Shown here piece by piece: positions 1 through 64,000 of a stretch of 64,000 nt of DNA. This stretch comes from Olivibacter sp. SDN3 (GTDB taxonomy: Bacteria; Bacteroidota; Bacteroidia; Sphingobacteriales; Sphingobacteriaceae): positions 1,116,001 to 1,180,000 of the forward strand of contig NZ_CP060497.1 of assembly GCF_014334135.1 (NCBI RefSeq). The letters run 5' to 3'. The notes under the pieces were generated by a model. That model made no database searches. It was not told where the DNA came from and saw only the letters and a program-made list of their open reading frames with translations. The position numbers and the translations under genes are program-made. Numbering within the stretch: position 1 is the stretch's first letter; each line of letters begins with the position of its first letter.

Positions 1-1786
1 TCTTCCGAAAAAAACCGAGATCACTACAATTATGCCCGAAAAACTAGATAAGTTCCCCTGGGCCGGTCATCTCGGCGTATACCTTGCTCCGGAAGTAATA
101 AAAATTATTGAACATGCCGGTACCTGCCTGATATTCACCAATACGCGTTCGCAAGCCGAGATCTGGTACCGGGAGCTTTTGAAACTTCAACCCAATCTTG
201 CAGGTATATTAGCGCTGCACCACGGTTCGTTAAGTGAAGAAATTAGGCAGTGGGTAGAACAATCGTTGCATTTAGGAAAATTAAAGGCCGTAGTTTGCAC
301 CAGCAGTCTTGATCTCGGCGTAGACTTTAGACCGGTAGATACTGTAGTACAGATTGGCTCGGCAAAGGGAATTGCTCGCTTTCTTCAACGTGCCGGACGC
401 AGTGGGCATCAGCCAGGAGCAACCAGCAAAATTTGGTTTTTGCCTACTCATTCTCTTGAAATCATCGAAGGAGCGGCACTGCGTTATGCCGAAAACCATC
501 AATTAATGGAAAATAGAATTCCTTACATCCGCTCATTTGACGTACTGATTCAGTATTTGGTGACACTCGCGGTATCGGATGGGTTCTACCCCATGGAAAT
601 TTTTAACGAAGTGAAACAAACACACTGCTTTGCATCTATCTCCATGCACGAGTTTAATCAATGTTTGTTACTTATTACCCAAGGCGGAAAAACCTTAGAT
701 GCCTATGATGAATTTCATAAAGTGGTTATCGAAAATGGTCTATATAAAGTCATCAGCAGAAAGATAGCTATGCGGCATCGTCTAAGCATTGGAGCTATCG
801 TAAGCGATACGATGATGAGTGTTAAATATCCAAGCGGCAGATACATTGGCAGCATTGAAGAGTGGTTTATTTCCCGCTTGCATATAGGCGATACGTTTTG
901 GTTTGCAGGAAAAAATCTCGAACTTATTCGCGTAAAAGATCTGCAGGCTATCGTCCGGCTGTCCAATCGTAAAAAAGGAATTGTTCCTTCATGGATGGGA
1001 GGTCGGTTGCCCCTCTCCACACACCTTTCCATGGCCATCCGACATATGTTGGATGAATGGCAACAGAATACCCCCAACACCATGCCAGAAATGACCTTTC
1101 TTAGGCCATTATTTAAGGAACAGGAACGACGTAGTGCTCTTCCAAGCGGCGAAAGCTTTGTTATTGAGAAAACGCAAACAAAGGAAGGTTATCACCTGTT
1201 CTTCTATCCCTTTGAAGGTAAATTTGTACATGAAGGCATGGCAGCATTATTCGCCCACCGTCTAAGTCTCCATCGGCCATATACCTTTTCCATCGCCATG
1301 AATGACTATGGTTTCGAGCTGCTGAGTGATCAGGAAATTCAGATAGAAGAAGCTATTTCGAATGGTCTATTATCAACGGAAAACCTAAGTACTGACATTC
1401 AGCAGAGTGTTAATATGACGGAGATGGCCCGTAAAAGATTTCGCGATATTGCGGGCATTGCGGGATTAGTATTTCAAGGCTTCCCGGAAAGAAAAATCAA
1501 AACAAAACACCTACAGGCAAATGCCGGCCTTTTTTTTAAGGTTTTTGAGGAATACGAGCCGGAAAACTTACTACTTCGCGAGGCCTACGATGAGGTGTTT
1601 GATTTCCAACTGGATTATGCTCGTTTACATCATGCGCTTAATCGCATTTCTATGCAGAAGATACTTATAAAACATCCAAGTAAACTAACGCCATTTGCTT
1701 TTCCTATCTTTGCTGAGTCGTTTCGGGAACGGTTCAGTAATGAAGCATTGGAAGACCGGCTGAACAAGATCATAGCGCAACTCTAA
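1..1786 (+). CDS. Ligase-associated DEXH-box DNA helicase (Lhr-type), 5' truncated
   Basis: The reading frame is open from base 2, so the N-terminal half with Walker A and the DEXH box lies outside the window; the first ATG (position 32) is internal. Counting from that ATG, the second RecA-like domain shows FTNTRSQAE (35-43), the motif V region CTSSLDLGVDF (89-99) and motif VI QRAGRSGH (119-126). The long C-terminal part matches the winged-helix and Lhr-core region of Lhr-like helicases. In bacteria these ATP-dependent 3'-5' helicases occur with ligase D/PdeM-type repair genes. The stop codon lies one base before the PdeM start, so the two are one operon. Family assignment is firm; the exact DNA-repair role is inferred from the neighbour. 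Confidence 0.9.
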   Translation, partial: LPKKTEITTIMPEKLDKFPWAGHLGVYLAPEVIKIIEHAGTCLIFTNTRSQAEIWYRELLKLQPNLAGILALHHGSLSEEIRQWVEQSLHLGKLKAVVCTSSLDLGVDFRPVDTVVQIGSAKGIARFLQRAGRSGHQPGATSKIWFLPTHSLEIIEGAALRYAENHQLMENRIPYIRSFDVLIQYLVTLAVSDGFYPMEIFNEVKQTHCFASISMHEFNQCLLLITQGGKTLDAYDEFHKVVIENGLYKVISRKIAMRHRLSIGAIVSDTMMSVKYPSGRYIGSIEEWFISRLHIGDTFWFAGKNLELIRVKDLQAIVRLSNRKKGIVPSWMGGRLPLSTHLSMAIRHMLDEWQQNTPNTMPEMTFLRPLFKEQERRSALPSGESFVIEKTQTKEGYHLFFYPFEGKFVHEGMAALFAHRLSLHRPYTFSIAMNDYGFELLSDQEIQIEEAISNGLLSTENLSTDIQQSVNMTEMARKRFRDIAGIAGLVFQGFPERKIKTKHLQANAGLFFKVFEEYEPENLLLREAYDEVFDFQLDYARLHHALNRISMQKILIKHPSKLTPFAFPIFAESFRERFSNEALEDRLNKIIAQL

Positions 1787-1787
1787 T

Positions 1788-2441
1788 ATGAACGAAGCTC
1801 TTCATACCTTCTTTTTAGGCGGCAAAACTGTTTACTTGCTACCTGAGAAATGCATATTTCTACCCGAAAATGCAACCCTGGTCCTTGCAGATATACATCT
1901 CGGAAAAGCTGCTCATTTTAGGAAATCTGGAATCATCATTCCCGCTAATGCAGGCACGTTACAAGACTACGCTAAACTGCATCGCTTGATATCAAAATAC
2001 CAGCCAAAACGAATCTTATTCTTAGGTGATCTTTTTCACAGCGATACGAACAAATCCTGGCAACACTTTTTAGACTTCTTTCACCTTTATCCTCAAATAA
2101 AACTGATTTTAGTTAGAGGCAACCATGATATCTTGCCGGAGAACGTATATCAGGAAGCTAATTTAGCGTTGTGGGAAGAGCAACTTGAAGAAGAATTTAT
2201 CATCTATTCGCATGCTCCGCTAGCAGCAGTTCCCAGTGGAATGCTTAATATAGCTGGCCATGTACACCCCGCGACTATTTTGACGGGAAAAGGAAAACAA
2301 AAACTGAGGCTACCGTGCTTTCATTATCAGCCCCCTTTGTTTCTACTCCCTGCTTTCGGTGATTTAACCGGCACCTTTATATTGCCTAAAGGGAACGCTA
2401 AACAATTTGTTGTTACCAATAAATCTGTAGTGGCTTTATAA
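1788..2441 (+). CDS. pdeM: Ligase-associated DNA damage response endonuclease PdeM
   Basis: A 217-residue calcineurin-like metallophosphoesterase. The metal-binding motifs are in order: DIHLGK (D35, H37), GDLFHS (D81), RGNHD (110-114), SHAP (H142) and GHVHP (157-161). This length and motif set fit the PdeM family, a two-metal nuclease/phosphodiesterase that accompanies DNA ligase and an Lhr-type helicase. The ATG follows the helicase stop after one base, so translation is probably coupled. No signal peptide is present, so it acts in the cytoplasm on DNA. The substrate in this organism is not known. Confidence 0.9.
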   Translation: MNEALHTFFLGGKTVYLLPEKCIFLPENATLVLADIHLGKAAHFRKSGIIIPANAGTLQDYAKLHRLISKYQPKRILFLGDLFHSDTNKSWQHFLDFFHLYPQIKLILVRGNHDILPENVYQEANLALWEEQLEEEFIIYSHAPLAAVPSGMLNIAGHVHPATILTGKGKQKLRLPCFHYQPPLFLLPAFGDLTGTFILPKGNAKQFVVTNKSVVAL

Positions 2442-2572
2442 AATTATTTATTTCTGGAATCAAAAACAATTAATTAGCTTTAGCTATAAAAATAAAGCAA
2501 TCGATATTACATAGCGCGCAATGGCCTCATTTTTGCTCTTAATGACAAGTCTTACACTTAAACAATAATACT

Positions 2573-2902
2573 ATGAAATCAAAAATCTATTCACTATTGA
2601 CCGTTTTCATGCTTGCCTTTACCTTTAGCACCCCGCTTTCTGCTATGGCAAACAGTGAAAAAAATGCCAAAAAAACAGAACTTTCTGAAGAAGAAGTAGC
2701 TCGACGTATGGGAGAAATGCGTAAAAGGGTAGAGGAAATTAAGGCCATGGATAAATCAACGATGTCAAAAGATGAACGCAAGGCTTTAAAGAAAGAGTTA
2801 AAGGAAATGAACAAGAAGGCTAGGGCTATGGGTAGTGGAGGTGTTTACCTTTCTGTGGGAGCTATCATTATTATTATATTGGTATTGATTCTAATCTTAT
2901 AG
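2573..2902 (+). CDS. Small exported or membrane protein of unknown function
   Basis: A 109-residue protein of unrecognised family. Residues 1-26 form a clear Sec-type signal peptide with a cleavage-like site around AMAN. A very charged Lys/Glu helix follows (about 30-85, heptad-like, probably coiled coil), and then a C-terminal hydrophobic stretch (about 91-109) made almost only of Ile, Leu and Val. It should sit in the inner membrane with the helix in the periplasm. It stands alone between pdeM and the signalling cluster and is followed by a strong terminator, so it is its own transcription unit. It looks real from the signal peptide and terminator, but no function can be given. Confidence 0.7.
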   Translation: MKSKIYSLLTVFMLAFTFSTPLSAMANSEKNAKKTELSEEEVARRMGEMRKRVEEIKAMDKSTMSKDERKALKKELKEMNKKARAMGSGGVYLSVGAIIIIILVLILIL

Positions 2903-3220
2903 ATAAGCTAGTAAAATGTCAATTGCTTTTTTATAAGGTAAAATTCTGAATATACGGATTTGTTAACAAAGAAATTAACGGTCTCCGAAGAACTTCGGAG
3001 ACCTTTTTTTATAGCTTTCTAAACCATAACCTGCCTCCTTGACCATACTGACCGTCCTTCTTGTTTACACCAGCGTGTGCTTTAGGTAACAGAACAGGTT
3101 TTCAACTAAATATTTGCTGCTTAGCGACACCTGCCTAGGTTTTATTATCTTAAAATAAATCACTAAAATTGTATACCTGTGCAAGAGACACGCATCAAAC
3201 AAAAGAAGGGCTATCCAAAC
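2903..3220. other. Intergenic region with terminator, otherwise featureless
   Basis: About 318 nt between the small exported protein and the first signalling gene. It contains the terminator at 2980-3010. The rest is AT-rich with no convincing ORF; a promoter for the downstream cluster must lie here but no clean TAnnTTTG element was found. Confidence 0.6.
2980..3010 (+). terminator. Rho-independent terminator of the small exported protein gene
   Basis: A 10-bp perfect stem (GGTCTCCGAA / TTCGGAGACC) with a GAAC loop is followed directly by seven T residues. It lies about 80 nt after the stop codon of the 109-residue protein gene. Confidence 0.9.
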
Positions 3221-4330
3221 ATGATACTAATCGTTGACGACAAGCAGGAGAATCTAATTTCTCTAAAAAAATTTCTAGAATCGAACAATTTTAAAGTACA
3301 TACTGCATCATCAGGAGAAGACGCTCTTAAGAAGGTATTAAAAACTACCTATGCCCTCATTATATTAGATGTTCAAATGCCTGGCATGGACGGCTTTGAG
3401 GTTGCCGAACTTATTTCCGGTTACAGCAAAGCGGTAGATACCCCGATTATTTTCTTATCCGCAGTAAATACCGAGAAAAAATTCATTACTAAAGGATATG
3501 AAACCGGAGGTATAGATTACCTAACCAAACCATTTGATCCCGACATACTATTGCTGAAAGTAAAAACCTTCTATCGATTATTTGAGCAGGCTCAAGCGAT
3601 GCACAATATGCAGGAAACCCTGAAACAGGAAATTGAACATCGCAAGCTATTAGAGAATAAAAAAGACGAGTTCATCAGTATTGCGAGTCACGAATTAAAA
3701 ACACCATTAACAAGCGTTAGGGGGTACCTACAGCTACTGGAACGCCTTCCTGAAACCACAAACAACGAAAAATACAAAAAATACTTGGCCAAAACCAGCG
3801 CCCAACTGGATAAGCTTCGCGATCTAATTGACGACTTATTGGATATCTCTAAAATCGAAAGCGGAAAAATGAAATTTAACTTTCAACATATTCCGATAAA
3901 GAAATTAGTCGATAACACCATAGAAAACATCAGTCAAATGCATCCTAAGCATACTTTTAAACGGTATGGAGATGTCGATACATTTATTTACGGAGATGAA
4001 ATGCGCCTAGAACAGGTATTGATCAATTACCTAACTAATGCCATTAAATATTCACCTAATTCGACCGAAATCCATATTGAAAGCAAAATGACCCATGACC
4101 ATAAAGTACAGATCGGTGTTCGCGACTTTGGAATAGGCATTCCGCCAGATAAAATCAGCAATTTGTTCGACAAATTTTATAGGGTTGAAGAATCTTCATA
4201 CAAATTCCAAGGCTTAGGAATGGGCTTATACATTTGTAAAGAGATTATTGCACGGCACAAAGGCGAATACGGCGTTGAAAGTGAACTTAACAAAGGGTCT
4301 TTGTTTTATTTCAGGCTGCCTCTTAATTGA
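3221..4330 (+). CDS. Response regulator-histidine kinase hybrid (REC-HisKA-HATPase)
   Basis: A soluble two-component protein of 369 residues. The receiver comes first (acidic D6/D7, phospho-acceptor D50, K103 in LTKPF). A short coiled linker leads to HisKA with the phospho-His in ASHELKTP (H157) and then HATPase_c with DFGIGIPPDK and GLGMGLYICKE. There is no membrane segment, so input must come through the N-terminal receiver, probably from a kinase such as the neighbour encoded downstream. I chose the ATG at 3221 because the receiver fold starts immediately after it; an in-frame GTG at 3179 would add 14 uninformative residues. It lies 9 nt before the big hybrid kinase and is probably co-transcribed with it. 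Confidence 0.88.
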   Translation: MILIVDDKQENLISLKKFLESNNFKVHTASSGEDALKKVLKTTYALIILDVQMPGMDGFEVAELISGYSKAVDTPIIFLSAVNTEKKFITKGYETGGIDYLTKPFDPDILLLKVKTFYRLFEQAQAMHNMQETLKQEIEHRKLLENKKDEFISIASHELKTPLTSVRGYLQLLERLPETTNNEKYKKYLAKTSAQLDKLRDLIDDLLDISKIESGKMKFNFQHIPIKKLVDNTIENISQMHPKHTFKRYGDVDTFIYGDEMRLEQVLINYLTNAIKYSPNSTEIHIESKMTHDHKVQIGVRDFGIGIPPDKISNLFDKFYRVEESSYKFQGLGMGLYICKEIIARHKGEYGVESELNKGSLFYFRLPLN

Positions 4331-4339
4331 TACATACCC

Positions 4340-7300
4340 ATGAAGAAAAGAAATTATTTCAACCTCATACCCTTGAATTACAAGTTAGCTTTACTAGGTT
4401 TTGTACCTTTATTAGCGCTTATTTTTTTCTTTTATATTGTAGAAAAAGGGAAAGCCGACCGAATTAGTGGCACAAATAGTTTTATTGCCCGTATTGATCT
4501 CACACTCGCAACAGACAAGCTTGTTGAGCAATTACAGCAAGAAAGACGTCTGAGCGTTAGTAAAATATTCAATCAGCAGGACGAAGGTGGACTGAGTGTA
4601 CAACAGTTAAAGACAGACGAGGCCATCCAGCAGTTAAACGCATACATAGATAAGGGGTTAATCGCGGATTACGGCAATTACACCTTTCTAAATGAATTGC
4701 CCAAATGGAGAACGGAGATTAACAATGGGGAGATTTCCTATGAAGAGGTTTTTAATCACTACCAGAAAATCACCGAAAGACTTAGTAGCCTTTCGCAGGT
4801 GTCAACTGATTATAGTAATATAAACGAAAGTCTCGGTTCCAGTATCGCGTTACGTGAAGTACTATCAAAAGCGGTAAATTACGTTGCCTCTTTACGTCTT
4901 AATTTATTTTTCACAATTGCCGACGAAAAGATTGACACCCTTGATCTCGGAAACTTCAATATAAATTATGAACTACTTGATTCTTACCTGAAAGAATTGG
5001 AAAGCTTAGATAAGCGTTATGGAGAAAACAATCTCGAAAAATTATTAGCAAACCGATCATTCAGCACTACGATTAACTTCTTCGCGGAAATTCACGATTC
5101 TGGCAAACTCCCTGAACGATTTAATGCAGACGACTGGTGGAATATTTCGGGGGCTGCAATGGATTTTTTAAGAGCAGGCCTAGCAACAACCATTCAGGAA
5201 ATCGCTGAAAATGCAAATCATACTTATCAGGAAGAGCTGCATGATCGAAACTTTACCAGAGCCGCCCTCATCATCTGGTCGTTAATCGTTCTGAGCTTGA
5301 TATATTTGGTGATAAAGAATATTGCCAATCATCTTTTCGAGCTTCAAGAGGCTGCGACAAAAATAGCAATGGGGTATACAAATATCCCTATGCCAATCTT
5401 TGCCAAGGATGACCTAGGCGTGGTAGCCCGTTCCATTAGACGAATCGACCAAAGTAATCAAGAAATTGCAAGGGTAGCCAACGAAATTGGTCGCGAAAAC
5501 TACGAAGTACAGATAAACCCGAAGGGCGCACATGATATTTTAGGGAACGCGCTGTTAAACATGAAGCAGTCATTGGAATCCCATTCACAAAAAGATAAAC
5601 AGCAATTATGGATTCAAAGCGGCGAAAATATTATAAACAATCTGTTGATAGGCAGAAGAGAGCTTAATGCATTTGGCCTGGATATTTTAAAGGCTCTGGT
5701 AGAACACCTGCAAGCAGACATCGGCACCTACTATATAGGGGAATTCAATCAAACCCTTCAATTCGTATGCGCGGTGGGAGTGGACAATACGTTAGAAATA
5801 CCTCAGCGTATAAATATGGGAGAAACACTACTTGGCAAAGCCGCACTCAATAAAGAGGCTACCCTAATCACGAATCTCCCGGAGAACTATTTAAAGGTTT
5901 CCTCCAGCTTAGGCACAAGCCAACCGAGCTGGGTATTGATTATACCATTAGTACATGAAAATGAAGTGGAAGGCGTGATCGAGATTGCTTCACTCAAACA
6001 TGGCCACGAATCTACACTCCATTTAGCAAACAGCATCTCGAAAAACTTAGGCGCTGCCATTCATGCGGTTAAAAGCCGTATCCGACTGAAAGAACTCCTG
6101 GAAGAAACACAAGCACAAACTGAGGAACTACAAGCACAACAGAGTGAACTGGAAAACCTCAATGTAGAGCTGGAAGCTCAGGCAAATAGACTTCAAGCTT
6201 CTGAAGAGGAGCTTCGTGTGCAACAGGAAGAACTTCTAGAAGCCAATCAAGAACTTGAGATAAAGTCACAAGCTTTGGAAGAAAAAAATCAGGTAATTTT
6301 AGAACGCAATCTTGAAATCCAGAAAAAGGCGGAGGACCTCGCATTAAGTACTAAATATAAGTCTGAATTTCTCGCGAACATGTCGCATGAACTCCGAACA
6401 CCACTCAATTCCATCCTGCTTTTATCCAGATTATTAAGTGAGAACAATGAAGGAAATCTATTGGAAGACCAGATAGAGTATGCAAAAGTGATCCAAACTT
6501 CAGGCAATGGTTTACTCACCTTAATCGATGAGATACTTGACCTTTCCAAGATCGAAGCTGGAAAAATGACCCTAACAAATGAAGAATTGCCTCTGAGTGA
6601 GATAGTCAACGATATACAGGTACTCTTCGGACCTATGGCAAACGAGAAAGGATTACAGCTAAAAACAGAAATAGCCAAAAATTCACCTACAACAATAATT
6701 ACTGATAACCTAAGGCTTCAGCAGATACTACGGAATCTTGTCTCCAATGCGCTCAAATTCACTTCAAAAGGATCTGTCAGCATCAGCGTCTCTCAAAATA
6801 CCGAAAAGGAGGAGTTCATCGAATTTCGCGTGAGAGATACTGGCATCGGTATTCCAGAAGAGAAACAACAGTTGATATTCGAAGCCTTCCAGCAGGCGGA
6901 CGGATCAACCCGACGAAAGTTTGGGGGTACGGGGCTGGGATTATCTATCAGCAAAGAGTTAGCAAGGTTATTAGGAGGTTCCCTTGCTATTAATAGTAAA
7001 GTTACCAAAGGAAGCGAATTTATTCTCAATATTCCTAAAACCCCTATTAAAGAGAAACAGGAACAGACTAGCCCTTCTTTTCTTCTTCAGGCGACACCAG
7101 AAAAAAAGGAAACCCCCTCTGCGTCAAAAGAGAAAAATTCACCCGCAAAACCCACTGTCGCCCAACCTTTCATCAGCAAAAATATTCCCAATGAACTGGA
7201 CGATGATCGGCGAGAGATTCAGGAAGGCGACAGCGTCGTACTCATTATTGAAGATGACACGAATTTTGCACGGGCGCTGATAGATTTCTCACGTCAAAAT

Positions 7301-8410
7301 AACTACAAAGTCATCACTACCGTTAGAGGCGATGTCGGCATCGAATTAGCCGAGAAATACCTACCTCACGCCATTTTATTGGATATAGAACTTCCTGTAA
7401 AAAATGGGTGGCAGGTGATGGATGAGTTGAAAAGTAACCCTAATACACGTCATATACCTGTACATATCATGTCATCCCATGAGGTCAAAAGGGAAAGCAT
7501 TACAAGAGGAGCAATCGATTTTATCCGCAAGCCGATGGCTCTAGAGCAACTTGGCCAAATTTTTAACCGGGTTGAGAAAGCGCTATCCGTAGGTTCCCGT
7601 AAAGTACTTATCATAGAAGACAATCTCAAGCATGCGCAGGCCCTAGCACATTACCTAGAAAGTTTTGATGTAAAAACAGATATCCGCAAAGACATTCAAT
7701 CAGGTGTTAGTACATTAAAAAGCCATGAAGCAGACTGTGTTATTCTCGATATGGGCATACCCGATGCTACGGCATATAAAGCGCTCGAGACCATCAAAGC
7801 CGATGCAGGAATGGAAAATCTTCCGGTTATTATATTTACCGGTAAAAACCTATCGCCATCAGAAGAACTTAAAATCAAACAATATGCAGATTCTATCGTT
7901 GTGAAAACGGCGCATTCGTATGAGCGTATTTTAGATGAAGTTGCTTTATTTCTTCATATAGTAGAAGAAAACAACGACAAATCGGAACAAAAGAAGGAAA
8001 AATCAAAACTTAACAGTAGTTTGAACGAGGTGTTGAATGGAAAAACAGTGCTTATTGCAGATGACGATATTCGAAATATTTTTTCTTTGACAAAGGCATT
8101 AGAACGTTATAAAATCAATGTAATCCCCGCCGATGATGGAAGGGAAGCATTGAACATTTTACAGCATACTCCAAGCAAAATAGACATCGTACTAATGGAC
8201 ATGATGATGCCCGAAATGGATGGATACGAAACAACCACACGGATTCGACAGGATAAACGCTTTAAAAATTTACCTATTCTGGCTGTTACAGCAAAAGCCA
8301 TGATAGGCGATCGGGAAAAGTGTATCGCTGCCGGAGCTTCTGACTATATATCCAAACCGGTCGATATTGATCAACTAATTTCTTTACTAAGAGTATGGCT
8401 ATACCAATAA
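4340..8410 (+). CDS. Giant membrane hybrid histidine kinase (NIT-HAMP-GAF-kinase-three receivers)
   Basis: A 1356-residue sensor kinase. Visible order: TM1 (about 15-34), a periplasmic helical region resembling the nitrate/nitrite-sensing NIT domain (LVEQLQQERRLS near 57), TM2 (about 308-326), HAMP repeats, GAF (about 430-575), a long Glu/Gln-rich coiled coil (about 585-670), HisKA with MSHELRTP (H683), HATPase_c with DTGIGIP and GGTGLGLSI, and three receivers with phospho-Asp at D1015, D1137 and D1287. Receiver 2 has the unusual LDMGIPDATAY in place of MPxMDG. The layout is typical of kinases that run multi-step phosphorelays. The ligand is unknown; the NIT call rests on pattern only. The stop overlaps the following receiver gene. 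Confidence 0.88.
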   Translation: MKKRNYFNLIPLNYKLALLGFVPLLALIFFFYIVEKGKADRISGTNSFIARIDLTLATDKLVEQLQQERRLSVSKIFNQQDEGGLSVQQLKTDEAIQQLNAYIDKGLIADYGNYTFLNELPKWRTEINNGEISYEEVFNHYQKITERLSSLSQVSTDYSNINESLGSSIALREVLSKAVNYVASLRLNLFFTIADEKIDTLDLGNFNINYELLDSYLKELESLDKRYGENNLEKLLANRSFSTTINFFAEIHDSGKLPERFNADDWWNISGAAMDFLRAGLATTIQEIAENANHTYQEELHDRNFTRAALIIWSLIVLSLIYLVIKNIANHLFELQEAATKIAMGYTNIPMPIFAKDDLGVVARSIRRIDQSNQEIARVANEIGRENYEVQINPKGAHDILGNALLNMKQSLESHSQKDKQQLWIQSGENIINNLLIGRRELNAFGLDILKALVEHLQADIGTYYIGEFNQTLQFVCAVGVDNTLEIPQRINMGETLLGKAALNKEATLITNLPENYLKVSSSLGTSQPSWVLIIPLVHENEVEGVIEIASLKHGHESTLHLANSISKNLGAAIHAVKSRIRLKELLEETQAQTEELQAQQSELENLNVELEAQANRLQASEEELRVQQEELLEANQELEIKSQALEEKNQVILERNLEIQKKAEDLALSTKYKSEFLANMSHELRTPLNSILLLSRLLSENNEGNLLEDQIEYAKVIQTSGNGLLTLIDEILDLSKIEAGKMTLTNEELPLSEIVNDIQVLFGPMANEKGLQLKTEIAKNSPTTIITDNLRLQQILRNLVSNALKFTSKGSVSISVSQNTEKEEFIEFRVRDTGIGIPEEKQQLIFEAFQQADGSTRRKFGGTGLGLSISKELARLLGGSLAINSKVTKGSEFILNIPKTPIKEKQEQTSPSFLLQATPEKKETPSASKEKNSPAKPTVAQPFISKNIPNELDDDRREIQEGDSVVLIIEDDTNFARALIDFSRQNNYKVITTVRGDVGIELAEKYLPHAILLDIELPVKNGWQVMDELKSNPNTRHIPVHIMSSHEVKRESITRGAIDFIRKPMALEQLGQIFNRVEKALSVGSRKVLIIEDNLKHAQALAHYLESFDVKTDIRKDIQSGVSTLKSHEADCVILDMGIPDATAYKALETIKADAGMENLPVIIFTGKNLSPSEELKIKQYADSIVVKTAHSYERILDEVALFLHIVEENNDKSEQKKEKSKLNSSLNEVLNGKTVLIADDDIRNIFSLTKALERYKINVIPADDGREALNILQHTPSKIDIVLMDMMMPEMDGYETTTRIRQDKRFKNLPILAVTAKAMIGDREKCIAAGASDYISKPVDIDQLISLLRVWLYQ

Positions 8411-8784
8411 ATGATGAGTCAATCCATATATTGATCATTGATGACGAACCCTTAAATATTTTGGCACTTTGCGCAGTTCTGAAATCAAGAGGATATACTC
8501 CGCTAACAGCTGGCAGTGCTACAGAGGGCCTAGCAATGCTCGACCAAAGCAACACCATCAAACTAGTGCTCATGGATATGATGATGCCGGATATAGACGG
8601 CTACGAGGCAACAACACGCATCAAAAAGAGTAAACACTGTGGCCATATTCCTGTTATCGCTGTAACAGCGCAAGCTATGGCCGATGATCGGGAAAAATGT
8701 TTAGCGGCTGGAGTTGATGATTACGTTTCTAAACCTATTGATATTGATGTATTATCATTGGTTATAAAAAAGCATATAAAATAA
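8395..8784 (+). CDS. Stand-alone response regulator receiver (CheY-like)
   Basis: A 129-residue single receiver domain with no output domain: acidic pair D16/D17, phospho-acceptor D61 in LMDMMMPDIDGYE, conserved Thr in VTAQAM and Lys in SKPID. Its sequence is close to the third receiver of the upstream hybrid kinase, which suggests origin by duplication and service as a shuttle in the same phosphorelay. The ATG lies 16 nt inside the end of the kinase gene in another frame, so the two are translationally coupled. Confidence 0.88.
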   Translation: MAIPINDESIHILIIDDEPLNILALCAVLKSRGYTPLTAGSATEGLAMLDQSNTIKLVLMDMMMPDIDGYEATTRIKKSKHCGHIPVIAVTAQAMADDREKCLAAGVDDYVSKPIDIDVLSLVIKKHIK

Positions 8785-8787
8785 TTT

Positions 8788-9633
8788 ATGTGGCAGCCTC
8801 CTGTGATACAAGACAATGACCTGGATATTATCGTTAACGACCTCCTGGAGATTCATGGCTATGACTTTAGAGATTATAGTAAAGCATCGTTAAAACGGCA
8901 GGTAAATAGACTATACACCAAAGATAAATTCCCCAGCTTCGCAGAAATGCGCTATCACCTAAAAACTGACCGATCCTACTTCAGGCGCTTTGTAGAAGAA
9001 ATTACCGTCAATGTTACTGAAATGTTTAGGGATGCTGATTTTTACATTTATCTCCGGAACCATATTATCCCAACTTTAGGCACTTACCCATTTATTCGTA
9101 TATGGGTAGCAGGCTGTTCTACAGGCGAGGAAGCGTATTCATTAGCAATACTGATGAAAGAAGCTAACTTACTCCAAAAAACCTTGATATATGCTACCGA
9201 CCTAAGCCCTTCAGTGTTGGATCATGCTCGGGAAGGTATTTTCTCTATAAAAAGCATGAAACGCTATTCTGAAAATTATATACAAGCAGGTGGTAGTTCA
9301 GAATTTTCTTCTTACTACACGGCAAACTACCATTATGCAAAGTTTAATAAAGAATTCATAGATCGCATCATCTTTAGTCAGCACAATCTGGTTTCTGATG
9401 GTTCATTCAATGAATTCCAGTTAATCTCCTGCCGAAATGTACTTATCTATTTTAACAGCAGCCTGCAAAACCGTGTCTTCCATCTGTTTGATAATAGTTT
9501 GGCCCGTTTGGGCTACCTCGCATTAGGCACAAAAGAAACCGTTATATTTTCGAAAGTCGCCAACCATTATAGACAGGTACAGCAACATATGAAAATATGG
9601 CGTAAACAGGGAACGCTAACTGATCACGGATAA
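8788..9633 (+). CDS. CheR-type protein-glutamate methyltransferase
   Basis: A 281-residue SAM-dependent methyltransferase of the CheR family. It has the N-terminal helical CheR domain, the SAM-binding motif WVAGCSTGEEAYS (about 106-118) and the family motif SCRNVLIYF. CheR methylates glutamates of chemoreceptors, but no receptor, CheA, CheW or flagellar gene is present here. It starts 3 nt after the receiver gene and closes a four-gene signalling operon. In Bacteroidota such genes are often followed by a CheB methylesterase; none is seen here, as the next gene is a prenyl synthase. Its real substrate may be the long coiled coil of the neighbouring hybrid kinase (inference). Confidence 0.88.
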   Translation: MWQPPVIQDNDLDIIVNDLLEIHGYDFRDYSKASLKRQVNRLYTKDKFPSFAEMRYHLKTDRSYFRRFVEEITVNVTEMFRDADFYIYLRNHIIPTLGTYPFIRIWVAGCSTGEEAYSLAILMKEANLLQKTLIYATDLSPSVLDHAREGIFSIKSMKRYSENYIQAGGSSEFSSYYTANYHYAKFNKEFIDRIIFSQHNLVSDGSFNEFQLISCRNVLIYFNSSLQNRVFHLFDNSLARLGYLALGTKETVIFSKVANHYRQVQQHMKIWRKQGTLTDHG

Positions 9634-9697
9634 ACGGTATAGCCAAAAATATACCATAGGTCTCGAAAGCATAACGTAATATTTTAATGATTTTTCT

Positions 9698-9705
9698 TAT
9701 GTTTG
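9698..9705 (+). promoter_or_regulatory. Bacteroidota -7 element upstream of the polyprenyl synthase gene
   Basis: TATGTTTG matches the TAnnTTTG consensus of Bacteroidota primary sigma factors and lies about 80 nt before the polyprenyl synthase start. The -33 element is not clear. Confidence 0.5.
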
Positions 9706-9784
9706 TCAGGCCTTTGAGGCTATTCTATTGCGCTTAAAAGAAGCAGCAGAATAAAATAGAAGCGGTAATAAATCAGATGCTTAC

Positions 9785-10756
9785 ATGTTAAAACTCGAGG
9801 AGATTAAGAGACCAATCGCTGCCGAACTCGATATCTTTGAAGCAAAATTCAAAGAATCTATGCGAAGCTCCGTTCCTTTGCTAGATCGTATAACCCATTA
9901 TATAGTAAAAAGAAAAGGCAAACAAATGCGTCCAATGTTTGTTTTTTTTGCTGCCGGTGCCTGTGGAGATATCAATGAATCAACACATAGAGGAGCAGCG
10001 TTGGTCGAGCTAGTGCATACGGCAACACTTGTACACGATGACGTGGTTGACAACTCCTATCAGCGTCGTGGTTTCTTTTCGGTTAATGCATTATGGAAGA
10101 ATAAGATCGCTGTGCTCGTGGGTGATTTTTTACTAAGCAAAGGATTGTCGCTATCGGTAAAGAATCAAGATTTCGAGTTCCTGAGAATATTGAATGAAGC
10201 AGTAACCGAAATGAGTGAAGGAGAGTTATTACAAATGGAAAAAGCGCGTCGCTTAGACATCGATGAAAAGGTTTACTTTGAAGTCATCAGGCAGAAAACA
10301 GCTTCTTTAATTGCATCATGCTGTGCCTGCGGTGCCGCATCGACCAATGCTTCCGAAGAAACGATAAGAAAAATGCACGCCTTTGGTGAAAAAGTAGGTA
10401 TTGCTTTTCAGATTAAAGACGACTTGTTCGATTTTGGATTTGACGACGTGGGTAAACCCCTCGGTATAGATATCAAGGAAAAAAAGCTTACCTTACCATT
10501 GATTTATGCACTGAATCACACGGATAAATCGACCAAAAGACACATAATTAACCTTGTAAAAAACCAAAACGAAGACCAAAAAAAGGTAACAGAAGTTATC
10601 AATTTTGTCAGATCCAGTGGCGGAATGGAATATGCAAAAGAAAGGATGATCGACTATCAAACAGCGGCTTTTGACATCTTACAGACCTTTCAACAAAGTC
10701 AATACAGAGATGGATTGGAGCAACTAGTACGTTTTACGACAGAGAGAAACAAGTAA
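9785..10756 (+). CDS. Polyprenyl diphosphate synthase (trans-isoprenyl synthetase)
   Basis: A 323-residue enzyme with both aspartate-rich motifs of trans-prenyltransferases: HDDVVDNS (D85, D86, D89) and QIKDDLFDF. It adds isopentenyl diphosphate units to an allylic primer to make the all-trans side chain, most likely that of menaquinone, the usual quinone of the group. Product length cannot be read with certainty; the family includes octaprenyl and heptaprenyl synthases (IspB type). The window also carries dxs at 47.6 kb, the first step of the precursor pathway. The terC-like gene starts 4 nt after its stop, so they share a transcript. Confidence 0.9.
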   Translation: MLKLEEIKRPIAAELDIFEAKFKESMRSSVPLLDRITHYIVKRKGKQMRPMFVFFAAGACGDINESTHRGAALVELVHTATLVHDDVVDNSYQRRGFFSVNALWKNKIAVLVGDFLLSKGLSLSVKNQDFEFLRILNEAVTEMSEGELLQMEKARRLDIDEKVYFEVIRQKTASLIASCCACGAASTNASEETIRKMHAFGEKVGIAFQIKDDLFDFGFDDVGKPLGIDIKEKKLTLPLIYALNHTDKSTKRHIINLVKNQNEDQKKVTEVINFVRSSGGMEYAKERMIDYQTAAFDILQTFQQSQYRDGLEQLVRFTTERNK

Positions 10757-10760
10757 ACAA

Positions 10761-11816
10761 ATGACCAACGAACTGCTATTTTTCTTAGGCTTTTTAGCTT
10801 TTATTATATTAATGCTCTCCATCGATCTTGGCCTTTTTAATAAGAAAGATCACGAAGTATCCCTAAAAGAAGCTTCTATTATGAGCTCCATCTGGGTAAG
10901 TTTCGCTTTGGCTTTTTATGTAGTACTTCGACTCTGGGGAGATAAGTTACATGATATTCAAGACTTTACTCACCTTCAAGAGATCACGCAGAAACACCTA
11001 CATAACATCAAGCTAATACCGGACGATTTTGCTGCAAGCATAGAAATATATAAGAAAAATCTTTCTCTGGAATATCTTACGGGCTACGTCGTTGAATATG
11101 CCTTATCCGTCGATAATATTTTTGTGATGGTCTTAATCTTCACTTCCTTCGGCGTGCCTTCGAAATATTACCATCGGGTGTTGGTTTGGGGAATAATAGG
11201 GGCCATTGTTTTACGTTTTCTCTTTATTTTTCTTGGAGCGACCTTAATCAATAGATTTGAGTGGATATTGTACGTTTTTGGATTATTCCTAGTATACACG
11301 GGGATAATGATGTTTATCAATCGAAATGAAGAGGAAGAGATTGATCCAAAAAATCATAAAGTAGTAAAATTTGCCTCAAAATATTTTGCAGTATACCCTT
11401 CTTTTGTTGATAACCATTTCTTCCACAAAGAAAATGGAAAGAAATATATCACCCCCCTATTTCTAGTGCTACTGGTGATCGAATTTACCGACCTAATCTT
11501 TGCCGTTGATTCTATACCTGCCATTTTTGCTGTCACGAAAGATCCTTATATCGTATTCTTTTCCAATATTTTCGCAATTTTGGGTTTGCGGTCAATGTTC
11601 TTCTTGTTGGTCAATATTATACATAAATTCCATTATCTAAAAATAGGACTCTCTTTCTTGCTTGTTTTTATCGGTCTAAAAATGCTCGCACATCACTGGC
11701 TCGAAGAGTGGGGCTTTACCACGGCCCATTCACTGTACGTCATTGTCGGAATCTTAGCTATAAGTGTAATCGCCTCACTGTTATTTCCTAAAAAAGCCGA
11801 AGCGAATAACTCGTAG
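10761..11816 (+). CDS. TerC/Alx family integral membrane protein
   Basis: A 351-residue multi-pass membrane protein of the TerC family. The hallmark acidic membrane motifs are present: EYALSVDNIFVM near 111-122 and EFTDLIFAVDSIPA near 236-249. Members such as Alx and TerC act in metal (notably manganese) export and metal loading of secreted proteins. Residues from about 60 to 100 form a hydrophilic insert between the first helices. The gene follows the polyprenyl synthase by 4 nt and no metal riboswitch can be seen in so short a gap. Family is firm; substrate is inferred from relatives. Confidence 0.88.
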   Translation: MTNELLFFLGFLAFIILMLSIDLGLFNKKDHEVSLKEASIMSSIWVSFALAFYVVLRLWGDKLHDIQDFTHLQEITQKHLHNIKLIPDDFAASIEIYKKNLSLEYLTGYVVEYALSVDNIFVMVLIFTSFGVPSKYYHRVLVWGIIGAIVLRFLFIFLGATLINRFEWILYVFGLFLVYTGIMMFINRNEEEEIDPKNHKVVKFASKYFAVYPSFVDNHFFHKENGKKYITPLFLVLLVIEFTDLIFAVDSIPAIFAVTKDPYIVFFSNIFAILGLRSMFFLLVNIIHKFHYLKIGLSFLLVFIGLKMLAHHWLEEWGFTTAHSLYVIVGILAISVIASLLFPKKAEANNS

Positions 11817-11844
11817 CAAGCAAGATGCACCGCTGTATAATGGC

Positions 11845-12402
11845 TTATGAGTTATGATTGCCCAACCACAGATCTACAGCTTGCCTTGCATGGGTAAAAC
11901 GCTCCTCACCAACGCCAGAAATGATTTGGTAATCTGCCTGTAGTGCTGTCAATTCCTGTTTCCATACATCAAGGAAATACGTGCGTTGCTCCGGTTCCGG
12001 AAAATCCCGTAAGGGATCATCTTCCCAGGGAAGATCAATATTCATTAACAGGTAGTAATCATAAGCATGAGATTTTAACCTGCTTAGCACCTCCTCAGGC
12101 GTATTTCCAAACAAATAATCACACCAAACTTTGACCGTTAAAAATGTAGTGTCGCAAAACATTAGCCCATTTACAGCAAAAGGTTCCAGGCTTCTTTCCA
12201 AGGCCAATTGTCCATAATATATGTTTAGTTCATCCTGTAAGGTGTAAGCCCGGTTGAGGTTTCTACAATATTCACGGGAATACTCGGGTACACTAACGGT
12301 ACCATAAAAACGTGCCAATTGTTCAGAAATAATTGATTTCCCGGTAGACTCAGGCCCTACTATTGCGATTTTTATTGGTTTGTTCTCCATGTTTTTTTCC
12401 AA
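11845..12402 (-). CDS. NadR-like AAA ATPase, probable nicotinamide riboside kinase
   Basis: About 185 residues with the P-loop GPESTGKS near the N-terminus and the EYSREYCR and CDTTFLT motifs of the ribosylnicotinamide kinase domain of NadR. It lacks the repressor and adenylyltransferase domains of full-length NadR. It probably phosphorylates nicotinamide riboside to NMN, trapping the substrate imported by PnuC, whose gene lies directly upstream. The ATG at 12402 overlaps the 3' end of pnuC; a second ATG four codons later gives an equally good start. NAD salvage is inferred from the pairing. Confidence 0.85.
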   Translation of the reverse strand: MEKNMENKPIKIAIVGPESTGKSIISEQLARFYGTVSVPEYSREYCRNLNRAYTLQDELNIYYGQLALERSLEPFAVNGLMFCDTTFLTVKVWCDYLFGNTPEEVLSRLKSHAYDYYLLMNIDLPWEDDPLRDFPEPEQRTYFLDVWKQELTALQADYQIISGVGEERFTHARQAVDLWLGNHNS

Positions 12403-12971
12403 TCTTTATAACCTTCCCAAGCAATTAAAACTAGTACCGCATACAAAATAGCCGTCAAGAAAAAACCTTTATATATAAACAGAGGAATATAAAAAACATC
12501 TACTACTATCCATAACAACCAATTCTGTAAGACCTTTCTGGTCATCAAAAATTGTGCGACAAAACTAACGGATGCCAGTGTGCCATCAATATAGGCAACA
12601 TCCGTATCTGTAAAGTGGTACAGAAATGATCCGAGTCCAATAGATAAAATACCAATAGCCAATAAGGAGTACAGGATATTTCTCACGGAAAAGCTCACTA
12701 CAGGCTTCTTATGCTCCTGCTTACGCTTAATCCAATAATACCAACCGTAGATGGCTGTAAATAAAAAATAACCCTGCAAAAGCATCTCTCCATACAACTT
12801 TCCTTCATAAAAAAGTACGCTGTATGCCAATATACTGAACATGCTGATAGGCCAATTGAGAATATGTTGTTTTGCAGCCAAATAGATGCAGACAAAACCT
12901 GTAATAACTGCAAACCATTCCAGAAGGGATGTCTGTAAAAATTGCGTGGCCAGTTGATTGAAAATGTTCAA
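12372..12971 (-). CDS. pnuC: Nicotinamide riboside transporter PnuC
   Basis: A 199-residue membrane protein with about seven hydrophobic segments. The PnuC signature is visible in LEWFAVITGFVCIYLAAKQ (about 18-36), WPISMFSI, YGWYYW (about 73-78) and the C-terminal WLLWIVVDVFYIPLF. PnuC proteins carry ribosyl pyridines or related vitamins by facilitated diffusion. Pairing with a NadR-like kinase points to nicotinamide riboside, whereas relatives with thiamine genes usually carry a TPP riboswitch, and I see none upstream. The start is TTG at 12971: an in-frame stop lies 12 nt upstream and no ATG occurs in between. Confidence 0.88.
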   Translation of the reverse strand: MNIFNQLATQFLQTSLLEWFAVITGFVCIYLAAKQHILNWPISMFSILAYSVLFYEGKLYGEMLLQGYFLFTAIYGWYYWIKRKQEHKKPVVSFSVRNILYSLLAIGILSIGLGSFLYHFTDTDVAYIDGTLASVSFVAQFLMTRKVLQNWLLWIVVDVFYIPLFIYKGFFLTAILYAVLVLIAWEGYKDWKKTWRTNQ

Positions 12972-13117
12972 TGATTCTTTTCTTTATTGTTTTAAATAAA
13001 TATGCTTGGAGAGTGCAATACCTTTTGCACCAAACATAAAGAAAATCACTTTTATCCGCAAATTTGCAACAAACACACTATTTTCAATTCTTTTTTAAAT
13101 TATTGATCAAAAAATCC

Positions 13118-13125
13118 TATCTTTG
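13118..13125 (+). promoter_or_regulatory. Bacteroidota -7 element for carB
   Basis: TATCTTTG matches TAnnTTTG perfectly. Transcription would begin near 13131, giving a ~95-nt leader. The leader opens with a small hairpin (TCCGAC / GTCGGA, 13129-13146). Confidence 0.6.
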
Positions 13126-13227
13126 CACTCCGACAAAGCAGTCGGAAAATATCTCTTCAGCAACAGACATTTCTGCACTGTTTTTTCTCTTGTTCTTTTT
13201 TTAAAACTATATTTTTGAACATATAAA

Positions 13228-16044
13228 ATGCCAAAAAACACCTCCATTCGCTCAGTGCTGATTATCGGTTCGGGCCCCATTATTATCGGACAGGCCTGTG
13301 AATTTGACTATTCGGGTTCTCAAGCAGCTCTTTCTTTAAAAGAAGAAGGCATTGAGGTTTCTATCATCAATTCAAATCCGGCAACAATCATGACCGATAA
13401 GGTCATAGCAGACCACGTTTACCTCTTGCCTCTTACGGCAGATAGTATTGAACAAATTCTAGAAGAACGCAAGATTGATGCCGTACTGCCTACCATGGGC
13501 GGACAGACCGCATTAAATCTTTGCATCGAAGCCTCTAATAGAGGAATCTGGGAAAAGCATGGTGTTAAAGTGATCGGTGTAGATGTAGCCGCGATCGAAA
13601 AAACAGAGAACAGAGAAGCGTTCCGTCAGCTTATGATCGATATTGGTGTTGGTGTTGCAAAATCAAAAATTGCCAACTCTTTTCTTGAAGGTAAAGAGGG
13701 AGCCCAAGAAATTGGCTTTCCATTGGTAATCCGTCCAAGTTATACTTTAGGTGGAACTGGAGGTGGTTTCGTGCATAAAAAAGAAGATTTTGAAGCAGCA
13801 TTAAGCCGTGGCTTACAAGCTTCACCAACCCATGAGGTATTAGTGGAGCAAGCTGTTTTAGGCTGGAAAGAATATGAGCTGGAGTTATTACGCGACGGCA
13901 ACGACAACGTCATCATTATCTGCTCCATTGAAAATTTTGATCCGATGGGAATTCATACCGGAGATTCGATCACTGTCGCTCCAGCTATGACACTTAGCGA
14001 TACCTGTTATCAGGAAATGCGCAATCAAGCTATCAAAATGATGCGTGCCATTGGAAATTTTGCCGGTGGATGTAATGTACAGTTTTCTGTCAATCCTGAA
14101 AACGAGGAAATTATTGCCATTGAAATTAATCCCAGGGTATCTCGTTCATCCGCTCTTGCATCTAAAGCCACTGGCTATCCTATTGCTAAGATAGCTGCAA
14201 AATTAGCTATTGGATATAATTTAGATGAACTCGAAAATCAAATCACCAAAACAACTTCAGCTTATTTTGAGCCAACACTTGATTATGTCATTGTAAAATC
14301 TCCTCGCTGGAACTTCGCTAAATTTAAGGGCGCAAATAGAGAGCTTGGATTACAAATGAAATCGGTGGGAGAAGTAATGGCTATTGGCCGCACTTTCATT
14401 GAGGCGCTACAAAAAGCTTGTCAAAGCCTAGAGACCAACCGGTTAGGCCTAGGAGCAGATGGCAAGCAAGTACGTAATTTGGAGGAAATTATGCACAGCT
14501 TGGAGCATCCCAGCAGTGGCCGTTTATTCCATATTAAAGATGCCTTTGAGATGGGGGTACCATTAGAGTCTATACGTAAAGCAACATTGATAGACAAATG
14601 GTTTCTCGTACAAATACAAGAGCTCGTAGAGCTCGAAACCGAACTCAAGCGTTATGCGCTGAATAATATACCAAAAGACTTTTTCTTAACTCTCAAACAA
14701 AAAGGATTCTCTGACGGACAGATTGCCTGGCTGTTAGGCAATGTTGAAGAAGATGAGGTGTATCATCGCAGAAGAGAGCTCGGTATCAAACGAGTGTATA
14801 AGATGGTGGATACCTGCGCGGCAGAGTTCCCCGCTTTAACCCCTTACTATTACTCAACATTCGAAGAAGAAAACGAATCGATTCCGAGCGAGAAAAAGAA
14901 AATAGTTGTGTTGGGTTCCGGCCCCAATCGTATCGGCCAAGGTATTGAGTTCGATTATTCTTGTGTACATGGTTTACTTGCATCTAAAGAAGCGGGTTAC
15001 GAGGCCATCATGATCAACTGTAATCCTGAGACGGTTTCCACAGATTTCAACATGGCCGACAAGTTGTATTTTGAACCTGTATTCTGGGAACACGTACGTG
15101 AGATCATTGATCTGGAGAAACCTGAAGGCGTAATCGTACAACTTGGCGGACAAACAGCCCTTAAAATGGCAAAGCAGCTCAAAGAAACCGGCATTAAAAT
15201 TATCGGTACTTCTTTTGACGATATGGACCTTGCCGAAGATCGTGGCCGATTCTCTGATCTATTAAAAGAATTAGCTATTCCTTATCCAAGATATGGCGTC
15301 GCAGAAAACGCTGAGGAAGCCATCCGGGTAGCCAATGAGGTGGGATATCCCGTGCTTGTACGCCCGAGCTATGTGCTAGGTGGACAAGGGATGAGCATTG
15401 TGATCAATGACGAAGAGCTTGAAAAAGCAGTCATTAAAATCATGAAAAATATGCCCGGTAACCGTGTTTTGATCGATCATTTCTTAGATCGGGCGGAAGA
15501 AGCCGAGTCTGATTCCATCTGTGATGGAGATGAAGTGCATATTATCGGCATGATGGAACATATTGAACCGGCGGGAATACATTCAGGTGATTCCAGCGCT
15601 GTACTTCCTCCCTTCAGTTTATCAACTGCAGTTCAGGAAAAAATGGAAGAATACTCCAAAAAGATCGCCAAAGCACTGAATGTACGCGGATTATTAAACA
15701 TCCAGTTTGCGATAAAAGACGAAAAGGTATATGTTATCGAGGCTAACCCGAGAGCATCACGAACCGTTCCATTTATTGCAAAAGCATACGATGTTCCTTA
15801 TATCAATATCGCTACCAAGGTTATGCTTGGCCATAATAAGTTAAAAGACTTTACCATTACCCGGAAATTAAAGGGTTACGCTATTAAAGAACCGGTCTTT
15901 TCCTTCGATAAATTCCCGGATGTTGATAAGCAATTAGGGCCTGAAATGCGTTCAACTGGAGAAGCTATACGCTTCATTAAAGATCTTGACGACCCTTATT
16001 TCAGACATCTATATGCTGAGAAATCCATGTATTTGAGTAAATAG
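13228..16044 (+). CDS. carB: Carbamoyl-phosphate synthase large subunit
   Basis: A 938-residue protein with two homologous ATP-grasp halves. The N-terminal half begins SVLIIGSGPIIIGQACEFDY and the second (about 560 on) begins KKIVVLGSGPNRIGQGIEFDY. It makes carbamoyl phosphate from bicarbonate, ATP and glutamine-derived ammonia for arginine and pyrimidine synthesis. E. coli CarB has about 1070 residues. This one ends after the second ATP-grasp region (KSMYLSK) and lacks the C-terminal MGS-like allosteric domain that binds UMP and ornithine. That short form is usual in Bacteroidota CarB, so it is not a truncation. No carA is in the window. Confidence 0.95.
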   Translation: MPKNTSIRSVLIIGSGPIIIGQACEFDYSGSQAALSLKEEGIEVSIINSNPATIMTDKVIADHVYLLPLTADSIEQILEERKIDAVLPTMGGQTALNLCIEASNRGIWEKHGVKVIGVDVAAIEKTENREAFRQLMIDIGVGVAKSKIANSFLEGKEGAQEIGFPLVIRPSYTLGGTGGGFVHKKEDFEAALSRGLQASPTHEVLVEQAVLGWKEYELELLRDGNDNVIIICSIENFDPMGIHTGDSITVAPAMTLSDTCYQEMRNQAIKMMRAIGNFAGGCNVQFSVNPENEEIIAIEINPRVSRSSALASKATGYPIAKIAAKLAIGYNLDELENQITKTTSAYFEPTLDYVIVKSPRWNFAKFKGANRELGLQMKSVGEVMAIGRTFIEALQKACQSLETNRLGLGADGKQVRNLEEIMHSLEHPSSGRLFHIKDAFEMGVPLESIRKATLIDKWFLVQIQELVELETELKRYALNNIPKDFFLTLKQKGFSDGQIAWLLGNVEEDEVYHRRRELGIKRVYKMVDTCAAEFPALTPYYYSTFEEENESIPSEKKKIVVLGSGPNRIGQGIEFDYSCVHGLLASKEAGYEAIMINCNPETVSTDFNMADKLYFEPVFWEHVREIIDLEKPEGVIVQLGGQTALKMAKQLKETGIKIIGTSFDDMDLAEDRGRFSDLLKELAIPYPRYGVAENAEEAIRVANEVGYPVLVRPSYVLGGQGMSIVINDEELEKAVIKIMKNMPGNRVLIDHFLDRAEEAESDSICDGDEVHIIGMMEHIEPAGIHSGDSSAVLPPFSLSTAVQEKMEEYSKKIAKALNVRGLLNIQFAIKDEKVYVIEANPRASRTVPFIAKAYDVPYINIATKVMLGHNKLKDFTITRKLKGYAIKEPVFSFDKFPDVDKQLGPEMRSTGEAIRFIKDLDDPYFRHLYAEKSMYLSK

Positions 16045-16063
16045 TAAAAAGCTCCTTGTGATT

Positions 16064-16140
16064 TAAGCATTTTGGATGCACCACACAACGGTAACGCTCG
16101 CGCTGCTCACGCCACTAGGTTGCTTAGGCGCATCCAAACC
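16064..16140. repeat. 77-bp intergenic repeat, copy 1
   Basis: First copy of an imperfect direct repeat lying between the convergent carB and efflux genes. It differs from copy 2 at about six positions, with no length difference. It carries short inverted ends, TTTGGATGC (16071-16079) and GCATCCAAA (16130-16138), which could fold the element into a long hairpin. It is richer in G+C than its surroundings. Confidence 0.85.
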
Positions 16141-16270
16141 TGCAATTGAAGTCCGAACGGGTCGTGTGACCGTTGCAGACACGGCCTTGGAGACGGCAGC
16201 GGAGCGCGCCCGGATCCAGACGTGGAGCAACGGACACACAACCAATCTTGTTAAATGGGATTCCGCTTTT

Positions 16271-16347
16271 TAAGTATTTCGGATACGCCACACAATGGTA
16301 ACGCTCGCACTGCTCACGCCACTAGGTTGCTTAGGCGCATCCAAACC
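16271..16347. repeat. 77-bp intergenic repeat, copy 2
   Basis: Second copy, 207 nt downstream of copy 1 in the same orientation. Its left inverted end is degraded (TTCGGATAC) while the right end GCATCCAAA is intact. The 130 nt between the copies are GC-rich and hold no convincing gene. Together the two copies fill the carB-efflux gap and resemble a REP/BIME-like extragenic element. Confidence 0.85.
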
Positions 16348-16358
16348 AAACCTGCCTA

Positions 16359-19300
16359 TCAATTATTCACTTGATATTCTTCTTCCTGAGGTGCGTTCCA
16401 TCCTCCTCCTAGAGCCCTATACAAATCAATTACTGTTTGTAGATATTCTTTATATGTTCTATTAAGCGCTATCTCTGCTTCCAGAACACTTCGCTGTGAG
16501 GTAATCACATCGAGATAACTCGCTCTTCCAGCCCTAAAGAGCTCTCCTGAGGCATCAACCGCCAATATCAACGCTTCAACTTCTTCCTCGTTCAGTTGCT
16601 GTCTATTTCTTAGGTGCTGTTGTGCCTTTAAGCCGGTTTCAACTTCCTGCCAAGCTTTTAACACTGTCTTTTCATATTCTTGATATTCAATTCCACTATT
16701 GGCCAATTGTTGTTCATACTCCGAACGAATAAGACGTTGATTGAATATCGGCCCTGTAAACCCGCCTACTAATCCGTAAGCAATAGAGCTTGGTGTAACG
16801 AACAGCTTGGAGATATCAAACGCTTGAAGACCTACATAGGGAGAAAATTGTAAAGATGGCAAAAACGCCGCACGAGCAGCTTTAACATCTCCTTTTGCGG
16901 CCAGTAAATTCAACTCCGCTGCGCGTATATCTGGTCTCAAAATCAACATATTTGCAGGTATTCCCGGGTTTAAGCCTCGGGATAGGGGATAATCTTCAAT
17001 ATTTACCTTGCTCCTTGTTATTCCTTCAGAAAATTTACCACATAAGAAATTAAGGTAGTTTTCTTGGGCATTGATATCTTGGAGCACCTGCTCTTTCAGT
17101 CCTTTCGAGTTAAGGAGCACGGCTTTCATTTGCTGTACACCCAGCTCGGTAGTTCTTCCTCCCTCCTTTTGTACTTGAATAAGTTCATAAGATTCTTCCT
17201 GTAGCCCAATATTTTTCTCCAGTATAGCCAGCTCATTATCTAAAGCCAGTAACTCATAATAAGAAGAGGCAACCTCCGCAACTAACTGCGTACTCACCAA
17301 TCGTTGGCCTTCATAGGATGAAAGGAAACGAGCAAAGGCTGCCTTTTTCCTATTCTTCAACTTACCCCAGATATCTATTTCCCAAGAAGCTCGTAAACCC
17401 AAAAGGTAATCGGGCAGCGGGTCAGGCAAGCGCTCATCATCCTTCAAGTTCTCGGAAAAGTTGGTGTCATAATTGCCAATACCATCCATGGTATAAAAAC
17501 CATATTTTCTTAAACCCGCCTGCGCCTCTGCACTGATAGAGGGAAATAAAGCTCCTTTGCGCATGCGCATATTTGCTCTAGCCATTTCCACCCTATAAAG
17601 TGCTTGCTGCATATCCGGGTTATTTTCTATGGCTGTATCAATTAAATCAATCAGGTGTTGGTCCTGAAAAAAAGAATGCCACGGCGTAGAAGCAATAGAA
17701 GTTGTATCACCTTGTATAGTATCCTGTTTATTCCCTCCTGTGAAACTCTCGGGAATTTCCCGATGTCGATAATCTATATCCTTTTTTACCCCACAGGCAC
17801 TCATCAACAAAGCTATTAACATCATTGGGAGGATTGCTTCTTTCACTTTAGCAATAGTAGATTTTCCTTCTTTTTTACTTTTGCCCAGCGAAGCAAATAG
17901 CACATATAAACCCGGAACTACAACCACACCTATTATTGTTCCGATGATCATGCCTCCAAATGCAGCGGTGCCTATCGACCGGTTGCCTAAAGCACCCGCA
18001 CCGTTTGCAAATACCAGTGGGATCAACCCCGCATTAAAAGCGAAAGACGTCATCAAAATCGGGCGCAACCGAGCAACAGCTCCTTCTTTTGCTGCCTGCA
18101 GAATAGGCATTCCTTCTTTCCTGCGAAGTTCGGCAAACTCAATAATCAATATAGCGTTCTTACCTAACAGACCTATCAACATAATCAGCGCGACCTGAGC
18201 ATAGATATTGTTTTCAAGACCGGTTACCTTTAATAGGAAAAAGGCTCCAAAAACACCCGCTGGTAAACTCAAGATTACACCCAAAGGCAACAGAAAACTT
18301 TCATATTGAGCGGCGAGCAACAAATACACAAACAACAAACATAAAGCGAAGATATAAACTGCTTGATTTCCTGATAAAATCTCCTCCCTTGTCATACCTG
18401 ACCATTCAATATCAAAGCCTTGCGGGAGCTTCGCCGCAATACGCTCTACAGCTTCTATCACTTGCCCAGAACTATAGCCATCTGCTGCGTCTCCCGTAAT
18501 CATAGCAGAGGTAAACATGTTATAGCGTGTAAGCTGTTCGGGCCCGTAGATGCGATCCATTTCTATGAACGTAGAATAAGGAACCATTTTTCCACTATCA
18601 CTTTTTGCATACATCTTCAACACGTCCTCTGGTTTACCTCTATAATCAGCTTCCGCTTGTACCATAACCTTATACATTTGACCAAAGCGTATAAAATTAG
18701 ACGCATAAAAACTACCCATTAAGGTCTGCAAAGTAGTCATCGCATTTTCAACGCTGATACCTAATTTGGCTGCCATATCATAGTCCACCTTAATCAAATA
18801 TTGCGGAAAGTTGGGATCGAAACTCGTGAAGGCATTTCCAACAGCTGGTTCACTCTGCAGTTCCTGAATAAAATCTGCCAGCACTTTCGACAGCTCATTT
18901 AGGTCATCACTCCCACTTCGGTCTAGCACCCTGAGCTCAAAACCACTGGCATTGCCAAACCCGGGCACGGTTGGTGGAGGGAAAAACTCGATATCTGCAT
19001 CCGCAATTACGGCTGTTTCCTTATCCAACAACTTCATCAGATCACTGACCGACTCATCGCGTTCCTCCCAAGGTTTTAAGTTAATCATCCCCATACCGTA
19101 CGAGGCTCCCGTAACCTCATTCACCAAACTATAGCCAGCCAACGTAGAAACACTTTCTACGGCATCGAACTTTCTACTTAATTGATCAATCTCATCTAAC
19201 ACGGCCTCTGTACGCTCTACAGTTGCCCCTGCAGGCGTCGTTACATTAACGTAGATCATACCCTGATCTTCCGTCGGGATAAACCCCGAAGGCAATATCG

Positions 19301-20978
19301 CGCTCATACCCCAGGTTGCCAGAAAAAAAGCAACCAGTAAACCCAACGTAATGCTTCTCCGTCCGGCAATTCTGCCCACTAAGCCGCTATATTTACCTGA
19401 AACGCGGTCGTATACCTGATTAAACTGCTTAAAGAAATTTCCCAGCAGGCCTTTTGGCGAGGAATGATGATGATCCACCGGTTTCAAAATCAGCGCACAT
19501 AAAGCCGGAGTTAAGGTTAGTGCATTTACTCCGGAAATTATAATGGCTCCTGCCAATGTTAGGGAAAATTGCCGATAAAATACGCCCACAGGCCCGTCCA
19601 AAAACGCTACGGGAACAAATACCGCCGACATAACTAGCGTGATGGCAATAATTGCACTACTAATATCTCGCATAGCGGCGATAGTAGCCTCCATGGGCGC
19701 CAGCCCCTCTTCCATTTTAACATGAACAGCCTCTACTACCACGATGGCATCATCTACCACAATACCTATCGCTAACACCAGAGCAAAAAGAGTCAATAAA
19801 TTAACGGAAAACCCTAAGAGCTGCATCACAAATAATGCCCCGATCAAACACACAGGTACAGCTAAACCGGGGATCAAAGTCGAACGAAAATCCTGTAAAA
19901 AAATAAACACAACCAAAAATACCAGGATAAAAGCCTCAACTAACGTATGGAGCACCTCATTGATTGAAGCATCCAAAAACCTGGAAACATCGTAGCCCAT
20001 CGTATACTTCATGCCGGGAGGGAAAGAGGTTCCCTGTAATTCGGCCATCCTTTCCTTCACCCGGTTTATAACATCTTTTGCATTGGAGCCTGGCAGTTGC
20101 TTCATCATAATAGAGGCAGAAGGCTTGCCTTCAGCTTTTGAAGCCATTTCATACTCTATAGAACCGAATTCAATCTCCGCAACGTCCCGTAAGCGCAAAA
20201 TAGATCCGTCTGGATTGGCCCGTAAGGGTATTCTTCTGTATTCTTCAGGTGTACTAAACCTACCTGGATAGCGCAAGACATATTGTTGCATATTAAGTCG
20301 CCTATCAGACCCAATACCCGTTTGACCAGGAGCCGCTTCCACATTTTGTGCCCGAATAGCGGTAATAATATCTTCGCTCGATATTTGATATGCCGCCAGG
20401 CGATCTGGTTTCAACCACACCCGCATGGCATAGTCTTTAAAGCCCATGATCTCCGCAAACCCAACCCCTTCAATTCTTTTTAACTCTTTTAATACATTGA
20501 TATCTGCAAAATTATAAATAAAGCGTTCATCAGCGCTGTCGTCGTCGCTATAGATATTCAGGTACATTAACATACTGTTCACGTCCTTTTCCGCGCGTAC
20601 CCCCGAACGGATAACTTCCTCAGGGAGTTCATCAAGCACAGTGGATATTCTATTCTGAACAGTTACAGCGGCAATATCAGGGTCGGTACCTACCTCGAAG
20701 AATACCTGTATCAAGGTTGTTCCGTTATTAGTAGAAACAGTGGTCATATAGGTCATACCCGGCACACCGTTGATAGCACGCTCCAAAGGTATCGCGACGG
20801 CATCAGTTGCTACCTCCGCATTGGCCCCAGTATATTCAGCCGTCACCATTACGGATGGTGGAACAATTTCTGGAAATTGTGTTACGGGTAATGTAAATAA
20901 TGATAAAATACCCAGTAACGTTATAAATAAAGAGATTACCAGTGATAAAACTGGTCTTTTTATGAATCTTTCAAACAT
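16359..20978 (-). CDS. RND multidrug efflux pump fused in frame to its outer-membrane factor
   Basis: A 1539-residue fusion. Residues 1 to about 1040 are a complete HAE1-type (AcrB/MexB-like) RND pump: N-terminal MFERFIKRPVLS, periplasmic porter domains, and the proton-relay Asp pair in GIVVDDAIVVVEAV. After a Lys-rich cytoplasmic tail, residues from about 1045 are an OprM/NodT-type outer-membrane factor. This begins with what looks like a complete lipoprotein signal, ILPMMLIALLMSAC, with the lipobox Cys at 1062, and ends with the usual second repeat (FRAGRASYLDVITSQRSV). Pump, channel and the upstream adaptor gene form a tripartite drug exporter. The pump C-terminus is cytoplasmic, so the internal signal may be a thirteenth membrane segment that signal peptidase II cuts. 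Confidence 0.93.
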   Translation of the reverse strand: MFERFIKRPVLSLVISLFITLLGILSLFTLPVTQFPEIVPPSVMVTAEYTGANAEVATDAVAIPLERAINGVPGMTYMTTVSTNNGTTLIQVFFEVGTDPDIAAVTVQNRISTVLDELPEEVIRSGVRAEKDVNSMLMYLNIYSDDDSADERFIYNFADINVLKELKRIEGVGFAEIMGFKDYAMRVWLKPDRLAAYQISSEDIITAIRAQNVEAAPGQTGIGSDRRLNMQQYVLRYPGRFSTPEEYRRIPLRANPDGSILRLRDVAEIEFGSIEYEMASKAEGKPSASIMMKQLPGSNAKDVINRVKERMAELQGTSFPPGMKYTMGYDVSRFLDASINEVLHTLVEAFILVFLVVFIFLQDFRSTLIPGLAVPVCLIGALFVMQLLGFSVNLLTLFALVLAIGIVVDDAIVVVEAVHVKMEEGLAPMEATIAAMRDISSAIIAITLVMSAVFVPVAFLDGPVGVFYRQFSLTLAGAIIISGVNALTLTPALCALILKPVDHHHSSPKGLLGNFFKQFNQVYDRVSGKYSGLVGRIAGRRSITLGLLVAFFLATWGMSAILPSGFIPTEDQGMIYVNVTTPAGATVERTEAVLDEIDQLSRKFDAVESVSTLAGYSLVNEVTGASYGMGMINLKPWEERDESVSDLMKLLDKETAVIADADIEFFPPPTVPGFGNASGFELRVLDRSGSDDLNELSKVLADFIQELQSEPAVGNAFTSFDPNFPQYLIKVDYDMAAKLGISVENAMTTLQTLMGSFYASNFIRFGQMYKVMVQAEADYRGKPEDVLKMYAKSDSGKMVPYSTFIEMDRIYGPEQLTRYNMFTSAMITGDAADGYSSGQVIEAVERIAAKLPQGFDIEWSGMTREEILSGNQAVYIFALCLLFVYLLLAAQYESFLLPLGVILSLPAGVFGAFFLLKVTGLENNIYAQVALIMLIGLLGKNAILIIEFAELRRKEGMPILQAAKEGAVARLRPILMTSFAFNAGLIPLVFANGAGALGNRSIGTAAFGGMIIGTIIGVVVVPGLYVLFASLGKSKKEGKSTIAKVKEAILPMMLIALLMSACGVKKDIDYRHREIPESFTGGNKQDTIQGDTTSIASTPWHSFFQDQHLIDLIDTAIENNPDMQQALYRVEMARANMRMRKGALFPSISAEAQAGLRKYGFYTMDGIGNYDTNFSENLKDDERLPDPLPDYLLGLRASWEIDIWGKLKNRKKAAFARFLSSYEGQRLVSTQLVAEVASSYYELLALDNELAILEKNIGLQEESYELIQVQKEGGRTTELGVQQMKAVLLNSKGLKEQVLQDINAQENYLNFLCGKFSEGITRSKVNIEDYPLSRGLNPGIPANMLILRPDIRAAELNLLAAKGDVKAARAAFLPSLQFSPYVGLQAFDISKLFVTPSSIAYGLVGGFTGPIFNQRLIRSEYEQQLANSGIEYQEYEKTVLKAWQEVETGLKAQQHLRNRQQLNEEEVEALILAVDASGELFRAGRASYLDVITSQRSVLEAEIALNRTYKEYLQTVIDLYRALGGGWNAPQEEEYQVNN

Positions 20979-21043
20979 AATAACGATCTATTGTTAAGGA
21001 TAAATGAGACTATCCTTCTACAGCAAAAATAAAATGAATAGAC

Positions 21044-22189
21044 TTATAAACCCATTTCCGGACTATTCAATAAACTATCTAAATGCACTTCCCGAGGCTT
21101 AATAACAGATTCATCTTTTAAGCTCTGAGTACCTTCGTAAACAATCCGTTGGTTTTCTTTCAATCCTGATTTTACCAGATAAAAATGTCCAAACCTTGGC
21201 CCTGTCTTGAAGCTGGTCATTTTTATTTTATTAGCAGAATCAAGCACGTATACATAAGATCGATCCTGTATTTCAAAAACTGATTTCTGTGGTACAATTA
21301 ATGTATTTTTTATATCGGTTGGCAGCATGATTTTACCGGTTGAACCATGCTTTAGCATATTTTTTGGATTAGGGAACCTTGCTCTCAGGGCAATGGTTCC
21401 GGTAGAAGCTTCAAATTCTGATTCGGCAAGTTCCAGTTTTCCCATAAAGGGATACTCCTGGCCATCGGCAAGCATCAGCTTAACTTGCTTAGCAAAAAAA
21501 GTCTTACCCTGTTCACTGTTGCCTATGGTACGGAGGTATTCAGCCTCAGAGATGTCAAAGTAAGCGTAGACCTCCTCGAGATCTGAAACCGAAGTTAGTA
21601 ATGCACCTTCATTAAGCAAACTTCCAACTTTTAAAGGTATCCGGTCAATTCGGCCATCAAACGGTGCCCGTACATTGGTATAGGCTAATCTTGTCCTGGC
21701 GTGCTGGAGATCGGAACGTGCTTCTTCAATTCTTGCTTCCGCCGCTTTCAGCTGTGCCTGTGCAACATCTAAATCGGTCTTGGCAACAATATTCTTACTT
21801 ACCAACACTTTAACTCTTTCTAACTCAACCGCTACTGTCTTTGCATCGGCAATTGCATTGTTCAGTGCCGCCTGTGCTTTAGAAACTGCCGACCTATATT
21901 CATCATCATTAATTTTAAAAAGGATTTGACCTTTACGAACAGTCGTTCCTTCATCAACGTAAATATGATCTAGAAACCCCTGCAACCTCGACCTTACCTC
22001 AACATTTCTAACAGCTTGTACATCTGCAACGTAATCTGCATATAGAATAGTGTCGATAGTCTTTAACGTCGTAAAAGGAACTTGACGAAGGTTTTCCTCT
22101 TCGTTGGTGCTTCTTCCGTCACTCGATGTGCAACCCAAAACCAGGGCAAGCAATATACAGCATATGCCTATATAAACAGTATCTTTCAT
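21044..22189 (-). CDS. RND efflux periplasmic adaptor lipoprotein (HlyD/AcrA type)
   Basis: A 381-residue membrane-fusion protein that links pump and outer-membrane channel. It has a lipoprotein signal with lipobox LVLGC (Cys20) and a biotinyl-lipoyl half-motif VRSRLQGFLDHIYVDEGT (about 64-81). An alpha-hairpin rich in Ala, Glu and Lys follows (about 95-170), then the second lipoyl half with VRAPFDGRIDRIPLKVG and C-terminal beta domains. It lies 65 nt upstream of the fused pump gene on the same strand, so the operon is adaptor then pump-channel fusion. No regulator gene is adjacent, but inverted repeats lie just upstream. Confidence 0.92.
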   Translation of the reverse strand: MKDTVYIGICCILLALVLGCTSSDGRSTNEEENLRQVPFTTLKTIDTILYADYVADVQAVRNVEVRSRLQGFLDHIYVDEGTTVRKGQILFKINDDEYRSAVSKAQAALNNAIADAKTVAVELERVKVLVSKNIVAKTDLDVAQAQLKAAEARIEEARSDLQHARTRLAYTNVRAPFDGRIDRIPLKVGSLLNEGALLTSVSDLEEVYAYFDISEAEYLRTIGNSEQGKTFFAKQVKLMLADGQEYPFMGKLELAESEFEASTGTIALRARFPNPKNMLKHGSTGKIMLPTDIKNTLIVPQKSVFEIQDRSYVYVLDSANKIKMTSFKTGPRFGHFYLVKSGLKENQRIVYEGTQSLKDESVIKPREVHLDSLLNSPEMGL

Positions 22190-22242
22190 TAAGATTCTAT
22201 AATAATTATGACTAATATTTTTTAATAATTCTATAAAGATTG

Positions 22243-22290
22243 ATGTAAACTACCTAATAATAACTATTAGCTAAGCCATTTAGTTTACAT
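22243..22290. promoter_or_regulatory. Nested inverted repeats upstream of the efflux operon
   Basis: A perfect 10-bp inverted repeat (ATGTAAACTA at 22243-22252, TAGTTTACAT at 22281-22290) encloses a second one (CTAATA / TATTAG). It lies 54-101 nt upstream of the adaptor start codon, a typical place for an operator. The binding protein is unknown. Confidence 0.4.
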
Positions 22291-22375
22291 GAACGATTAA
22301 TTGATTGCGCCATAAACGTCAAACAACTCTTATCGGTATGGCTTTACAGCACCTAATGGCATGAAAGGGAAGAAG

Positions 22376-22771
22376 CTAGAAAGGTTTTAGCCTAAATAAA
22401 AATGTGTAGTATCCCAATAGTGGCGTAGTCTTCGAAACAAAATAACTCTCACTACTCATTAAGGAACACAATATAGGCTTAACAGTTAATATAAAACTAT
22501 CAAGTACTTTGATGGAAATGTCTATGATGTTAACCAGAAAGTTATAATTGTCGAAAAAGATGTCCGGATCATAGTCACTACCTGACATCGGTAAGTCTAA
22601 TACATCATCAAAGAAACACTCTAACAGGGTGTCTCCGTCGAAATCTCTGGTTTGGGCTTCGCTAACATCAACATATTGCAATAAATTATCATTAATATAA
22701 CATGGGAAATAGGTTGTAGTATTAACAAACCCAATAAGTACAATGATATTTATTATCTTAAACAAAGACAT
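22376..22771 (-). CDS. Small hypothetical exported protein
   Basis: About 131 residues from the ATG at 22771; family not recognised. The N-terminus is hydrophobic (about 4-20, KIINIIVLIGFVNTTTYF) and looks like a signal peptide or anchor. It is followed by an acidic region (FDGDTLLECFFDDVLDLP) and more hydrophobic segments. A TAnnTTTG promoter element lies 6 nt before the ATG, which supports a real gene. It is upstream of the efflux operon on the same strand, separated by about 190 nt that hold inverted repeats. No function can be given. Confidence 0.5.
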   Translation of the reverse strand: MSLFKIINIIVLIGFVNTTTYFPCYINDNLLQYVDVSEAQTRDFDGDTLLECFFDDVLDLPMSGSDYDPDIFFDNYNFLVNIIDISIKVLDSFILTVKPILCSLMSSESYFVSKTTPLLGYYTFLFRLKPF

Positions 22772-22777
22772 GACTTG

Positions 22778-22785
22778 CAAAATTA
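22778..22785 (-). promoter_or_regulatory. -7 element 6 nt before the small hypothetical gene
   Basis: On the minus strand TAATTTTG fits TAnnTTTG and is followed after CAAGTC by the ATG at 22771. Transcription would start at or next to the start codon. Confidence 0.5.
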
Positions 22786-22844
22786 GTATTTTTTTAGTAC
22801 TTATTGTCTTTTTAACACGAACTATATGTAATATTATTGTTTAC

Positions 22845-24224
22845 TTATCCAAAAACTGCACTAAATACCTCTTCAACTTTGGCAACCCATTTTATTTCTA
22901 TCTGATATTTTGAGGTATCCACACCTTTTTTGTTATATTTAGAGATATAGATTTGTTCAAATCCTAATTTTTCCGCTTCAGCAATCCGCTGTTCTACTCG
23001 ATTAACAGCTCTTATCTCACCAGATAAACCAACTTCTCCCGCAAAAGCTATATTGGTCGATACCGCAATATCCTGCTGAGAAGAAATAATAGCATTGATA
23101 ACTGCCAGGTCGATCGCCGGGTCTTCCACCCGCAAGCCACCAGCAATATTTAAAAATACATCCTGAGCGCTCAATCTGAAGCCGAATCTCTTTTCCAAAA
23201 CAGCCAACAGCATATTCAACCGTTTGGTATCAAAACCTGTCGACGACCGTTGCGGCGTACCATATGCAGCATTACTCACCAATGCCTGTACCTCAATCAA
23301 TACGGGCCTGGCACCTTCCAGCATAGCAGCAATGGTTATCCCACTTAACGCCGACTCTCGCTGCGAAAGTAAAATGTCAGAGGGATTAGACACTTCCCTT
23401 AGGCCTGCACCATGCATTTCGTAAATACCTAATTCAGATGATGAGCCAAAACGGTTTTTCATCGCCCGCAGTATACGATACATATGATGCCGGTCGCCCT
23501 CGAACTGTAATACGGTATCAACCATATGCTCCAGTACTTTTGGGCCGGCAATAGCACCATCTTTTGTTATATGACCAATAATAAATACTGGAGTACCCGA
23601 CTCTTTTGCAAAACGTAACAACTCTGCTGTACATTCCCGCACTTGGGAAACACTTCCAGGAGTTGAGTCTATGTGCGTAGAATAGAGTGTTTGGATGGAA
23701 TCAATAATCACCAAATTGGGTGCGGTATGTTCAATCTGTTTAAATATATGCTGTACAGAAGTTTCCGTAAGAATATAACAGTTTGCTTTTGACGACTGCA
23801 CTAGCCTTTCTGCTCGCATTTTTATCTGCTGCTCACTTTCCTCGCCCGAAACGTAGAGCGTCTTCAATCCCGGCAACGTGAGCGCCAATTGCAGCATCAG
23901 CGTAGACTTACCAATACCCGGTTCCCCACCTATAAGTACCAAAGAACCGGCAACTATGCCTCCTCCAAGTACTCTGTTCAACTCCTTATCTATCGTTGTT
24001 ATCCGAGGTTCCTCAGCATAAACAATCTCATGGATAACGGCTGCTTTATTTGTCTTTTTTATAGAAACATCTCCATTACGCCATTCAGGCGTCCTATTTC
24101 CTCCCTTTTCCACCAATTCTTCAACAAAAGAATTCCATTCTTGGCAAGAAGGACATTTACCCAACCATTTGGGAGACTCATACCCACAATGCTGACAGAA
24201 GTAAGCCGATTTAGTTTTTGCCAT
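22845..24224 (-). CDS. radA: DNA repair protein RadA (recombination branch-migration factor)
   Basis: A 459-residue protein with the full RadA layout: a four-Cys zinc finger (C10, C13, C24, C27), a RecA-like core with Walker A GEPGIGKST, the RadA-specific KNRFG motif, and a C-terminal Lon-protease-like domain starting around IEVQALVSNAAYG. RadA is a DNA-dependent ATPase that drives branch migration and processes recombination intermediates. The ATG fits the family start. It stands downstream of rng on the same strand, separated by a hairpin terminator. Confidence 0.96.
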   Translation of the reverse strand: MAKTKSAYFCQHCGYESPKWLGKCPSCQEWNSFVEELVEKGGNRTPEWRNGDVSIKKTNKAAVIHEIVYAEEPRITTIDKELNRVLGGGIVAGSLVLIGGEPGIGKSTLMLQLALTLPGLKTLYVSGEESEQQIKMRAERLVQSSKANCYILTETSVQHIFKQIEHTAPNLVIIDSIQTLYSTHIDSTPGSVSQVRECTAELLRFAKESGTPVFIIGHITKDGAIAGPKVLEHMVDTVLQFEGDRHHMYRILRAMKNRFGSSSELGIYEMHGAGLREVSNPSDILLSQRESALSGITIAAMLEGARPVLIEVQALVSNAAYGTPQRSSTGFDTKRLNMLLAVLEKRFGFRLSAQDVFLNIAGGLRVEDPAIDLAVINAIISSQQDIAVSTNIAFAGEVGLSGEIRAVNRVEQRIAEAEKLGFEQIYISKYNKKGVDTSKYQIEIKWVAKVEEVFSAVFG

Positions 24225-24263
24225 AAATTTTGTATCGTGATAAAGATATCAATAATTCAATAG

Positions 24264-24298
24264 AAAGCCCTGTGGTGTTTAAAACATCACAGGGCTTT
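24264..24298 (-). terminator. Hairpin terminator between rng and radA
   Basis: AAAGCCCTGTGGTGTTT pairs with AACATCACAGGGCTTT with a single G-U pair. It lies after the rng stop on the minus strand; the T tract beyond the stem is weak, so termination may be partial. Confidence 0.65.
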
Positions 24299-24323
24299 TA
24301 TTTGCAATAATAGTATAACAGCA

Positions 24324-25877
24324 CTAAAGTTTTATTTCTTCTTCTTTCGAGTTAAGGAAATGAAATTCATTCATATAGTACGACGAAATTGCTTTTATCC
24401 TAATCCATTTGCCGTATTGAAAAAACCATTTCATACGGCGGGAGATAATCCCCTTCTTGATATAAGCTTCAATATAAGGATGCACACATAAGGTGATACG
24501 CCTTTCATTTTGCTCATTAAGTACATAACTCAAATTACTTTCGATATCATCCATCAGTACAATACTCGCTCTGATCTCTCCTGTTCCTCCACAAGCAGGG
24601 CACTTTTCGCTGGTAACCACTGTCATTTCAGGCCTTACCCTTTGTCTTGTAATCTGCACCAATCCGAATTTGCTAGGTGGTAGGATAGTATGCTTCGCCC
24701 GATCATTGCCCATACATTCTTTAAGATAATCGTGAAGCTCCTTCCGGTTGGTAGGTTTGTGCATATCGATAAAATCGATCACCACTATACCTCCCATATC
24801 TCGCAGTCGCAGTTGTCTTGCAATTTCTTTGGCAGCTTCTTTATTTACTTGCAAGGCATTATCTTCCTGGTTTTCTTTATTGGCCGTACGGTTACCGCTA
24901 TTTACATCAATTACGTGTAGTGCCTCCGTATGCTCAATTACCAGGTAAGCACCACCTTGTAAATTGACAATTTTACCAAAAGCTGCCTTTATCTGTTTTT
25001 CAACACCAAAGTACTCAAAGATCGGATCTTTATGCTTATAAAACTTAACGATTTTTTCTAAATCAGGCGATATATCCTGAATGTACGTGCGTGTTTCTTC
25101 ATAAATGATGTGATCATTTACATAAATATGCGAAAATTCATCGGTTAGAATATCACGCAAAATGGTAGAAGTCCTATCCATCTCGCCCAAAACCTTCTTG
25201 GCTGGTTCGGATGACGCCAAGCGTTTACTGAATGATTCCCACTTGGTTATCAGATCACGCAGATCTTTTTCTAATTCAGCAACACCTTTACCTTCCGAAA
25301 CCGTACGGATAATAACTCCAAAATTGGGAGGCTTTATTGCCTCAACTATTTTTTTTAAACGATTCCGCTCTGTATTACTTTTAATTTTCTTCGAGATGGA
25401 AACCGTGTCAGAAAAAGGTACCAGTACTACAAATCGGCCCGCGATAGATAAGTCAGAACTTAACCGGGGACCTTTTGTTGAGATTGGCTCTTTAGCAATC
25501 TGTACAGGAAGCAACATATTGCGGCTCAAGATCTCGGAGATCTTCCCAGCCTTATTGATATCTTTTTCTAGTTTTAAACTATTGAGCAGTTTATCTTTGT
25601 AACTGCCATTCTTTACTAACTTGGTAAGCTTGATAAGCGATTGTACCTGTGGTCCTAGATCCAAGTAATGCAAAAATGCATCTTTTGAATAACCCACATC
25701 TACAAATGCAGCATTGAGGCCCGGCATTATCTTTTTAATGCGCCCTAGGTAAATATCCCCAACAGCATAATTATTATTTACCTGTTCCTTATTTAACTCA
25801 ACAAGCTGTTTATCCTGCAGTAAAGCAATAGTTGTCCCCGTCTCCGGGGAAGAATCTACAATTAACTCCTTTACCAA
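24324..25877 (-). CDS. rng: Ribonuclease G/E family endoribonuclease
   Basis: A 517-residue RNase E/G catalytic core. It has an S1-type RNA-binding domain near the N-terminus (GDIYLGRIKKIMPGLNAAFV) and the catalytic magnesium-binding Asp residues in VIDVNSG (D324) and VVIDFIDM (D368). A zinc-link CPACGG lies near 425. The size and the absence of a long disordered tail fit RNase G. It processes rRNA 5' ends and starts mRNA decay. The start is a TTG at 25877: an in-frame stop lies two codons upstream and the MVKELI start matches the family. It is the last gene of a minus-strand group with HU, TPR and COX24-like genes. Confidence 0.93.
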   Translation of the reverse strand: MVKELIVDSSPETGTTIALLQDKQLVELNKEQVNNNYAVGDIYLGRIKKIMPGLNAAFVDVGYSKDAFLHYLDLGPQVQSLIKLTKLVKNGSYKDKLLNSLKLEKDINKAGKISEILSRNMLLPVQIAKEPISTKGPRLSSDLSIAGRFVVLVPFSDTVSISKKIKSNTERNRLKKIVEAIKPPNFGVIIRTVSEGKGVAELEKDLRDLITKWESFSKRLASSEPAKKVLGEMDRTSTILRDILTDEFSHIYVNDHIIYEETRTYIQDISPDLEKIVKFYKHKDPIFEYFGVEKQIKAAFGKIVNLQGGAYLVIEHTEALHVIDVNSGNRTANKENQEDNALQVNKEAAKEIARQLRLRDMGGIVVIDFIDMHKPTNRKELHDYLKECMGNDRAKHTILPPSKFGLVQITRQRVRPEMTVVTSEKCPACGGTGEIRASIVLMDDIESNLSYVLNEQNERRITLCVHPYIEAYIKKGIISRRMKWFFQYGKWIRIKAISSYYMNEFHFLNSKEEEIKL

Positions 25878-26144
25878 CAGCTACTTCTTTTTAGAAGGTC
25901 CTATCAATATATAAGCACCCAAGCCCAACCTCACTTAATTTACTTTTCTTCAGCAGTGAGCTAATATTCCAGGCGCTCATGGAACCTTCGGTTAAACCAT
26001 AAAGATTGTTCTAAAAAAACAAACATACTACTACATCATACCTATAGATACGATCAGCGCAATAGAGGGACACCACCAACCACAATAGCCTGCACCTCAA
26101 ACGATAAGATGCAGGCTACCATGTTCGGCATACGTAAGTACCCT

Positions 26145-26234
26145 CTATTTTTTCTTATGTCTATTTTTTCTTAAACGTTTTTTACGTTTATGAGTAGCCA
26201 TTTTATGTCTTTTTCTTTTCTTTCCGCTTGGCAT
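26145..26234 (-). CDS. 29-residue basic COX24/AURKAIP1-domain protein (mS38-like)
   Basis: A tiny gene coding for 29 residues, more than half of them Lys or Arg, starting MPSGKKRKRHKMATHKRKK. This sequence type is widespread in Bacteroidota and belongs to the COX24_C/AURKAIP1 family, whose mitochondrial member mS38 is a ribosomal protein. A bacterial ribosome-associated role is therefore likely. ATG and TAG are in frame, and the gene sits between the TPR protein and rng. Its conserved sequence, not its length, is the evidence. Confidence 0.85.
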   Translation of the reverse strand: MPSGKKRKRHKMATHKRKKRLRKNRHKKK

Positions 26235-26272
26235 AGCTTAAATTTTTAAAATGTTTTCTATTTAATGATTAA

Positions 26273-27115
26273 TTACTTGCTTAATTCATCAACCTTGCGG
26301 TCTATGAACTGTGATAAACTTGGGTCTGCCGCTATAGCTTTGCTTTCCTGAAAAGCCTTAATAGCGTCAGCTTTCAAGCCAATATTTTCGTAACTGGTGG
26401 CTAGATAGAACCACGCCTCAGCACTAGGTTTTACTTCAACAACTGTTTTAAATCGGTCAACTGCTTTATCAAACTGACGGGAACGCATTGAAAATAAGCC
26501 AAGGTTCATGTTAGCTTTTAAATTTTTCGGTTCCTCTTGAACAACTTCCATTAACATTGCTATCCCCTGCATAGGAGCCCCACCCCCATTTACAATTGCC
26601 GTACCCAAACCTGTTTTGGCATCTAAGTTATCTGCATCTAGCTCCAACGCGCTTTGATAAGCTTCTTGTGCATGGTGAACCAGCACTGGTGCTACAACAG
26701 TATCTTGTAAATTTTCATAGGCCGCCGTAAAAGCATCACCAGCTTTCATCCAGTTTTCCAGAGAAGGTTCAATCTTGGCTATTTCTTCATAAGAGAAACC
26801 CAATGGTGCAGATTTCTCCACGTCATCCCAGTGCCCTGCAAGTTCCTTTAGAAGATTTAACCGTTCTGTTCCTTCGCTGGTAGACAACGCCGCTTCAACT
26901 GCTGCAATCTCCTGAACCAATCCCGCATCTAACCCCTGCTTGGCAACGGCGGATACCGATTCCAAATTTACCAGCTCGGCTCCAGCATTACCTGTTGGCT
27001 GCGCTTGTTCCATCTCTTCATCTTGCTTCACTAAACCTTTAATAGGTTGCGCCAGCAACACTCCCATGAGTAACACTACCAACGCTATAACTATTATTTG
27101 TTTTGACTGATGCAT
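26273..27115 (-). CDS. Membrane-anchored TPR protein
   Basis: 280 residues. An N-terminal membrane segment or uncleaved signal (about 7-23, QIIVIALVVLLMGVLL) is followed by a Glu/Ala-rich linker. Several tetratricopeptide repeats from about 110 to 265 follow, for example SAEAWFYLATSYENIG and LKANMNLGLFSMRSRQFDKA. TPRs bind proteins, so this is probably a periplasmic or inner-membrane scaffold. It lies 28 nt downstream of the HU gene on the same strand, an arrangement common in this phylum, but its exact task is unknown. Confidence 0.82.
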   Translation of the reverse strand: MHQSKQIIVIALVVLLMGVLLAQPIKGLVKQDEEMEQAQPTGNAGAELVNLESVSAVAKQGLDAGLVQEIAAVEAALSTSEGTERLNLLKELAGHWDDVEKSAPLGFSYEEIAKIEPSLENWMKAGDAFTAAYENLQDTVVAPVLVHHAQEAYQSALELDADNLDAKTGLGTAIVNGGGAPMQGIAMLMEVVQEEPKNLKANMNLGLFSMRSRQFDKAVDRFKTVVEVKPSAEAWFYLATSYENIGLKADAIKAFQESKAIAADPSLSQFIDRKVDELSK

Positions 27116-27143
27116 GACTTGATTACTAAATCTTTAAAGCAGA

Positions 27144-27428
27144 CTATTTATTGCCGTTTTTTACTTTCTCAACAAAAACCTTTGCCGGTTTAAAGCTAGG
27201 AACATAATGTTCTGGAATAATGATAGCGGTGTTTTTTGAAATGTTACGGGCAGTTTTCTTGGCTCTTTTCTTAACCACAAAACTACCAAACCCCCTAACA
27301 TACACATTCTCGCCTTCTACCATTGCACCTTTAACTACTTTAAAAAATGCTTCAACAGTTTCCTGTACGTCTACTTTTTCTAAACCTGTTTTGTTAGAAA
27401 TCTCTGCGATAATTTCTGCTTTAGTCAT
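27144..27428 (-). CDS. HU/IHF family DNA-binding protein
   Basis: 94 residues, the normal length for the family. It begins MTKAEIIAEISNKTGL, has the dimer core, and the DNA-contact arm is marked by VYVRGFGSFVVKKRAKKTARN. It is a histone-like protein that bends and compacts DNA. A clear TAnnTTTG promoter lies about 60 nt upstream. Whether it works as HU or IHF cannot be decided from sequence alone. Confidence 0.93.
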   Translation of the reverse strand: MTKAEIIAEISNKTGLEKVDVQETVEAFFKVVKGAMVEGENVYVRGFGSFVVKKRAKKTARNISKNTAIIIPEHYVPSFKPAKVFVEKVKNGNK

Positions 27429-27488
27429 GTTATATTCTTTCTAATTGTTTTTTCCTTAAAATGCGCCAGATCATTCGATTTGGGGATG

Positions 27489-27496
27489 CAAAAGTA
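27489..27496 (-). promoter_or_regulatory. -7 element of the HU gene
   Basis: TACTTTTG on the minus strand fits TAnnTTTG, about 60 nt before the HU start codon, giving a leader of roughly 55 nt. Confidence 0.55.
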
Positions 27497-27771
27497 TTGC
27501 TTTTAAATGATTTACAAAAATAAATCCTTAATTTTTATGTAAAATATATACAACTTATACTTTTAGCGCAAAAAAATAAACTATTTAGCTATGCTTTAAG
27601 AAGTTGTAATTTGTTTACAAACACTTCATACACCGCACACTCAGCAGGCAATCACATTTAAAAAAAACATTTTATTATCAACTTTTTCTTGACAGAAAGT
27701 GACATGAAAAACCGAAGCGTAAAAAATGCAGTAACGCTAAGGTGCACACCTGAAGGCTTATTGTTAATTAT

Positions 27772-27779
27772 TACCTTTG
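27772..27779 (+). promoter_or_regulatory. -7 element 4 nt before the mutY ATG
   Basis: TACCTTTG followed by CATC and then the ATG. If transcription starts about 5 nt after the element, the mRNA begins at the ATG and is leaderless. Confidence 0.6.
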
Positions 27780-27783
27780 CATC

Positions 27784-28893
27784 ATGTCGTTTTCAACAGA
27801 AATTATCCGCTGGTACCATCAAAATAAAAGAGACTTACCCTGGCGCCATACAACAGATCCGTACGTGATATGGCTTTCCGAAATTATTCTACAACAAACC
27901 CGCGTTGAACAAGGTTTACCCTATTTTAATCGCTTCCTATCAAAATACCCCACGGTTACCGCTTTTGCCAATGAAGAGGAAGATAATATTCTAAGGTTAT
28001 GGCAAGGATTGGGATATTACTCCCGGGCCAGAAATATGCATAAGGCTGCTAAAATGGTGGTAAATGAATATGGAGGTATTTTTCCTACAACTTACAAAAG
28101 TCTACTGACGCTTAGGGGCGTAGGCGAATACACCGCTGCAGCCATTGCATCTTTTTCGGCCAACGAAGCAAAACCAGTAGTAGATGGAAACGTATTTAGA
28201 GTGCTTTCGAGATATTTTGGTATCGATGAAGCGATTAATACACCCCAGGGGAAAAAAATATTCTATAAAGTCGCACAAGAGATGTTGGGTGAGAACAATC
28301 CGGCAATATACAATCAATCGATCATGGAGTTTGGCGCTCTTCAATGCAAACCTAGAAAGCCAGATTGCCACATATGCCCATTGCAGATAGACTGTTATGC
28401 AATAAAAACAAACAAAGTAAATTTTTTACCTGTTAAACTAAAGGGAAAGCCCTCAAGGAATAGATACTTTTATTATTTCATCATTACTAACCAAGATAAA
28501 ATAGCAGTGCAGAAAAGAGGTCCTAAAGATATATGGGAAAATATGTATCAATTTCCAATGTTGGAATTAACCGAACAAGTTAGCATGGAAGACTTAAAAC
28601 AACTAGACATCTTCACCGGGTTATTTGGAGATAACACGCAGTTAAAAGTTTTAAGCACGCCAAAAAAGCATGTATTAAGTCACCAAAACATCTATGCAAC
28701 ATTTATAGAGCTTACTCATATAAAGCCAGATAGTGGCAAAAAAAGGCCGTGGAATTATGTTTTTATAAAAGATTTAGATACATTAGCTAAACCTAAATTA
28801 ATATTCACATTTTTAAGAGATTACAATATTTGCAATAAAAACACTTACAAGCTATGTCAGGAATCAACAAAGTTATTCTGGTTGGACACTTAG
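27784..28893 (+). CDS. mutY: A/G-specific adenine glycosylase MutY
   Basis: A 369-residue base-excision repair glycosylase that removes adenine opposite 8-oxoguanine. It shows the catalytic Glu in SEIILQQTR (E33), the helix-hairpin-helix LRGVGEYTA, the catalytic Asp in VVDGNVFRV (D134) and the [4Fe-4S] cysteines C188, C195, C198 and C204 (C-x6-C-x2-C-x5-C). A C-terminal NUDIX-like 8-oxoG recognition domain follows. The end overlaps the start of ssb by 40 nt in another frame. The ATG is fixed by the promoter 4 nt upstream. Confidence 0.95.
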   Translation: MSFSTEIIRWYHQNKRDLPWRHTTDPYVIWLSEIILQQTRVEQGLPYFNRFLSKYPTVTAFANEEEDNILRLWQGLGYYSRARNMHKAAKMVVNEYGGIFPTTYKSLLTLRGVGEYTAAAIASFSANEAKPVVDGNVFRVLSRYFGIDEAINTPQGKKIFYKVAQEMLGENNPAIYNQSIMEFGALQCKPRKPDCHICPLQIDCYAIKTNKVNFLPVKLKGKPSRNRYFYYFIITNQDKIAVQKRGPKDIWENMYQFPMLELTEQVSMEDLKQLDIFTGLFGDNTQLKVLSTPKKHVLSHQNIYATFIELTHIKPDSGKKRPWNYVFIKDLDTLAKPKLIFTFLRDYNICNKNTYKLCQESTKLFWLDT

Positions 28894-29306
28894 GCAAGGA
28901 TCCCGAGGTTCGCCATTTAGATGGTAATGTCTCAGTTGCGAGTTTTCCTTTGGCAACATCGGAGACATTCAACAAAGACGGTAGAAAGGTAGAGCAGACC
29001 GAATGGCATAACATTGTAATGTGGAGAGGACTAGCGGATGTCGCTGCGAAATATCTGCAAAAAGGAAAACTCGTATATATAGAGGGGAAACTTCGTACAC
29101 GTTCTTACGAAGACAGGGAGGGAGTAAAAAGATATACCACTGAAATTGTTGCCGAGAACTTTACGATGTTAGGTCGTAGGAGTGATTTTGAGCCTCCAGC
29201 GGGAAATGGAGATACTGCCAATAAAAACACATCGACAAACTCCGGAGACCAGAGCAGTAATACAGTAAATTTTGATGAAAATAAAGATGATGATTTACCC
29301 TTTTAA
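28854..29306 (+). CDS. ssb: Single-stranded DNA-binding protein
   Basis: 150 residues with an OB fold (INKVILVGHLGKDPEVRHL at the start, WHNIVMWRGLADVAAKYLQKG in the core), a disordered Asn/Ser-rich linker, and the acidic tip DDDLPF that recruits replication and repair proteins. It binds ssDNA as a tetramer. The start lies inside the 3' end of mutY, so the two repair genes are co-transcribed and probably coupled. A very strong terminator follows. Confidence 0.95.
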   Translation: MSGINKVILVGHLGKDPEVRHLDGNVSVASFPLATSETFNKDGRKVEQTEWHNIVMWRGLADVAAKYLQKGKLVYIEGKLRTRSYEDREGVKRYTTEIVAENFTMLGRRSDFEPPAGNGDTANKNTSTNSGDQSSNTVNFDENKDDDLPF

Positions 29307-29331
29307 TTTTAAGTAGGAAGACAATAAAATA

Positions 29332-29386
29332 GCTGATCAAAAAGAAGGGCGCGGTTTTGGAAACCGCGCCCTTCTTTTTGATCAGC
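29332..29386. terminator. Bidirectional terminator between ssb and aspS
   Basis: A perfect 26-bp inverted repeat with a 3-nt loop (TGG). The GC-rich core AAGGGCGCGGTTT is flanked by A5 on the left and T5 on the right, so it can stop the convergent ssb and aspS transcripts in both directions. Confidence 0.93.
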
Positions 29387-29395
29387 GAAATAGCT

Positions 29396-31141
29396 TTACA
29401 CTTTAACCGCAATTTTTAATTCATTTAACTGTTCTTGAGAAATTACACTTGGAGAATCGATCATCACGTCCCTACCGGCATTATTCTTTGGAAAAGCGAT
29501 CACATCTCGAATAGAATCTAATCCTGCGAAAATAGACACCAGGCGATCAAAACCAAAAGCAATACCTCCATGTGGCGGAGCACCGTAGGTAAATGCTTCC
29601 ATTAGGAACCCAAACTGCTTTTGTGCTTCGGCTTCACTAAAACCTAAATGTTTAAACATCAGTTCTTGCTTACCTTTATCATGAATACGGATAGATCCCC
29701 CCCCAACTTCAGTACCATTAATTACCATATCATAAGCATTGGCCCTAACCTTTCCCGGTGCGGTATCCAGCAACCCTATATCCTCAGGCTTCGGGGAAGT
29801 GAATGGATGGTGCATAGCGTGATAACGACTAGTCTCATCGTCCCACTCTAACAGCGGAAAATCAACCACCCACAGTGCTGAAAACTTATTTTTATCTCGT
29901 AAGCCTAGTCGATTGCCCATTTCTAGCCTAAGCTCGTTCAATTGTTTACGGGTTTTTTCCGCATCACCAGCCATCACTAAGATCAAATCGCCCGATTTTG
30001 CATCAAATGCTTTTGCCCAGGCTTTTAGCTGCTCCTGTCCATAGAATTTATCCACTGACGATTTCAAGGTTCCGTCCTCACTCACCCTCAAATACACCAA
30101 GCCTGTTGCCCCTATTTGCGGGCGCTTGACAAAATCTGTCAAGGCATCCAACTGCTTTCTGGTATACGAGGCACAACCTTCCGCCTTTATTCCCACAATT
30201 AGTTCGGCATTATCAAAAACCGGAAAACCTGCACCTTTCAACAGATCATTAACTTCAACGAATTGCATACCAAAGCGCGTATCAGGTTTATCAGAACCAT
30301 AAAGACGCATAGCGTCAGCATAAGAAATTCTGGGTAATTCGCCAATCTCCACACCTTTTATTTTCTTAAACAAGTAATTTATCAGTCCTTCAAAAAGTAC
30401 TAGAATATCTTCTTGTTCAACAAAAGACAGCTCACAATCAATCTGCGTAAACTCGGGTTGCCTATCTGCCCGCAAATCTTCATCTCTAAAGCATTTCACC
30501 AGTTGAAAATAACGGTCCAATCCAGATACCATCAGCAATTGTTTGAACGTTTGCGGTGACTGTGGCAGCGCATAAAATTCACCTGCATTCATCCTACTTG
30601 GTACGACAAAGTCCCTCGCCCCCTCAGGGGTAGACTTAATAAGTACAGGTGTCTCTACTTCGATAAACTGCTGGCCATCAAGATATGAGCGTACAGCTTG
30701 TGCTATTTTATGACGTAAAACCAGGTTGTTTCTTACGGGATTTCTACGAAGGTCCAAATAACGATATTTCATACGAAGATCTTCCCCTCCATCTGTTTCA
30801 TCTTCAATCAGAAAAGGAGGTAATTTGGAAGCGTTAAGGACATCTAAATGGCTTACTTTTATCTCAATTTCTCCAGTATTTATCTTAATATTCTTACTCG
30901 ATCGTTCGATCACTGTACCCGACACTTTAATGACGTACTCTCGTCCCAAAGCCCTCGCCTGTACACGCAGCGCTTCGTTATCATCCGTATCAAATGCCAA
31001 TTGTGTCAAGCCGTATCGATCTCTCACATCAATAAACGTCATCGCACCCAGATCTCTCGACTTTTGTACCCATCCACATAATACAACTTCTTTTCCTAAG
31101 TCGGCCATCGTTAATTCGCCGCAAGTATGTGTTCTATACAT
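29396..31141 (-). CDS. aspS: Aspartyl-tRNA synthetase
   Basis: A 581-residue class II synthetase of the bacterial type. An N-terminal OB anticodon-binding domain ([19 protein letters not shown]) is followed by motif 2 around [19 protein letters not shown]. The bacterial GAD insert lies between about 290 and 420, and motif 3 is [10 protein letters not shown] near the C-terminus. It charges tRNA-Asp. The GAD insert and length distinguish it from the archaeal type. A TAnnTTTG element lies about 65 nt upstream. Confidence 0.96.
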
Positions 31142-31206
31142 ATTTTATTATATCTTTAAAACATTGGGTTGATACCATTACCGATTAGTGCAGTGGCATT
31201 TTTTTG

Positions 31207-31214
31207 CAAAGTTA
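31207..31214 (-). promoter_or_regulatory. -7 element of aspS
   Basis: TAACTTTG on the minus strand matches TAnnTTTG, about 65 nt before the aspS start. Confidence 0.55.
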
Positions 31215-31396
31215 TTGTTTTAGGTTGAAAACTGTTTGGACAGCACCCCATTTCTCAAAAAACACGTTAAAAAGAAAGGTAAAATATGTGTTGTAGTTGC
31301 TATACACTAAAAAATAAAAGTATATTTTTGTTACTGAGCAAACAATAACAGCTTTTTGGAGAATATTCTTAAACCCACAAATAAGCCTCAATCAAT

Positions 31397-32089
31397 TTGG
31401 AAATACTATTAATAGAAGATGAGCCAACTGTTATTTCGCTAATCAAGCGAGGGCTCAATGATGAAAAATATAATATAAGTGTTGCCATGGATGGATATAC
31501 CGGATTAAAGATGGCCGGTATGAATACATATGACCTAATCATCTTAGACATTATGTTGCCTGGTATGGATGGTTTGGAGGTATGCCATAACATAAGAATG
31601 GCTAATAGAGATATTCCGATACTTATCCTTTCGGCACTTGACCAAACCGAAGATATCGTGGCGGGATTTGAGCGTGATGCCGACGATTATCTCATTAAGC
31701 CTTTTAAACTTGAGGAGCTAAAAGCAAGAATAAAACGGCATACCCGAAGGGCAAAAAGACAGCGGGTCGCCCAGAAAGTAATAAAACTTGCCGATCTTTC
31801 TTTGGATATCGAGAGTAGAGACGTCACACGGGCGGGAAAATCAATAGCCTTAACTGCAACCGAATATCGCTTGTTGGAACACCTGATGGTTAATCATAAC
31901 AAGATTCTACCTCGCCTGGATATACTGGAAGAAGTCTGGGGAATGGACTTTAATTTGAGTACAAACGTAGTTGATGTATATGTCAACTATCTCAGAAAGA
32001 AAATCGATAAAAATTTTAGCCCCAAACTGATCCATACGGTCATTGGTATGGGCTACGTAATGCGTGTGCAATATGAAGATGAAGATTAG
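31397..32089 (+). CDS. OmpR/PhoB-family response regulator
   Basis: 230 residues: a receiver (E7/D8, phospho-acceptor D51 in LDIMLPGMDG, Lys in LIKPF) and a C-terminal winged-helix DNA-binding domain (ALTATEYRLLEHLMVN, VVDVYVNYLRKKID, IHTVIGMGYVM). The start must be the TTG at 31397, since a stop lies four codons upstream and the receiver begins at once. It overlaps the sensor kinase gene. It resembles metal-responsive CusR/CzcR-type regulators, and its place before the porin and urease genes suggests that it controls them, but this is inference. Confidence 0.9.
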   Translation: MEILLIEDEPTVISLIKRGLNDEKYNISVAMDGYTGLKMAGMNTYDLIILDIMLPGMDGLEVCHNIRMANRDIPILILSALDQTEDIVAGFERDADDYLIKPFKLEELKARIKRHTRRAKRQRVAQKVIKLADLSLDIESRDVTRAGKSIALTATEYRLLEHLMVNHNKILPRLDILEEVWGMDFNLSTNVVDVYVNYLRKKIDKNFSPKLIHTVIGMGYVMRVQYEDED

Positions 32090-33476
32090 AACGAAGATCA
32101 TTCTTTTGTTCTCGGGAATAATAACGCTGATTATTACCTTCTTTGCTATTTATGCATCTTACTTTACCTGGGATAGTCTAAAAACGAAATTCTTCCTACG
32201 CTTGGAAGAGAATGCCAGAATTGTAGGTACGCATACCATAGCCGGAGATTCCTACAATACCAAAATGTATTACGAGGTCAAAAGGAAGTATCTTGCTTTG
32301 CTATCGGAAGGAAATGATTACCTGTTACGGATTGCGAAGGGAAGTACGGAATTACGTTTTGACCCGAACTTACCGATGCCGAAGTCGTTCTACAGCGAGG
32401 CGATCACCAATGGTAAAGCAGAATACCTGCATAATGATACCGCGTATTTTGCCATGTACTTTGCAGATTCACTGCACAAAGATGATCTCCTGGTGATTTC
32501 TTCCGGTAGGGATAGTTACGGGCATGCAGAACAGGCCGATCTCGACAAGACCTTACTCTCGGGCGGCCTCATTGCCTTGGCACTCGGTATCGTTATCGCT
32601 TTCTATTTTGCCGATCACATCCTTACGCCCATCGCAACGATTAATGAAAATGTGCGTCAGATCAACATCAGCAATCTCAGTCTGCGCTTACAGAATACAA
32701 AGTCGCATAAACACGATGAGATCGCAAACCTGATCAATAATTTCAACGATATGCTGAATAGATTGCAGATTGCGGTCAAATCTCAGCAAAATTTTATAGG
32801 GAATGCTTCACACTCGCTGAGAACACCCTTAACGGTAATTGGTGGCGAGGCCGAAATCGTACTTCAGCGTTTAAAGGAAGATAAGGAGAGCCAGTACTCG
32901 TTAGAAATTATTGCCCGCGAAGTAGACAAGATGGTGTTGATCGTAAAAAACCTGCTGTTATTGGCACGAACGGGTTACGAAGGGCAAATCGAGCGCACCC
33001 AAATCATTCGAATAGATGAATTGCTATATGGCGTGAAGATTTCGGCCAATAGCCTGTACTCCAGCACACCCATTCATTTTGATTTTCATGCCATACCGGA
33101 TGATAGTCAGGAATTGCACATCTTGGCCAACAGAGATCTGCTCCATGTGGCCGTATCTAATCTGGTATTGAACGCATGCAAGTACGGCAAGAGCGCGCCG
33201 GTGGTCATCTCTTTGACGGTGAAGAATCAGCAAGTGGTGGTGACGATTAAAGATGAGGGTATCGGTATCCCTGAAAAAGAGCTGCCACATATATTCGAGT
33301 CCTTTTTCCGGGGAAGCAACACCACCGGTATATATGGAAACGGCCTTGGCCTATCGTTGACAAAGAATATTCTTGAACTACATGATATTGAGGTAGATGT
33401 CACCTCAAAAGTGAATGAAGGAACGCTCGTGACTTTACGTATTGCTATAGATACCGCTCCACAGCACTCCGGATAA
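32073..33476 (+). CDS. Membrane sensor histidine kinase (CusS/CzcS-like)
   Basis: About 467 residues: TM1 (about 7-29), a periplasmic sensor of roughly 120 residues, TM2 near 160-180, HAMP, HisKA, and HATPase_c with DEGIGIPEKELPHIFESFFRG and GNGLGLSL. The phospho-His is in NASHSLRTP (H247); the usual Glu after the His is Ser here, as in some members of the family. The ATG at 32073 overlaps the regulator stop by 17 nt; a GTG at 32064 is less likely. Partner of the adjacent OmpR-type regulator. The signal could be nickel, urea or pH, none of which can be told from the sequence. Confidence 0.88.
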   Translation: MKMKIRTKIILLFSGIITLIITFFAIYASYFTWDSLKTKFFLRLEENARIVGTHTIAGDSYNTKMYYEVKRKYLALLSEGNDYLLRIAKGSTELRFDPNLPMPKSFYSEAITNGKAEYLHNDTAYFAMYFADSLHKDDLLVISSGRDSYGHAEQADLDKTLLSGGLIALALGIVIAFYFADHILTPIATINENVRQINISNLSLRLQNTKSHKHDEIANLINNFNDMLNRLQIAVKSQQNFIGNASHSLRTPLTVIGGEAEIVLQRLKEDKESQYSLEIIAREVDKMVLIVKNLLLLARTGYEGQIERTQIIRIDELLYGVKISANSLYSSTPIHFDFHAIPDDSQELHILANRDLLHVAVSNLVLNACKYGKSAPVVISLTVKNQQVVVTIKDEGIGIPEKELPHIFESFFRGSNTTGIYGNGLGLSLTKNILELHDIEVDVTSKVNEGTLVTLRIAIDTAPQHSG

Positions 33477-33565
33477 GACCGCCTTTCTTATTTGGCTCTC
33501 ATATCGCGCTGATATCGTTATTATCATTCCAGCCTATTATTGTACGTAAAATACAAGTATAGGAC

Positions 33566-34789
33566 ATGAGATCAACGGCTTATCATTTTATCATCTTACC
33601 ATGTGTTTTAGTTGCTTTAACTTTTAAAGGTTTCGCCGCTACAACTGATACTGCAAAAGTAAAAAACGCTAATGAAACTGCTCAATTGGGCATGGATACG
33701 GTTTCGGCAAAACAGGCCGCAACAGACAAGCGTTTTTTCATGAACGCACTATTGCGTACCGCTTTTCATGGCGACAGCTTTTTCAATGAAGGTGGACAGA
33801 ATAGCATAGGCCTGGATGAAGCGCGTATCGATATAGGGGGAAACTACAACGATCGCTTATCTTATCGGGTCAGGTACCGCTTAAATAGGGCATTCGCCGA
33901 AACCGGTCAGGATAATGGATCCCAAGCGTTGGACTGGGCATACCTGCATTATAAATTTGGTAACCAGAATAAATGGTCTGTTACCGCTGGTAAGCAGAGT
34001 GCATTGGTAGGGAGTTATGAGTTTCAAAATAACCCGATCTATGAGTTGCTGTTTACGGATTATGTCGACCGGATACTGAATCTATTTGTGGTGGGCGGTA
34101 CCTTGTCTCATCAGGTCGATAAGAACCATAGCCTGAATGTGCAGATTTATAATACAACCAACGAGGGTTTTGATCGCCTGTTCCAAACAAGGGGCTATAA
34201 CCAGGAAGACCTAAACGCGGCAAGTAATCCTCTGGGCACTTACTTCACCTGGATAGGAGCCTTTGCCGACCAGAAGATCCATACCAAGTGGTCTTACAAT
34301 ATTTCGCAATTCGCTAAAGGACATACCAATCACAACATCTCTCTTGCTAACAAACTCGCCCTGAATAAAACGTTGGTTTACCTGGATCTACAGTATTCTT
34401 ACCTTCCGGTAGATTATACGATGGTGGTGAACCCTGTATTAAATACGCACTACGGCCGCAGTGGCACCGACCAGGTGCTGGCAAGGGGTATTCAATATAA
34501 AACCGCTGTCTTGCGCTTGGATCAGATGCTAACAGATCACTGGGAGATATCATTAAAGGGCGCATACGAAACGGCCTCTTCCAGGAAAGATGAAGCGATA
34601 GGAAAAGATTTCAGAAAGAATTACACCTATACCGCTGCACTTCAATATAAACCCTACGAAAGCCAGGATTTGCGTTTCTATTTGGCGTACATCGGCAATA
34701 CCATAGATTATAGCCAGGTAATAAACGCTTCTAAAGCGGAGCTCAATCGTGTCTCCTTAGGACTGTTTTACACTATCCCAGTCTTCTAA
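33566..34789 (+). CDS. Outer-membrane porin-like beta-barrel protein
   Basis: 407 residues with a signal peptide (about 1-24, ending GFAA), a linker, and then many amphipathic strands such as GLDEARIDIGGNYNDRLSYR and WSVTAGKQSALVGSYEF. It ends in Phe, as outer-membrane barrels do. The GKQ and LDEARIDIG pattern resembles OprO/OprP-type porins. It sits between the two-component system and ureA on the same strand, so it may bring urea, nickel or another small solute through the outer membrane. Substrate unknown; the barrel assignment is good. Confidence 0.75.
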   Translation: MRSTAYHFIILPCVLVALTFKGFAATTDTAKVKNANETAQLGMDTVSAKQAATDKRFFMNALLRTAFHGDSFFNEGGQNSIGLDEARIDIGGNYNDRLSYRVRYRLNRAFAETGQDNGSQALDWAYLHYKFGNQNKWSVTAGKQSALVGSYEFQNNPIYELLFTDYVDRILNLFVVGGTLSHQVDKNHSLNVQIYNTTNEGFDRLFQTRGYNQEDLNAASNPLGTYFTWIGAFADQKIHTKWSYNISQFAKGHTNHNISLANKLALNKTLVYLDLQYSYLPVDYTMVVNPVLNTHYGRSGTDQVLARGIQYKTAVLRLDQMLTDHWEISLKGAYETASSRKDEAIGKDFRKNYTYTAALQYKPYESQDLRFYLAYIGNTIDYSQVINASKAELNRVSLGLFYTIPVF

Positions 34790-34877
34790 GATTGTGTTAA
34801 TATGCCGCTGATACAGCTCCAATACCTAATTGTTAATATTGTTATAAAGTAATAAATCGTCTACAAAATCTACACAT

Positions 34878-35180
34878 ATGCGTTTAACACCAAGAGAATC
34901 TGAAAAACTGTTGCTGCACCTGGCTGGTGAGCTGGCAGCCAAGCGATTAAAAAGAGGAGTAAAACTGAATTACCCGGAAAGCATTGCCTACATCAGTGCG
35001 CAGCTCATGGAAGAGGCAAGAGACGGGAAGACGGTTGCCGAACTGATGCAATACGGCACAACCTTATTGAAAAGAGATCAGGTAATGGAAGGTGTGCCCG
35101 AAATGATCCATGATGTACAATTGGAAGTGACCTTTCCTGATGGAACGAAGCTGGTTACGGTACACGAACCTATACGTTAA
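34878..35180 (+). CDS. ureA: Urease gamma subunit
   Basis: 100 residues, the family's standard length, beginning [20 protein letters not shown] with the conserved [11 protein letters not shown] (about 35-45) and [26 protein letters not shown] at the end. It is the smallest of the three structural subunits of nickel urease (ureABC)3. It carries no signal peptide. The gene opens the urease operon, 88 nt after the porin gene and 19 nt before ureB. Confidence 0.96.
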
Positions 35181-35199
35181 CTTTTAAAATAAGATAATT

Positions 35200-35580
35200 A
35201 TGATTCCTGGAGAATACATCCTTAAGAAAGAAGATATAAAAGCGAATGAGGGCTATAAAACCCTTAGCCTGTCTGTCACCAACACGGGAGATCGTCCCAT
35301 TCAGGTAGGATCGCACTATCATTTCTTTGAAGTAAATAAAGCCTTATCATTTGATCGGCCTAAAGCCTTTGGTATGCGCTTAAATATTCCGGCCAGCACA
35401 GCGGTTAGGTTTGAGCCCGGAGAGAAAAAAAGTGTTGTCTTGGTAGAAATCGGCGGAAACAAAGAGATCCACGGTTTTAACGGCCTTACCAACGGTAAAT
35501 ATACCGATGAAAAGGTCAAATCTGCAGCACTGGCTAAAGTGAAAGATAAAAAATTCAAGAGTACAAAGGCTACAAAATAG
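35200..35580 (+). CDS. ureB: Urease beta subunit
   Basis: 126 residues, starting MIPGEYILK, with the family motifs [21 protein letters not shown] (about 27-47) and [16 protein letters not shown]. It packs between gamma and alpha subunits of urease. The Lys-rich end ([14 protein letters not shown]) is somewhat longer than usual. No signal peptide is seen. It stands 24 nt before ureC; separate ureA and ureB genes distinguish this from the fused form of Helicobacter. Confidence 0.96.
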
Positions 35581-35604
35581 GTTTTCACAAAAACGATTTA
35601 TATT

Positions 35605-37458
35605 ATGTCAAATTGGAGTAGAAGAAAATGGATTAAAGTGGTTGGCCTTACCACGGCCGGCACAACAGCTTTAGGGCTCGATGCTCTGGCTTTGGAAAGA
35701 TTAGGTTTAGACGAAGCATCCGTAAAATATATCGATAACGAATTATATATCCCGCGCGATAAATATGCTGCCCTGTTTGGTCCTACAACGGGAGATAAGG
35801 TGCGTCTGGCAGACACGGAGCTTTTTATTGAAATTGAGAAAGATTATGCCGTTTACGGCGAGGAAAATAAATTTGGTGGAGGAAAAACGGTTCGCGATGG
35901 GATGGGGCAGTCTGCGCGTGCACTTAGGGATGAGGATGTGCTGGATCTCTGTATCACCAATGTCATCGTTATTGATCACTGGGGTGTTGTTAAAGGCGAT
36001 GTAGGTATAAAAGATGGTAAGATTGTGGGCATCGGCAAAGCAGGTAACCCCGATGTTCAGGATGGTATCACCAAAGGATTGATCATCGGTGCGTCAACGG
36101 AAGTACATGGTGGAGCAGGCATGATCCTTACTGCCGGCGGTGTGGATACGCATATCCACTTCATCAGCCCGACACAGGTAGAAACCGCTTTATACAGCGG
36201 TGTGACCACATTTATCGGAGGAGGAACAGGTCCGGTAGACGGTACTTTGGCGACTACCGTAACCTCGGGGAAATGGTATATCGAGCGCATGCTGGAAGCT
36301 TTTGAAAACCTTCCGGTGAACGTTGGCTTCTTCGGTAAGGGGAATGTTTCTACCACAAGGCCTATCGAAGAACAAATCGAAGCGGGTGCTTTAGGTGTGA
36401 AAATACATGAAGACTGGGGTTCTACTCCTGCTACTATTGATGCCGCTTTGAAAGTTGCCGACAAATATGATGTACAGGTAGCCATCCACACCGATACGTT
36501 GAATGAAGCCGGATTTCTGGAAGACACGGTCAACGCGATCGATGGCCGGGTTATTCATACGTTCCATACCGAGGGCGCGGGAGGCGGTCACGCACCTGAT
36601 ATTATTAAGATTTCCATGTATCCGAATATCCTCCCTGCTTCAACAAATCCAACAAAGCCCTATACCGTAAATACCGCTGAGGAACACCTGGATATGTTAA
36701 TGGTTTGCCATCACCTGGATAAGAACGTTAAAGAAGACGTTGCCTTTGCTGATTCCAGGATACGTCCGCAAACCATCGCAGCAGAAGATATTTTGCAGGA
36801 TATGGGTGTCTTTAGCATCATGAGTTCCGATAGCCAAGCCATGGGCCGTGTGGGAGAGGTCATCTCCAGGACTTGGCAAACGGCACATAAAATGAAGGTG
36901 CAAAGAGGAGCCTTGGATGAAGATAAAAAAGGAGATAATGACAATTTCCGGGTAAAACGTTATGTCTCTAAATTTACCATAAATCCGGCTAAAGCGCATG
37001 GAATTGACGAATATGTAGGATCGATAGAGCCGGGCAAGTATGCCGACCTCGTCTTATGGAAACCTGAACTGTTTGGCGCTAAACCTGAGCTCATTATCAA
37101 AAGTGGAATGATCCTCGGATCGAAAATGGGTGATGCCAATGCGTCTATCCCTACACCACAACCCATCATCTATCGCCCGATGTTTGGGTACTATGGCAAA
37201 GCATTGACGAAGATCTGCCTGAATTTTGTTTCGGCGGTTTCTTTGGAAAACGGCAATATCAAAAATCTAGGCCTTGCCCGCACGTCCTTGCCTGTTAAAG
37301 GATGTAGAAATGTGTTTAAAAAAGATATGGTGCATAATAATGCTACGCCAAATATAGAGGTTGACCCAGAGACTTATGAAGTTAAAGTGGATGGTGTTCT
37401 GGCTACGTGTGAACCGCTCAAGGAGCTTCCGATGGCCCAGCGATATTTCTTGTTTTAA
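35605..37458 (+). CDS. ureC: Urease alpha (catalytic) subunit with an N-terminal Tat-like signal
   Basis: 617 residues; family members have about 567. All catalytic residues are present, displaced by 49 from Klebsiella numbering: nickel ligands H183 and H185, the lysine to be carbamylated K266, H268, H295, H321, the flap C368/H369 and D409. The extra N-terminus has a twin-arginine motif SRRKWIK (residues 5-11), a moderately hydrophobic stretch [14 protein letters not shown] and a signal-peptidase-like site ALA (27-29). This predicts Tat export or membrane attachment of the folded enzyme, perhaps carrying UreA and UreB along. The only ATG before the family start is the one at 35605; a TTG at codon 30 is the alternative. 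Confidence 0.96.
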
Positions 37459-37478
37459 AAATGAAAGGCTTGATGTAA

Positions 37479-37967
37479 ATGATCCGTGTAGGCAAGGCGT
37501 TAGGTAATATCCGTGATAATGCAAGGCTCAGCATTTACGATGAGTTGGTTTTGGAGTGGTTTGAAACCGACAAAAACATCCTCCGAAAGCGAACGCGTGA
37601 GGGGAGAGAAATCGCCGTACGCAAACAGGTAGCTGCACCGCTTTATGATGGCGATATATTACATATAGAAGCGGACCTTGCTTTAGTGGTTAAGATACGT
37701 GCCTGTGCCTGTGTGGTCGTACGTCCACAAACGTTGAGGGAAATGGCTACCATATGTTTTGAAATAGGCAATAAACATATCCCGGTTTACATTAACGATG
37801 CACAAGAGGTCATAACTGCATATGAGAGACCGCTTTTTGCTTTATTGGCAAGAGGCGGTTTTCACCCTACAGAAGAACACCGGATTATACATCGTACCAG
37901 CACCCTTGCCTTGCACCGCTGGCCTACGGTTAATCGTAACATATTAATTAAGCAAAGGAATAGATGA
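37479..37967 (+). CDS. ureE: Urease accessory protein UreE (nickel metallochaperone), first copy
   Basis: 162 residues with an N-terminal peptide-binding-like domain and a C-terminal metal-binding domain. The interface nickel-binding His lies in FEIGNKHIPV (H100), and DGDIL and KIRACACVVV are typical. The tail has several scattered His residues but not the His-rich run of Klebsiella UreE. It hands nickel to UreG during activation. The last four bases overlap the start of ureF (ATGA). A second, divergent ureE closes the cluster at 41.3 kb. Confidence 0.9.
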   Translation: MIRVGKALGNIRDNARLSIYDELVLEWFETDKNILRKRTREGREIAVRKQVAAPLYDGDILHIEADLALVVKIRACACVVVRPQTLREMATICFEIGNKHIPVYINDAQEVITAYERPLFALLARGGFHPTEEHRIIHRTSTLALHRWPTVNRNILIKQRNR

Positions 37968-38650
37968 ATCCACTACTCACATTATTGCAAATCATTGACT
38001 CAGCGTTCCCCATAGGAAGTTTCACCCATTCCTATGGCTTGGAGACCTATATCAGTAAAGGCATCGTTAAAGACACACGTAGTGCACAGGAATACGCCAC
38101 TACATTGTTGGCGCATAGCATATATTATAATGATGCTGCTTTTTTTCAACAAACCTGGCAACTGTGTGATAAGCGTGCGGGTATACGGAAAGTCAGCGAG
38201 CTGGACAGCGTGGTCACGGCGCTGAAGGGGCCGTTGGAAATAAGGCAGGCAAGCCGAAAATTAGCCTTGCGTTTCCTTAAACTGACCGAAAAGCTGAAAC
38301 CGGTAAAGCGTTGTCAGACCTATCTGGAGCAGATGTTGAGCAAAAAAGTGCATGGACATTATCCCATGGCCTTCGCCATGTATGCCCACGCGCAAAAGAT
38401 ATCCTTCGAGGATGCCCTATCGGCCTTTTATTATAATACGCTAAATGGGGTAGTTACCAACTGCGCCAAACTGGTACCTATCAGCCAGACAGACGCGCAG
38501 GAGATCTTATTTAAGTTGCAACCCCTGATAAAGAAGCTGGTGGATACGCAAGCCGCGGTTTCTCCTGACATGATTGGTATCTGTTGCATAGCACAGGATA
38601 TCAGGAGTATGCAGCACGAAAAGCTTTATACAAGATTATATATTTCATAA
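37964..38650 (+). CDS. ureF: Urease accessory protein UreF
   Basis: 228 residues, all-helical, with the family start LLQIIDSAFPIGSFTHSYGLE and the motif LNGVVTNCAKLVPISQ in the C-terminal half. UreF binds UreD/H on urease and acts with UreG as a check on nickel insertion. It overlaps ureE by 4 nt and lies 6 nt before ureG. Confidence 0.93.
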   Translation: MNPLLTLLQIIDSAFPIGSFTHSYGLETYISKGIVKDTRSAQEYATTLLAHSIYYNDAAFFQQTWQLCDKRAGIRKVSELDSVVTALKGPLEIRQASRKLALRFLKLTEKLKPVKRCQTYLEQMLSKKVHGHYPMAFAMYAHAQKISFEDALSAFYYNTLNGVVTNCAKLVPISQTDAQEILFKLQPLIKKLVDTQAAVSPDMIGICCIAQDIRSMQHEKLYTRLYIS

Positions 38651-38656
38651 TAACAT

Positions 38657-39280
38657 ATGGCACAAACAGCGAGAAATTATATCAAAGTAGGTATAGCCGG
38701 CCCTGTAGGATCAGGGAAGACGGCACTTATAGAAAGGCTCACCCGAGCGATGTCTGATCAGTATAACATATGTGTGGTTACCAATGATATCTATACCAGA
38801 GAAGATGCTGAATTTTTAATGAAAAACTCAGCGCTTCCCGCAGAACGCATTGCGGGGGTGGAAACAGGCGGATGCCCACATACCGCGATACGCGAAGATG
38901 CATCAATGAATATTGAAGCGGTAGAAGAACTGGCGGAGCGTTTCCCGGAGACCGAAATCATCTTTGTGGAGAGTGGCGGCGATAACTTATCGGCAACCTT
39001 TAGCCCGGATCTCGCAGATGTTACCATCTTCGTCATAGACGTAGCTGAGGGCGATAAAATTCCCCGTAAGGGCGGTCCAGGGATTACCCGTTCGGATTTA
39101 CTCATCATTAACAAAATAGATCTTGCACCTTATGTCAATGCGGATCTTGGCATAATGGAGCGCGATGCCAAAAAAATGCGTGGCGAAAGACCTTTCATCT
39201 TTACTAATCTGATGAAGCTGGAAGGACTTGATAAAGTAATCGCTTGGATTAAAGAATACGCTTTATTGGAACAAGAATAA
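38657..39280 (+). CDS. ureG: Urease accessory GTPase UreG
   Basis: 207 residues, SIMIBI GTPase. P-loop GPVGSGKT (15-22), the nickel/zinc-binding CPH motif (73-75, in [11 protein letters not shown]), SGGDN and the guanine-specificity NKID are all present. UreG delivers nickel to apo-urease in a GTP-dependent way as part of UreG2F2D2. Strongly conserved; the start codon is normal for the family. Confidence 0.97.
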
Positions 39281-39290
39281 GCAACAGCAC

Positions 39291-40220
39291 ATGGATAGTA
39301 TTATCAGCATTAACGTAGCACAGGAAAGTAATAGAAGCGTACTGAAAGACAGTTTTCACAATGCACCGTACAAATTGGTGCATTATGGTGCACGGAATAG
39401 CTACGACCATCTGGAACTTATCATCATGAGCGCTTCCCCTGGCGTAATGGATGGTGACACCCTCACTATTCATGTCAACTTACAAGCGAATACCCAGCTC
39501 AAGCTGTACACACAGGCGTTCAATAAACTGCATCCAATGATTGAGGGGGCGCAGCAGCATATGGACGTTATCGTGGAAGAAGAGGGGCTTTTTCAATATA
39601 TTCCGCATCCTACCACACCGTTCAAAGGGTCAATCTACAAGACGATAACCAATATTCATCTGCAAAAGCATGCAACACTGATCTGGGGCGACATCATCTG
39701 CGGTGGCCGGATACATATGAACGAATCCTTCGCCTTTAGTCGCCTGCACAGTTTAACCAAGGTATTCTTTGCAGACGGACTGCGTTATTTCGACAATCAA
39801 TACCTCGCACCCAAAGAGCAACCGATTAAAAAAATGCTTTTCTTAGAGGGCTACACCCATCAGGGGACACTTTTATACGCTTCTCCATATGCCGATGAAT
39901 TGAAATTGGAATTAGATGAGATTTTAAAGGCCGAATATGAGGAAATCACTTATGGGTTTACCTCTTGCGCTGATGATATGGTCATGATAAGAATACTTGG
40001 GAATGATGGAGAGCTATTGTATAACTTCATGACCATGCTGGGGCAGTTATGCTGGGATTTTACTCAACATAAAATCACAGAAAAATCAGAGAAACCCCAG
40101 GAACCTATATCCATACCCGCTGGCCAAATAAAAAAATCGCCGGCACAAAAGAAGACGATAAAAAAAACAAGGCATAAAGAAAATAAAGCAGCCGCTTTAA
40201 AAATAGATGCTTATGCATGA
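39291..40220 (+). CDS. ureD: Urease accessory protein UreD/UreH
   Basis: 309 residues of the UreD family, the scaffold that binds apo-urease and contains the nickel tunnel. Recognisable are GVMDGDTLTIHVNLQANTQL, YIPHPTTPFKGS and WGDIICGGRIHM. The last ~45 residues, after WDFTQHKI, form a Lys-rich tail (KKSPAQKKTIKKTRHKENK) that the family does not normally have. The gene overlaps hypA at its end. Confidence 0.9.
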   Translation: MDSIISINVAQESNRSVLKDSFHNAPYKLVHYGARNSYDHLELIIMSASPGVMDGDTLTIHVNLQANTQLKLYTQAFNKLHPMIEGAQQHMDVIVEEEGLFQYIPHPTTPFKGSIYKTITNIHLQKHATLIWGDIICGGRIHMNESFAFSRLHSLTKVFFADGLRYFDNQYLAPKEQPIKKMLFLEGYTHQGTLLYASPYADELKLELDEILKAEYEEITYGFTSCADDMVMIRILGNDGELLYNFMTMLGQLCWDFTQHKITEKSEKPQEPISIPAGQIKKSPAQKKTIKKTRHKENKAAALKIDAYA

Positions 40221-40560
40221 AATCACCATTGTTAGAGATATTTTCAAGGTATTGGAAGAAGAATATCCAAATAACTATCGGGATATTATCAAAGTAGAAA
40301 TCCACGCGGGTTTGCTCAGCAATGTGCAACCCATATTGATACAAAATGCCTTTGAAGCCTTCATTGAGGATGAACCGCAGTATGCGGATACCGAGCTGGA
40401 GGTTAAACTCTTGCCCATTATAGCCCATTGCGCCAACTGTGCCAGAGACTTCGAGGTACACCTTCATCGATTTGTTTGCCCTTGTGGGAAACCTTCGGAT
40501 AAAATTGTACAAGGGGAAGAACTGCAGATCAGTCAGGTAATATTTGCAAATAAAACATAA
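40213..40560 (+). CDS. hypA: Nickel chaperone HypA
   Basis: 115 residues from the ATG at 40213. That start, not the ATG six bases upstream, gives the N-terminal MHE needed for nickel binding through His2. The zinc module has CANC and then CPCG, so the second pair is C-x-C in place of the usual C-x2-C. HypA passes nickel to HypB and, in Helicobacter, to urease as well as hydrogenase. The start overlaps the end of ureD by 8 nt, and no hydrogenase gene is present, so it probably serves urease. Confidence 0.88.
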   Translation: MHEITIVRDIFKVLEEEYPNNYRDIIKVEIHAGLLSNVQPILIQNAFEAFIEDEPQYADTELEVKLLPIIAHCANCARDFEVHLHRFVCPCGKPSDKIVQGEELQISQVIFANKT

Positions 40561-40565
40561 ACGAT

Positions 40566-41294
40566 ATGATAATGAATATGGAAACGAATCCAAAGAGCAA
40601 CAGGGCACCTGTAGGGTCTGTCCAATGCGATAACACCACATTAAACTTGCTTAAAGCTAACGACTTTGTCGCTAAAGCAATACGGGATAAATTGCCGGAT
40701 ATCACGATTGTGAATATTTGCTCTTCGCCAGGCAGCGGCAAAACAACGCTCTTGCAGGAAACCGGCAAACGTATAGGAAAAGAGCTGAAGATAGCCGTGC
40801 TCGTTGGTGATCCGGAAACGGAGCGTGATGCGGTAAGGTTAAAGAGCGTAGGTATCGATGCCTTACAGATCGTAACTGGCGGCATGTGCCATATTGAAGC
40901 GCAAATGATCTTACAGGCAATCGACCATATTGATTTGTCGGATGTCGACTTACTTATCATTGAAAATGTAGGAAACCTGGTATGCCCTGCCGCATTCGAC
41001 CTCGGTGAAGATTATCGCGTCACCTTGTTGGCCGCCACCGAGGGTGACGATAAGCCTAAGAAATACCCGCGCATGTTTCTCACCAGCGAGTTAATGGTGG
41101 TATCCAAAGCAGATCTTTTACCTTATGTTCCTTTTTCCGTGGAAGCGGCAACGATAGATGCACGTGAAGTAAATGCCAAATTGGACGTTATATCACTGAG
41201 CAGCATCACCGGTGAAGGAATCGACCAATGGTGCGATTGGTTAAAAAGCAAAGTCAATCAAAAGAAAAATAATAAAATAGCGTCCAATACATAA
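40566..41294 (+). CDS. hypB: Nickel-inserting GTPase HypB
   Basis: 242 residues, the HypB G domain. It has P-loop SSPGSGKTT (53-61), GDPETERDA (81-89), the metal-site Cys-His in GGMCHIEAQM (C108, H109), ENVGNLVCPA and the guanine motif SKADL. It lacks the His-rich and CXXCGC N-termini found in some HypB proteins. It lies 5 nt after hypA. HypB normally loads nickel in hydrogenase; here the neighbours are all urease genes. Confidence 0.92.
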   Translation: MIMNMETNPKSNRAPVGSVQCDNTTLNLLKANDFVAKAIRDKLPDITIVNICSSPGSGKTTLLQETGKRIGKELKIAVLVGDPETERDAVRLKSVGIDALQIVTGGMCHIEAQMILQAIDHIDLSDVDLLIIENVGNLVCPAAFDLGEDYRVTLLAATEGDDKPKKYPRMFLTSELMVVSKADLLPYVPFSVEAATIDAREVNAKLDVISLSSITGEGIDQWCDWLKSKVNQKKNNKIASNT

Positions 41295-41305
41295 AATGGT
41301 ATACG

Positions 41306-41761
41306 ATGCCTACACCCGAAATAAAAGTAGAAGTTATCTGTGATGCTTCGTTAAACAATGAAAAGGATATCGACTATCTGGATATAGAATGGTTTGAAGT
41401 TAATCGTAAAACGATAAAACGACAAAGTACCGGTGGACTAAATTTTTTCATTCAAAAAAGGGAAAAAAAGCCCCTATTCGATGGTGATATCTTATGGGCC
41501 GATGACAATACAGCAGTGCTGATACGTATAAAACCCTGTGATTGCATTGTATTAACCACAGCTGATTTAACAACCGTAGGACTTTTTTGTTCAGCTGTGG
41601 GCAATCAGCATTTACCCCTATTTTTGGCCGGGCAACAGACGCTCTGCTTAGCTTATGATGGCCGGCTCTATCAGGCGCTTCTGCATCAATATGGTTCGGC
41701 CGTCTCTATTGAAAGCAGACAGTTATTACCGCAGGATATGCTCCAGCCTTATCATAAATAG
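41306..41761 (+). CDS. Second UreE-like urease accessory protein
   Basis: 151 residues. It has the UreE layout and shares the marks of the first copy: DGDILWADDN, RIKPCDCIVL and the metal-binding His in VGNQHLPLFL (H102). Overall it is clearly diverged from it, so this is not a recent duplication. It could be specialised for receiving nickel from HypAB, whose genes lie directly upstream (11 nt gap). It ends only 14 nt from the convergent TonB receptor gene. Confidence 0.8.
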   Translation: MPTPEIKVEVICDASLNNEKDIDYLDIEWFEVNRKTIKRQSTGGLNFFIQKREKKPLFDGDILWADDNTAVLIRIKPCDCIVLTTADLTTVGLFCSAVGNQHLPLFLAGQQTLCLAYDGRLYQALLHQYGSAVSIESRQLLPQDMLQPYHK

Positions 41762-41775
41762 TGAAGATGCTCCGA

Positions 41776-44187
41776 TTAAAAAGAAAAGCCCATAGATAAC
41801 ATCACATTTCGTGGTGTGCCTACAAAACCGCGGGTATAATCAAAACCGCCGAGATAATAATACTTGTCGGTAATATTATTCAGGTTAAGCGTCAGTCTTA
41901 CGCCACGCAAGTAGTAATACACTGCAGCATTCCACACCTGATACGCAGGCCACTCATCCCATAATTGATTACCATCGGCATCCTCAGTTACGGGATTTTC
42001 CATCCGTCTCCCACTCACAAAATTCGTTCCTGCACCAAAGCCCAGGCCCTTTAGTGCGGCATTTGGAATGACGTATTTCATCCAGAGACCTCCCATGTGT
42101 TTAGGTGCATTGGCTAGTGGCATCCCTACTTCTGACGCGATGGAAGACGCTTTTACCTCGGTATGGTTAAAGCTATAGTTGGCCATCACCTGAAACTCCC
42201 TGGTTATCTGTCCCCGAAAATCCAGTTCTACTCCGCGGGAAATCACCTCCCCAGACTGTCTGTAGACAGGGAAGCCACTATCGCTAATTTCACCGGAGGC
42301 AATCATCATATTCTGCCGGGAGATATGAAATAAAGAGAGCTCGGTCTGCAATTGGTTATCAAAAAAACCTGTCTTCAAACCGGTCTCCACTTGGAAGCTG
42401 CGCTCCGCACCAAATGGCCTGTCTGCGCCGTATTGTTCATAATTGTGGATAAAATCAGCCCCTACCGGAACATAACCCTGTGAATAGCTGGCAAAGTAAT
42501 TCATTTGGTGATTGATCTGATAGGTCAAACCAAACCGTGGCAACCAGCTATGCTGGGTTGTTTCATACGATTGTGCTAAATCTGCACTGCTGGAGCGATA
42601 GTATTCATGACGTAACCCCATGATAAGATGCAAACGGCTGCCAATTGTCATCTGATCTTGCAGATAAAAACCATAACTTCTATAAGGATTGAGGAAGGGG
42701 AATTCGGCTTGATCCAGCCATAGGTAGGAACCTACATCGATAACGTCCCGAACAGGCTTTTCCAGATCAATGGTCAAAGGCACCTCTTCTCCATCGAGCA
42801 TACGACGCCTCGCCTCACGCTGCACATTGTTTCTATCGCCTCCATATTGTGCATAATCCACACCAAAAACCAAACGATGGTCATGCCCCGGCCTTCTAAA
42901 ATTATAACTGAGGTAACTGACCAAGTTATCCGTGTAGTCCTTAACATTTTTCGAAAGGAAGCGCATGTTCATGATCGTGTTTTGCGGCGGATTCGCAAAG
43001 GTATTGAGTGTACGGAACTCATTCAAATCCTCACTATAGATCGATTTCATATAGTTCACATGTATAGATAGGTCATGGGTAATATGCTGCGAGAACCGGG
43101 TCGAGAACGACAAGAACTTTGAGCGATAAAAATCTGTAGGTTGATTTACATTGAAGGCCCTATCCTGTGCATAGAAATCGTTATTTCGGATAACAAGGCC
43201 TCTATCAAGAAAACCATCAAAATCGTCATAGGTCAAGTCCACATCAATTTGGGTACCCTCAGCCGGACGAAATGTAAATGATGGAGCCACCAATATGTTC
43301 TTCCGCTGGTTGTTATCCCGAAAGGTACGCGAGTTTTCATAAGCGATGTTGAGTCGGTACAAAAACTTCTTATCCTGATCCAATGGGCCGCCCATATCCA
43401 GTGTGGAGCGTAGCGTTTGAAAGCTTCCCACCGCAAAGCCAATACTGGTTTTCTGTTCTTCAAGTGGCCTTTTCGTAACGAGGTTAACCGTGCCACCCGG
43501 TACAATATCCCCAAAGAGCGATGCCCCCGGCCCTTTCAGCACTTCTATACTTTCTAAGTTCGCTGTCATGGGCGTACGCCAGAAACTGGTACCGTAGCCA
43601 TAAGCGGAACGCATACCGTTCACGAGCCTTAAGCCGCTGGTGTAACCGCTATTGAACCCACGTATCGTTAAATCATCATAGGCGGAAGCTTGATTGACCC
43701 CCGCCAAATCCTGTACCATGTCGGTAATGACAAAAGCCTGTCTATCCTCCATAAATTCCCTACTCACCAATGATACCGATTGTGGCAGGTCTTTTAGGAT
43801 ACCCGAAAACTTTCCGCCTAATTCGGCTGTATTGACTAAATAGGAATTATTCCGCCTACCAGTAACCAACACTTCCTCCAACGCAACATCGGCAGGTGCA
43901 AGTTGGATTGACAAACCCTCAGAAGCAGAAAAGCTGCTATCCAGTCCTATTGTTTGCTCGGCATAACCAACGGCAGTTACCCTTATTGTCGCGGGTAGCT
44001 GTACCTTTTCGGAAAATGAAAAATAACCGTTTGTGCTCGTTTGCGTGACGTATTGATCAACTCTCAGTGTTACGGCAGAGAGACCATTACCTTGGCTACC
44101 GGTAACCCGACCGGTTAAAGAAACCGTCTGGGCATAGGCACCAACAATAGAAAGCAGCAAGAAAACGACTGTAGAAAAAATTCTCAT
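41776..44187 (-). CDS. TonB-dependent outer-membrane receptor (metal-chelate type)
   Basis: 803 residues: signal peptide (about 1-19, ending AYA), a carboxypeptidase-regulatory-like beta domain (about 22-105), a plug domain with LPQSVSLVSREFMEDRQ and LTIRGFNSGY, and a 22-strand barrel ending in GFSF. The sequence resembles siderophore receptors. It is the last gene of the minus-strand importer operon (ATGA overlap with the GNAT gene) and faces the urease cluster. Its cargo is therefore probably nickel or a nickel/iron chelate; iron-siderophore uptake cannot be excluded. Confidence 0.88.
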   Translation of the reverse strand: MRIFSTVVFLLLSIVGAYAQTVSLTGRVTGSQGNGLSAVTLRVDQYVTQTSTNGYFSFSEKVQLPATIRVTAVGYAEQTIGLDSSFSASEGLSIQLAPADVALEEVLVTGRRNNSYLVNTAELGGKFSGILKDLPQSVSLVSREFMEDRQAFVITDMVQDLAGVNQASAYDDLTIRGFNSGYTSGLRLVNGMRSAYGYGTSFWRTPMTANLESIEVLKGPGASLFGDIVPGGTVNLVTKRPLEEQKTSIGFAVGSFQTLRSTLDMGGPLDQDKKFLYRLNIAYENSRTFRDNNQRKNILVAPSFTFRPAEGTQIDVDLTYDDFDGFLDRGLVIRNNDFYAQDRAFNVNQPTDFYRSKFLSFSTRFSQHITHDLSIHVNYMKSIYSEDLNEFRTLNTFANPPQNTIMNMRFLSKNVKDYTDNLVSYLSYNFRRPGHDHRLVFGVDYAQYGGDRNNVQREARRRMLDGEEVPLTIDLEKPVRDVIDVGSYLWLDQAEFPFLNPYRSYGFYLQDQMTIGSRLHLIMGLRHEYYRSSSADLAQSYETTQHSWLPRFGLTYQINHQMNYFASYSQGYVPVGADFIHNYEQYGADRPFGAERSFQVETGLKTGFFDNQLQTELSLFHISRQNMMIASGEISDSGFPVYRQSGEVISRGVELDFRGQITREFQVMANYSFNHTEVKASSIASEVGMPLANAPKHMGGLWMKYVIPNAALKGLGFGAGTNFVSGRRMENPVTEDADGNQLWDEWPAYQVWNAAVYYYLRGVRLTLNLNNITDKYYYLGGFDYTRGFVGTPRNVMLSMGFSF

Positions 44188-44741
44188 AATTGATTGTTTT
44201 CAGTAAAAAAATTCACTGTATTTCTCCTTATCACTTTTGTTTTATCAATCACCATATGGAAGGTCTCAAAACCAGACTCTTCACAACACATAACCAGGTC
44301 AAATCCCTGCTTCAACCAAAAGTTGTATGCACCCTCCAAAAAAGGATGTGTATGCAAATACAGCAGTTCAACTCCTTGTCTATGCCCTGTCTTTTTCAAC
44401 TCTTGCACCAATTGTGTACCCAGTCCAAGTTTCCGATAAGCAGGTTCTACAAAGAGTCGAGCCACCTCCACAATCTTGTTTCCTGTAAAAGACCAGTATG
44501 GGAACCGGTGATCGTACGCCATCATTCCAATCGTACCGATAAGATTCCCTTGCGACGTACGTGCCTGAAGAAATGTACCTATAGAGGTATCCACATAGGT
44601 CGAAGAAAACGTCTGCAAATCTTTCGGCATAACCTCATGATTGAGCATCGGAAACAGTTCTTTTCGGGTTTCCAATACGTAAGCGACTACTTCCTCTCGG
44701 TCGCGGTCGCCTACCGGTAATATTTTTATATCATTCATCAT
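44184..44741 (-). CDS. GNAT-family N-acetyltransferase
   Basis: 185 residues with the acetyl-CoA-binding motif RKLGLGTQLVQELKKTG (about 113-129) and the preceding strand VEVARLFVEPAYR. It overlaps its neighbours by four bases on both sides, so it belongs to the importer operon. A GNAT in such a place could modify an imported or home-made metal chelator; the substrate is not readable. Confidence 0.82.
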   Translation of the reverse strand: MMNDIKILPVGDRDREEVVAYVLETRKELFPMLNHEVMPKDLQTFSSTYVDTSIGTFLQARTSQGNLIGTIGMMAYDHRFPYWSFTGNKIVEVARLFVEPAYRKLGLGTQLVQELKKTGHRQGVELLYLHTHPFLEGAYNFWLKQGFDLVMCCEESGFETFHMVIDKTKVIRRNTVNFFTENNQL

Positions 44742-45514
44742 CGCTGCTTTAGCTTAGGGATTATCAATGTTCGCCCTTCATGGTGGAGGCTGGTTAAAGC
44801 CACATGATATGTCTTTTCTAAGGTAGACAACAGGCCTTCCTCCTCTTTTTCTTCCAACGGATGCAGCTTTTTGTCCCGCATCACATAAAATCGGTCGCCA
44901 TACAGAAACGCCAGGTTAGGATCGTGCATCACGCATACCACGGTAGTCCCCGCTTTTACCAGACGTTTAAGGTGTTCCAGCACCGCTACCTGATAATGTA
45001 AATCGAGATGGTTGGTTGGTTCATCCAGCAATAAAACATCAGGTTGCTGTACCAAAATACGGCATAGTAATACCAGCTGCCGTTCGCCCCCCGAAAGAGA
45101 AGTGTATGGTTTATCCCTTAAATGCCATAACTGAAACGCTTGCAGGCTTTCTTCCACCAAATCAAAATCTAGCCGACGGGGCGCAAATCTGGAAAACGCG
45201 GCGCGTCCAGTCAAGACCACATCAAAAACGGTAAATGGAAAAGTCGTTTGATGAAACTGTGTCATGAAGCCAATCCGAACGCTACTTTCCTTCCCGGCTT
45301 TGATATGCTTGCGTTCTTTACCGTCAAACCACACTTCGCCGGTATATTGACGCTCCATGCCCGACAAGATATTGAAAAGTGTCGATTTCCCGCTGCCGTT
45401 TCTGCCGAGAATAACCGTCAATTCCTCCGCATAGAAATTAGCTTTTAGTTCAGCGAGCACTTGCTGCTTACCAAAAGAAAAAGATAGGCTGTTAATCTGT
45501 ATCAATTCTGTCAT
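44738..45514 (-). CDS. FecE/BtuD-type ABC transporter ATP-binding protein
   Basis: 258 residues. Walker A GRNGSGKST, signature LSGGERQL, Walker B VLLLDEPTNHLD and the H-loop VCVMHDPNLAF are all complete. It powers the permease encoded directly upstream, with which it overlaps by 4 nt. Such ATPases serve iron-siderophore, haem, cobalamin or nickel importers. Confidence 0.92.
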   Translation of the reverse strand: MTELIQINSLSFSFGKQQVLAELKANFYAEELTVILGRNGSGKSTLFNILSGMERQYTGEVWFDGKERKHIKAGKESSVRIGFMTQFHQTTFPFTVFDVVLTGRAAFSRFAPRRLDFDLVEESLQAFQLWHLRDKPYTSLSGGERQLVLLCRILVQQPDVLLLDEPTNHLDLHYQVAVLEHLKRLVKAGTTVVCVMHDPNLAFLYGDRFYVMRDKKLHPLEEKEEEGLLSTLEKTYHVALTSLHHEGRTLIIPKLKQR

Positions 45515-46530
45515 GCGTTCCAGTTTACAGCATTTCTACGCATCAGATAAATAAATAGAGGCGCACCCAATATCATAGTAAATACACCTACCGGAATTTC
45601 AAAGGGCATCACAGCCCGGGAAAAGTTGTCAATCAACAGCAGAAATGTTCCACCGATACTCATGTTGGCAAAAACACCGATCTGATTATTCGGCCCAAAA
45701 ATAATACGGCTAATATGCGGTACAATCAGCCCGAATAAGCTGATCATGCCGGCCGAGGCAACAGCCGAAGCCGTAATCATCGTGGCCAGCCCCACTACGA
45801 TAAACTTTATATTTCTGGGGTTGACTCCTACAGCCATCGCTTCCTGATCACCCAGCGCCAATAAATTAAGCTTCCAACGGAAGGCTGCAGTGGCCAACAA
45901 TCCACCTACGATCGGTAAAAAGGCGGTATGCACCTTATCCCAGGAGGCCGTGTGTAGATTGCCCATAGTCCACTGCACAATGGCCTGTAACTTGTATGGA
46001 TCACTCAAATATTGTAGTATGGTCAGGAATGCCGTAAAAACTCCCGTGATAATCATTCCAGACAACACCATCGTCACCAACGACGTCCTTACACCCGAAT
46101 AGGAAACGAGATAGGTAATACCCACCGCTATCATACCAAATATAAAAGCCGATAGATTAATCGGGATCAGCGGCACCAGCATAGACAATGCGGCCCCAAA
46201 AGCCGCCCCCGAAGATATACCCAACGAAAAGGGATCTACAATTGGATTTCTGAAGATAGCCTGTAACACCCCACCCGAAACGGCCAGGGCCGCACCGACC
46301 AAAAAAGTCAGCAGGATACGTGGCAGGCGTACCTGCCAAAGGATAATTTCTATGTCAGACTTGGCTACACCCAGCTCTTCTCCCCAAAAACGCCGCACAG
46401 CTGTTAAGGTATATCCGGCCAAATCCGATAGACCTACATAACTCGTACTCCCCAATGAAAGCGAAAAGAATAGTACAACAACCGGCACAACAATAAGCAA
46501 AAGGATTTTTAAACGCCTATACACCTGCAT
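45511..46530 (-). CDS. FecCD-family ABC transporter permease
   Basis: 339 residues with about ten membrane segments and the FecCD/BtuC signature (RLPRILLTFLVGAALAVSGG near 69-88, QAIFRNPIVDPFSLGISSGA near 89-108). It transports metal chelates or B12 across the inner membrane with the adjacent ATPase and binding protein. It lies 3 nt after the binding-protein gene. Confidence 0.93.
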   Translation of the reverse strand: MQVYRRLKILLLIVVPVVVLFFSLSLGSTSYVGLSDLAGYTLTAVRRFWGEELGVAKSDIEIILWQVRLPRILLTFLVGAALAVSGGVLQAIFRNPIVDPFSLGISSGAAFGAALSMLVPLIPINLSAFIFGMIAVGITYLVSYSGVRTSLVTMVLSGMIITGVFTAFLTILQYLSDPYKLQAIVQWTMGNLHTASWDKVHTAFLPIVGGLLATAAFRWKLNLLALGDQEAMAVGVNPRNIKFIVVGLATMITASAVASAGMISLFGLIVPHISRIIFGPNNQIGVFANMSIGGTFLLLIDNFSRAVMPFEIPVGVFTMILGAPLFIYLMRRNAVNWNA

Positions 46531-46533
46531 CTA

Positions 46534-47562
46534 TTATGCCTCCCGATTTCTCCTGTTGTACAGTTTGTCCAAGCTTTCCTGGATTTCGATCTCCAATTGT
46601 TCGGCGCCTTCCTCCGGATAACACCAATACCGCAGCTGTTTAGCGAAAAGCATAAACTTAATCGTGTGCGGATCAAAATTAAAGGTAGGCGATAAAACAT
46701 ACACCTGCTTATTCGCCACAGCCGGAAGGGACTCCAATTCCTTTAAACGATAGACGTCTTCCAGCTTCGAGTTCCACAAGACGATAATATCCGGGTTCCA
46801 TTTGTAAAGCATTTCCGCTCCGATATTGGGCGATTCCATGGTTAACGGACAAGCATTCTCGGCACCGGCCGCCTCGATGGAAAGATCCATAAGTGAACCC
46901 TTGCCTGAAGTAGACAGGATACGCCCTTTGGACCATGCATAGTACACCTTTTTACGCGTCTCCGCTGCTGGTCTGATCATTTTGGCCAAATCTTTTTCCA
47001 CAAAGGAAATCAGTTCCTCTGCTCTATCACTTTTGTCCAATAGCATCGCCACGCCACGTAGTTCCCTGTAAATACTTTCCTTATTTTTACTCGAAACAGC
47101 ATAAACCGGGATATTCAGCCCTTCCAACTGGGTGATGGTTTCCTTATCCTGCTCATAAACGATGGCCAAATCCGGCCCCAATCCAATAATGGATTCCACA
47201 TTGTTCGCACGCCCCCCAAAGGTGGGGGCAGCTATCGACTTACGCGCTATGCGTTCGTCCAACTTAGAAAAAAAGGCATATGATGATTCATTTTGATAAA
47301 CCTGTTCAGGAATCCCAATAATACGATTATTGGCTTCCAACATAAATAATTCATCAACCATGGGCTCAAACAACACAACTACACGTCGCGCTGGTTCGGC
47401 GAGCTGAATAGCTTTCCCTCTTGAATCAATAACTTTTATATTATAGGTATCAGAAGCCCCCTTAGCAGCATCAGTAGTATTACATGCCACCAGATTAAAA
47501 AGTAATAGCATCCCTGCAATTACTGCCAAACTCCTAAAAAATAGAGAAGTATCTTTGCTCAT
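46534..47562 (-). CDS. Metal-chelate ABC transporter substrate-binding lipoprotein
   Basis: 342 residues with a lipoprotein signal (lipobox LVAC, Cys27) and the class III periplasmic-binding fold: VVVLFEPMVDELFMLEANNRIIGIP in the N-lobe, the long connecting helix and WNPDIIVLWN in the C-lobe. It is the first gene of the five-gene operon (binding protein, permease, ATPase, GNAT, TonB receptor). Relatives bind ferric siderophores, haem, B12 or nickel chelates. A TATTTTTG promoter element lies 4 nt before the ATG. Confidence 0.9.
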   Translation of the reverse strand: MSKDTSLFFRSLAVIAGMLLLFNLVACNTTDAAKGASDTYNIKVIDSRGKAIQLAEPARRVVVLFEPMVDELFMLEANNRIIGIPEQVYQNESSYAFFSKLDERIARKSIAAPTFGGRANNVESIIGLGPDLAIVYEQDKETITQLEGLNIPVYAVSSKNKESIYRELRGVAMLLDKSDRAEELISFVEKDLAKMIRPAAETRKKVYYAWSKGRILSTSGKGSLMDLSIEAAGAENACPLTMESPNIGAEMLYKWNPDIIVLWNSKLEDVYRLKELESLPAVANKQVYVLSPTFNFDPHTIKFMLFAKQLRYWCYPEEGAEQLEIEIQESLDKLYNRRNREA

Positions 47563-47566
47563 GATG

Positions 47567-47574
47567 CAAAAATA
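47567..47574 (-). promoter_or_regulatory. -7 element 4 nt before the importer operon
   Basis: TATTTTTG followed by CATC and the ATG, the same arrangement as at mutY. It predicts a leaderless importer mRNA. Confidence 0.55.
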
Positions 47575-47646
47575 CCTGCAAGCAATTGGTTTTATATAAA
47601 GCGCATCTTAGCGTGAAATTAGAAAAGAAATAGCAGATCACTGATC

Positions 47647-49575
47647 CTATCCTGCCATGGTACTCGTTTTGTGAGCATGAGCTAGTTTCTTCACGGCATG
47701 AATAACGCCATTGGCATCGTAGCCGCATTCTGCCCAAAGCTGCGGTTGCTCTCCGTGATCAACAAATCTGTCGGGTATACCTAGCCTTATAACTTGTGCT
47801 GTATATGAATGATCGGCCATGAATTCCAAAACAGCACTACCCATCCCGCCCTGTATACATCCATCTTCAACAGTAACAACTTTTTTGAACTTCCTGAAAA
47901 CTTCATGTAAAAGCTGCTCGTCAATAGGTTTTACAAAGCGCATGTCATAATGTGCCGGTACAATTCCGTCTGCATTTAAAGATACGCATGCTTTGACTAC
48001 TTCATTTCCAATGTGGCCAAGACTAAGAATAGCAAGGTCCTCTCCATCACAGATCTTCCTCCCCTTACCTATTGCAACTTCTTTAAATGGTCTGCGCCAA
48101 TCGGGCATTACCCCTTGTCCTCTCGGATATCTCAGCACAAATGGCCCTCGATCTTCTTGTTGCGCCGTATACATCAGGTTACGCAACTCCTCTTCATTCA
48201 TTGGAGCAGCAACCTTTAGGTTCGGAACACAACGCATATAGGCAAGATCATAAGCACCGTGGTGCGTTGGTCCATCGGCACCCGCAATACCTGCACGGTC
48301 TAAGCAGAACACTACATTTAGGTTCTGCAAAGCGACATCATGAATCACCTGATCATAAGCACGCTGCATAAAACTGGAATAGATATTACAAAATGGAACC
48401 ATCCCCTGAGTCGCTAACCCGGCAGAAAATGTTACCGCATGCTGCTCAGCAATTCCTACATCAAAAGCACGATTAGGCATTGCTTTCATCATGATGTTCA
48501 TAGAAGAACCGGAAGGCATAGCGGGAGTAATTCCCATAATTTTATCATTTTTTTCGGCAAGTTCAACCAAGGTGTGTCCAAAAACATCCTGATATTTAGG
48601 GGCAACAGGTTTATCACTCACTGATTTCTTTATTTCTCCGGTTATTTTATCAAATAAACCGGGTGCATGCCATTTGGTCTGATCTTTCTCTGCTAAAGCA
48701 AACCCTTTTCCCTTTACGGTGATACAATGAAGGAGCTTTGGACCAGGAATGTCACGAAGTTCGTCAATAATCTTAGCAAGTCTTTTGACGTCATGTCCAT
48801 CTACCGGTCCAAAATACCTGAATTTTAGTGATTCAAAAAGGTTGCTGTTCTTTAATAAAGTACCTTTAATGCTCTTTTCAATCTTTTTTGCCAAGCCCAA
48901 GGCATCTGGACCTATTTGTGAAATCTTACTTAGTACATGGGCAATATCATCTCGAAAACGGTTATACGGTTTAGAAACCGTTATATCTGTAAGGTATTCC
49001 TTCAATGCACCAACATTAGGATCAATTGCCATACAGTTATCGTTAAGGATGACCAGTAAATTGGATTTCTCGATTCCCGCATGATTTAATGCCTCAAAGG
49101 CCATTCCAGCAGTCATTGACCCGTCACCGATCACGGCAACATGTTGACGATCTTCTTCCCCTTTATAGTGTGAGGCTACCGCCATACCTAATGCGGCAGA
49201 AATGGACGTAGAAGAATGCCCTACACCGAAAGTATCGTAAACACTTTCGGCCCTTTTCGGAAAGCCACTGATTCCATTATACACCCTGTTTGTATGGAAA
49301 AGATCCCGTCGACCGGTAAGTATTTTATGACCGTATGCCTGATGCCCCACGTCCCAAACCAGTTGATCATAAGGTGTATTTAACACATAATGAAGTGCAA
49401 CGGTTAACTCTATAACGCCTAAACTCGCTGCAAAATGCCCTCCATATACTGATACCACATCAACTATATACTGGCGCAGCTCTTTACATATTTGCTCTAA
49501 ATCTGCTTCTTTAAGCCTTTTCAGATCAGAGGGACTATTTATTTCCTTTAATAAACTTCCTGGTTCAAAATCCAT
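47647..49575 (-). CDS. dxs: 1-Deoxy-D-xylulose-5-phosphate synthase
   Basis: About 642 residues from the ATG at 49575 (an in-frame TTG six codons upstream is less likely). It is a thiamine-diphosphate enzyme condensing pyruvate and glyceraldehyde-3-phosphate, the first step of the non-mevalonate isoprenoid pathway. It shows WDVGHQAYGHKILTGRRD, the TPP-magnesium motif GDGSMTAGMAFEALNHAG and later FCLDRAGIAGADGPTHHG. It feeds precursors to the polyprenyl synthase at 9.8 kb. It is not operon-linked to the importer, as about 85 nt with a promoter intervene. Confidence 0.95.
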   Translation of the reverse strand: MDFEPGSLLKEINSPSDLKRLKEADLEQICKELRQYIVDVVSVYGGHFAASLGVIELTVALHYVLNTPYDQLVWDVGHQAYGHKILTGRRDLFHTNRVYNGISGFPKRAESVYDTFGVGHSSTSISAALGMAVASHYKGEEDRQHVAVIGDGSMTAGMAFEALNHAGIEKSNLLVILNDNCMAIDPNVGALKEYLTDITVSKPYNRFRDDIAHVLSKISQIGPDALGLAKKIEKSIKGTLLKNSNLFESLKFRYFGPVDGHDVKRLAKIIDELRDIPGPKLLHCITVKGKGFALAEKDQTKWHAPGLFDKITGEIKKSVSDKPVAPKYQDVFGHTLVELAEKNDKIMGITPAMPSGSSMNIMMKAMPNRAFDVGIAEQHAVTFSAGLATQGMVPFCNIYSSFMQRAYDQVIHDVALQNLNVVFCLDRAGIAGADGPTHHGAYDLAYMRCVPNLKVAAPMNEEELRNLMYTAQQEDRGPFVLRYPRGQGVMPDWRRPFKEVAIGKGRKICDGEDLAILSLGHIGNEVVKACVSLNADGIVPAHYDMRFVKPIDEQLLHEVFRKFKKVVTVEDGCIQGGMGSAVLEFMADHSYTAQVIRLGIPDRFVDHGEQPQLWAECGYDANGVIHAVKKLAHAHKTSTMAG

Positions 49576-49949
49576 ACATACAGGTTTTGACAAAAACGAT
49601 TACAAAGTAAGGAATAATTATTCAAAATAGCTATTAGCATGCCTAACTTCGGAAACGGCACATAATAACCGGCACCACGCTCCAAATTTCTTAAAACATG
49701 TATATTTTAACCATTTATTATTCGTAACAAATATTTCTTCAAGCTTATTTATCAATTATTTCTTGACTCGACCAACTATTCAACAAGTATGCAAACGCTT
49801 TGTTTTCTGTCGTAACTCAAACCCGTTCCTTTTGTAAAATCGCGTATCTGCTATAATGCATCTCCAGATGAAAATAATGATTACATATCGATTCAGAAGA
49901 CAACATTATTAAAAATATAAATTTGTCAAAAACGTTGTACCTTTGGACC
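49576..49949. other. Divergent intergenic region between dxs and scpA
   Basis: About 374 nt, very AT-rich. Only the scpA promoter element at 49938-49945 is recognised; no small ORF or RNA gene is supported. Confidence 0.6.
49938..49945 (+). promoter_or_regulatory. -7 element 4 nt before the scpA ATG
   Basis: TACCTTTG followed by GACC and the ATG at 49950. It rules out the TTG at 49923 as the start, because that lies upstream of the promoter element, and predicts a leaderless mRNA. Confidence 0.6.
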
Positions 49950-50699
49950 ATGCAAACAGCAGGTTTTGAAATTAAACTCCCCCAATTTGAAGGCCCTTTC
50001 GACCTCCTGCTATTCTTTATAGAACGTGACGAGTTAAATATACATGATATTCCGATAGCCAAGATAACCGATGACTTTTTAGGTTACATTCATCACATGA
50101 ACGCTTTAAATATGGAGTTGGCTAGCGAGTTCATATTTGTCGCATCGACATTGATGCGCATAAAAGCAAAAATGCTACTTCCTCGTCCCGATCTGGACGA
50201 GGAAGGGAATGAAATCGACCTTAAAAAAGATCTTGTACAAAAACTGATCGAATACAAAAAGTTTAAAACTGTTTGTGAGGAGTTGAAAGCGTTAGAGCAC
50301 AACCGCTTTCAGATGGAAAAGCGCGGAAACATCGCCTATAATCTCACATTAGCGACGGCCGAATCCGACCCGAGGGAAGAGCTTAATTCTTTTGATCTTT
50401 ATAAGCTCATGAAAGTGTATGACCGGCTAATGAGTAACTACCTCAATAAAAGCAACCAGGTAAAACATACGGTTGTTCAATACCCTTACACCATAGAGCA
50501 GCAAAAACGAACAATTTCCTCTCTTTTATCCATCAATAAAAAGCTCGACTTTAAAGCTATTCAACAGCACTCCGAAAATAAGGTACATTTTGTATATAAC
50601 TTTTTAGCCATCTTAGAAATGCTCCAGCAAGAGCTTCTTGAGCTGCAACTGGGTCTCGGGTACAATAACTTCTGGGTTAAAGAAAAGCTGGGCACCTGA
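49950..50699 (+). CDS. scpA: Segregation and condensation protein ScpA
   Basis: 249 residues, the kleisin of the bacterial SMC-ScpAB complex. The N-terminal signature FEIKLPQFEGPFDLLLFFIE is present, followed by MELASEFIFVASTLMRIKAKMLLP. The C-terminal winged-helix is around FKAIQQHSENKVHFVYNFLAI. It acts in chromosome organisation and segregation. No scpB is adjacent in the window. Confidence 0.93.
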   Translation: MQTAGFEIKLPQFEGPFDLLLFFIERDELNIHDIPIAKITDDFLGYIHHMNALNMELASEFIFVASTLMRIKAKMLLPRPDLDEEGNEIDLKKDLVQKLIEYKKFKTVCEELKALEHNRFQMEKRGNIAYNLTLATAESDPREELNSFDLYKLMKVYDRLMSNYLNKSNQVKHTVVQYPYTIEQQKRTISSLLSINKKLDFKAIQQHSENKVHFVYNFLAILEMLQQELLELQLGLGYNNFWVKEKLGT

Positions 50700-50765
50700 T
50701 GGCTTCCCAAGAATTAATTCCTTGAATTTGTTGTACTGATGTTAGTGAATGTCAAGCATTTTATC

Positions 50766-50773
50766 TAAGTTTG
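50766..50773 (+). promoter_or_regulatory. -7 element of glyA
   Basis: TAAGTTTG matches TAnnTTTG and lies 36 nt before the glyA ATG. Confidence 0.5.
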
Positions 50774-50809
50774 CGCAAAATCTACATCTGGTAATTATAT
50801 CAATATTTA

Positions 50810-52081
50810 ATGGAAAGAGATCACATCATATTTGACCTTATTAAAGACGAGTTAGAACGTCAGGAAGAAGGTATAGAACTCATCGCTTCTGAGAACTTTG
50901 TCAGCACACAAGTAATGGAAGCTGCGGGTTCTGTTTTGACCAATAAATACGCTGAAGGTTTGCCCGGTAAACGTTATTATGGAGGCTGTGAAGTAGTTGA
51001 CCAAGTGGAGCAAATTGCCATTGATCGTGCCAAACAACTTTTCAACGCAGAATGGGTAAATGTACAACCACATTCTGGCGCTCAAGCAAACGCAGCTGTA
51101 TTTTTGGCAATACTGAAACCAGGCGATAAAATCTTAGGCTTTGATCTTTCACATGGCGGTCACTTAACACACGGTTCCCCTGTAAACTTTTCAGGCAAAC
51201 TATATGAGGCTCATTTCTATGGTGTTGATAAAGAAACTGGTTTGATAGACTATAAAGCATTAGAAGAAACTGCTTTAAGAGAAAAACCAAAAGCCATTAT
51301 TGTAGGAGCTTCTGCCTATTCCCGCGATTGGGATTACGCTTTTATTCGGCAAGTCGCCGATAAAATAGGCGCCTTAGTTGTAGCAGACATCTCGCATCCA
51401 GCAGGTTTAATTGCGCGTGGACTATTGAGCGATCCGCTACCGCACTGCCATATTGTAACTACTACAACACATAAAACACTGAGAGGGCCCCGCGGCGGCC
51501 TGATTATGATGGGTAAAGACTTTGAAAACCCTTGGGGACTAAAAACGCCAAAAGGAGAGATTAGAAAAATGTCTTCCCTTTTGGACATGGCTGTATTCCC
51601 GGGCACACAGGGAGGACCATTAGAACATATCATCGCAGCAAAGGCTATCGCCTTTGGAGAGGCTTTGAGCGATGACTATATGGCATATATCCTACAAGTA
51701 AAGAAAAATGCTGCAGCCATGGCAGAAGCATTTGTAGAAAAGGGGTACAAAATAATCTCAGGTGGTACCGACAATCATTCCATGTTAATTGATTTACGCA
51801 ATAAAGGTATCAGCGGTAAAGCGGCAGAAGCTGCTTTAGGCGAAACGAGTATTACGACTAATAAAAACATGGTTCCATTTGATGATAAATCACCGTTTGT
51901 TACTTCAGGTATTCGTATGGGGACAGCTGCTATCACCACAAGGGGTCTGAAAGAAGCGGAGATGGTTACCATTGTAGGATTAATAGACCGCGTTATTGCC
52001 AATCCAGAAAATGAAGATATACTAGATGCAGTTCATCAAGAAGTTTTACAATTAATGGCAAAGTTCCCTTTGTACAGTTAA
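50810..52081 (+). CDS. glyA: Serine hydroxymethyltransferase
   Basis: 423 residues, fold-type I PLP enzyme converting serine and tetrahydrofolate into glycine and methylene-tetrahydrofolate. It has the family start [11 protein letters not shown], the PLP-binding lysine in [14 protein letters not shown] and [16 protein letters not shown]. Full length, cytoplasmic. A strong terminator follows 30 nt after the stop. Confidence 0.96.
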
Positions 52082-52110
52082 TTGATCATTTTATTTAACG
52101 AATAGCTATA

Positions 52111-52138
52111 AGCACCCAAATAAAGGGTGCTTTTTTTT
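52111..52138 (+). terminator. Rho-independent terminator of glyA
   Basis: AGCACCC - AAATAAA - GGGTGCT stem-loop followed by eight T residues, 30 nt after the glyA stop. Confidence 0.92.
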
Positions 52139-52286
52139 GTTTAAGCTGCGCCGATATCCCGTCAGGACACCCCAATTAGTACTATCGTTAATTTTCAAAC
52201 GATTTTTGACCACCGCTTACGCTACCCTACTCAATACCAAACCCGCCTCACTTTTCTCGCCAAATAACATTTAGCATTGGTTTAAC

Positions 52287-52344
52287 AAAGAGTCAACAAG
52301 GGGTTAACAGGGGTTTACCTTTGTTAACCCCTTGTTAACTCTTT
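52287..52344. repeat. Long inverted repeat built of GTTAAC motifs
   Basis: A ~23-bp inverted repeat with one mismatch (arms 52287-52309 and 52322-52344) and a 12-nt spacer. GTTAAC occurs three times. To the right, CTTTACTAACC and CTTTGTTTG continue a loose 10-11-nt tandem pattern of TTGTTAACCC-like units. No T tract follows. It lies within the ~450-nt glyA-comF gap, which otherwise holds only the glyA terminator. Confidence 0.7.
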
Positions 52345-52531
52345 ACTAACCCTTTGTTTGTACTTAGTTAATATAGCGTTTAACCATAACCTGACGGAGG
52401 AATGTATAGTTATATATAAGCAACTAGATTAATAAGCCGATTTTAGTTTAGAAACTAGGTCCGTGATTTATGGCTCTTTAAATTGCCCAAACGGAAACGA
52501 CGGGCATTATGGTCACTATAGGTACTTTATT

Positions 52532-53224
52532 TCATTTCGTATAGGCCAATGTTGCAACACTGACTTTAACACCGGGAATCTCCAATAACTGCTGCGCACA
52601 TGCTTCTATTGTCGCTCCTGTAGTGAGTACATCATCGACCAAAAGTATATGCTTATCCGCAAAGACCTCCGGCTGCTTTACTTTAAAAATGGTTCGCATA
52701 TTTTCGTAACGCTCATAGCGTTTCTTTGTCGTTTGAGATTCGGCCAGGGTGTGTCTTATCAGGTTATCGATAATCATTGGAATATTCATCGACGTACTCA
52801 TGCCTTCTCCAAAATACGCACTCTGATTATAGCCTCTTGTCTTCATCTTCTTTGGATGTAACGGAACAGGCACAATTATTTCAGCTGTGTTAAAATCAGT
52901 TCTGCTCAACATCTTTCCATATTCTTCGCCAAGCATCAAACCAATTTTAGGTTTTGAAAAATATTTAAGGTGATGAAGGATCTGCTGTACATTGGACCCT
53001 TTACCGAAATAGAGATAAGAAGCAACGTTTTTCAGCTTTACTCTTCCCCAGAGCTGCTTCGCAGATGCATTTTCACTATCCCGATGAAAATTAGTAACGG
53101 GGAGGTTGTACCAACAATAAGAACATATTAACTGCTCATGATCATATAAGAAGGTATTACATCCAACACATAAGTCCGGATAAAATAAAGAAACAAAATC
53201 TTTTATATATGCGGCTACACTCAT
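52532..53224 (-). CDS. comF: ComF family phosphoribosyltransferase-like protein
   Basis: 230 residues with an N-terminal zinc-finger-like segment (CVGCNTFL...CSYC, Cys at about 19, 22, 34, 37). A type I phosphoribosyltransferase domain follows, whose PRPP-binding loop is VDDVLTTGATIEAC. ComF is an ATP-dependent competence protein acting with PriA and ComFA-like helicases during DNA uptake. The function here is inferred from the family. Confidence 0.88.
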   Translation of the reverse strand: MSVAAYIKDFVSLFYPDLCVGCNTFLYDHEQLICSYCWYNLPVTNFHRDSENASAKQLWGRVKLKNVASYLYFGKGSNVQQILHHLKYFSKPKIGLMLGEEYGKMLSRTDFNTAEIIVPVPLHPKKMKTRGYNQSAYFGEGMSTSMNIPMIIDNLIRHTLAESQTTKKRYERYENMRTIFKVKQPEVFADKHILLVDDVLTTGATIEACAQQLLEIPGVKVSVATLAYTK

Positions 53225-53265
53225 CTCTGTATAATTAGTATGCAGAAAACGGGTCTACTAAAAGG

Positions 53266-54333
53266 CTAACTGATCAATTCTTTATGTTTATCTTTTACTG
53301 CCAGTTGACCACAGGCAGCATCGATATCTTTTCCTCTGCTGCGCCGCACATTAGTAACGATTCCCTTTTTTCTTAAAAATGCTGCAAACTGATCAATCTT
53401 ATCGCCCGCTGCATTCTTAAAATCGGCAAAGGCAATAGGGTTATATTCGATAATATTTACTTTACACGGTACATGTTTGCAGAAGTAAGCCAATTCAGCC
53501 GCATCGTTCAACTCATCATTGAAGCCATGAAAGACGATATATTCATAGGTTACCGGGTTTTTTGTCTTCGCAAAATAATATTTTAATGCGTCTGCTAAAG
53601 CTGATAAAGAATTTTGCTCATTAATGGGCATAATTTCGTTCCGCTTCGCATCGTTCGCAGCATGCAAAGATAAGGCAAGGTTAAACCGTACCTCATCGTC
53701 ACCTAATTTCTTGATCATTTTAGCTATTCCTGCAGTGGAGACAGTAATACGCTTGGCGGCCATATTCAATCCCTCAGGAGATATGATATAATCAATCGAT
53801 TTCATCATATTGCCATAATTAAGTAAAGGTTCTCCCATCCCCATATACACAATATTTGTCAGTTGATGATCATAATTTTGTTCCGCCTGTTTATTGATCA
53901 ATACTACTTGATCATATATTTCATCTGCGTTTAGGTTTCTTTTGCGGTCCATATAACCGGTAGCACAGAATTTACAGGTTAAGCTGCAGCCGACTTGTGA
54001 GCTCACACAAGCCGTCATCCGTTCTGGAGCAGGTATTAGCACGCCCTCGATGATATTACCGTCGTAAAGTCTAAACGTACTTTTTATCGTTCTATCGGCA
54101 CTAAATTGAGATTGATCAACCGACACATAGTTAATTACAAAATACTGTTTCAATTTTTCGCGCAGCGCAATACTCAAGTTGGTCATCTGGTCAAAATCTG
54201 TGGACGACTTTTTCCACAACCATTCATAAACTTGCTTTGCCCTAAAGCTTTGCTCACCCAGCTCTTGTAATTTATCCCTTAGTTGGCTGAGCGTTAAGGA
54301 TCTGATATCTACTTTTTTTGCTATTGCATTCAC
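53266..54333 (-). CDS. rlmN: 23S rRNA/tRNA adenine-C2 methyltransferase RlmN
   Basis: 355 residues from the GTG at 54333. A radical-SAM enzyme that methylates C2 of A2503 of 23S rRNA and A37 of some tRNAs. It has the cluster motif CSLTCKFC, the upstream Cys in ACVSSQVGC and the C-terminal methyl-carrier Cys in DIDAACGQLA. Starting at 54438 would add 35 residues foreign to the family and lie upstream of the promoter TATATTTG (54345-54338). The GTG lies 4 nt after that element, so the mRNA is probably leaderless. Confidence 0.93.
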   Translation of the reverse strand: MNAIAKKVDIRSLTLSQLRDKLQELGEQSFRAKQVYEWLWKKSSTDFDQMTNLSIALREKLKQYFVINYVSVDQSQFSADRTIKSTFRLYDGNIIEGVLIPAPERMTACVSSQVGCSLTCKFCATGYMDRKRNLNADEIYDQVVLINKQAEQNYDHQLTNIVYMGMGEPLLNYGNMMKSIDYIISPEGLNMAAKRITVSTAGIAKMIKKLGDDEVRFNLALSLHAANDAKRNEIMPINEQNSLSALADALKYYFAKTKNPVTYEYIVFHGFNDELNDAAELAYFCKHVPCKVNIIEYNPIAFADFKNAAGDKIDQFAAFLRKKGIVTNVRRSRGKDIDAACGQLAVKDKHKELIS

Positions 54334-54337
54334 CACG

Positions 54338-54345
54338 CAAATATA
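54338..54345 (-). promoter_or_regulatory. -7 element 4 nt before the rlmN GTG
   Basis: TATATTTG on the minus strand, then CGTG and the GTG start at 54333. It decides the rlmN start. Confidence 0.55.
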
Positions 54346-54498
54346 CCGCTTTTTTAGGACAAAAGAGTATAATCCTTTGTTGTTCAAGTGCATTGTGAAT
54401 AAATCAAATTTCGTTTGTTTCAATTTTTTTGCTAACATTGCCCATTATTATTAAAAAAGAACACTAACACTTTATAATTTTACTGAATTTCTGGCATC

Positions 54499-55674
54499 AT
54501 GGTAAATTATTACTCGGCAGACTATATTCTTCCCGTTTCTGACAATCCCATTCAAGATGGCGTAATTGGCATGAAAGACGATGGGGAGATTACGGGTATA
54601 TATGAGCCTGGTGCTGACGAAATCACGGGCAAACCCATCAGCAAACATGAGGGTATCATTACCCCCGGGTTTGTAAATACGCATTGCCACCTCGAGTTAT
54701 CTCATCTGCGCGGAAAGCTATCAAAGGGCACCGGCTTAATCCCTTTTATTGAAGCTGTAATAAATACGCGCAAAGCTGATGACGATGGTATCCGTACTGC
54801 GATGGCCGATGCCGACAAAGAAATGAAAGCCAATGGAATCGTCGCTGTGGGAGATATTGTCAATCAATCAATCTCGAAAGAGATTAAGCAACAAAGTCCG
54901 ATTTATTACCATACTTTCGTTGAAATTCTTTGTTTTGAGCCTGAAAAAGCACAGGATGCCTTTAGGGAAGGGTTAGCGCTTTGCGAGGAATTTGACAAAC
55001 AGCATTCCTCCATTACGCCTCATGCTCCCTACTCTGTTTGCAAAGAAATTTATCGGTTCCTTAAGCAACTACATCATCCTGAACGCAATCTGTTAAGCAT
55101 ACACAATCAGGAAACTGAAGAGGAGAATAAATTCTTTCGCTATAAGACTGGCGGTTTTGTCGATTTCTACAAAAAAATCAACAAAAACATCGATTTTTTC
55201 AAAGCCCAAGCTAGAGATTCCATTCAGACGATTGTGCCTTTACTTCCAAAGAAACAGCCGGTATTATTTGTGCATAACACCTACACCAACATGAAAGACA
55301 TCTTTTTTGTTGATCGCTTTGGAGGTGATGTCACTTGGTGTTTCTGTCCAAATGCTAACCTTTACATCGAGGGCAAATTACCCAAGATTGACTTATTTTT
55401 AGACCAGGAACAATCCATTACTATAGGAACAGACAGTCTGGCAGCTAATGATAAGCTCTGTATACTCTCGGAGTTGATCACCCTTCAGGAACATTTTGCT
55501 TATCTGGAGCTCACTGAAACAATAAAATGGGCTACATTAAACGGCGCAAAGTATCTTGGCATTGACAAAACATACGGTTCTTTGGAAAAAGGGAAAAAGC
55601 CTGGATTAAATCTGATCAGTGAAACCAACGGGCTGAAACTTACCAAAAATTCTAAAGTGAAACCACTGATTTAA
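54499..55674 (+). CDS. Amidohydrolase family deaminase
   Basis: 391 residues, TIM-barrel metal-dependent hydrolase of the TRZ/ATZ and aminofutalosine/adenosylhomocysteine deaminase group. It shows the metal-binding HxH in TPGFVNTHCHLELSHLRG, TPHAPYS, IHNQE, a later His in VLFVHNTYT and the Asp in IGTDSLAAND. A role as aminofutalosine deaminase in menaquinone synthesis is possible, but no other futalosine gene is in view. It is divergent from rlmN. Confidence 0.82.
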   Translation: MVNYYSADYILPVSDNPIQDGVIGMKDDGEITGIYEPGADEITGKPISKHEGIITPGFVNTHCHLELSHLRGKLSKGTGLIPFIEAVINTRKADDDGIRTAMADADKEMKANGIVAVGDIVNQSISKEIKQQSPIYYHTFVEILCFEPEKAQDAFREGLALCEEFDKQHSSITPHAPYSVCKEIYRFLKQLHHPERNLLSIHNQETEEENKFFRYKTGGFVDFYKKINKNIDFFKAQARDSIQTIVPLLPKKQPVLFVHNTYTNMKDIFFVDRFGGDVTWCFCPNANLYIEGKLPKIDLFLDQEQSITIGTDSLAANDKLCILSELITLQEHFAYLELTETIKWATLNGAKYLGIDKTYGSLEKGKKPGLNLISETNGLKLTKNSKVKPLI

Positions 55675-55974
55675 CACCTTTCGTATACCGCCTGGAAATT
55701 TATTTTGTATCTAAGATCTGTGTACCCCACCTTGCCGAATGGGCATGAGTAAAAAGTTCCTTGTAAAAAGCAACCTATTTACTAAGTTTGTTGGTTCTAA
55801 ACAGAAAGGTTAAAGCGATATCATATGAACCATCTTTGCTTAAAACTTTATTTTCATCGCGCTCTGAAATGTAAATTTAAACATTTTACTCCCGGCTGAC
55901 CGATGGAGGAAACCGTGGCAACGGTTCGTGAATATTATTAAAAATTAAATAACTAACGAATAAACTATTTAGAA
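55675..55974. other. Intergenic region before the acylphosphatase gene
   Basis: 300 nt. It contains a 24-codon ORF (55739-55813, ATG to TAA, starting MGMSKKFLVKSN) of doubtful status and a small hairpin AACCGT-GGCA-ACGGTT (55911-55926) shortly before acyP. No known RNA family was recognised. Confidence 0.5.
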
Positions 55975-56247
55975 ATGAAACATACCGTTCTTATTATTCA
56001 TGGAAAAGTGCAAGGTGTTTATTTCAGAGCTGCGACCAAAGCTGTTGCCAATCAACTGGGAGTCCAGGGAATTGTGAAAAACCTTCCCGATGGGACGGTT
56101 TATATTGAAGCAGAAGGAAACGACTTCCAGCTAGAAAATCTGGTGGAATGGTGCCATGAAGGCCCTGAAAAAGCAGTCGTTGAAAAAGTTGAACAAAAAC
56201 CCGGAGAACTTAAAAACTATCGTAACTTTGAAATAGTAAAGAAATAA
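55975..56247 (+). CDS. acyP: Acylphosphatase
   Basis: 90 residues, the normal length. It has the phosphate-binding loop GKVQGVYFRAAT with the essential Arg and the conserved Asn in VKNLPDGTVYIEAEG. It hydrolyses acyl phosphates such as carbamoyl phosphate or 1,3-bisphosphoglycerate; its cellular role is uncertain. The flippase gene starts 36 nt downstream. Confidence 0.93.
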   Translation: MKHTVLIIHGKVQGVYFRAATKAVANQLGVQGIVKNLPDGTVYIEAEGNDFQLENLVEWCHEGPEKAVVEKVEQKPGELKNYRNFEIVKK

Positions 56248-56283
56248 TAAAAAGTGAGAACCCTTCTATTCTAACACAAAAGC

Positions 56284-57783
56284 TTGTCTACATTACGTAA
56301 ATTTGCGGGGCAAACCATTATTTATGGTCTGAGCACCATCATTGCCAGGTTAATAAATTTCTTATTAACTCCTTTGTTTGCATTTAAGTACAATCCCTCT
56401 ACATATGGTATTTTTGGATATATGTATAGCTGGGCTGCGATGATCAATGCACTCCTTGCCTTTGGAATGGAAACTACTTTTTTCCGCTACCTCCAAAAAA
56501 GAGCAGACATTAAAGAGAAAGTTTACAGCAATACCTTTATTATTATTCTATTCACCTCTAGTCTTTTCGTTTTATCAGTAATGGTATTTTCAAGGCAGAT
56601 AACGAGTTATTTGCAACATGAATTTTATGATAATGACCTAGGGGTATATGTTAAATACTTTGTGTTTATTCTGGTTGCCGACGCTTTAGCAGTCATTCCT
56701 TTTGCAAAAATCCGTGCAGACGGGCGCCCAGCGAGGTTCGGAATGATCAAGCTGATTAACATCATCACCTTTATTTCCTTCAACCTGTTATTTATCGTTG
56801 TTATACCGTGGATGATTGCTAAACAATTGCCTCTCGCAAGTTATTTTGTATCCTGGTATCGGGAAGGGTGGGTAGGATATGTTTTCATCTCTAACCTTAT
56901 CGCCAGTTTACTAACGCTAGTTTTACTACTCCCGGAATTATTAGCCATCAAATTAGCTGTTGACAAAACCTTAATAAGAGATATGCTGGCCTATAGCTTT
57001 CCAGTTCTAATTGCCAATTTCTCGTTCATCATCAATGAAAATCTCGACAAAGTATTGCTAAAAGCCCTATTACCGCAAGAAACAAGTGCTCGAGATGTGG
57101 GCATCTACACGCTATGTAGTAAACTTGCAGTCTTTATGAGCATATTTGTAAACGCGTTCCGCTTAGGCGCTGAACCTTTCTTTTTCAGTCAGGCGAAAGA
57201 AAAAAATGCGAAACAAACGTATGCCATTATCATGGATTACTTTGTAATTGCGCTCGCTTTAGCGGTGGTAGCACTCGTAGCTAATATAGATATTATTAAA
57301 CACTTTACCAGAGGAGGCGATGCAGCATCTCGTGCAGCCTACTGGTCTGGTCTGCATATTGTCCCCGTTCTGCTAACGGCCTACATGTTCCTAGGCATTT
57401 ATATGAGCTTATCGATTTGGTACAAACTATCTGACCAGACAAAATATGGTTTATATATATCTGGCTGCGGAGCCTTTGTAACCATTGTGTTGAACTTTTT
57501 ACTGATTCCGGTTTACGGTTATACAGCTTCGGCCTGGATAACCTTAGCGACTTATGGAAGCATGATGGTACTTTCTTATTTCTTGGGACAAAAAAAATAT
57601 CCAATTCCTTACCATACATTGAAAAATTTAACGTATATTGTATGTGCTGTTTTGATATGCTGGCTGTCTTTCAGCATATTTGACCGAAACATTTTTATCG
57701 GTAATGCTCTTTTTCTATTTTTTGTGGTTCTTACATACTTCTTGGAGAGAAAGCGATTAACAGCCTTATTAAAAAGGAGGTAA
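56284..57783 (+). CDS. Oligosaccharide flippase family protein (Wzx/MATE-like)
   Basis: 499 residues with about 14 membrane helices. The start FAGQTIIYGLSTIIARLINFLL is typical of polysaccharide and peptidoglycan-precursor flippases of the MOP superfamily. The start must be the TTG at 56284 (in-frame stop 12 nt upstream, no ATG before residue ~46). It leads a group of cell-envelope genes (TPR, DUF4292, EnvC-like). The transported glycolipid is unknown. Confidence 0.85.
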   Translation: MSTLRKFAGQTIIYGLSTIIARLINFLLTPLFAFKYNPSTYGIFGYMYSWAAMINALLAFGMETTFFRYLQKRADIKEKVYSNTFIIILFTSSLFVLSVMVFSRQITSYLQHEFYDNDLGVYVKYFVFILVADALAVIPFAKIRADGRPARFGMIKLINIITFISFNLLFIVVIPWMIAKQLPLASYFVSWYREGWVGYVFISNLIASLLTLVLLLPELLAIKLAVDKTLIRDMLAYSFPVLIANFSFIINENLDKVLLKALLPQETSARDVGIYTLCSKLAVFMSIFVNAFRLGAEPFFFSQAKEKNAKQTYAIIMDYFVIALALAVVALVANIDIIKHFTRGGDAASRAAYWSGLHIVPVLLTAYMFLGIYMSLSIWYKLSDQTKYGLYISGCGAFVTIVLNFLLIPVYGYTASAWITLATYGSMMVLSYFLGQKKYPIPYHTLKNLTYIVCAVLICWLSFSIFDRNIFIGNALFLFFVVLTYFLERKRLTALLKRR

Positions 57784-57831
57784 TAAATGGCCCAACCTTT
57801 GTACATTAAAGCTATATAAAATAAACAACGA

Positions 57832-59556
57832 ATGCATAAGAATAAAAAAACATATAAGCTCTTAGTTATTTTTTTATTGCTCTTCAGTGGTATTGCTGTT
57901 GCGCAAGATATACCGGCCGATAGTGCAAAAGTTAACGAACTTTATTACCAGGCACTAAATGAAAAAGCACAAGGTAACACGGCACAGGCCGCAAGCACCT
58001 TAGACAAGGTGTTAACACTTGACCCAAACAATGATGCCGCTTTATTTGAATTGGCACGACTGGAACTGGAGCAAAAAGATTTAGATGAAGCTGCGGCACA
58101 CGCGCAAAAAGCTGCTGAAATAAACCCCGAAAACGAATGGTACTGGATTTTATTAGCGGATATTAATAAGCAAAAAGAGAATTTTTCGGCTCTCCCTCCC
58201 ATTTTCGAAGAACTTATCCGGTTAAAACCAGAAAAGAAGGAATATCATTATGACCTTGCCTACGCTTTATTTCTAGGTGAAACGTACGACAAAGCGCTTG
58301 AAACTTACAATCATATCGAAGAAAAATTTGGCAGTGACGATAACGTCATTATTGCACGCCAAGAGATTTACCTAAAACAAAAACAACCTAAAAAGGCGAT
58401 AAGTGAACTGAGCCATTTAATAGAGAAAGAACCGGATAGCTCCAAAGGTTACGTACTTTTGGCTAATTTATATTTAAAAATGAATAAGCCAAAAGATGCG
58501 CTGAAAATATTGGATGAAGGCCATGAACATATTCCTGGAGACCCTTATATTTCATTAAGCAAAGCAGATGCTTACCATAGTCTAAAAGATGAAAAGAAAT
58601 CCACCCAGGAGTTAAAGTTAGCTTTTGCCAGCGAGCAGATGGACCTTGAAAGTAAAACGCGCCTTCTGATCAGCCTAATGTCTGACCCAGATAGCAAGGA
58701 ATTGGCTCCAACTGTATTAGATCTGGCAGAAATGCTTACAATGAATTATCCTACAGAGGCACGAGCCTTTGCACTTTACGGAGATCTACTAGCTCAACAG
58801 CAACAGTTGAAGGAGGCTAGGACGCAATATTTAAAAGCTATTGACATCAACGGTCGTATTAACGGTATATGGGAGCAGTTATTGCAAATAGAGCTTTCTC
58901 TTGGCATGAGTAAAGAAGCTTTAGCGCATGCTTACAAAGCTTCCGCACTTTTCCCTCAGCAGCCACTCACCCAGTTCTTTTCCGGACATGCCTTTTTAAT
59001 GGAAAAAAAATACACAGATGCCAGAGAATGTTTCGAAGCTGCGTTAAACTATGCGGAAGAAAACAACACCCCCTTATTAACACAGGTATATAGTAGCTTG
59101 GGCGACACCTATCATGCGCTCAACATGGCTGCGGAGTCAGATCAGGCCTACCAGGAGGCATTGTTGATCGATAGTAATAACGTAGGTACGTTAAATAATT
59201 ATGCTTATTATCTCTCCCTAAGGAAAGATAATTTAGAGGAAGCTGCCCGGATGTCTAAAAAGTCAAACGAATTAGATCCAAACAACCCTACTTTTCAGGA
59301 CACCTACGCCTGGGTACTCTTTCAACAGGGAAATTATCAGGAAGCTTTGGTCTGGATAGAGAAAGCAATAGCGAATTCTCCCGAAACAGAAGTATCTTCT
59401 GCATTACTGGATCACTATGGAGACATCTTATTTAAGTTGGGCGAAATAGAAAAGGCTGTTGCACAATGGAAGGCAGCAAAGGTTGCAGCCGAAAATATGG
59501 GAGAAAATGTCGAATTGCTATCCAAAAAAATTGATGCCAAGAAATATCTGGATTAA
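57832..59556 (+). CDS. Exported TPR-repeat protein
   Basis: 574 residues with a signal peptide (about 1-24, ending VAQ) and at least ten tetratricopeptide repeats along the whole mature chain, for example DAALFELARLELEQKDLDEA and GTLNNYAYYLSLRKDNLEEA. It is probably a periplasmic or outer-membrane-associated scaffold. Its end overlaps the DUF4292 lipoprotein gene by 23 nt. That arrangement recurs in the phylum, and the two products probably work together. Confidence 0.88.
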   Translation: MHKNKKTYKLLVIFLLLFSGIAVAQDIPADSAKVNELYYQALNEKAQGNTAQAASTLDKVLTLDPNNDAALFELARLELEQKDLDEAAAHAQKAAEINPENEWYWILLADINKQKENFSALPPIFEELIRLKPEKKEYHYDLAYALFLGETYDKALETYNHIEEKFGSDDNVIIARQEIYLKQKQPKKAISELSHLIEKEPDSSKGYVLLANLYLKMNKPKDALKILDEGHEHIPGDPYISLSKADAYHSLKDEKKSTQELKLAFASEQMDLESKTRLLISLMSDPDSKELAPTVLDLAEMLTMNYPTEARAFALYGDLLAQQQQLKEARTQYLKAIDINGRINGIWEQLLQIELSLGMSKEALAHAYKASALFPQQPLTQFFSGHAFLMEKKYTDARECFEAALNYAEENNTPLLTQVYSSLGDTYHALNMAAESDQAYQEALLIDSNNVGTLNNYAYYLSLRKDNLEEAARMSKKSNELDPNNPTFQDTYAWVLFQQGNYQEALVWIEKAIANSPETEVSSALLDHYGDILFKLGEIEKAVAQWKAAKVAAENMGENVELLSKKIDAKKYLD

Positions 59557-60322
59557 CGCTGTTAAGTATACGTTCTACATGTCATTACTTCTTGCGCTAT
59601 CTTCATGCAAAAGTAAACGCTTAGTTGTAGAAAAACCGTTACCTGGAAAAACTATTGCCAGCAATAGGGTATTAAACGGTATACAGGAACACGAGTTAAA
59701 TTTCAATACGTTTAATGCAAGGGGAAAATCATCATTGATGCTGAACAGGGACAGCTATGATGCCACGCTAAACATTAAGATAAAAAATGCACAGCGCATT
59801 TGGATTTCGGTAACTACAATCTTCGGCATCGAAGCGGCGCGGGTGCTCATTACTCCTGAAAGACTGAAAGTCATGAACCGGTTAAATGGTACCTTCATCG
59901 ATCAACCTTTTCGTTATATACATCAGTTTGCTTCAGACGAAATTACGTTTGACAACCTTCAGTCGATTATCGTTGGCAATATGTTTAACCAGGCTTTAAA
60001 TTATAGTGATAATGCCGAAAAAAACAACATTGGATATCTCTTAAACGGCATTATTAACAATTTAAACTTTGAAATACAGACCAACGAAGATTTCAAAACA
60101 GTAAGCCATACGCTACGAGGCTTGGCAGGCAATCAATACATTACAACAAATTATTCAGACTTCACTACCGTCAATAAGCAGCTTGTTGCCAGAACGATGC
60201 ACCTCAATGCGGCATCGACGACAGTTAATCTCGAAATGCAGTTAAAATATAACCGTATTACGCTGAACGAGGTCCTTGAAATGCCTTTTAGTATTCCTGC
60301 TAAATATAAAGAAATAAAATAA
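59534..60322 (+). CDS. DUF4292-type lipoprotein
   Basis: About 262 residues from the ATG at 59534, with a lipoprotein signal and lipobox LSSC (Cys25). The body (FNARGKSSLMLNRDSYDATLNIKI, FGIEAARVLITPERLKVMNR) fits DUF4292. The predicted LolA/LolB-like beta fold suggests a lipid- or lipoprotein-binding function, but this is inference from fold resemblance. It starts inside the end of the TPR gene and is followed 125 nt later by the EnvC-like gene. Confidence 0.8.
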   Translation: MPRNIWINAVKYTFYMSLLLALSSCKSKRLVVEKPLPGKTIASNRVLNGIQEHELNFNTFNARGKSSLMLNRDSYDATLNIKIKNAQRIWISVTTIFGIEAARVLITPERLKVMNRLNGTFIDQPFRYIHQFASDEITFDNLQSIIVGNMFNQALNYSDNAEKNNIGYLLNGIINNLNFEIQTNEDFKTVSHTLRGLAGNQYITTNYSDFTTVNKQLVARTMHLNAASTTVNLEMQLKYNRITLNEVLEMPFSIPAKYKEIK

Positions 60323-60447
60323 CCAACGTAAATACCATCACCTATTTTTTTAAGAGTTCGATAATATTTTATACATTCGTTGGCAATAAATCTGTTAATA
60401 TCACGATGTAATTTATGGCATCTGCCAAAAGATTTAAGGAAGAGAGC

Positions 60448-61731
60448 ATGATTCGGGTAAAGTCAATATTCTGCATACTAATTTTGTCATGTATAGCCTT
60501 TACGGTAAAGGCGCAGTCGAGTGCACAGTTAAAAAAACAACGGGAAGCATTAACTCGTGAAATCGAATTGCTCAATAAGACATTACAATCCACTTCAAAA
60601 GATAAGTCATTATCGTTAAAGCAAGTCAATGCTTTAAATGCGCAAATCAATCTCCGGGTAAAAAAAATCAATACCATCAGCAGTGAGGTTAACCTCATAG
60701 ATAAGCAGATTCAGAACAACACCAATAACATCCGATCGTTACAAGCAGAGCTAACTAAACTAAAAAGAGGTTACGGTGCGATGGTACAATTTGCCTTCCG
60801 TAATCAAAGTGCTTACAATAAGTTGATGTTTATTTTTGCTTCCAATGATTTCAATCAAGCCTACAAACGGCTGAAGTATTTGCAGCAATTTAGTGACTCA
60901 CGTAAGAAACAGGCCCAGGAAATAGAAAATACACAAAAAACTTTAGAGCAAAAAATCGCAGAATTAGCAGGCAATAAAAAGGAAAAGGTCGCATTGCTTT
61001 CTGATCAGGAAAACGAGAAAAAAGCTTTAGACGGTCAGAAAAGTGTTAAATCCAAAGCGCTGAATGATTTAACACAAAAAGAAAAACAATATAAACAGGA
61101 GCTGACCAAAAAGCAACAGGAAGATGCGCGGCTAGCTAGAGCAATTCAGGCAGCCATCCGTAAAGAAATTGAAGAAGCACGACGCCTGGCGGAAGAAGAA
61201 GCACGACGTAAAGCGGCTGAAGAAGCCAAGAAAAACCCAACAGCAAAAGCTCCTGAAAAAACGGCCGTAGCCAAAACCACTGATAAGGAGGCGCTCTTAT
61301 CAACTCCTGAAGCTGCAAAACTAGCTGCAGACTTTACTGGAAATCGTGGTAAGTTACCGTGGCCGGTAGCGTCCGGCTCCATTACACAGGGCTACGGTCA
61401 GTATACGTATGGAAAAGGTGTAAAAGTGAATAGCAATGGATTAACCATACGAACTGCCGCCGGAACACAGGTTCGGGCGGTTTTTGACGGCATAGTAACC
61501 AATGTTATCCAAATGCAAAACCAATATACGGTATTGATCAAACATGGTAATTATTTCACCGTATATCAGAATCTCAAAAATGTTACCGTTTCCAGAAACC
61601 AACGAGTAACTGTTAAACAAGCTATTGGCACTGTAGCAGTGGATGCGACTGAAGGCACTTCTGACCTGCATTTCGAGATTTGGCAAGGAGCTTCTCCGAT
61701 TAATCCAAGTAGCTGGCTTGCCGGCAATTGA
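60448..61731 (+). CDS. EnvC-like murein hydrolase activator (coiled coil + degenerate LytM)
   Basis: About 427 residues from the ATG at 60448, which puts the signal peptide (ending VKAQ) at the N-terminus; the upstream ATG at 60415 would bury it. A long coiled coil with a Lys/Glu/Ala-rich second helix (to about 280) leads to a C-terminal M23/LytM domain. The peptidase's zinc ligands are mostly lost: the first His and Asp are replaced near VKVNSNGLTI, and only one His remains in SDLHFEI. It therefore probably activates amidases, as EnvC and NlpD do, and does not cut murein. Confidence 0.88.
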   Translation: MIRVKSIFCILILSCIAFTVKAQSSAQLKKQREALTREIELLNKTLQSTSKDKSLSLKQVNALNAQINLRVKKINTISSEVNLIDKQIQNNTNNIRSLQAELTKLKRGYGAMVQFAFRNQSAYNKLMFIFASNDFNQAYKRLKYLQQFSDSRKKQAQEIENTQKTLEQKIAELAGNKKEKVALLSDQENEKKALDGQKSVKSKALNDLTQKEKQYKQELTKKQQEDARLARAIQAAIRKEIEEARRLAEEEARRKAAEEAKKNPTAKAPEKTAVAKTTDKEALLSTPEAAKLAADFTGNRGKLPWPVASGSITQGYGQYTYGKGVKVNSNGLTIRTAAGTQVRAVFDGIVTNVIQMQNQYTVLIKHGNYFTVYQNLKNVTVSRNQRVTVKQAIGTVAVDATEGTSDLHFEIWQGASPINPSSWLAGN

Positions 61732-61778
61732 TAGAAAACAAGCAGTATGAATAAATTGTATATGTTAGCTATTTTATC

Positions 61779-61786
61779 TAAGTTTG
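61779..61786 (+). promoter_or_regulatory. -7 element of tatA
   Basis: TAAGTTTG matches TAnnTTTG, 85 nt before the tatA ATG. Confidence 0.5.
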
Positions 61787-61871
61787 TAAACTAGCTATGA
61801 AATAATTACGTAGATATACTGAAAAAAATAGGATACTAAAATAGATTGGAAAGATTTTTAAATATTGAATT

Positions 61872-62060
61872 ATGTTAAACACAGTTTTATTGGCTATGAT
61901 TGGTGGGCCTGAGATAGCAATTATCGTACTTGCCTTGTTGTTGTTGTTTGGAGGGAAAAAAATTCCTGAGCTAATGCGAGGGCTAGGTAGAGGAGTGCGT
62001 GAGTTTAAAGAGGGGCAGGCCGGAACAGCAAAAGATGATGCTAAAGAAGAACAGCAATAA
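61872..62060 (+). CDS. tatA: Twin-arginine translocase subunit TatA
   Basis: 62 residues. A short N-terminal membrane helix (EIAIIVLALLLLF), the hallmark FGGKKIPELMRGLGRGVREFK hinge and amphipathic helix, and an acidic tail are all visible. TatA multimerises to form the passage for folded proteins with twin-arginine signals. TatC is not in the window. Its presence makes the Tat-like signal on UreC meaningful. A terminator follows. Confidence 0.93.
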   Translation: MLNTVLLAMIGGPEIAIIVLALLLLFGGKKIPELMRGLGRGVREFKEGQAGTAKDDAKEEQQ

Positions 62061-62096
62061 GGCGATCTCTTTCTTTACATACAAAAAAGAAATTTG

Positions 62097-62139
62097 AAGC
62101 CACTAAAGGACAACAAATGTTTGTTCTTTAGTGGCTTTT
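62097..62139 (+). terminator. Rho-independent terminator of tatA
   Basis: AAGCCACTAAAGGACAA pairs with TTGTTCTTTAGTGGCTT (one G-U pair) and is followed by a short T run. It lies about 35 nt after the stop. Confidence 0.88.
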
Positions 62140-62316
62140 ACTCTTTAACTTTAAAAAAAAACACCGAAACATAATAATATGTAAAGGTTAAGCGTTGTTT
62201 AAATTAATGTATCAACATCTAACAAGTGCTTAGCAAGCAGCATTTTAACCTTGTAAGCAAGTGTTTATAGACGTAAAAAAAATTGGTTTGAAATCAACAA
62301 CCTATACTAAAAAGAC

Positions 62317-63699
62317 ATGATATTAAAAAAAGTATCGGCTCTTGCCGTTAGTGTATTGTTTTGTGTTCAATTAACACAGGCAAACAGTCTTTCAAATAGG
62401 GACGGAAAGAATTATTCGGCTGCTGAAAAAGACAGTATAGAAAAAGAAACCGCGGTTATACGCGATCCTTCATGGCATCTCTCTCCACAGAATATCAGAA
62501 AGAATTTAGACACTTTACAAACGGTCGTCCCGCTCACCTATAATAACTTTGTGCAATCTTATATCGACGCTTACACCTCACAACGTTATAAGAACCATCT
62601 TTCAAAAATGATGGGTTTAGCGCAATATTATTTCCCAATATATGAACGCGTATTTGCAGAGGTTGACTTACCTACAGAAATAAAATATTTATCCATTATT
62701 GAGTCGGCACTTAATCCGCATGCCGTTTCCCGCGTTGGCGCCACAGGCCCATGGCAGTTCATGTTTGCAACCGCAAAATCCTTTAACTTAAATATAGACA
62801 ATTATGTCGATGAGCGGAAAGACCCGTATGCAGCTTCCTATGCCGCGGCAGCTTACCTGAAAGATGCATACGAGGAGTTTGGAGACTGGCAACTGGCAAT
62901 TGCGTCCTATAATTGCGGGAAAGGAAACGTTGCACGAGCTATACAACGTTCGGGTCTAAGTAAACCAGACTTTTGGTCGATCAGAAATTACTTGCCTCGG
63001 GAAACCAGAAATTATGTCCCTGCTTATATCGCAATGACTTATGTACTGAGCAATGCCGAGGCACTTGGTCTGGCCCCCTATGCAGCAGATTTTCTCGCAG
63101 ATAAGGAAGGTACCGACGTTATTTTAATTGATAAATTCATCCCTTTAGCTGGTGTGGCAGAAGCATTGGAACTCGATCTAAACACCTTGGCAACATTAAA
63201 CCCGGCTTATAAAAAGAATATTATCAATGGCAGTCCTGATTCTCCTAAACGTTTAATTGTTCCCGCTGTAGATAAAACGGCTTATGCAAGCTTATATGCT
63301 GCGTTAAACAACCCTACAAATGCGCCAGTCCGGGTAATGACAGCATCAAACACCGATTCAAAACCCATCTATCATACTGTCCGCAGAGGAGAAAGTTTGG
63401 GCCTTATAGCGAACAAATATCGGGTAGAGATCCAAGACTTGCGGGTTTGGAACCAGTTAAAAAAGAACACTATCGTTCCCGGACAGCGATTGAAAATATC
63501 CCAACCAAATCAAAATTCCTCACAATCACCTAGAAAATCGACTGTTAATTACGTTACTTATAAAGTAAAACGAGGAGACACACTTTCAGGTATAGCCAAA
63601 AAGCATAGAGGCGCAACTGTGCAAAACATAAAAGCGATGAATAACATCAGAACGAGTTCCATTAAACCCGGAATGACATTAAAGATAAACCAACTTTAG
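62317..63699 (+). CDS. mltD: MltD-like lytic transglycosylase with two LysM domains
   Basis: 460 residues: signal peptide (about 1-22), an SLT domain with catalytic Glu in LSIIESALNPHAVS and the following GATGPWQFM and ASYNCGKGNVARA. Two C-terminal LysM repeats bind peptidoglycan (YHTVRRGESLGLIANKYR and YKVKRGDTLSGIAKKHR). It cleaves the glycan backbone to form 1,6-anhydro-MurNAc ends in the periplasm. The domain order matches MltD. Confidence 0.92.
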   Translation: MILKKVSALAVSVLFCVQLTQANSLSNRDGKNYSAAEKDSIEKETAVIRDPSWHLSPQNIRKNLDTLQTVVPLTYNNFVQSYIDAYTSQRYKNHLSKMMGLAQYYFPIYERVFAEVDLPTEIKYLSIIESALNPHAVSRVGATGPWQFMFATAKSFNLNIDNYVDERKDPYAASYAAAAYLKDAYEEFGDWQLAIASYNCGKGNVARAIQRSGLSKPDFWSIRNYLPRETRNYVPAYIAMTYVLSNAEALGLAPYAADFLADKEGTDVILIDKFIPLAGVAEALELDLNTLATLNPAYKKNIINGSPDSPKRLIVPAVDKTAYASLYAALNNPTNAPVRVMTASNTDSKPIYHTVRRGESLGLIANKYRVEIQDLRVWNQLKKNTIVPGQRLKISQPNQNSSQSPRKSTVNYVTYKVKRGDTLSGIAKKHRGATVQNIKAMNNIRTSSIKPGMTLKINQL

Positions 63700-63711
63700 G
63701 CTTAGAAAAGT

Positions 63712-63762
63712 AAAGCATTAGATTTTAACAGATTGGTTATTGACTGTAAAATCTAATGCTTT
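63712..63762. terminator. Bidirectional terminator after the MltD-like gene
   Basis: Perfect 16-bp arms AAAGCATTAGATTTTA / TAAAATCTAATGCTTT with a 19-nt loop that can pair further. It separates the convergent transglycosylase and phosphoribosyltransferase genes. Confidence 0.8.
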
Positions 63763-63795
63763 GTGTTTCAAGAAAAATACAAGGATTTTTTTCTA

Positions 63796-64000
63796 TTAAT
63801 GCAGGTATGTCGCGTCCCCTTCGTCTTTAAAGCCCTCTAGGGTAACCGATACATGTTCATTTAATATCGTTGACAGCTTCAATCCGGAATAATCGCTCAC
63901 CACTGGAAATTTATGATGGCTCCGGTCTATTAAAACTGCTGTGCGCATTTTCTTCAGAGGAACGTTTAGAAATACGCCTAATCCGTATGCCAATGTGCGA
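63796..64000 (-). CDS. PyrR-like phosphoribosyltransferase, 5' part beyond the window
   Basis: The last 67 or so residues of a protein whose frame stays open to the window edge; the TTG at 63993 is internal. The visible part (KKMRTAVLIDRSHHKFPVVSDYSG, then a strand ending VSVTLEG) matches the C-terminus of PyrR-type phosphoribosyltransferases, where VLVDRGHRELPIRADY stands. The PRPP-binding loop lies outside. Nucleotide salvage or pyrimidine control is the family's role; the exact function cannot be stated. Confidence 0.8.
   Translation of the reverse strand, partial: RTLAYGLGVFLNVPLKKMRTAVLIDRSHHKFPVVSDYSGLKLSTILNEHVSVTLEGFKDEGDATYLH

Follow-up and report, generated by a model that had tools for sequence, protein, structure and literature searches.

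The three-subunit urease of bacteria, UreABC of the K. aerogenes type, is cytosolic; in the usual view urea has to be brought to the enzyme inside the cell, and its maturation by UreD, UreF, UreG and UreE is established. Signals of the twin-arginine (Tat) pathway have, close to their N-terminus, a motif of the type (S/T)RRxFLK. Diameters of 20-70 Å are given for Tat substrates, and E. coli PaoABC is a heterotrimer with proven Tat export on one signal (PMC4273604). Searches of open PMC papers brought up no description of a Tat-exported urease, in line with the original prediction, which knew of none. The Tat passages of PMC7305310, PMC11327836 and PMC13332983 concern other proteins, not urease.

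The window, by which we mean the whole 64,000-nucleotide stretch of Olivibacter sp. SDN3 that was analysed, encodes a urease whose catalytic subunit bears an N-terminal extension resembling a Tat signal. Judging from the sequence comparisons set out below, it is likely that UreABC receives its nickel in the cytosol and that Tat then exports it by means of the UreC signal, urea being hydrolysed in the periplasm. The UreC gene is made up as follows:

35605..37458, + strand: ureC, catalytic (alpha) subunit of urease, 617 aa including the N-terminal extension (PF00449/PF01979, solved-urease alignment, intact active site)
35605..35691, + strand: predicted Tat-type signal peptide of UreC, codons 1-29 (n-region, h-region, c-region DALA)
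35692..35748, + strand: 19-residue linker joining the signal to the urease alpha fold; its length varies in relatives, the RR block being fixed

The protein matches PF00449 (E 3.5e-54) and PF01979 (E 1.2e-81). Because the Urease_alpha match begins at residue 49, which is profile position 3, and the best solved urease chain, 8hcn_C, aligns with UreC 49-617 (E 2.8e-250) such that residue 49 equals its residue 4, the addition comes to approximately 45-49 residues, depending on the choice of family start. Within it lie RR at 6-7, SRRKWIK at 5-11 and ALA at 27-29, all as first described. SRRKWIK fits the twin-arginine motif, with W replacing the usual F; the h-region is uncharged and of moderate hydrophobicity, comprising 14 residues with a mean Kyte-Doolittle value of 1.39, and cleavage of the predicted signal after A29 is probable. 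The active site behind the extension had been described as intact, and this holds: the nine catalytic and nickel-site positions (H183, H185, K266, H268, H295, H321, H369, R385 and D409), each at its K. aerogenes number plus 49, are all kept in the window UreC (9/9). They include the nickel ligands, the carbamylated lysine and the catalytic His and Arg, roles which we take in part to be those of the K. aerogenes urease. An AlphaFold2 model of UreC (18 rows) had a mean pLDDT of 33.3 and was set aside. The same genome contains tatC, and the tatA gene expected near 61.9 kb is present:

61872..62060, + strand: tatA gene (TatA/B/E family; PF02416, E 1.7e-15)

Counts of UreC sequences refer to 57 distinct extended and 89 distinct ordinary proteins, a first sorting having given 88 and 98 loci, respectively (54 and 88 distinct). 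The 57 take in four Chitinophaga genes that the search pattern had not caught, while L104 was counted as ordinary since its urease start is most likely MKKISRKEY, despite an upstream RR. Genes with fewer than 400 residues after the motif (e.g., L057) and loci with the motif off pattern were left out, and G261, whose UreC is broken across two contigs, stands outside the RR reading. The nine active-site positions are identical in 57/57 extended and 89/89 ordinary sequences. The twin arginines are present in all 57 extended UreC, with W at -2, W at +3, I at +4, K at +5 and G at +8 from the first R equally invariant. Their codons vary, being AGA (54), AGG (2) or CGG (1) for the first arginine and CGC (27), AGA (25), CGG (3), CGT (1) or AGG (1) for the second. 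The pair is also kept in 29/29 relatives that align from residue 1 with a whole-protein query, which does not select for RR, and the conservation of RR among homologs that the original prediction called for is thus borne out.

A score matrix was built from 30 Tat signals of the window's own genome, out of 54 TIGR01409 matches. With it the window UreC scores 19.2 bits, and scores of 8.2-26.4 bits are obtained across the 57 extended UreC. In leave-one-out scoring, the 30 training signals range from 1.6 to 44.7 bits (median 28.5) and three score below UreC, which therefore falls in the lower part of the range of the genome's own Tat signals. As background, 141 RR sites close to other ORF starts have a median of -23.9 bits; three of these reach 19.2, and all three resemble Tat signals. 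A score within the own-genome range, together with the constancy of RR, supports the proposal that the UreC extension is a Tat signal.

The end of the signal bears on whether it is removed. ALA had been put forward as one part of the signal, its conservation to be checked among homologs: it occurs in the window and is matched by AFA or AYA in Chitinophagaceae, where four Chitinophaga loci and one Pseudoflavitalea locus have a cleavage region of GLNKAFA-Q, GLNKAYA-Q or GLNNAFA-Q, but most Sphingobacteriaceae relatives have ALG or SLG at the presumed cleavage site and not AXA. Many relatives carry K, R or H just N-terminal to this site, which is reminiscent of the Sec-avoidance charge known in Tat signals. 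The ALG and SLG endings, like the linker of approximately 20 residues after the signal, would suit a UreC that is exported by Tat with its signal uncleaved, leaving urease anchored to the inner membrane on its periplasmic side. This arrangement appears improbable, given the AFA-Q and AYA-Q of Chitinophaga and Pseudoflavitalea, the ALA of the window and an h-region that is short for a stable anchor; its uncharged length is 12-23 residues among the 12 rows listed, window included, and just 12 residues in three of them.

The extension, read as a cleavable Tat-type signal, was followed through several genome samples. UreC was found in 41 of the 301 genomes of the family sample: 30, including the window's, match the whole 617 residues, the gene of G261 is split over two contigs, and 25 full-length matches begin at residue 45-51, with nothing between these and the whole matches. 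Both kinds of urease occur in 15 genomes of this sample. Class-wide, UreC was present in 8/395 genomes and extended only in the window's. A scan of named organisms with the alignment of N-termini confirmed 49 extended loci out of 72 pattern-matching stretches; because its patterns partly select for RR, it speaks to spread and not to RR conservation. These loci lie in Sphingobacterium, Pedobacter, Pontibacter, Rufibacter, Dyadobacter, Chitinophaga and Pseudoflavitalea.

Per-family and per-order samples, which overlap in part, were searched with whole-protein queries. Chitinophaga's family had UreC in 33/294 genomes (extended in two), Pontibacter's family in 103/200 (thirteen extended copies in ten genomes) and Dyadobacter's family in 17/200 (extended in one). 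In Dyadobacter's order the enzyme was found in 53/390 genomes and was extended in two, of which the newly found one (L225) again has RR and ALA. Extended UreC is therefore a minority form. Within Pontibacter's family, G681, G1114 and G684 have two extended copies each; in G681 (L232) and G1114 (L233) the second copy retains RR and belongs to an operon that comprises ureABCEFGD, hypA and hypB. In a tree of the UreC core only, made by a quick method from 34 extended and 55 ordinary rows, a single branch (SH-aLRT 99) separates all extended UreC, which come from four families, from the ordinary ones. The extended UreC are one clade.

The genes around ureC in the window are these:

31397..33476, + strand: two-component system, DNA-binding response regulator and histidine kinase (PF00072/PF00486, PF00512/PF02518)
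33566..34789, + strand: outer-membrane porin, Porin_O_P family (PF07396), separated by 88 bp from ureA downstream
34878..35180, + strand: ureA, urease gamma subunit, without N-terminal extension (PF00547, residues 1-99)
35200..35580, + strand: ureB, urease beta subunit, without extension, lysine-rich C-terminus, pI 9.73 (PF00699, residues 3-100)
37479..37967, + strand: ureE, nickel chaperone (PF02814/PF05194)
37964..38650, + strand: ureF (PF01730)
38657..39280, + strand: ureG GTPase (PF02492; called ureG by its position in the operon)
39291..40220, + strand: ureD (ureH) (PF01774)
40207..40560, + strand: hypA, nickel chaperone (PF01155)
40566..41294, + strand: hypB-type GTPase (PF02492; named from its place beside hypA)
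41306..41761, + strand: second UreE-like protein (PF02814, E 3.9e-5, 23.5 bits, under the Pfam cut-off of 26.9)
41776..44187, - strand: TonB-dependent receptor (PF00593/PF07715)
44738..47562, - strand: FecCD-type ABC importer, ATPase, permease and binding protein (PF00005, PF01032, PF01497)

The order is thus regulator, kinase, porin, ureABC, ureEFGD, hypA, hypB and second ureE, with the TonB receptor, a GNAT protein and the FecCD-type importer on the other strand. Spacings from ureA to the second ureE are -14 to 24 bp, and ureA, ureB and ureDEFG stand together in one operon. The UreA and UreB proteins start where their families do and have no export signal of their own. From its context, the FecCD-type importer probably carries nickel or a nickel chelate. 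Elsewhere, the window encodes a protein of 1539 residues in which an AcrB-type RND pump is fused to an OEP (outer-membrane efflux) domain (16359-20978, - strand). It also encodes a large histidine kinase of the hybrid type (4340-8410, + strand) that contains NIT, a domain for the sensing of nitrate and nitrite, as well as GAF and three receiver stretches.

Gene context was compared over 50 Tat-urease loci (49 named loci, six of them shorter than 20 kb, plus the window). A porin of the same cluster is present in 45/50 and, in 36/49, lies on the same strand directly upstream of ureA; it was also seen at one ordinary locus (L109). The kinase cluster occurs in 41/50 loci and the regulator cluster in 40/50, hypA in 32/50 (a count that did not capture the window's own hypA), the FecCD-type importer clusters in 29, 27 and 23 of 50, and the TonB receptor cluster in 10/50. 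In five Chitinophagaceae loci (L083-L087), the porin is followed by a small gene that looks, by eye, like that of the nickel regulator NikR. A second UreE-like gene beside hypB recurs in Tat-urease loci and is also found beside ordinary Sphingobacterium urease loci. HypA and HypB might have been thought to serve a hydrogenase, but this was ruled out, as no NiFe hydrogenase was found in the 47 Tat-urease genomes searched; they therefore probably serve urease.

Urea importers are distributed differently around the two kinds of urease. On the ordinary side the comparison rests on 30 loci, that is, on all but two (G073 and G291) of 32 full-length matches. The UT cluster was found in 0/50 Tat-urease loci vs 16/30 ordinary loci, and urt-type clusters in 0/50 vs 5/30; at E 1e-3 there were no UT or urt relatives in the Tat-urease loci. 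Fifteen of the 16 UT genes coincide by coordinates with Pfam UT hits, the sixteenth genome lying outside that search. At the genome level, UT or UrtA exceeded the cut-off in 3/16 genomes with extended urease only (G261 counted), 15/15 with both ureases and 6/10 with ordinary urease only. Fisher's test of 3/16 vs 21/25 gives p 5.6e-5, a value that overstates the difference because the genomes are related and kinship was uncorrected. The window genome has no UT, and its UrtA-like match is weak (57 bits vs a cut-off of 492.75).

Among 20 named Tat-urease genomes, some of which belong to the 41 above, seven have UT: 3/5 in Chitinophaga and Pseudoflavitalea, 4/6 in Pedobacter and 0/9 in Pontibacter, Rufibacter and Dyadobacter. 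The UT of C. qingshengii lies ∼3.5 kb from that genome's ordinary urease. A search for UT only found none in G684, G685 and G689, members of Pontibacter's family with both kinds of urease. Around the UT genes of the three genomes with Tat-urease only, no other urea pathway was found in the surrounding 16-kb stretches, either by eye or by BLAST against the study's gene set, and these UT genes remain an exception to the importer pattern. The correlation between Tat-urease and importer absence is good but not strict.

The partner subunits also differ. Values were obtained for 41 UreA and 49 UreB of the 50 Tat loci, and for 16 and 20 of the 30 ordinary loci. The mean pI of UreB is 9.70 at extended loci (46 distinct, 8.83-10.25) vs 7.05 at ordinary loci (16 distinct, 5.93-9.56); that of UreA is 7.96 (23 distinct, 5.49-9.39) vs 5.98 (12 distinct, 5.50-6.41), the window UreA, at pI 6.29, not being basic. 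The flap cysteine of urease is described as the target of known inhibitors in the part of PMC7433671 that deals with it. At this position (K. aerogenes Cys319; window residue 368) Cys is present in 89/89 ordinary UreC, and Val in 16/57 extended UreC (L028, L030, L031, L058, L060, L061, L063, L064, L066, L067, L069, L072, L082, L149, L150 and L157); the window UreC keeps Cys. On the UreC tree, well-supported branches force three changes at this site, which we read as losses of Cys because Cys is found in all ordinary relatives. Flap cysteine loss occurs in some other ureases too, and for this reason it is supporting evidence only. Gene context, importer distribution, subunit charge and cysteine loss all agree with what would be a periplasmic enzyme.

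This agreement has to be weighed against a second alternative, that the extension is a docking peptide of the cytosol (e.g., for a membrane face or an accessory protein) which mimics a Tat signal, with urease remaining cytosolic. Curated Tat models do not report the UreC N-terminus: it is absent among the 54 matches of the TIGR01409 search of the genome at E up to 10, and Pfam and NCBIfam scans of 20 extended UreC N-termini matched no Tat model. Its WNRRxWIKxVG block is also tighter than the own-genome Tat signals are among themselves, although the latter come from unrelated proteins, and at +3 it has W in 57/57 extended UreC, where 27/30 of those signals have F. Even so, we consider a docking role very unlikely, since the parts of a Tat signal are present in order and the extension coincides with loci free of UT and urt, with basic partner subunits and with the repeated change of the flap Cys.

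A Tat-type signal would need to be translated, and the reading frame argues that it is. After codon 1, the next methionine of the window UreC is residue 100, and up to codon 62 no start-type codons occur other than GTG12 and TTG30. The pN/pS test drew on 376 same-length pairs, with 183, 63 and 129 pairs in three divergence bins (375 in total). Values were 0.235, 0.083 and 0.036 for the extension and 0.125, 0.062 and 0.016 for the core, synonymous change in the first bin being close to saturation; the extension is therefore constrained, somewhat less than the core. It is under purifying selection, and since it is also present in relatives from four families, it is more than chance. That the true start is GTG12 or TTG30, both present in the window gene, which would leave the upstream part untranslated and the enzyme cytosolic, is hardly credible in view of this selection, of the lack of any conserved downstream start among the 57 extended genes, of 37/57 genes without an in-frame ATG after RR within the extension, and of an in-frame stop two codons 5' of the first ATG in several relatives. 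A misread start of ureC was rejected on the same grounds, and the extension is an addition, as had been claimed.

From the sequence, its conservation, the single clade, the gene context and the correlated changes, we infer export, hitchhiking, cleavage and the passage of urea through a porin, as follows. UreA, UreB and UreC would assemble in the cytosol and be loaded with nickel by UreD, UreF, UreG and UreE, aided by HypA and HypB. The folded UreABC would then pass through the Tat translocase by means of the single UreC signal, with UreA and UreB as hitchhikers, and signal peptidase would cut after A29 (at ALA in the window, and at ALG, SLG or AFA in relatives). The form in which the enzyme crosses is the least certain step. 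A urease trimer of protomers is larger than 20-70 Å and thus exceeds the Tat range, so we favour a route in which the alpha-beta-gamma protomer would cross and trimerise outside. Urea would enter through the outer membrane, probably by way of the Porin_O_P protein encoded upstream, and be split in the periplasm, the ammonium then being taken in by ordinary transport; an inner-membrane urea importer would be unneeded because urea is split after outer-membrane entry. Since the export tag is conserved, urea is probably split outside the inner membrane in these bacteria.

The original prediction is supported, and on stronger grounds than it gave: the extended ureases probably form a conserved lineage of periplasmic enzymes, a known enzyme on a known pathway. 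More broadly, it seems fairly likely that the whole Bacteroidota urease lineage is periplasmic by design, with one Tat signal, its own porin and its own two-component system, and that several bacteria run cytosolic and periplasmic ureases for different tasks. If true, a periplasmic urease would alter the site at which these bacteria, which live in soil, in water or with hosts, release nitrogen and alkali from urea, and inner-membrane urea uptake would be bypassed. Urease would also be an unusually large nickel-loaded Tat passenger.

Of the known systems, E. coli PaoABC resembles the proposed arrangement in being a folded complex with a Tat signal on one subunit and two subunits without (PMC4273604). 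It differs in being an aldehyde oxidoreductase with other chemistry, its export is proven where that of urease is inferred, and the predicted urease signal is on the catalytic subunit, in contrast to PaoABC. E. coli hydrogenase 2 (HybOC) is described as a nickel enzyme finished in the cytosol and exported folded, with a hitchhiker, on one signal; unlike the urease, that signal is on the small subunit, which is without the nickel site (PMC4273604). A HybOC-type hydrogenase was found in none of the 47 Tat-urease genomes searched. The K. aerogenes-type UreABC shares with the window enzyme its three subunits, the same nickel site and the accessory ureDEFG, whereas the window has a UreC with an export-type extension, a locus without UT or urt and a strongly basic UreB. 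A further relative is the second, ordinary urease of the Sphingobacterium genomes with both kinds, which is of the same enzyme family, has the same accessory genes and has a UreC 71-74% identical to the window's (59% in one case). It is without the extension, its UreB is near neutral and its flap Cys is kept, and a UT gene lies nearby in 14/15 genomes, with UrtA in the other one. Where a genome has both ureases, what may be the same enzyme can readily be compared across two compartments, and with it the repeated change of the reactive flap Cys.
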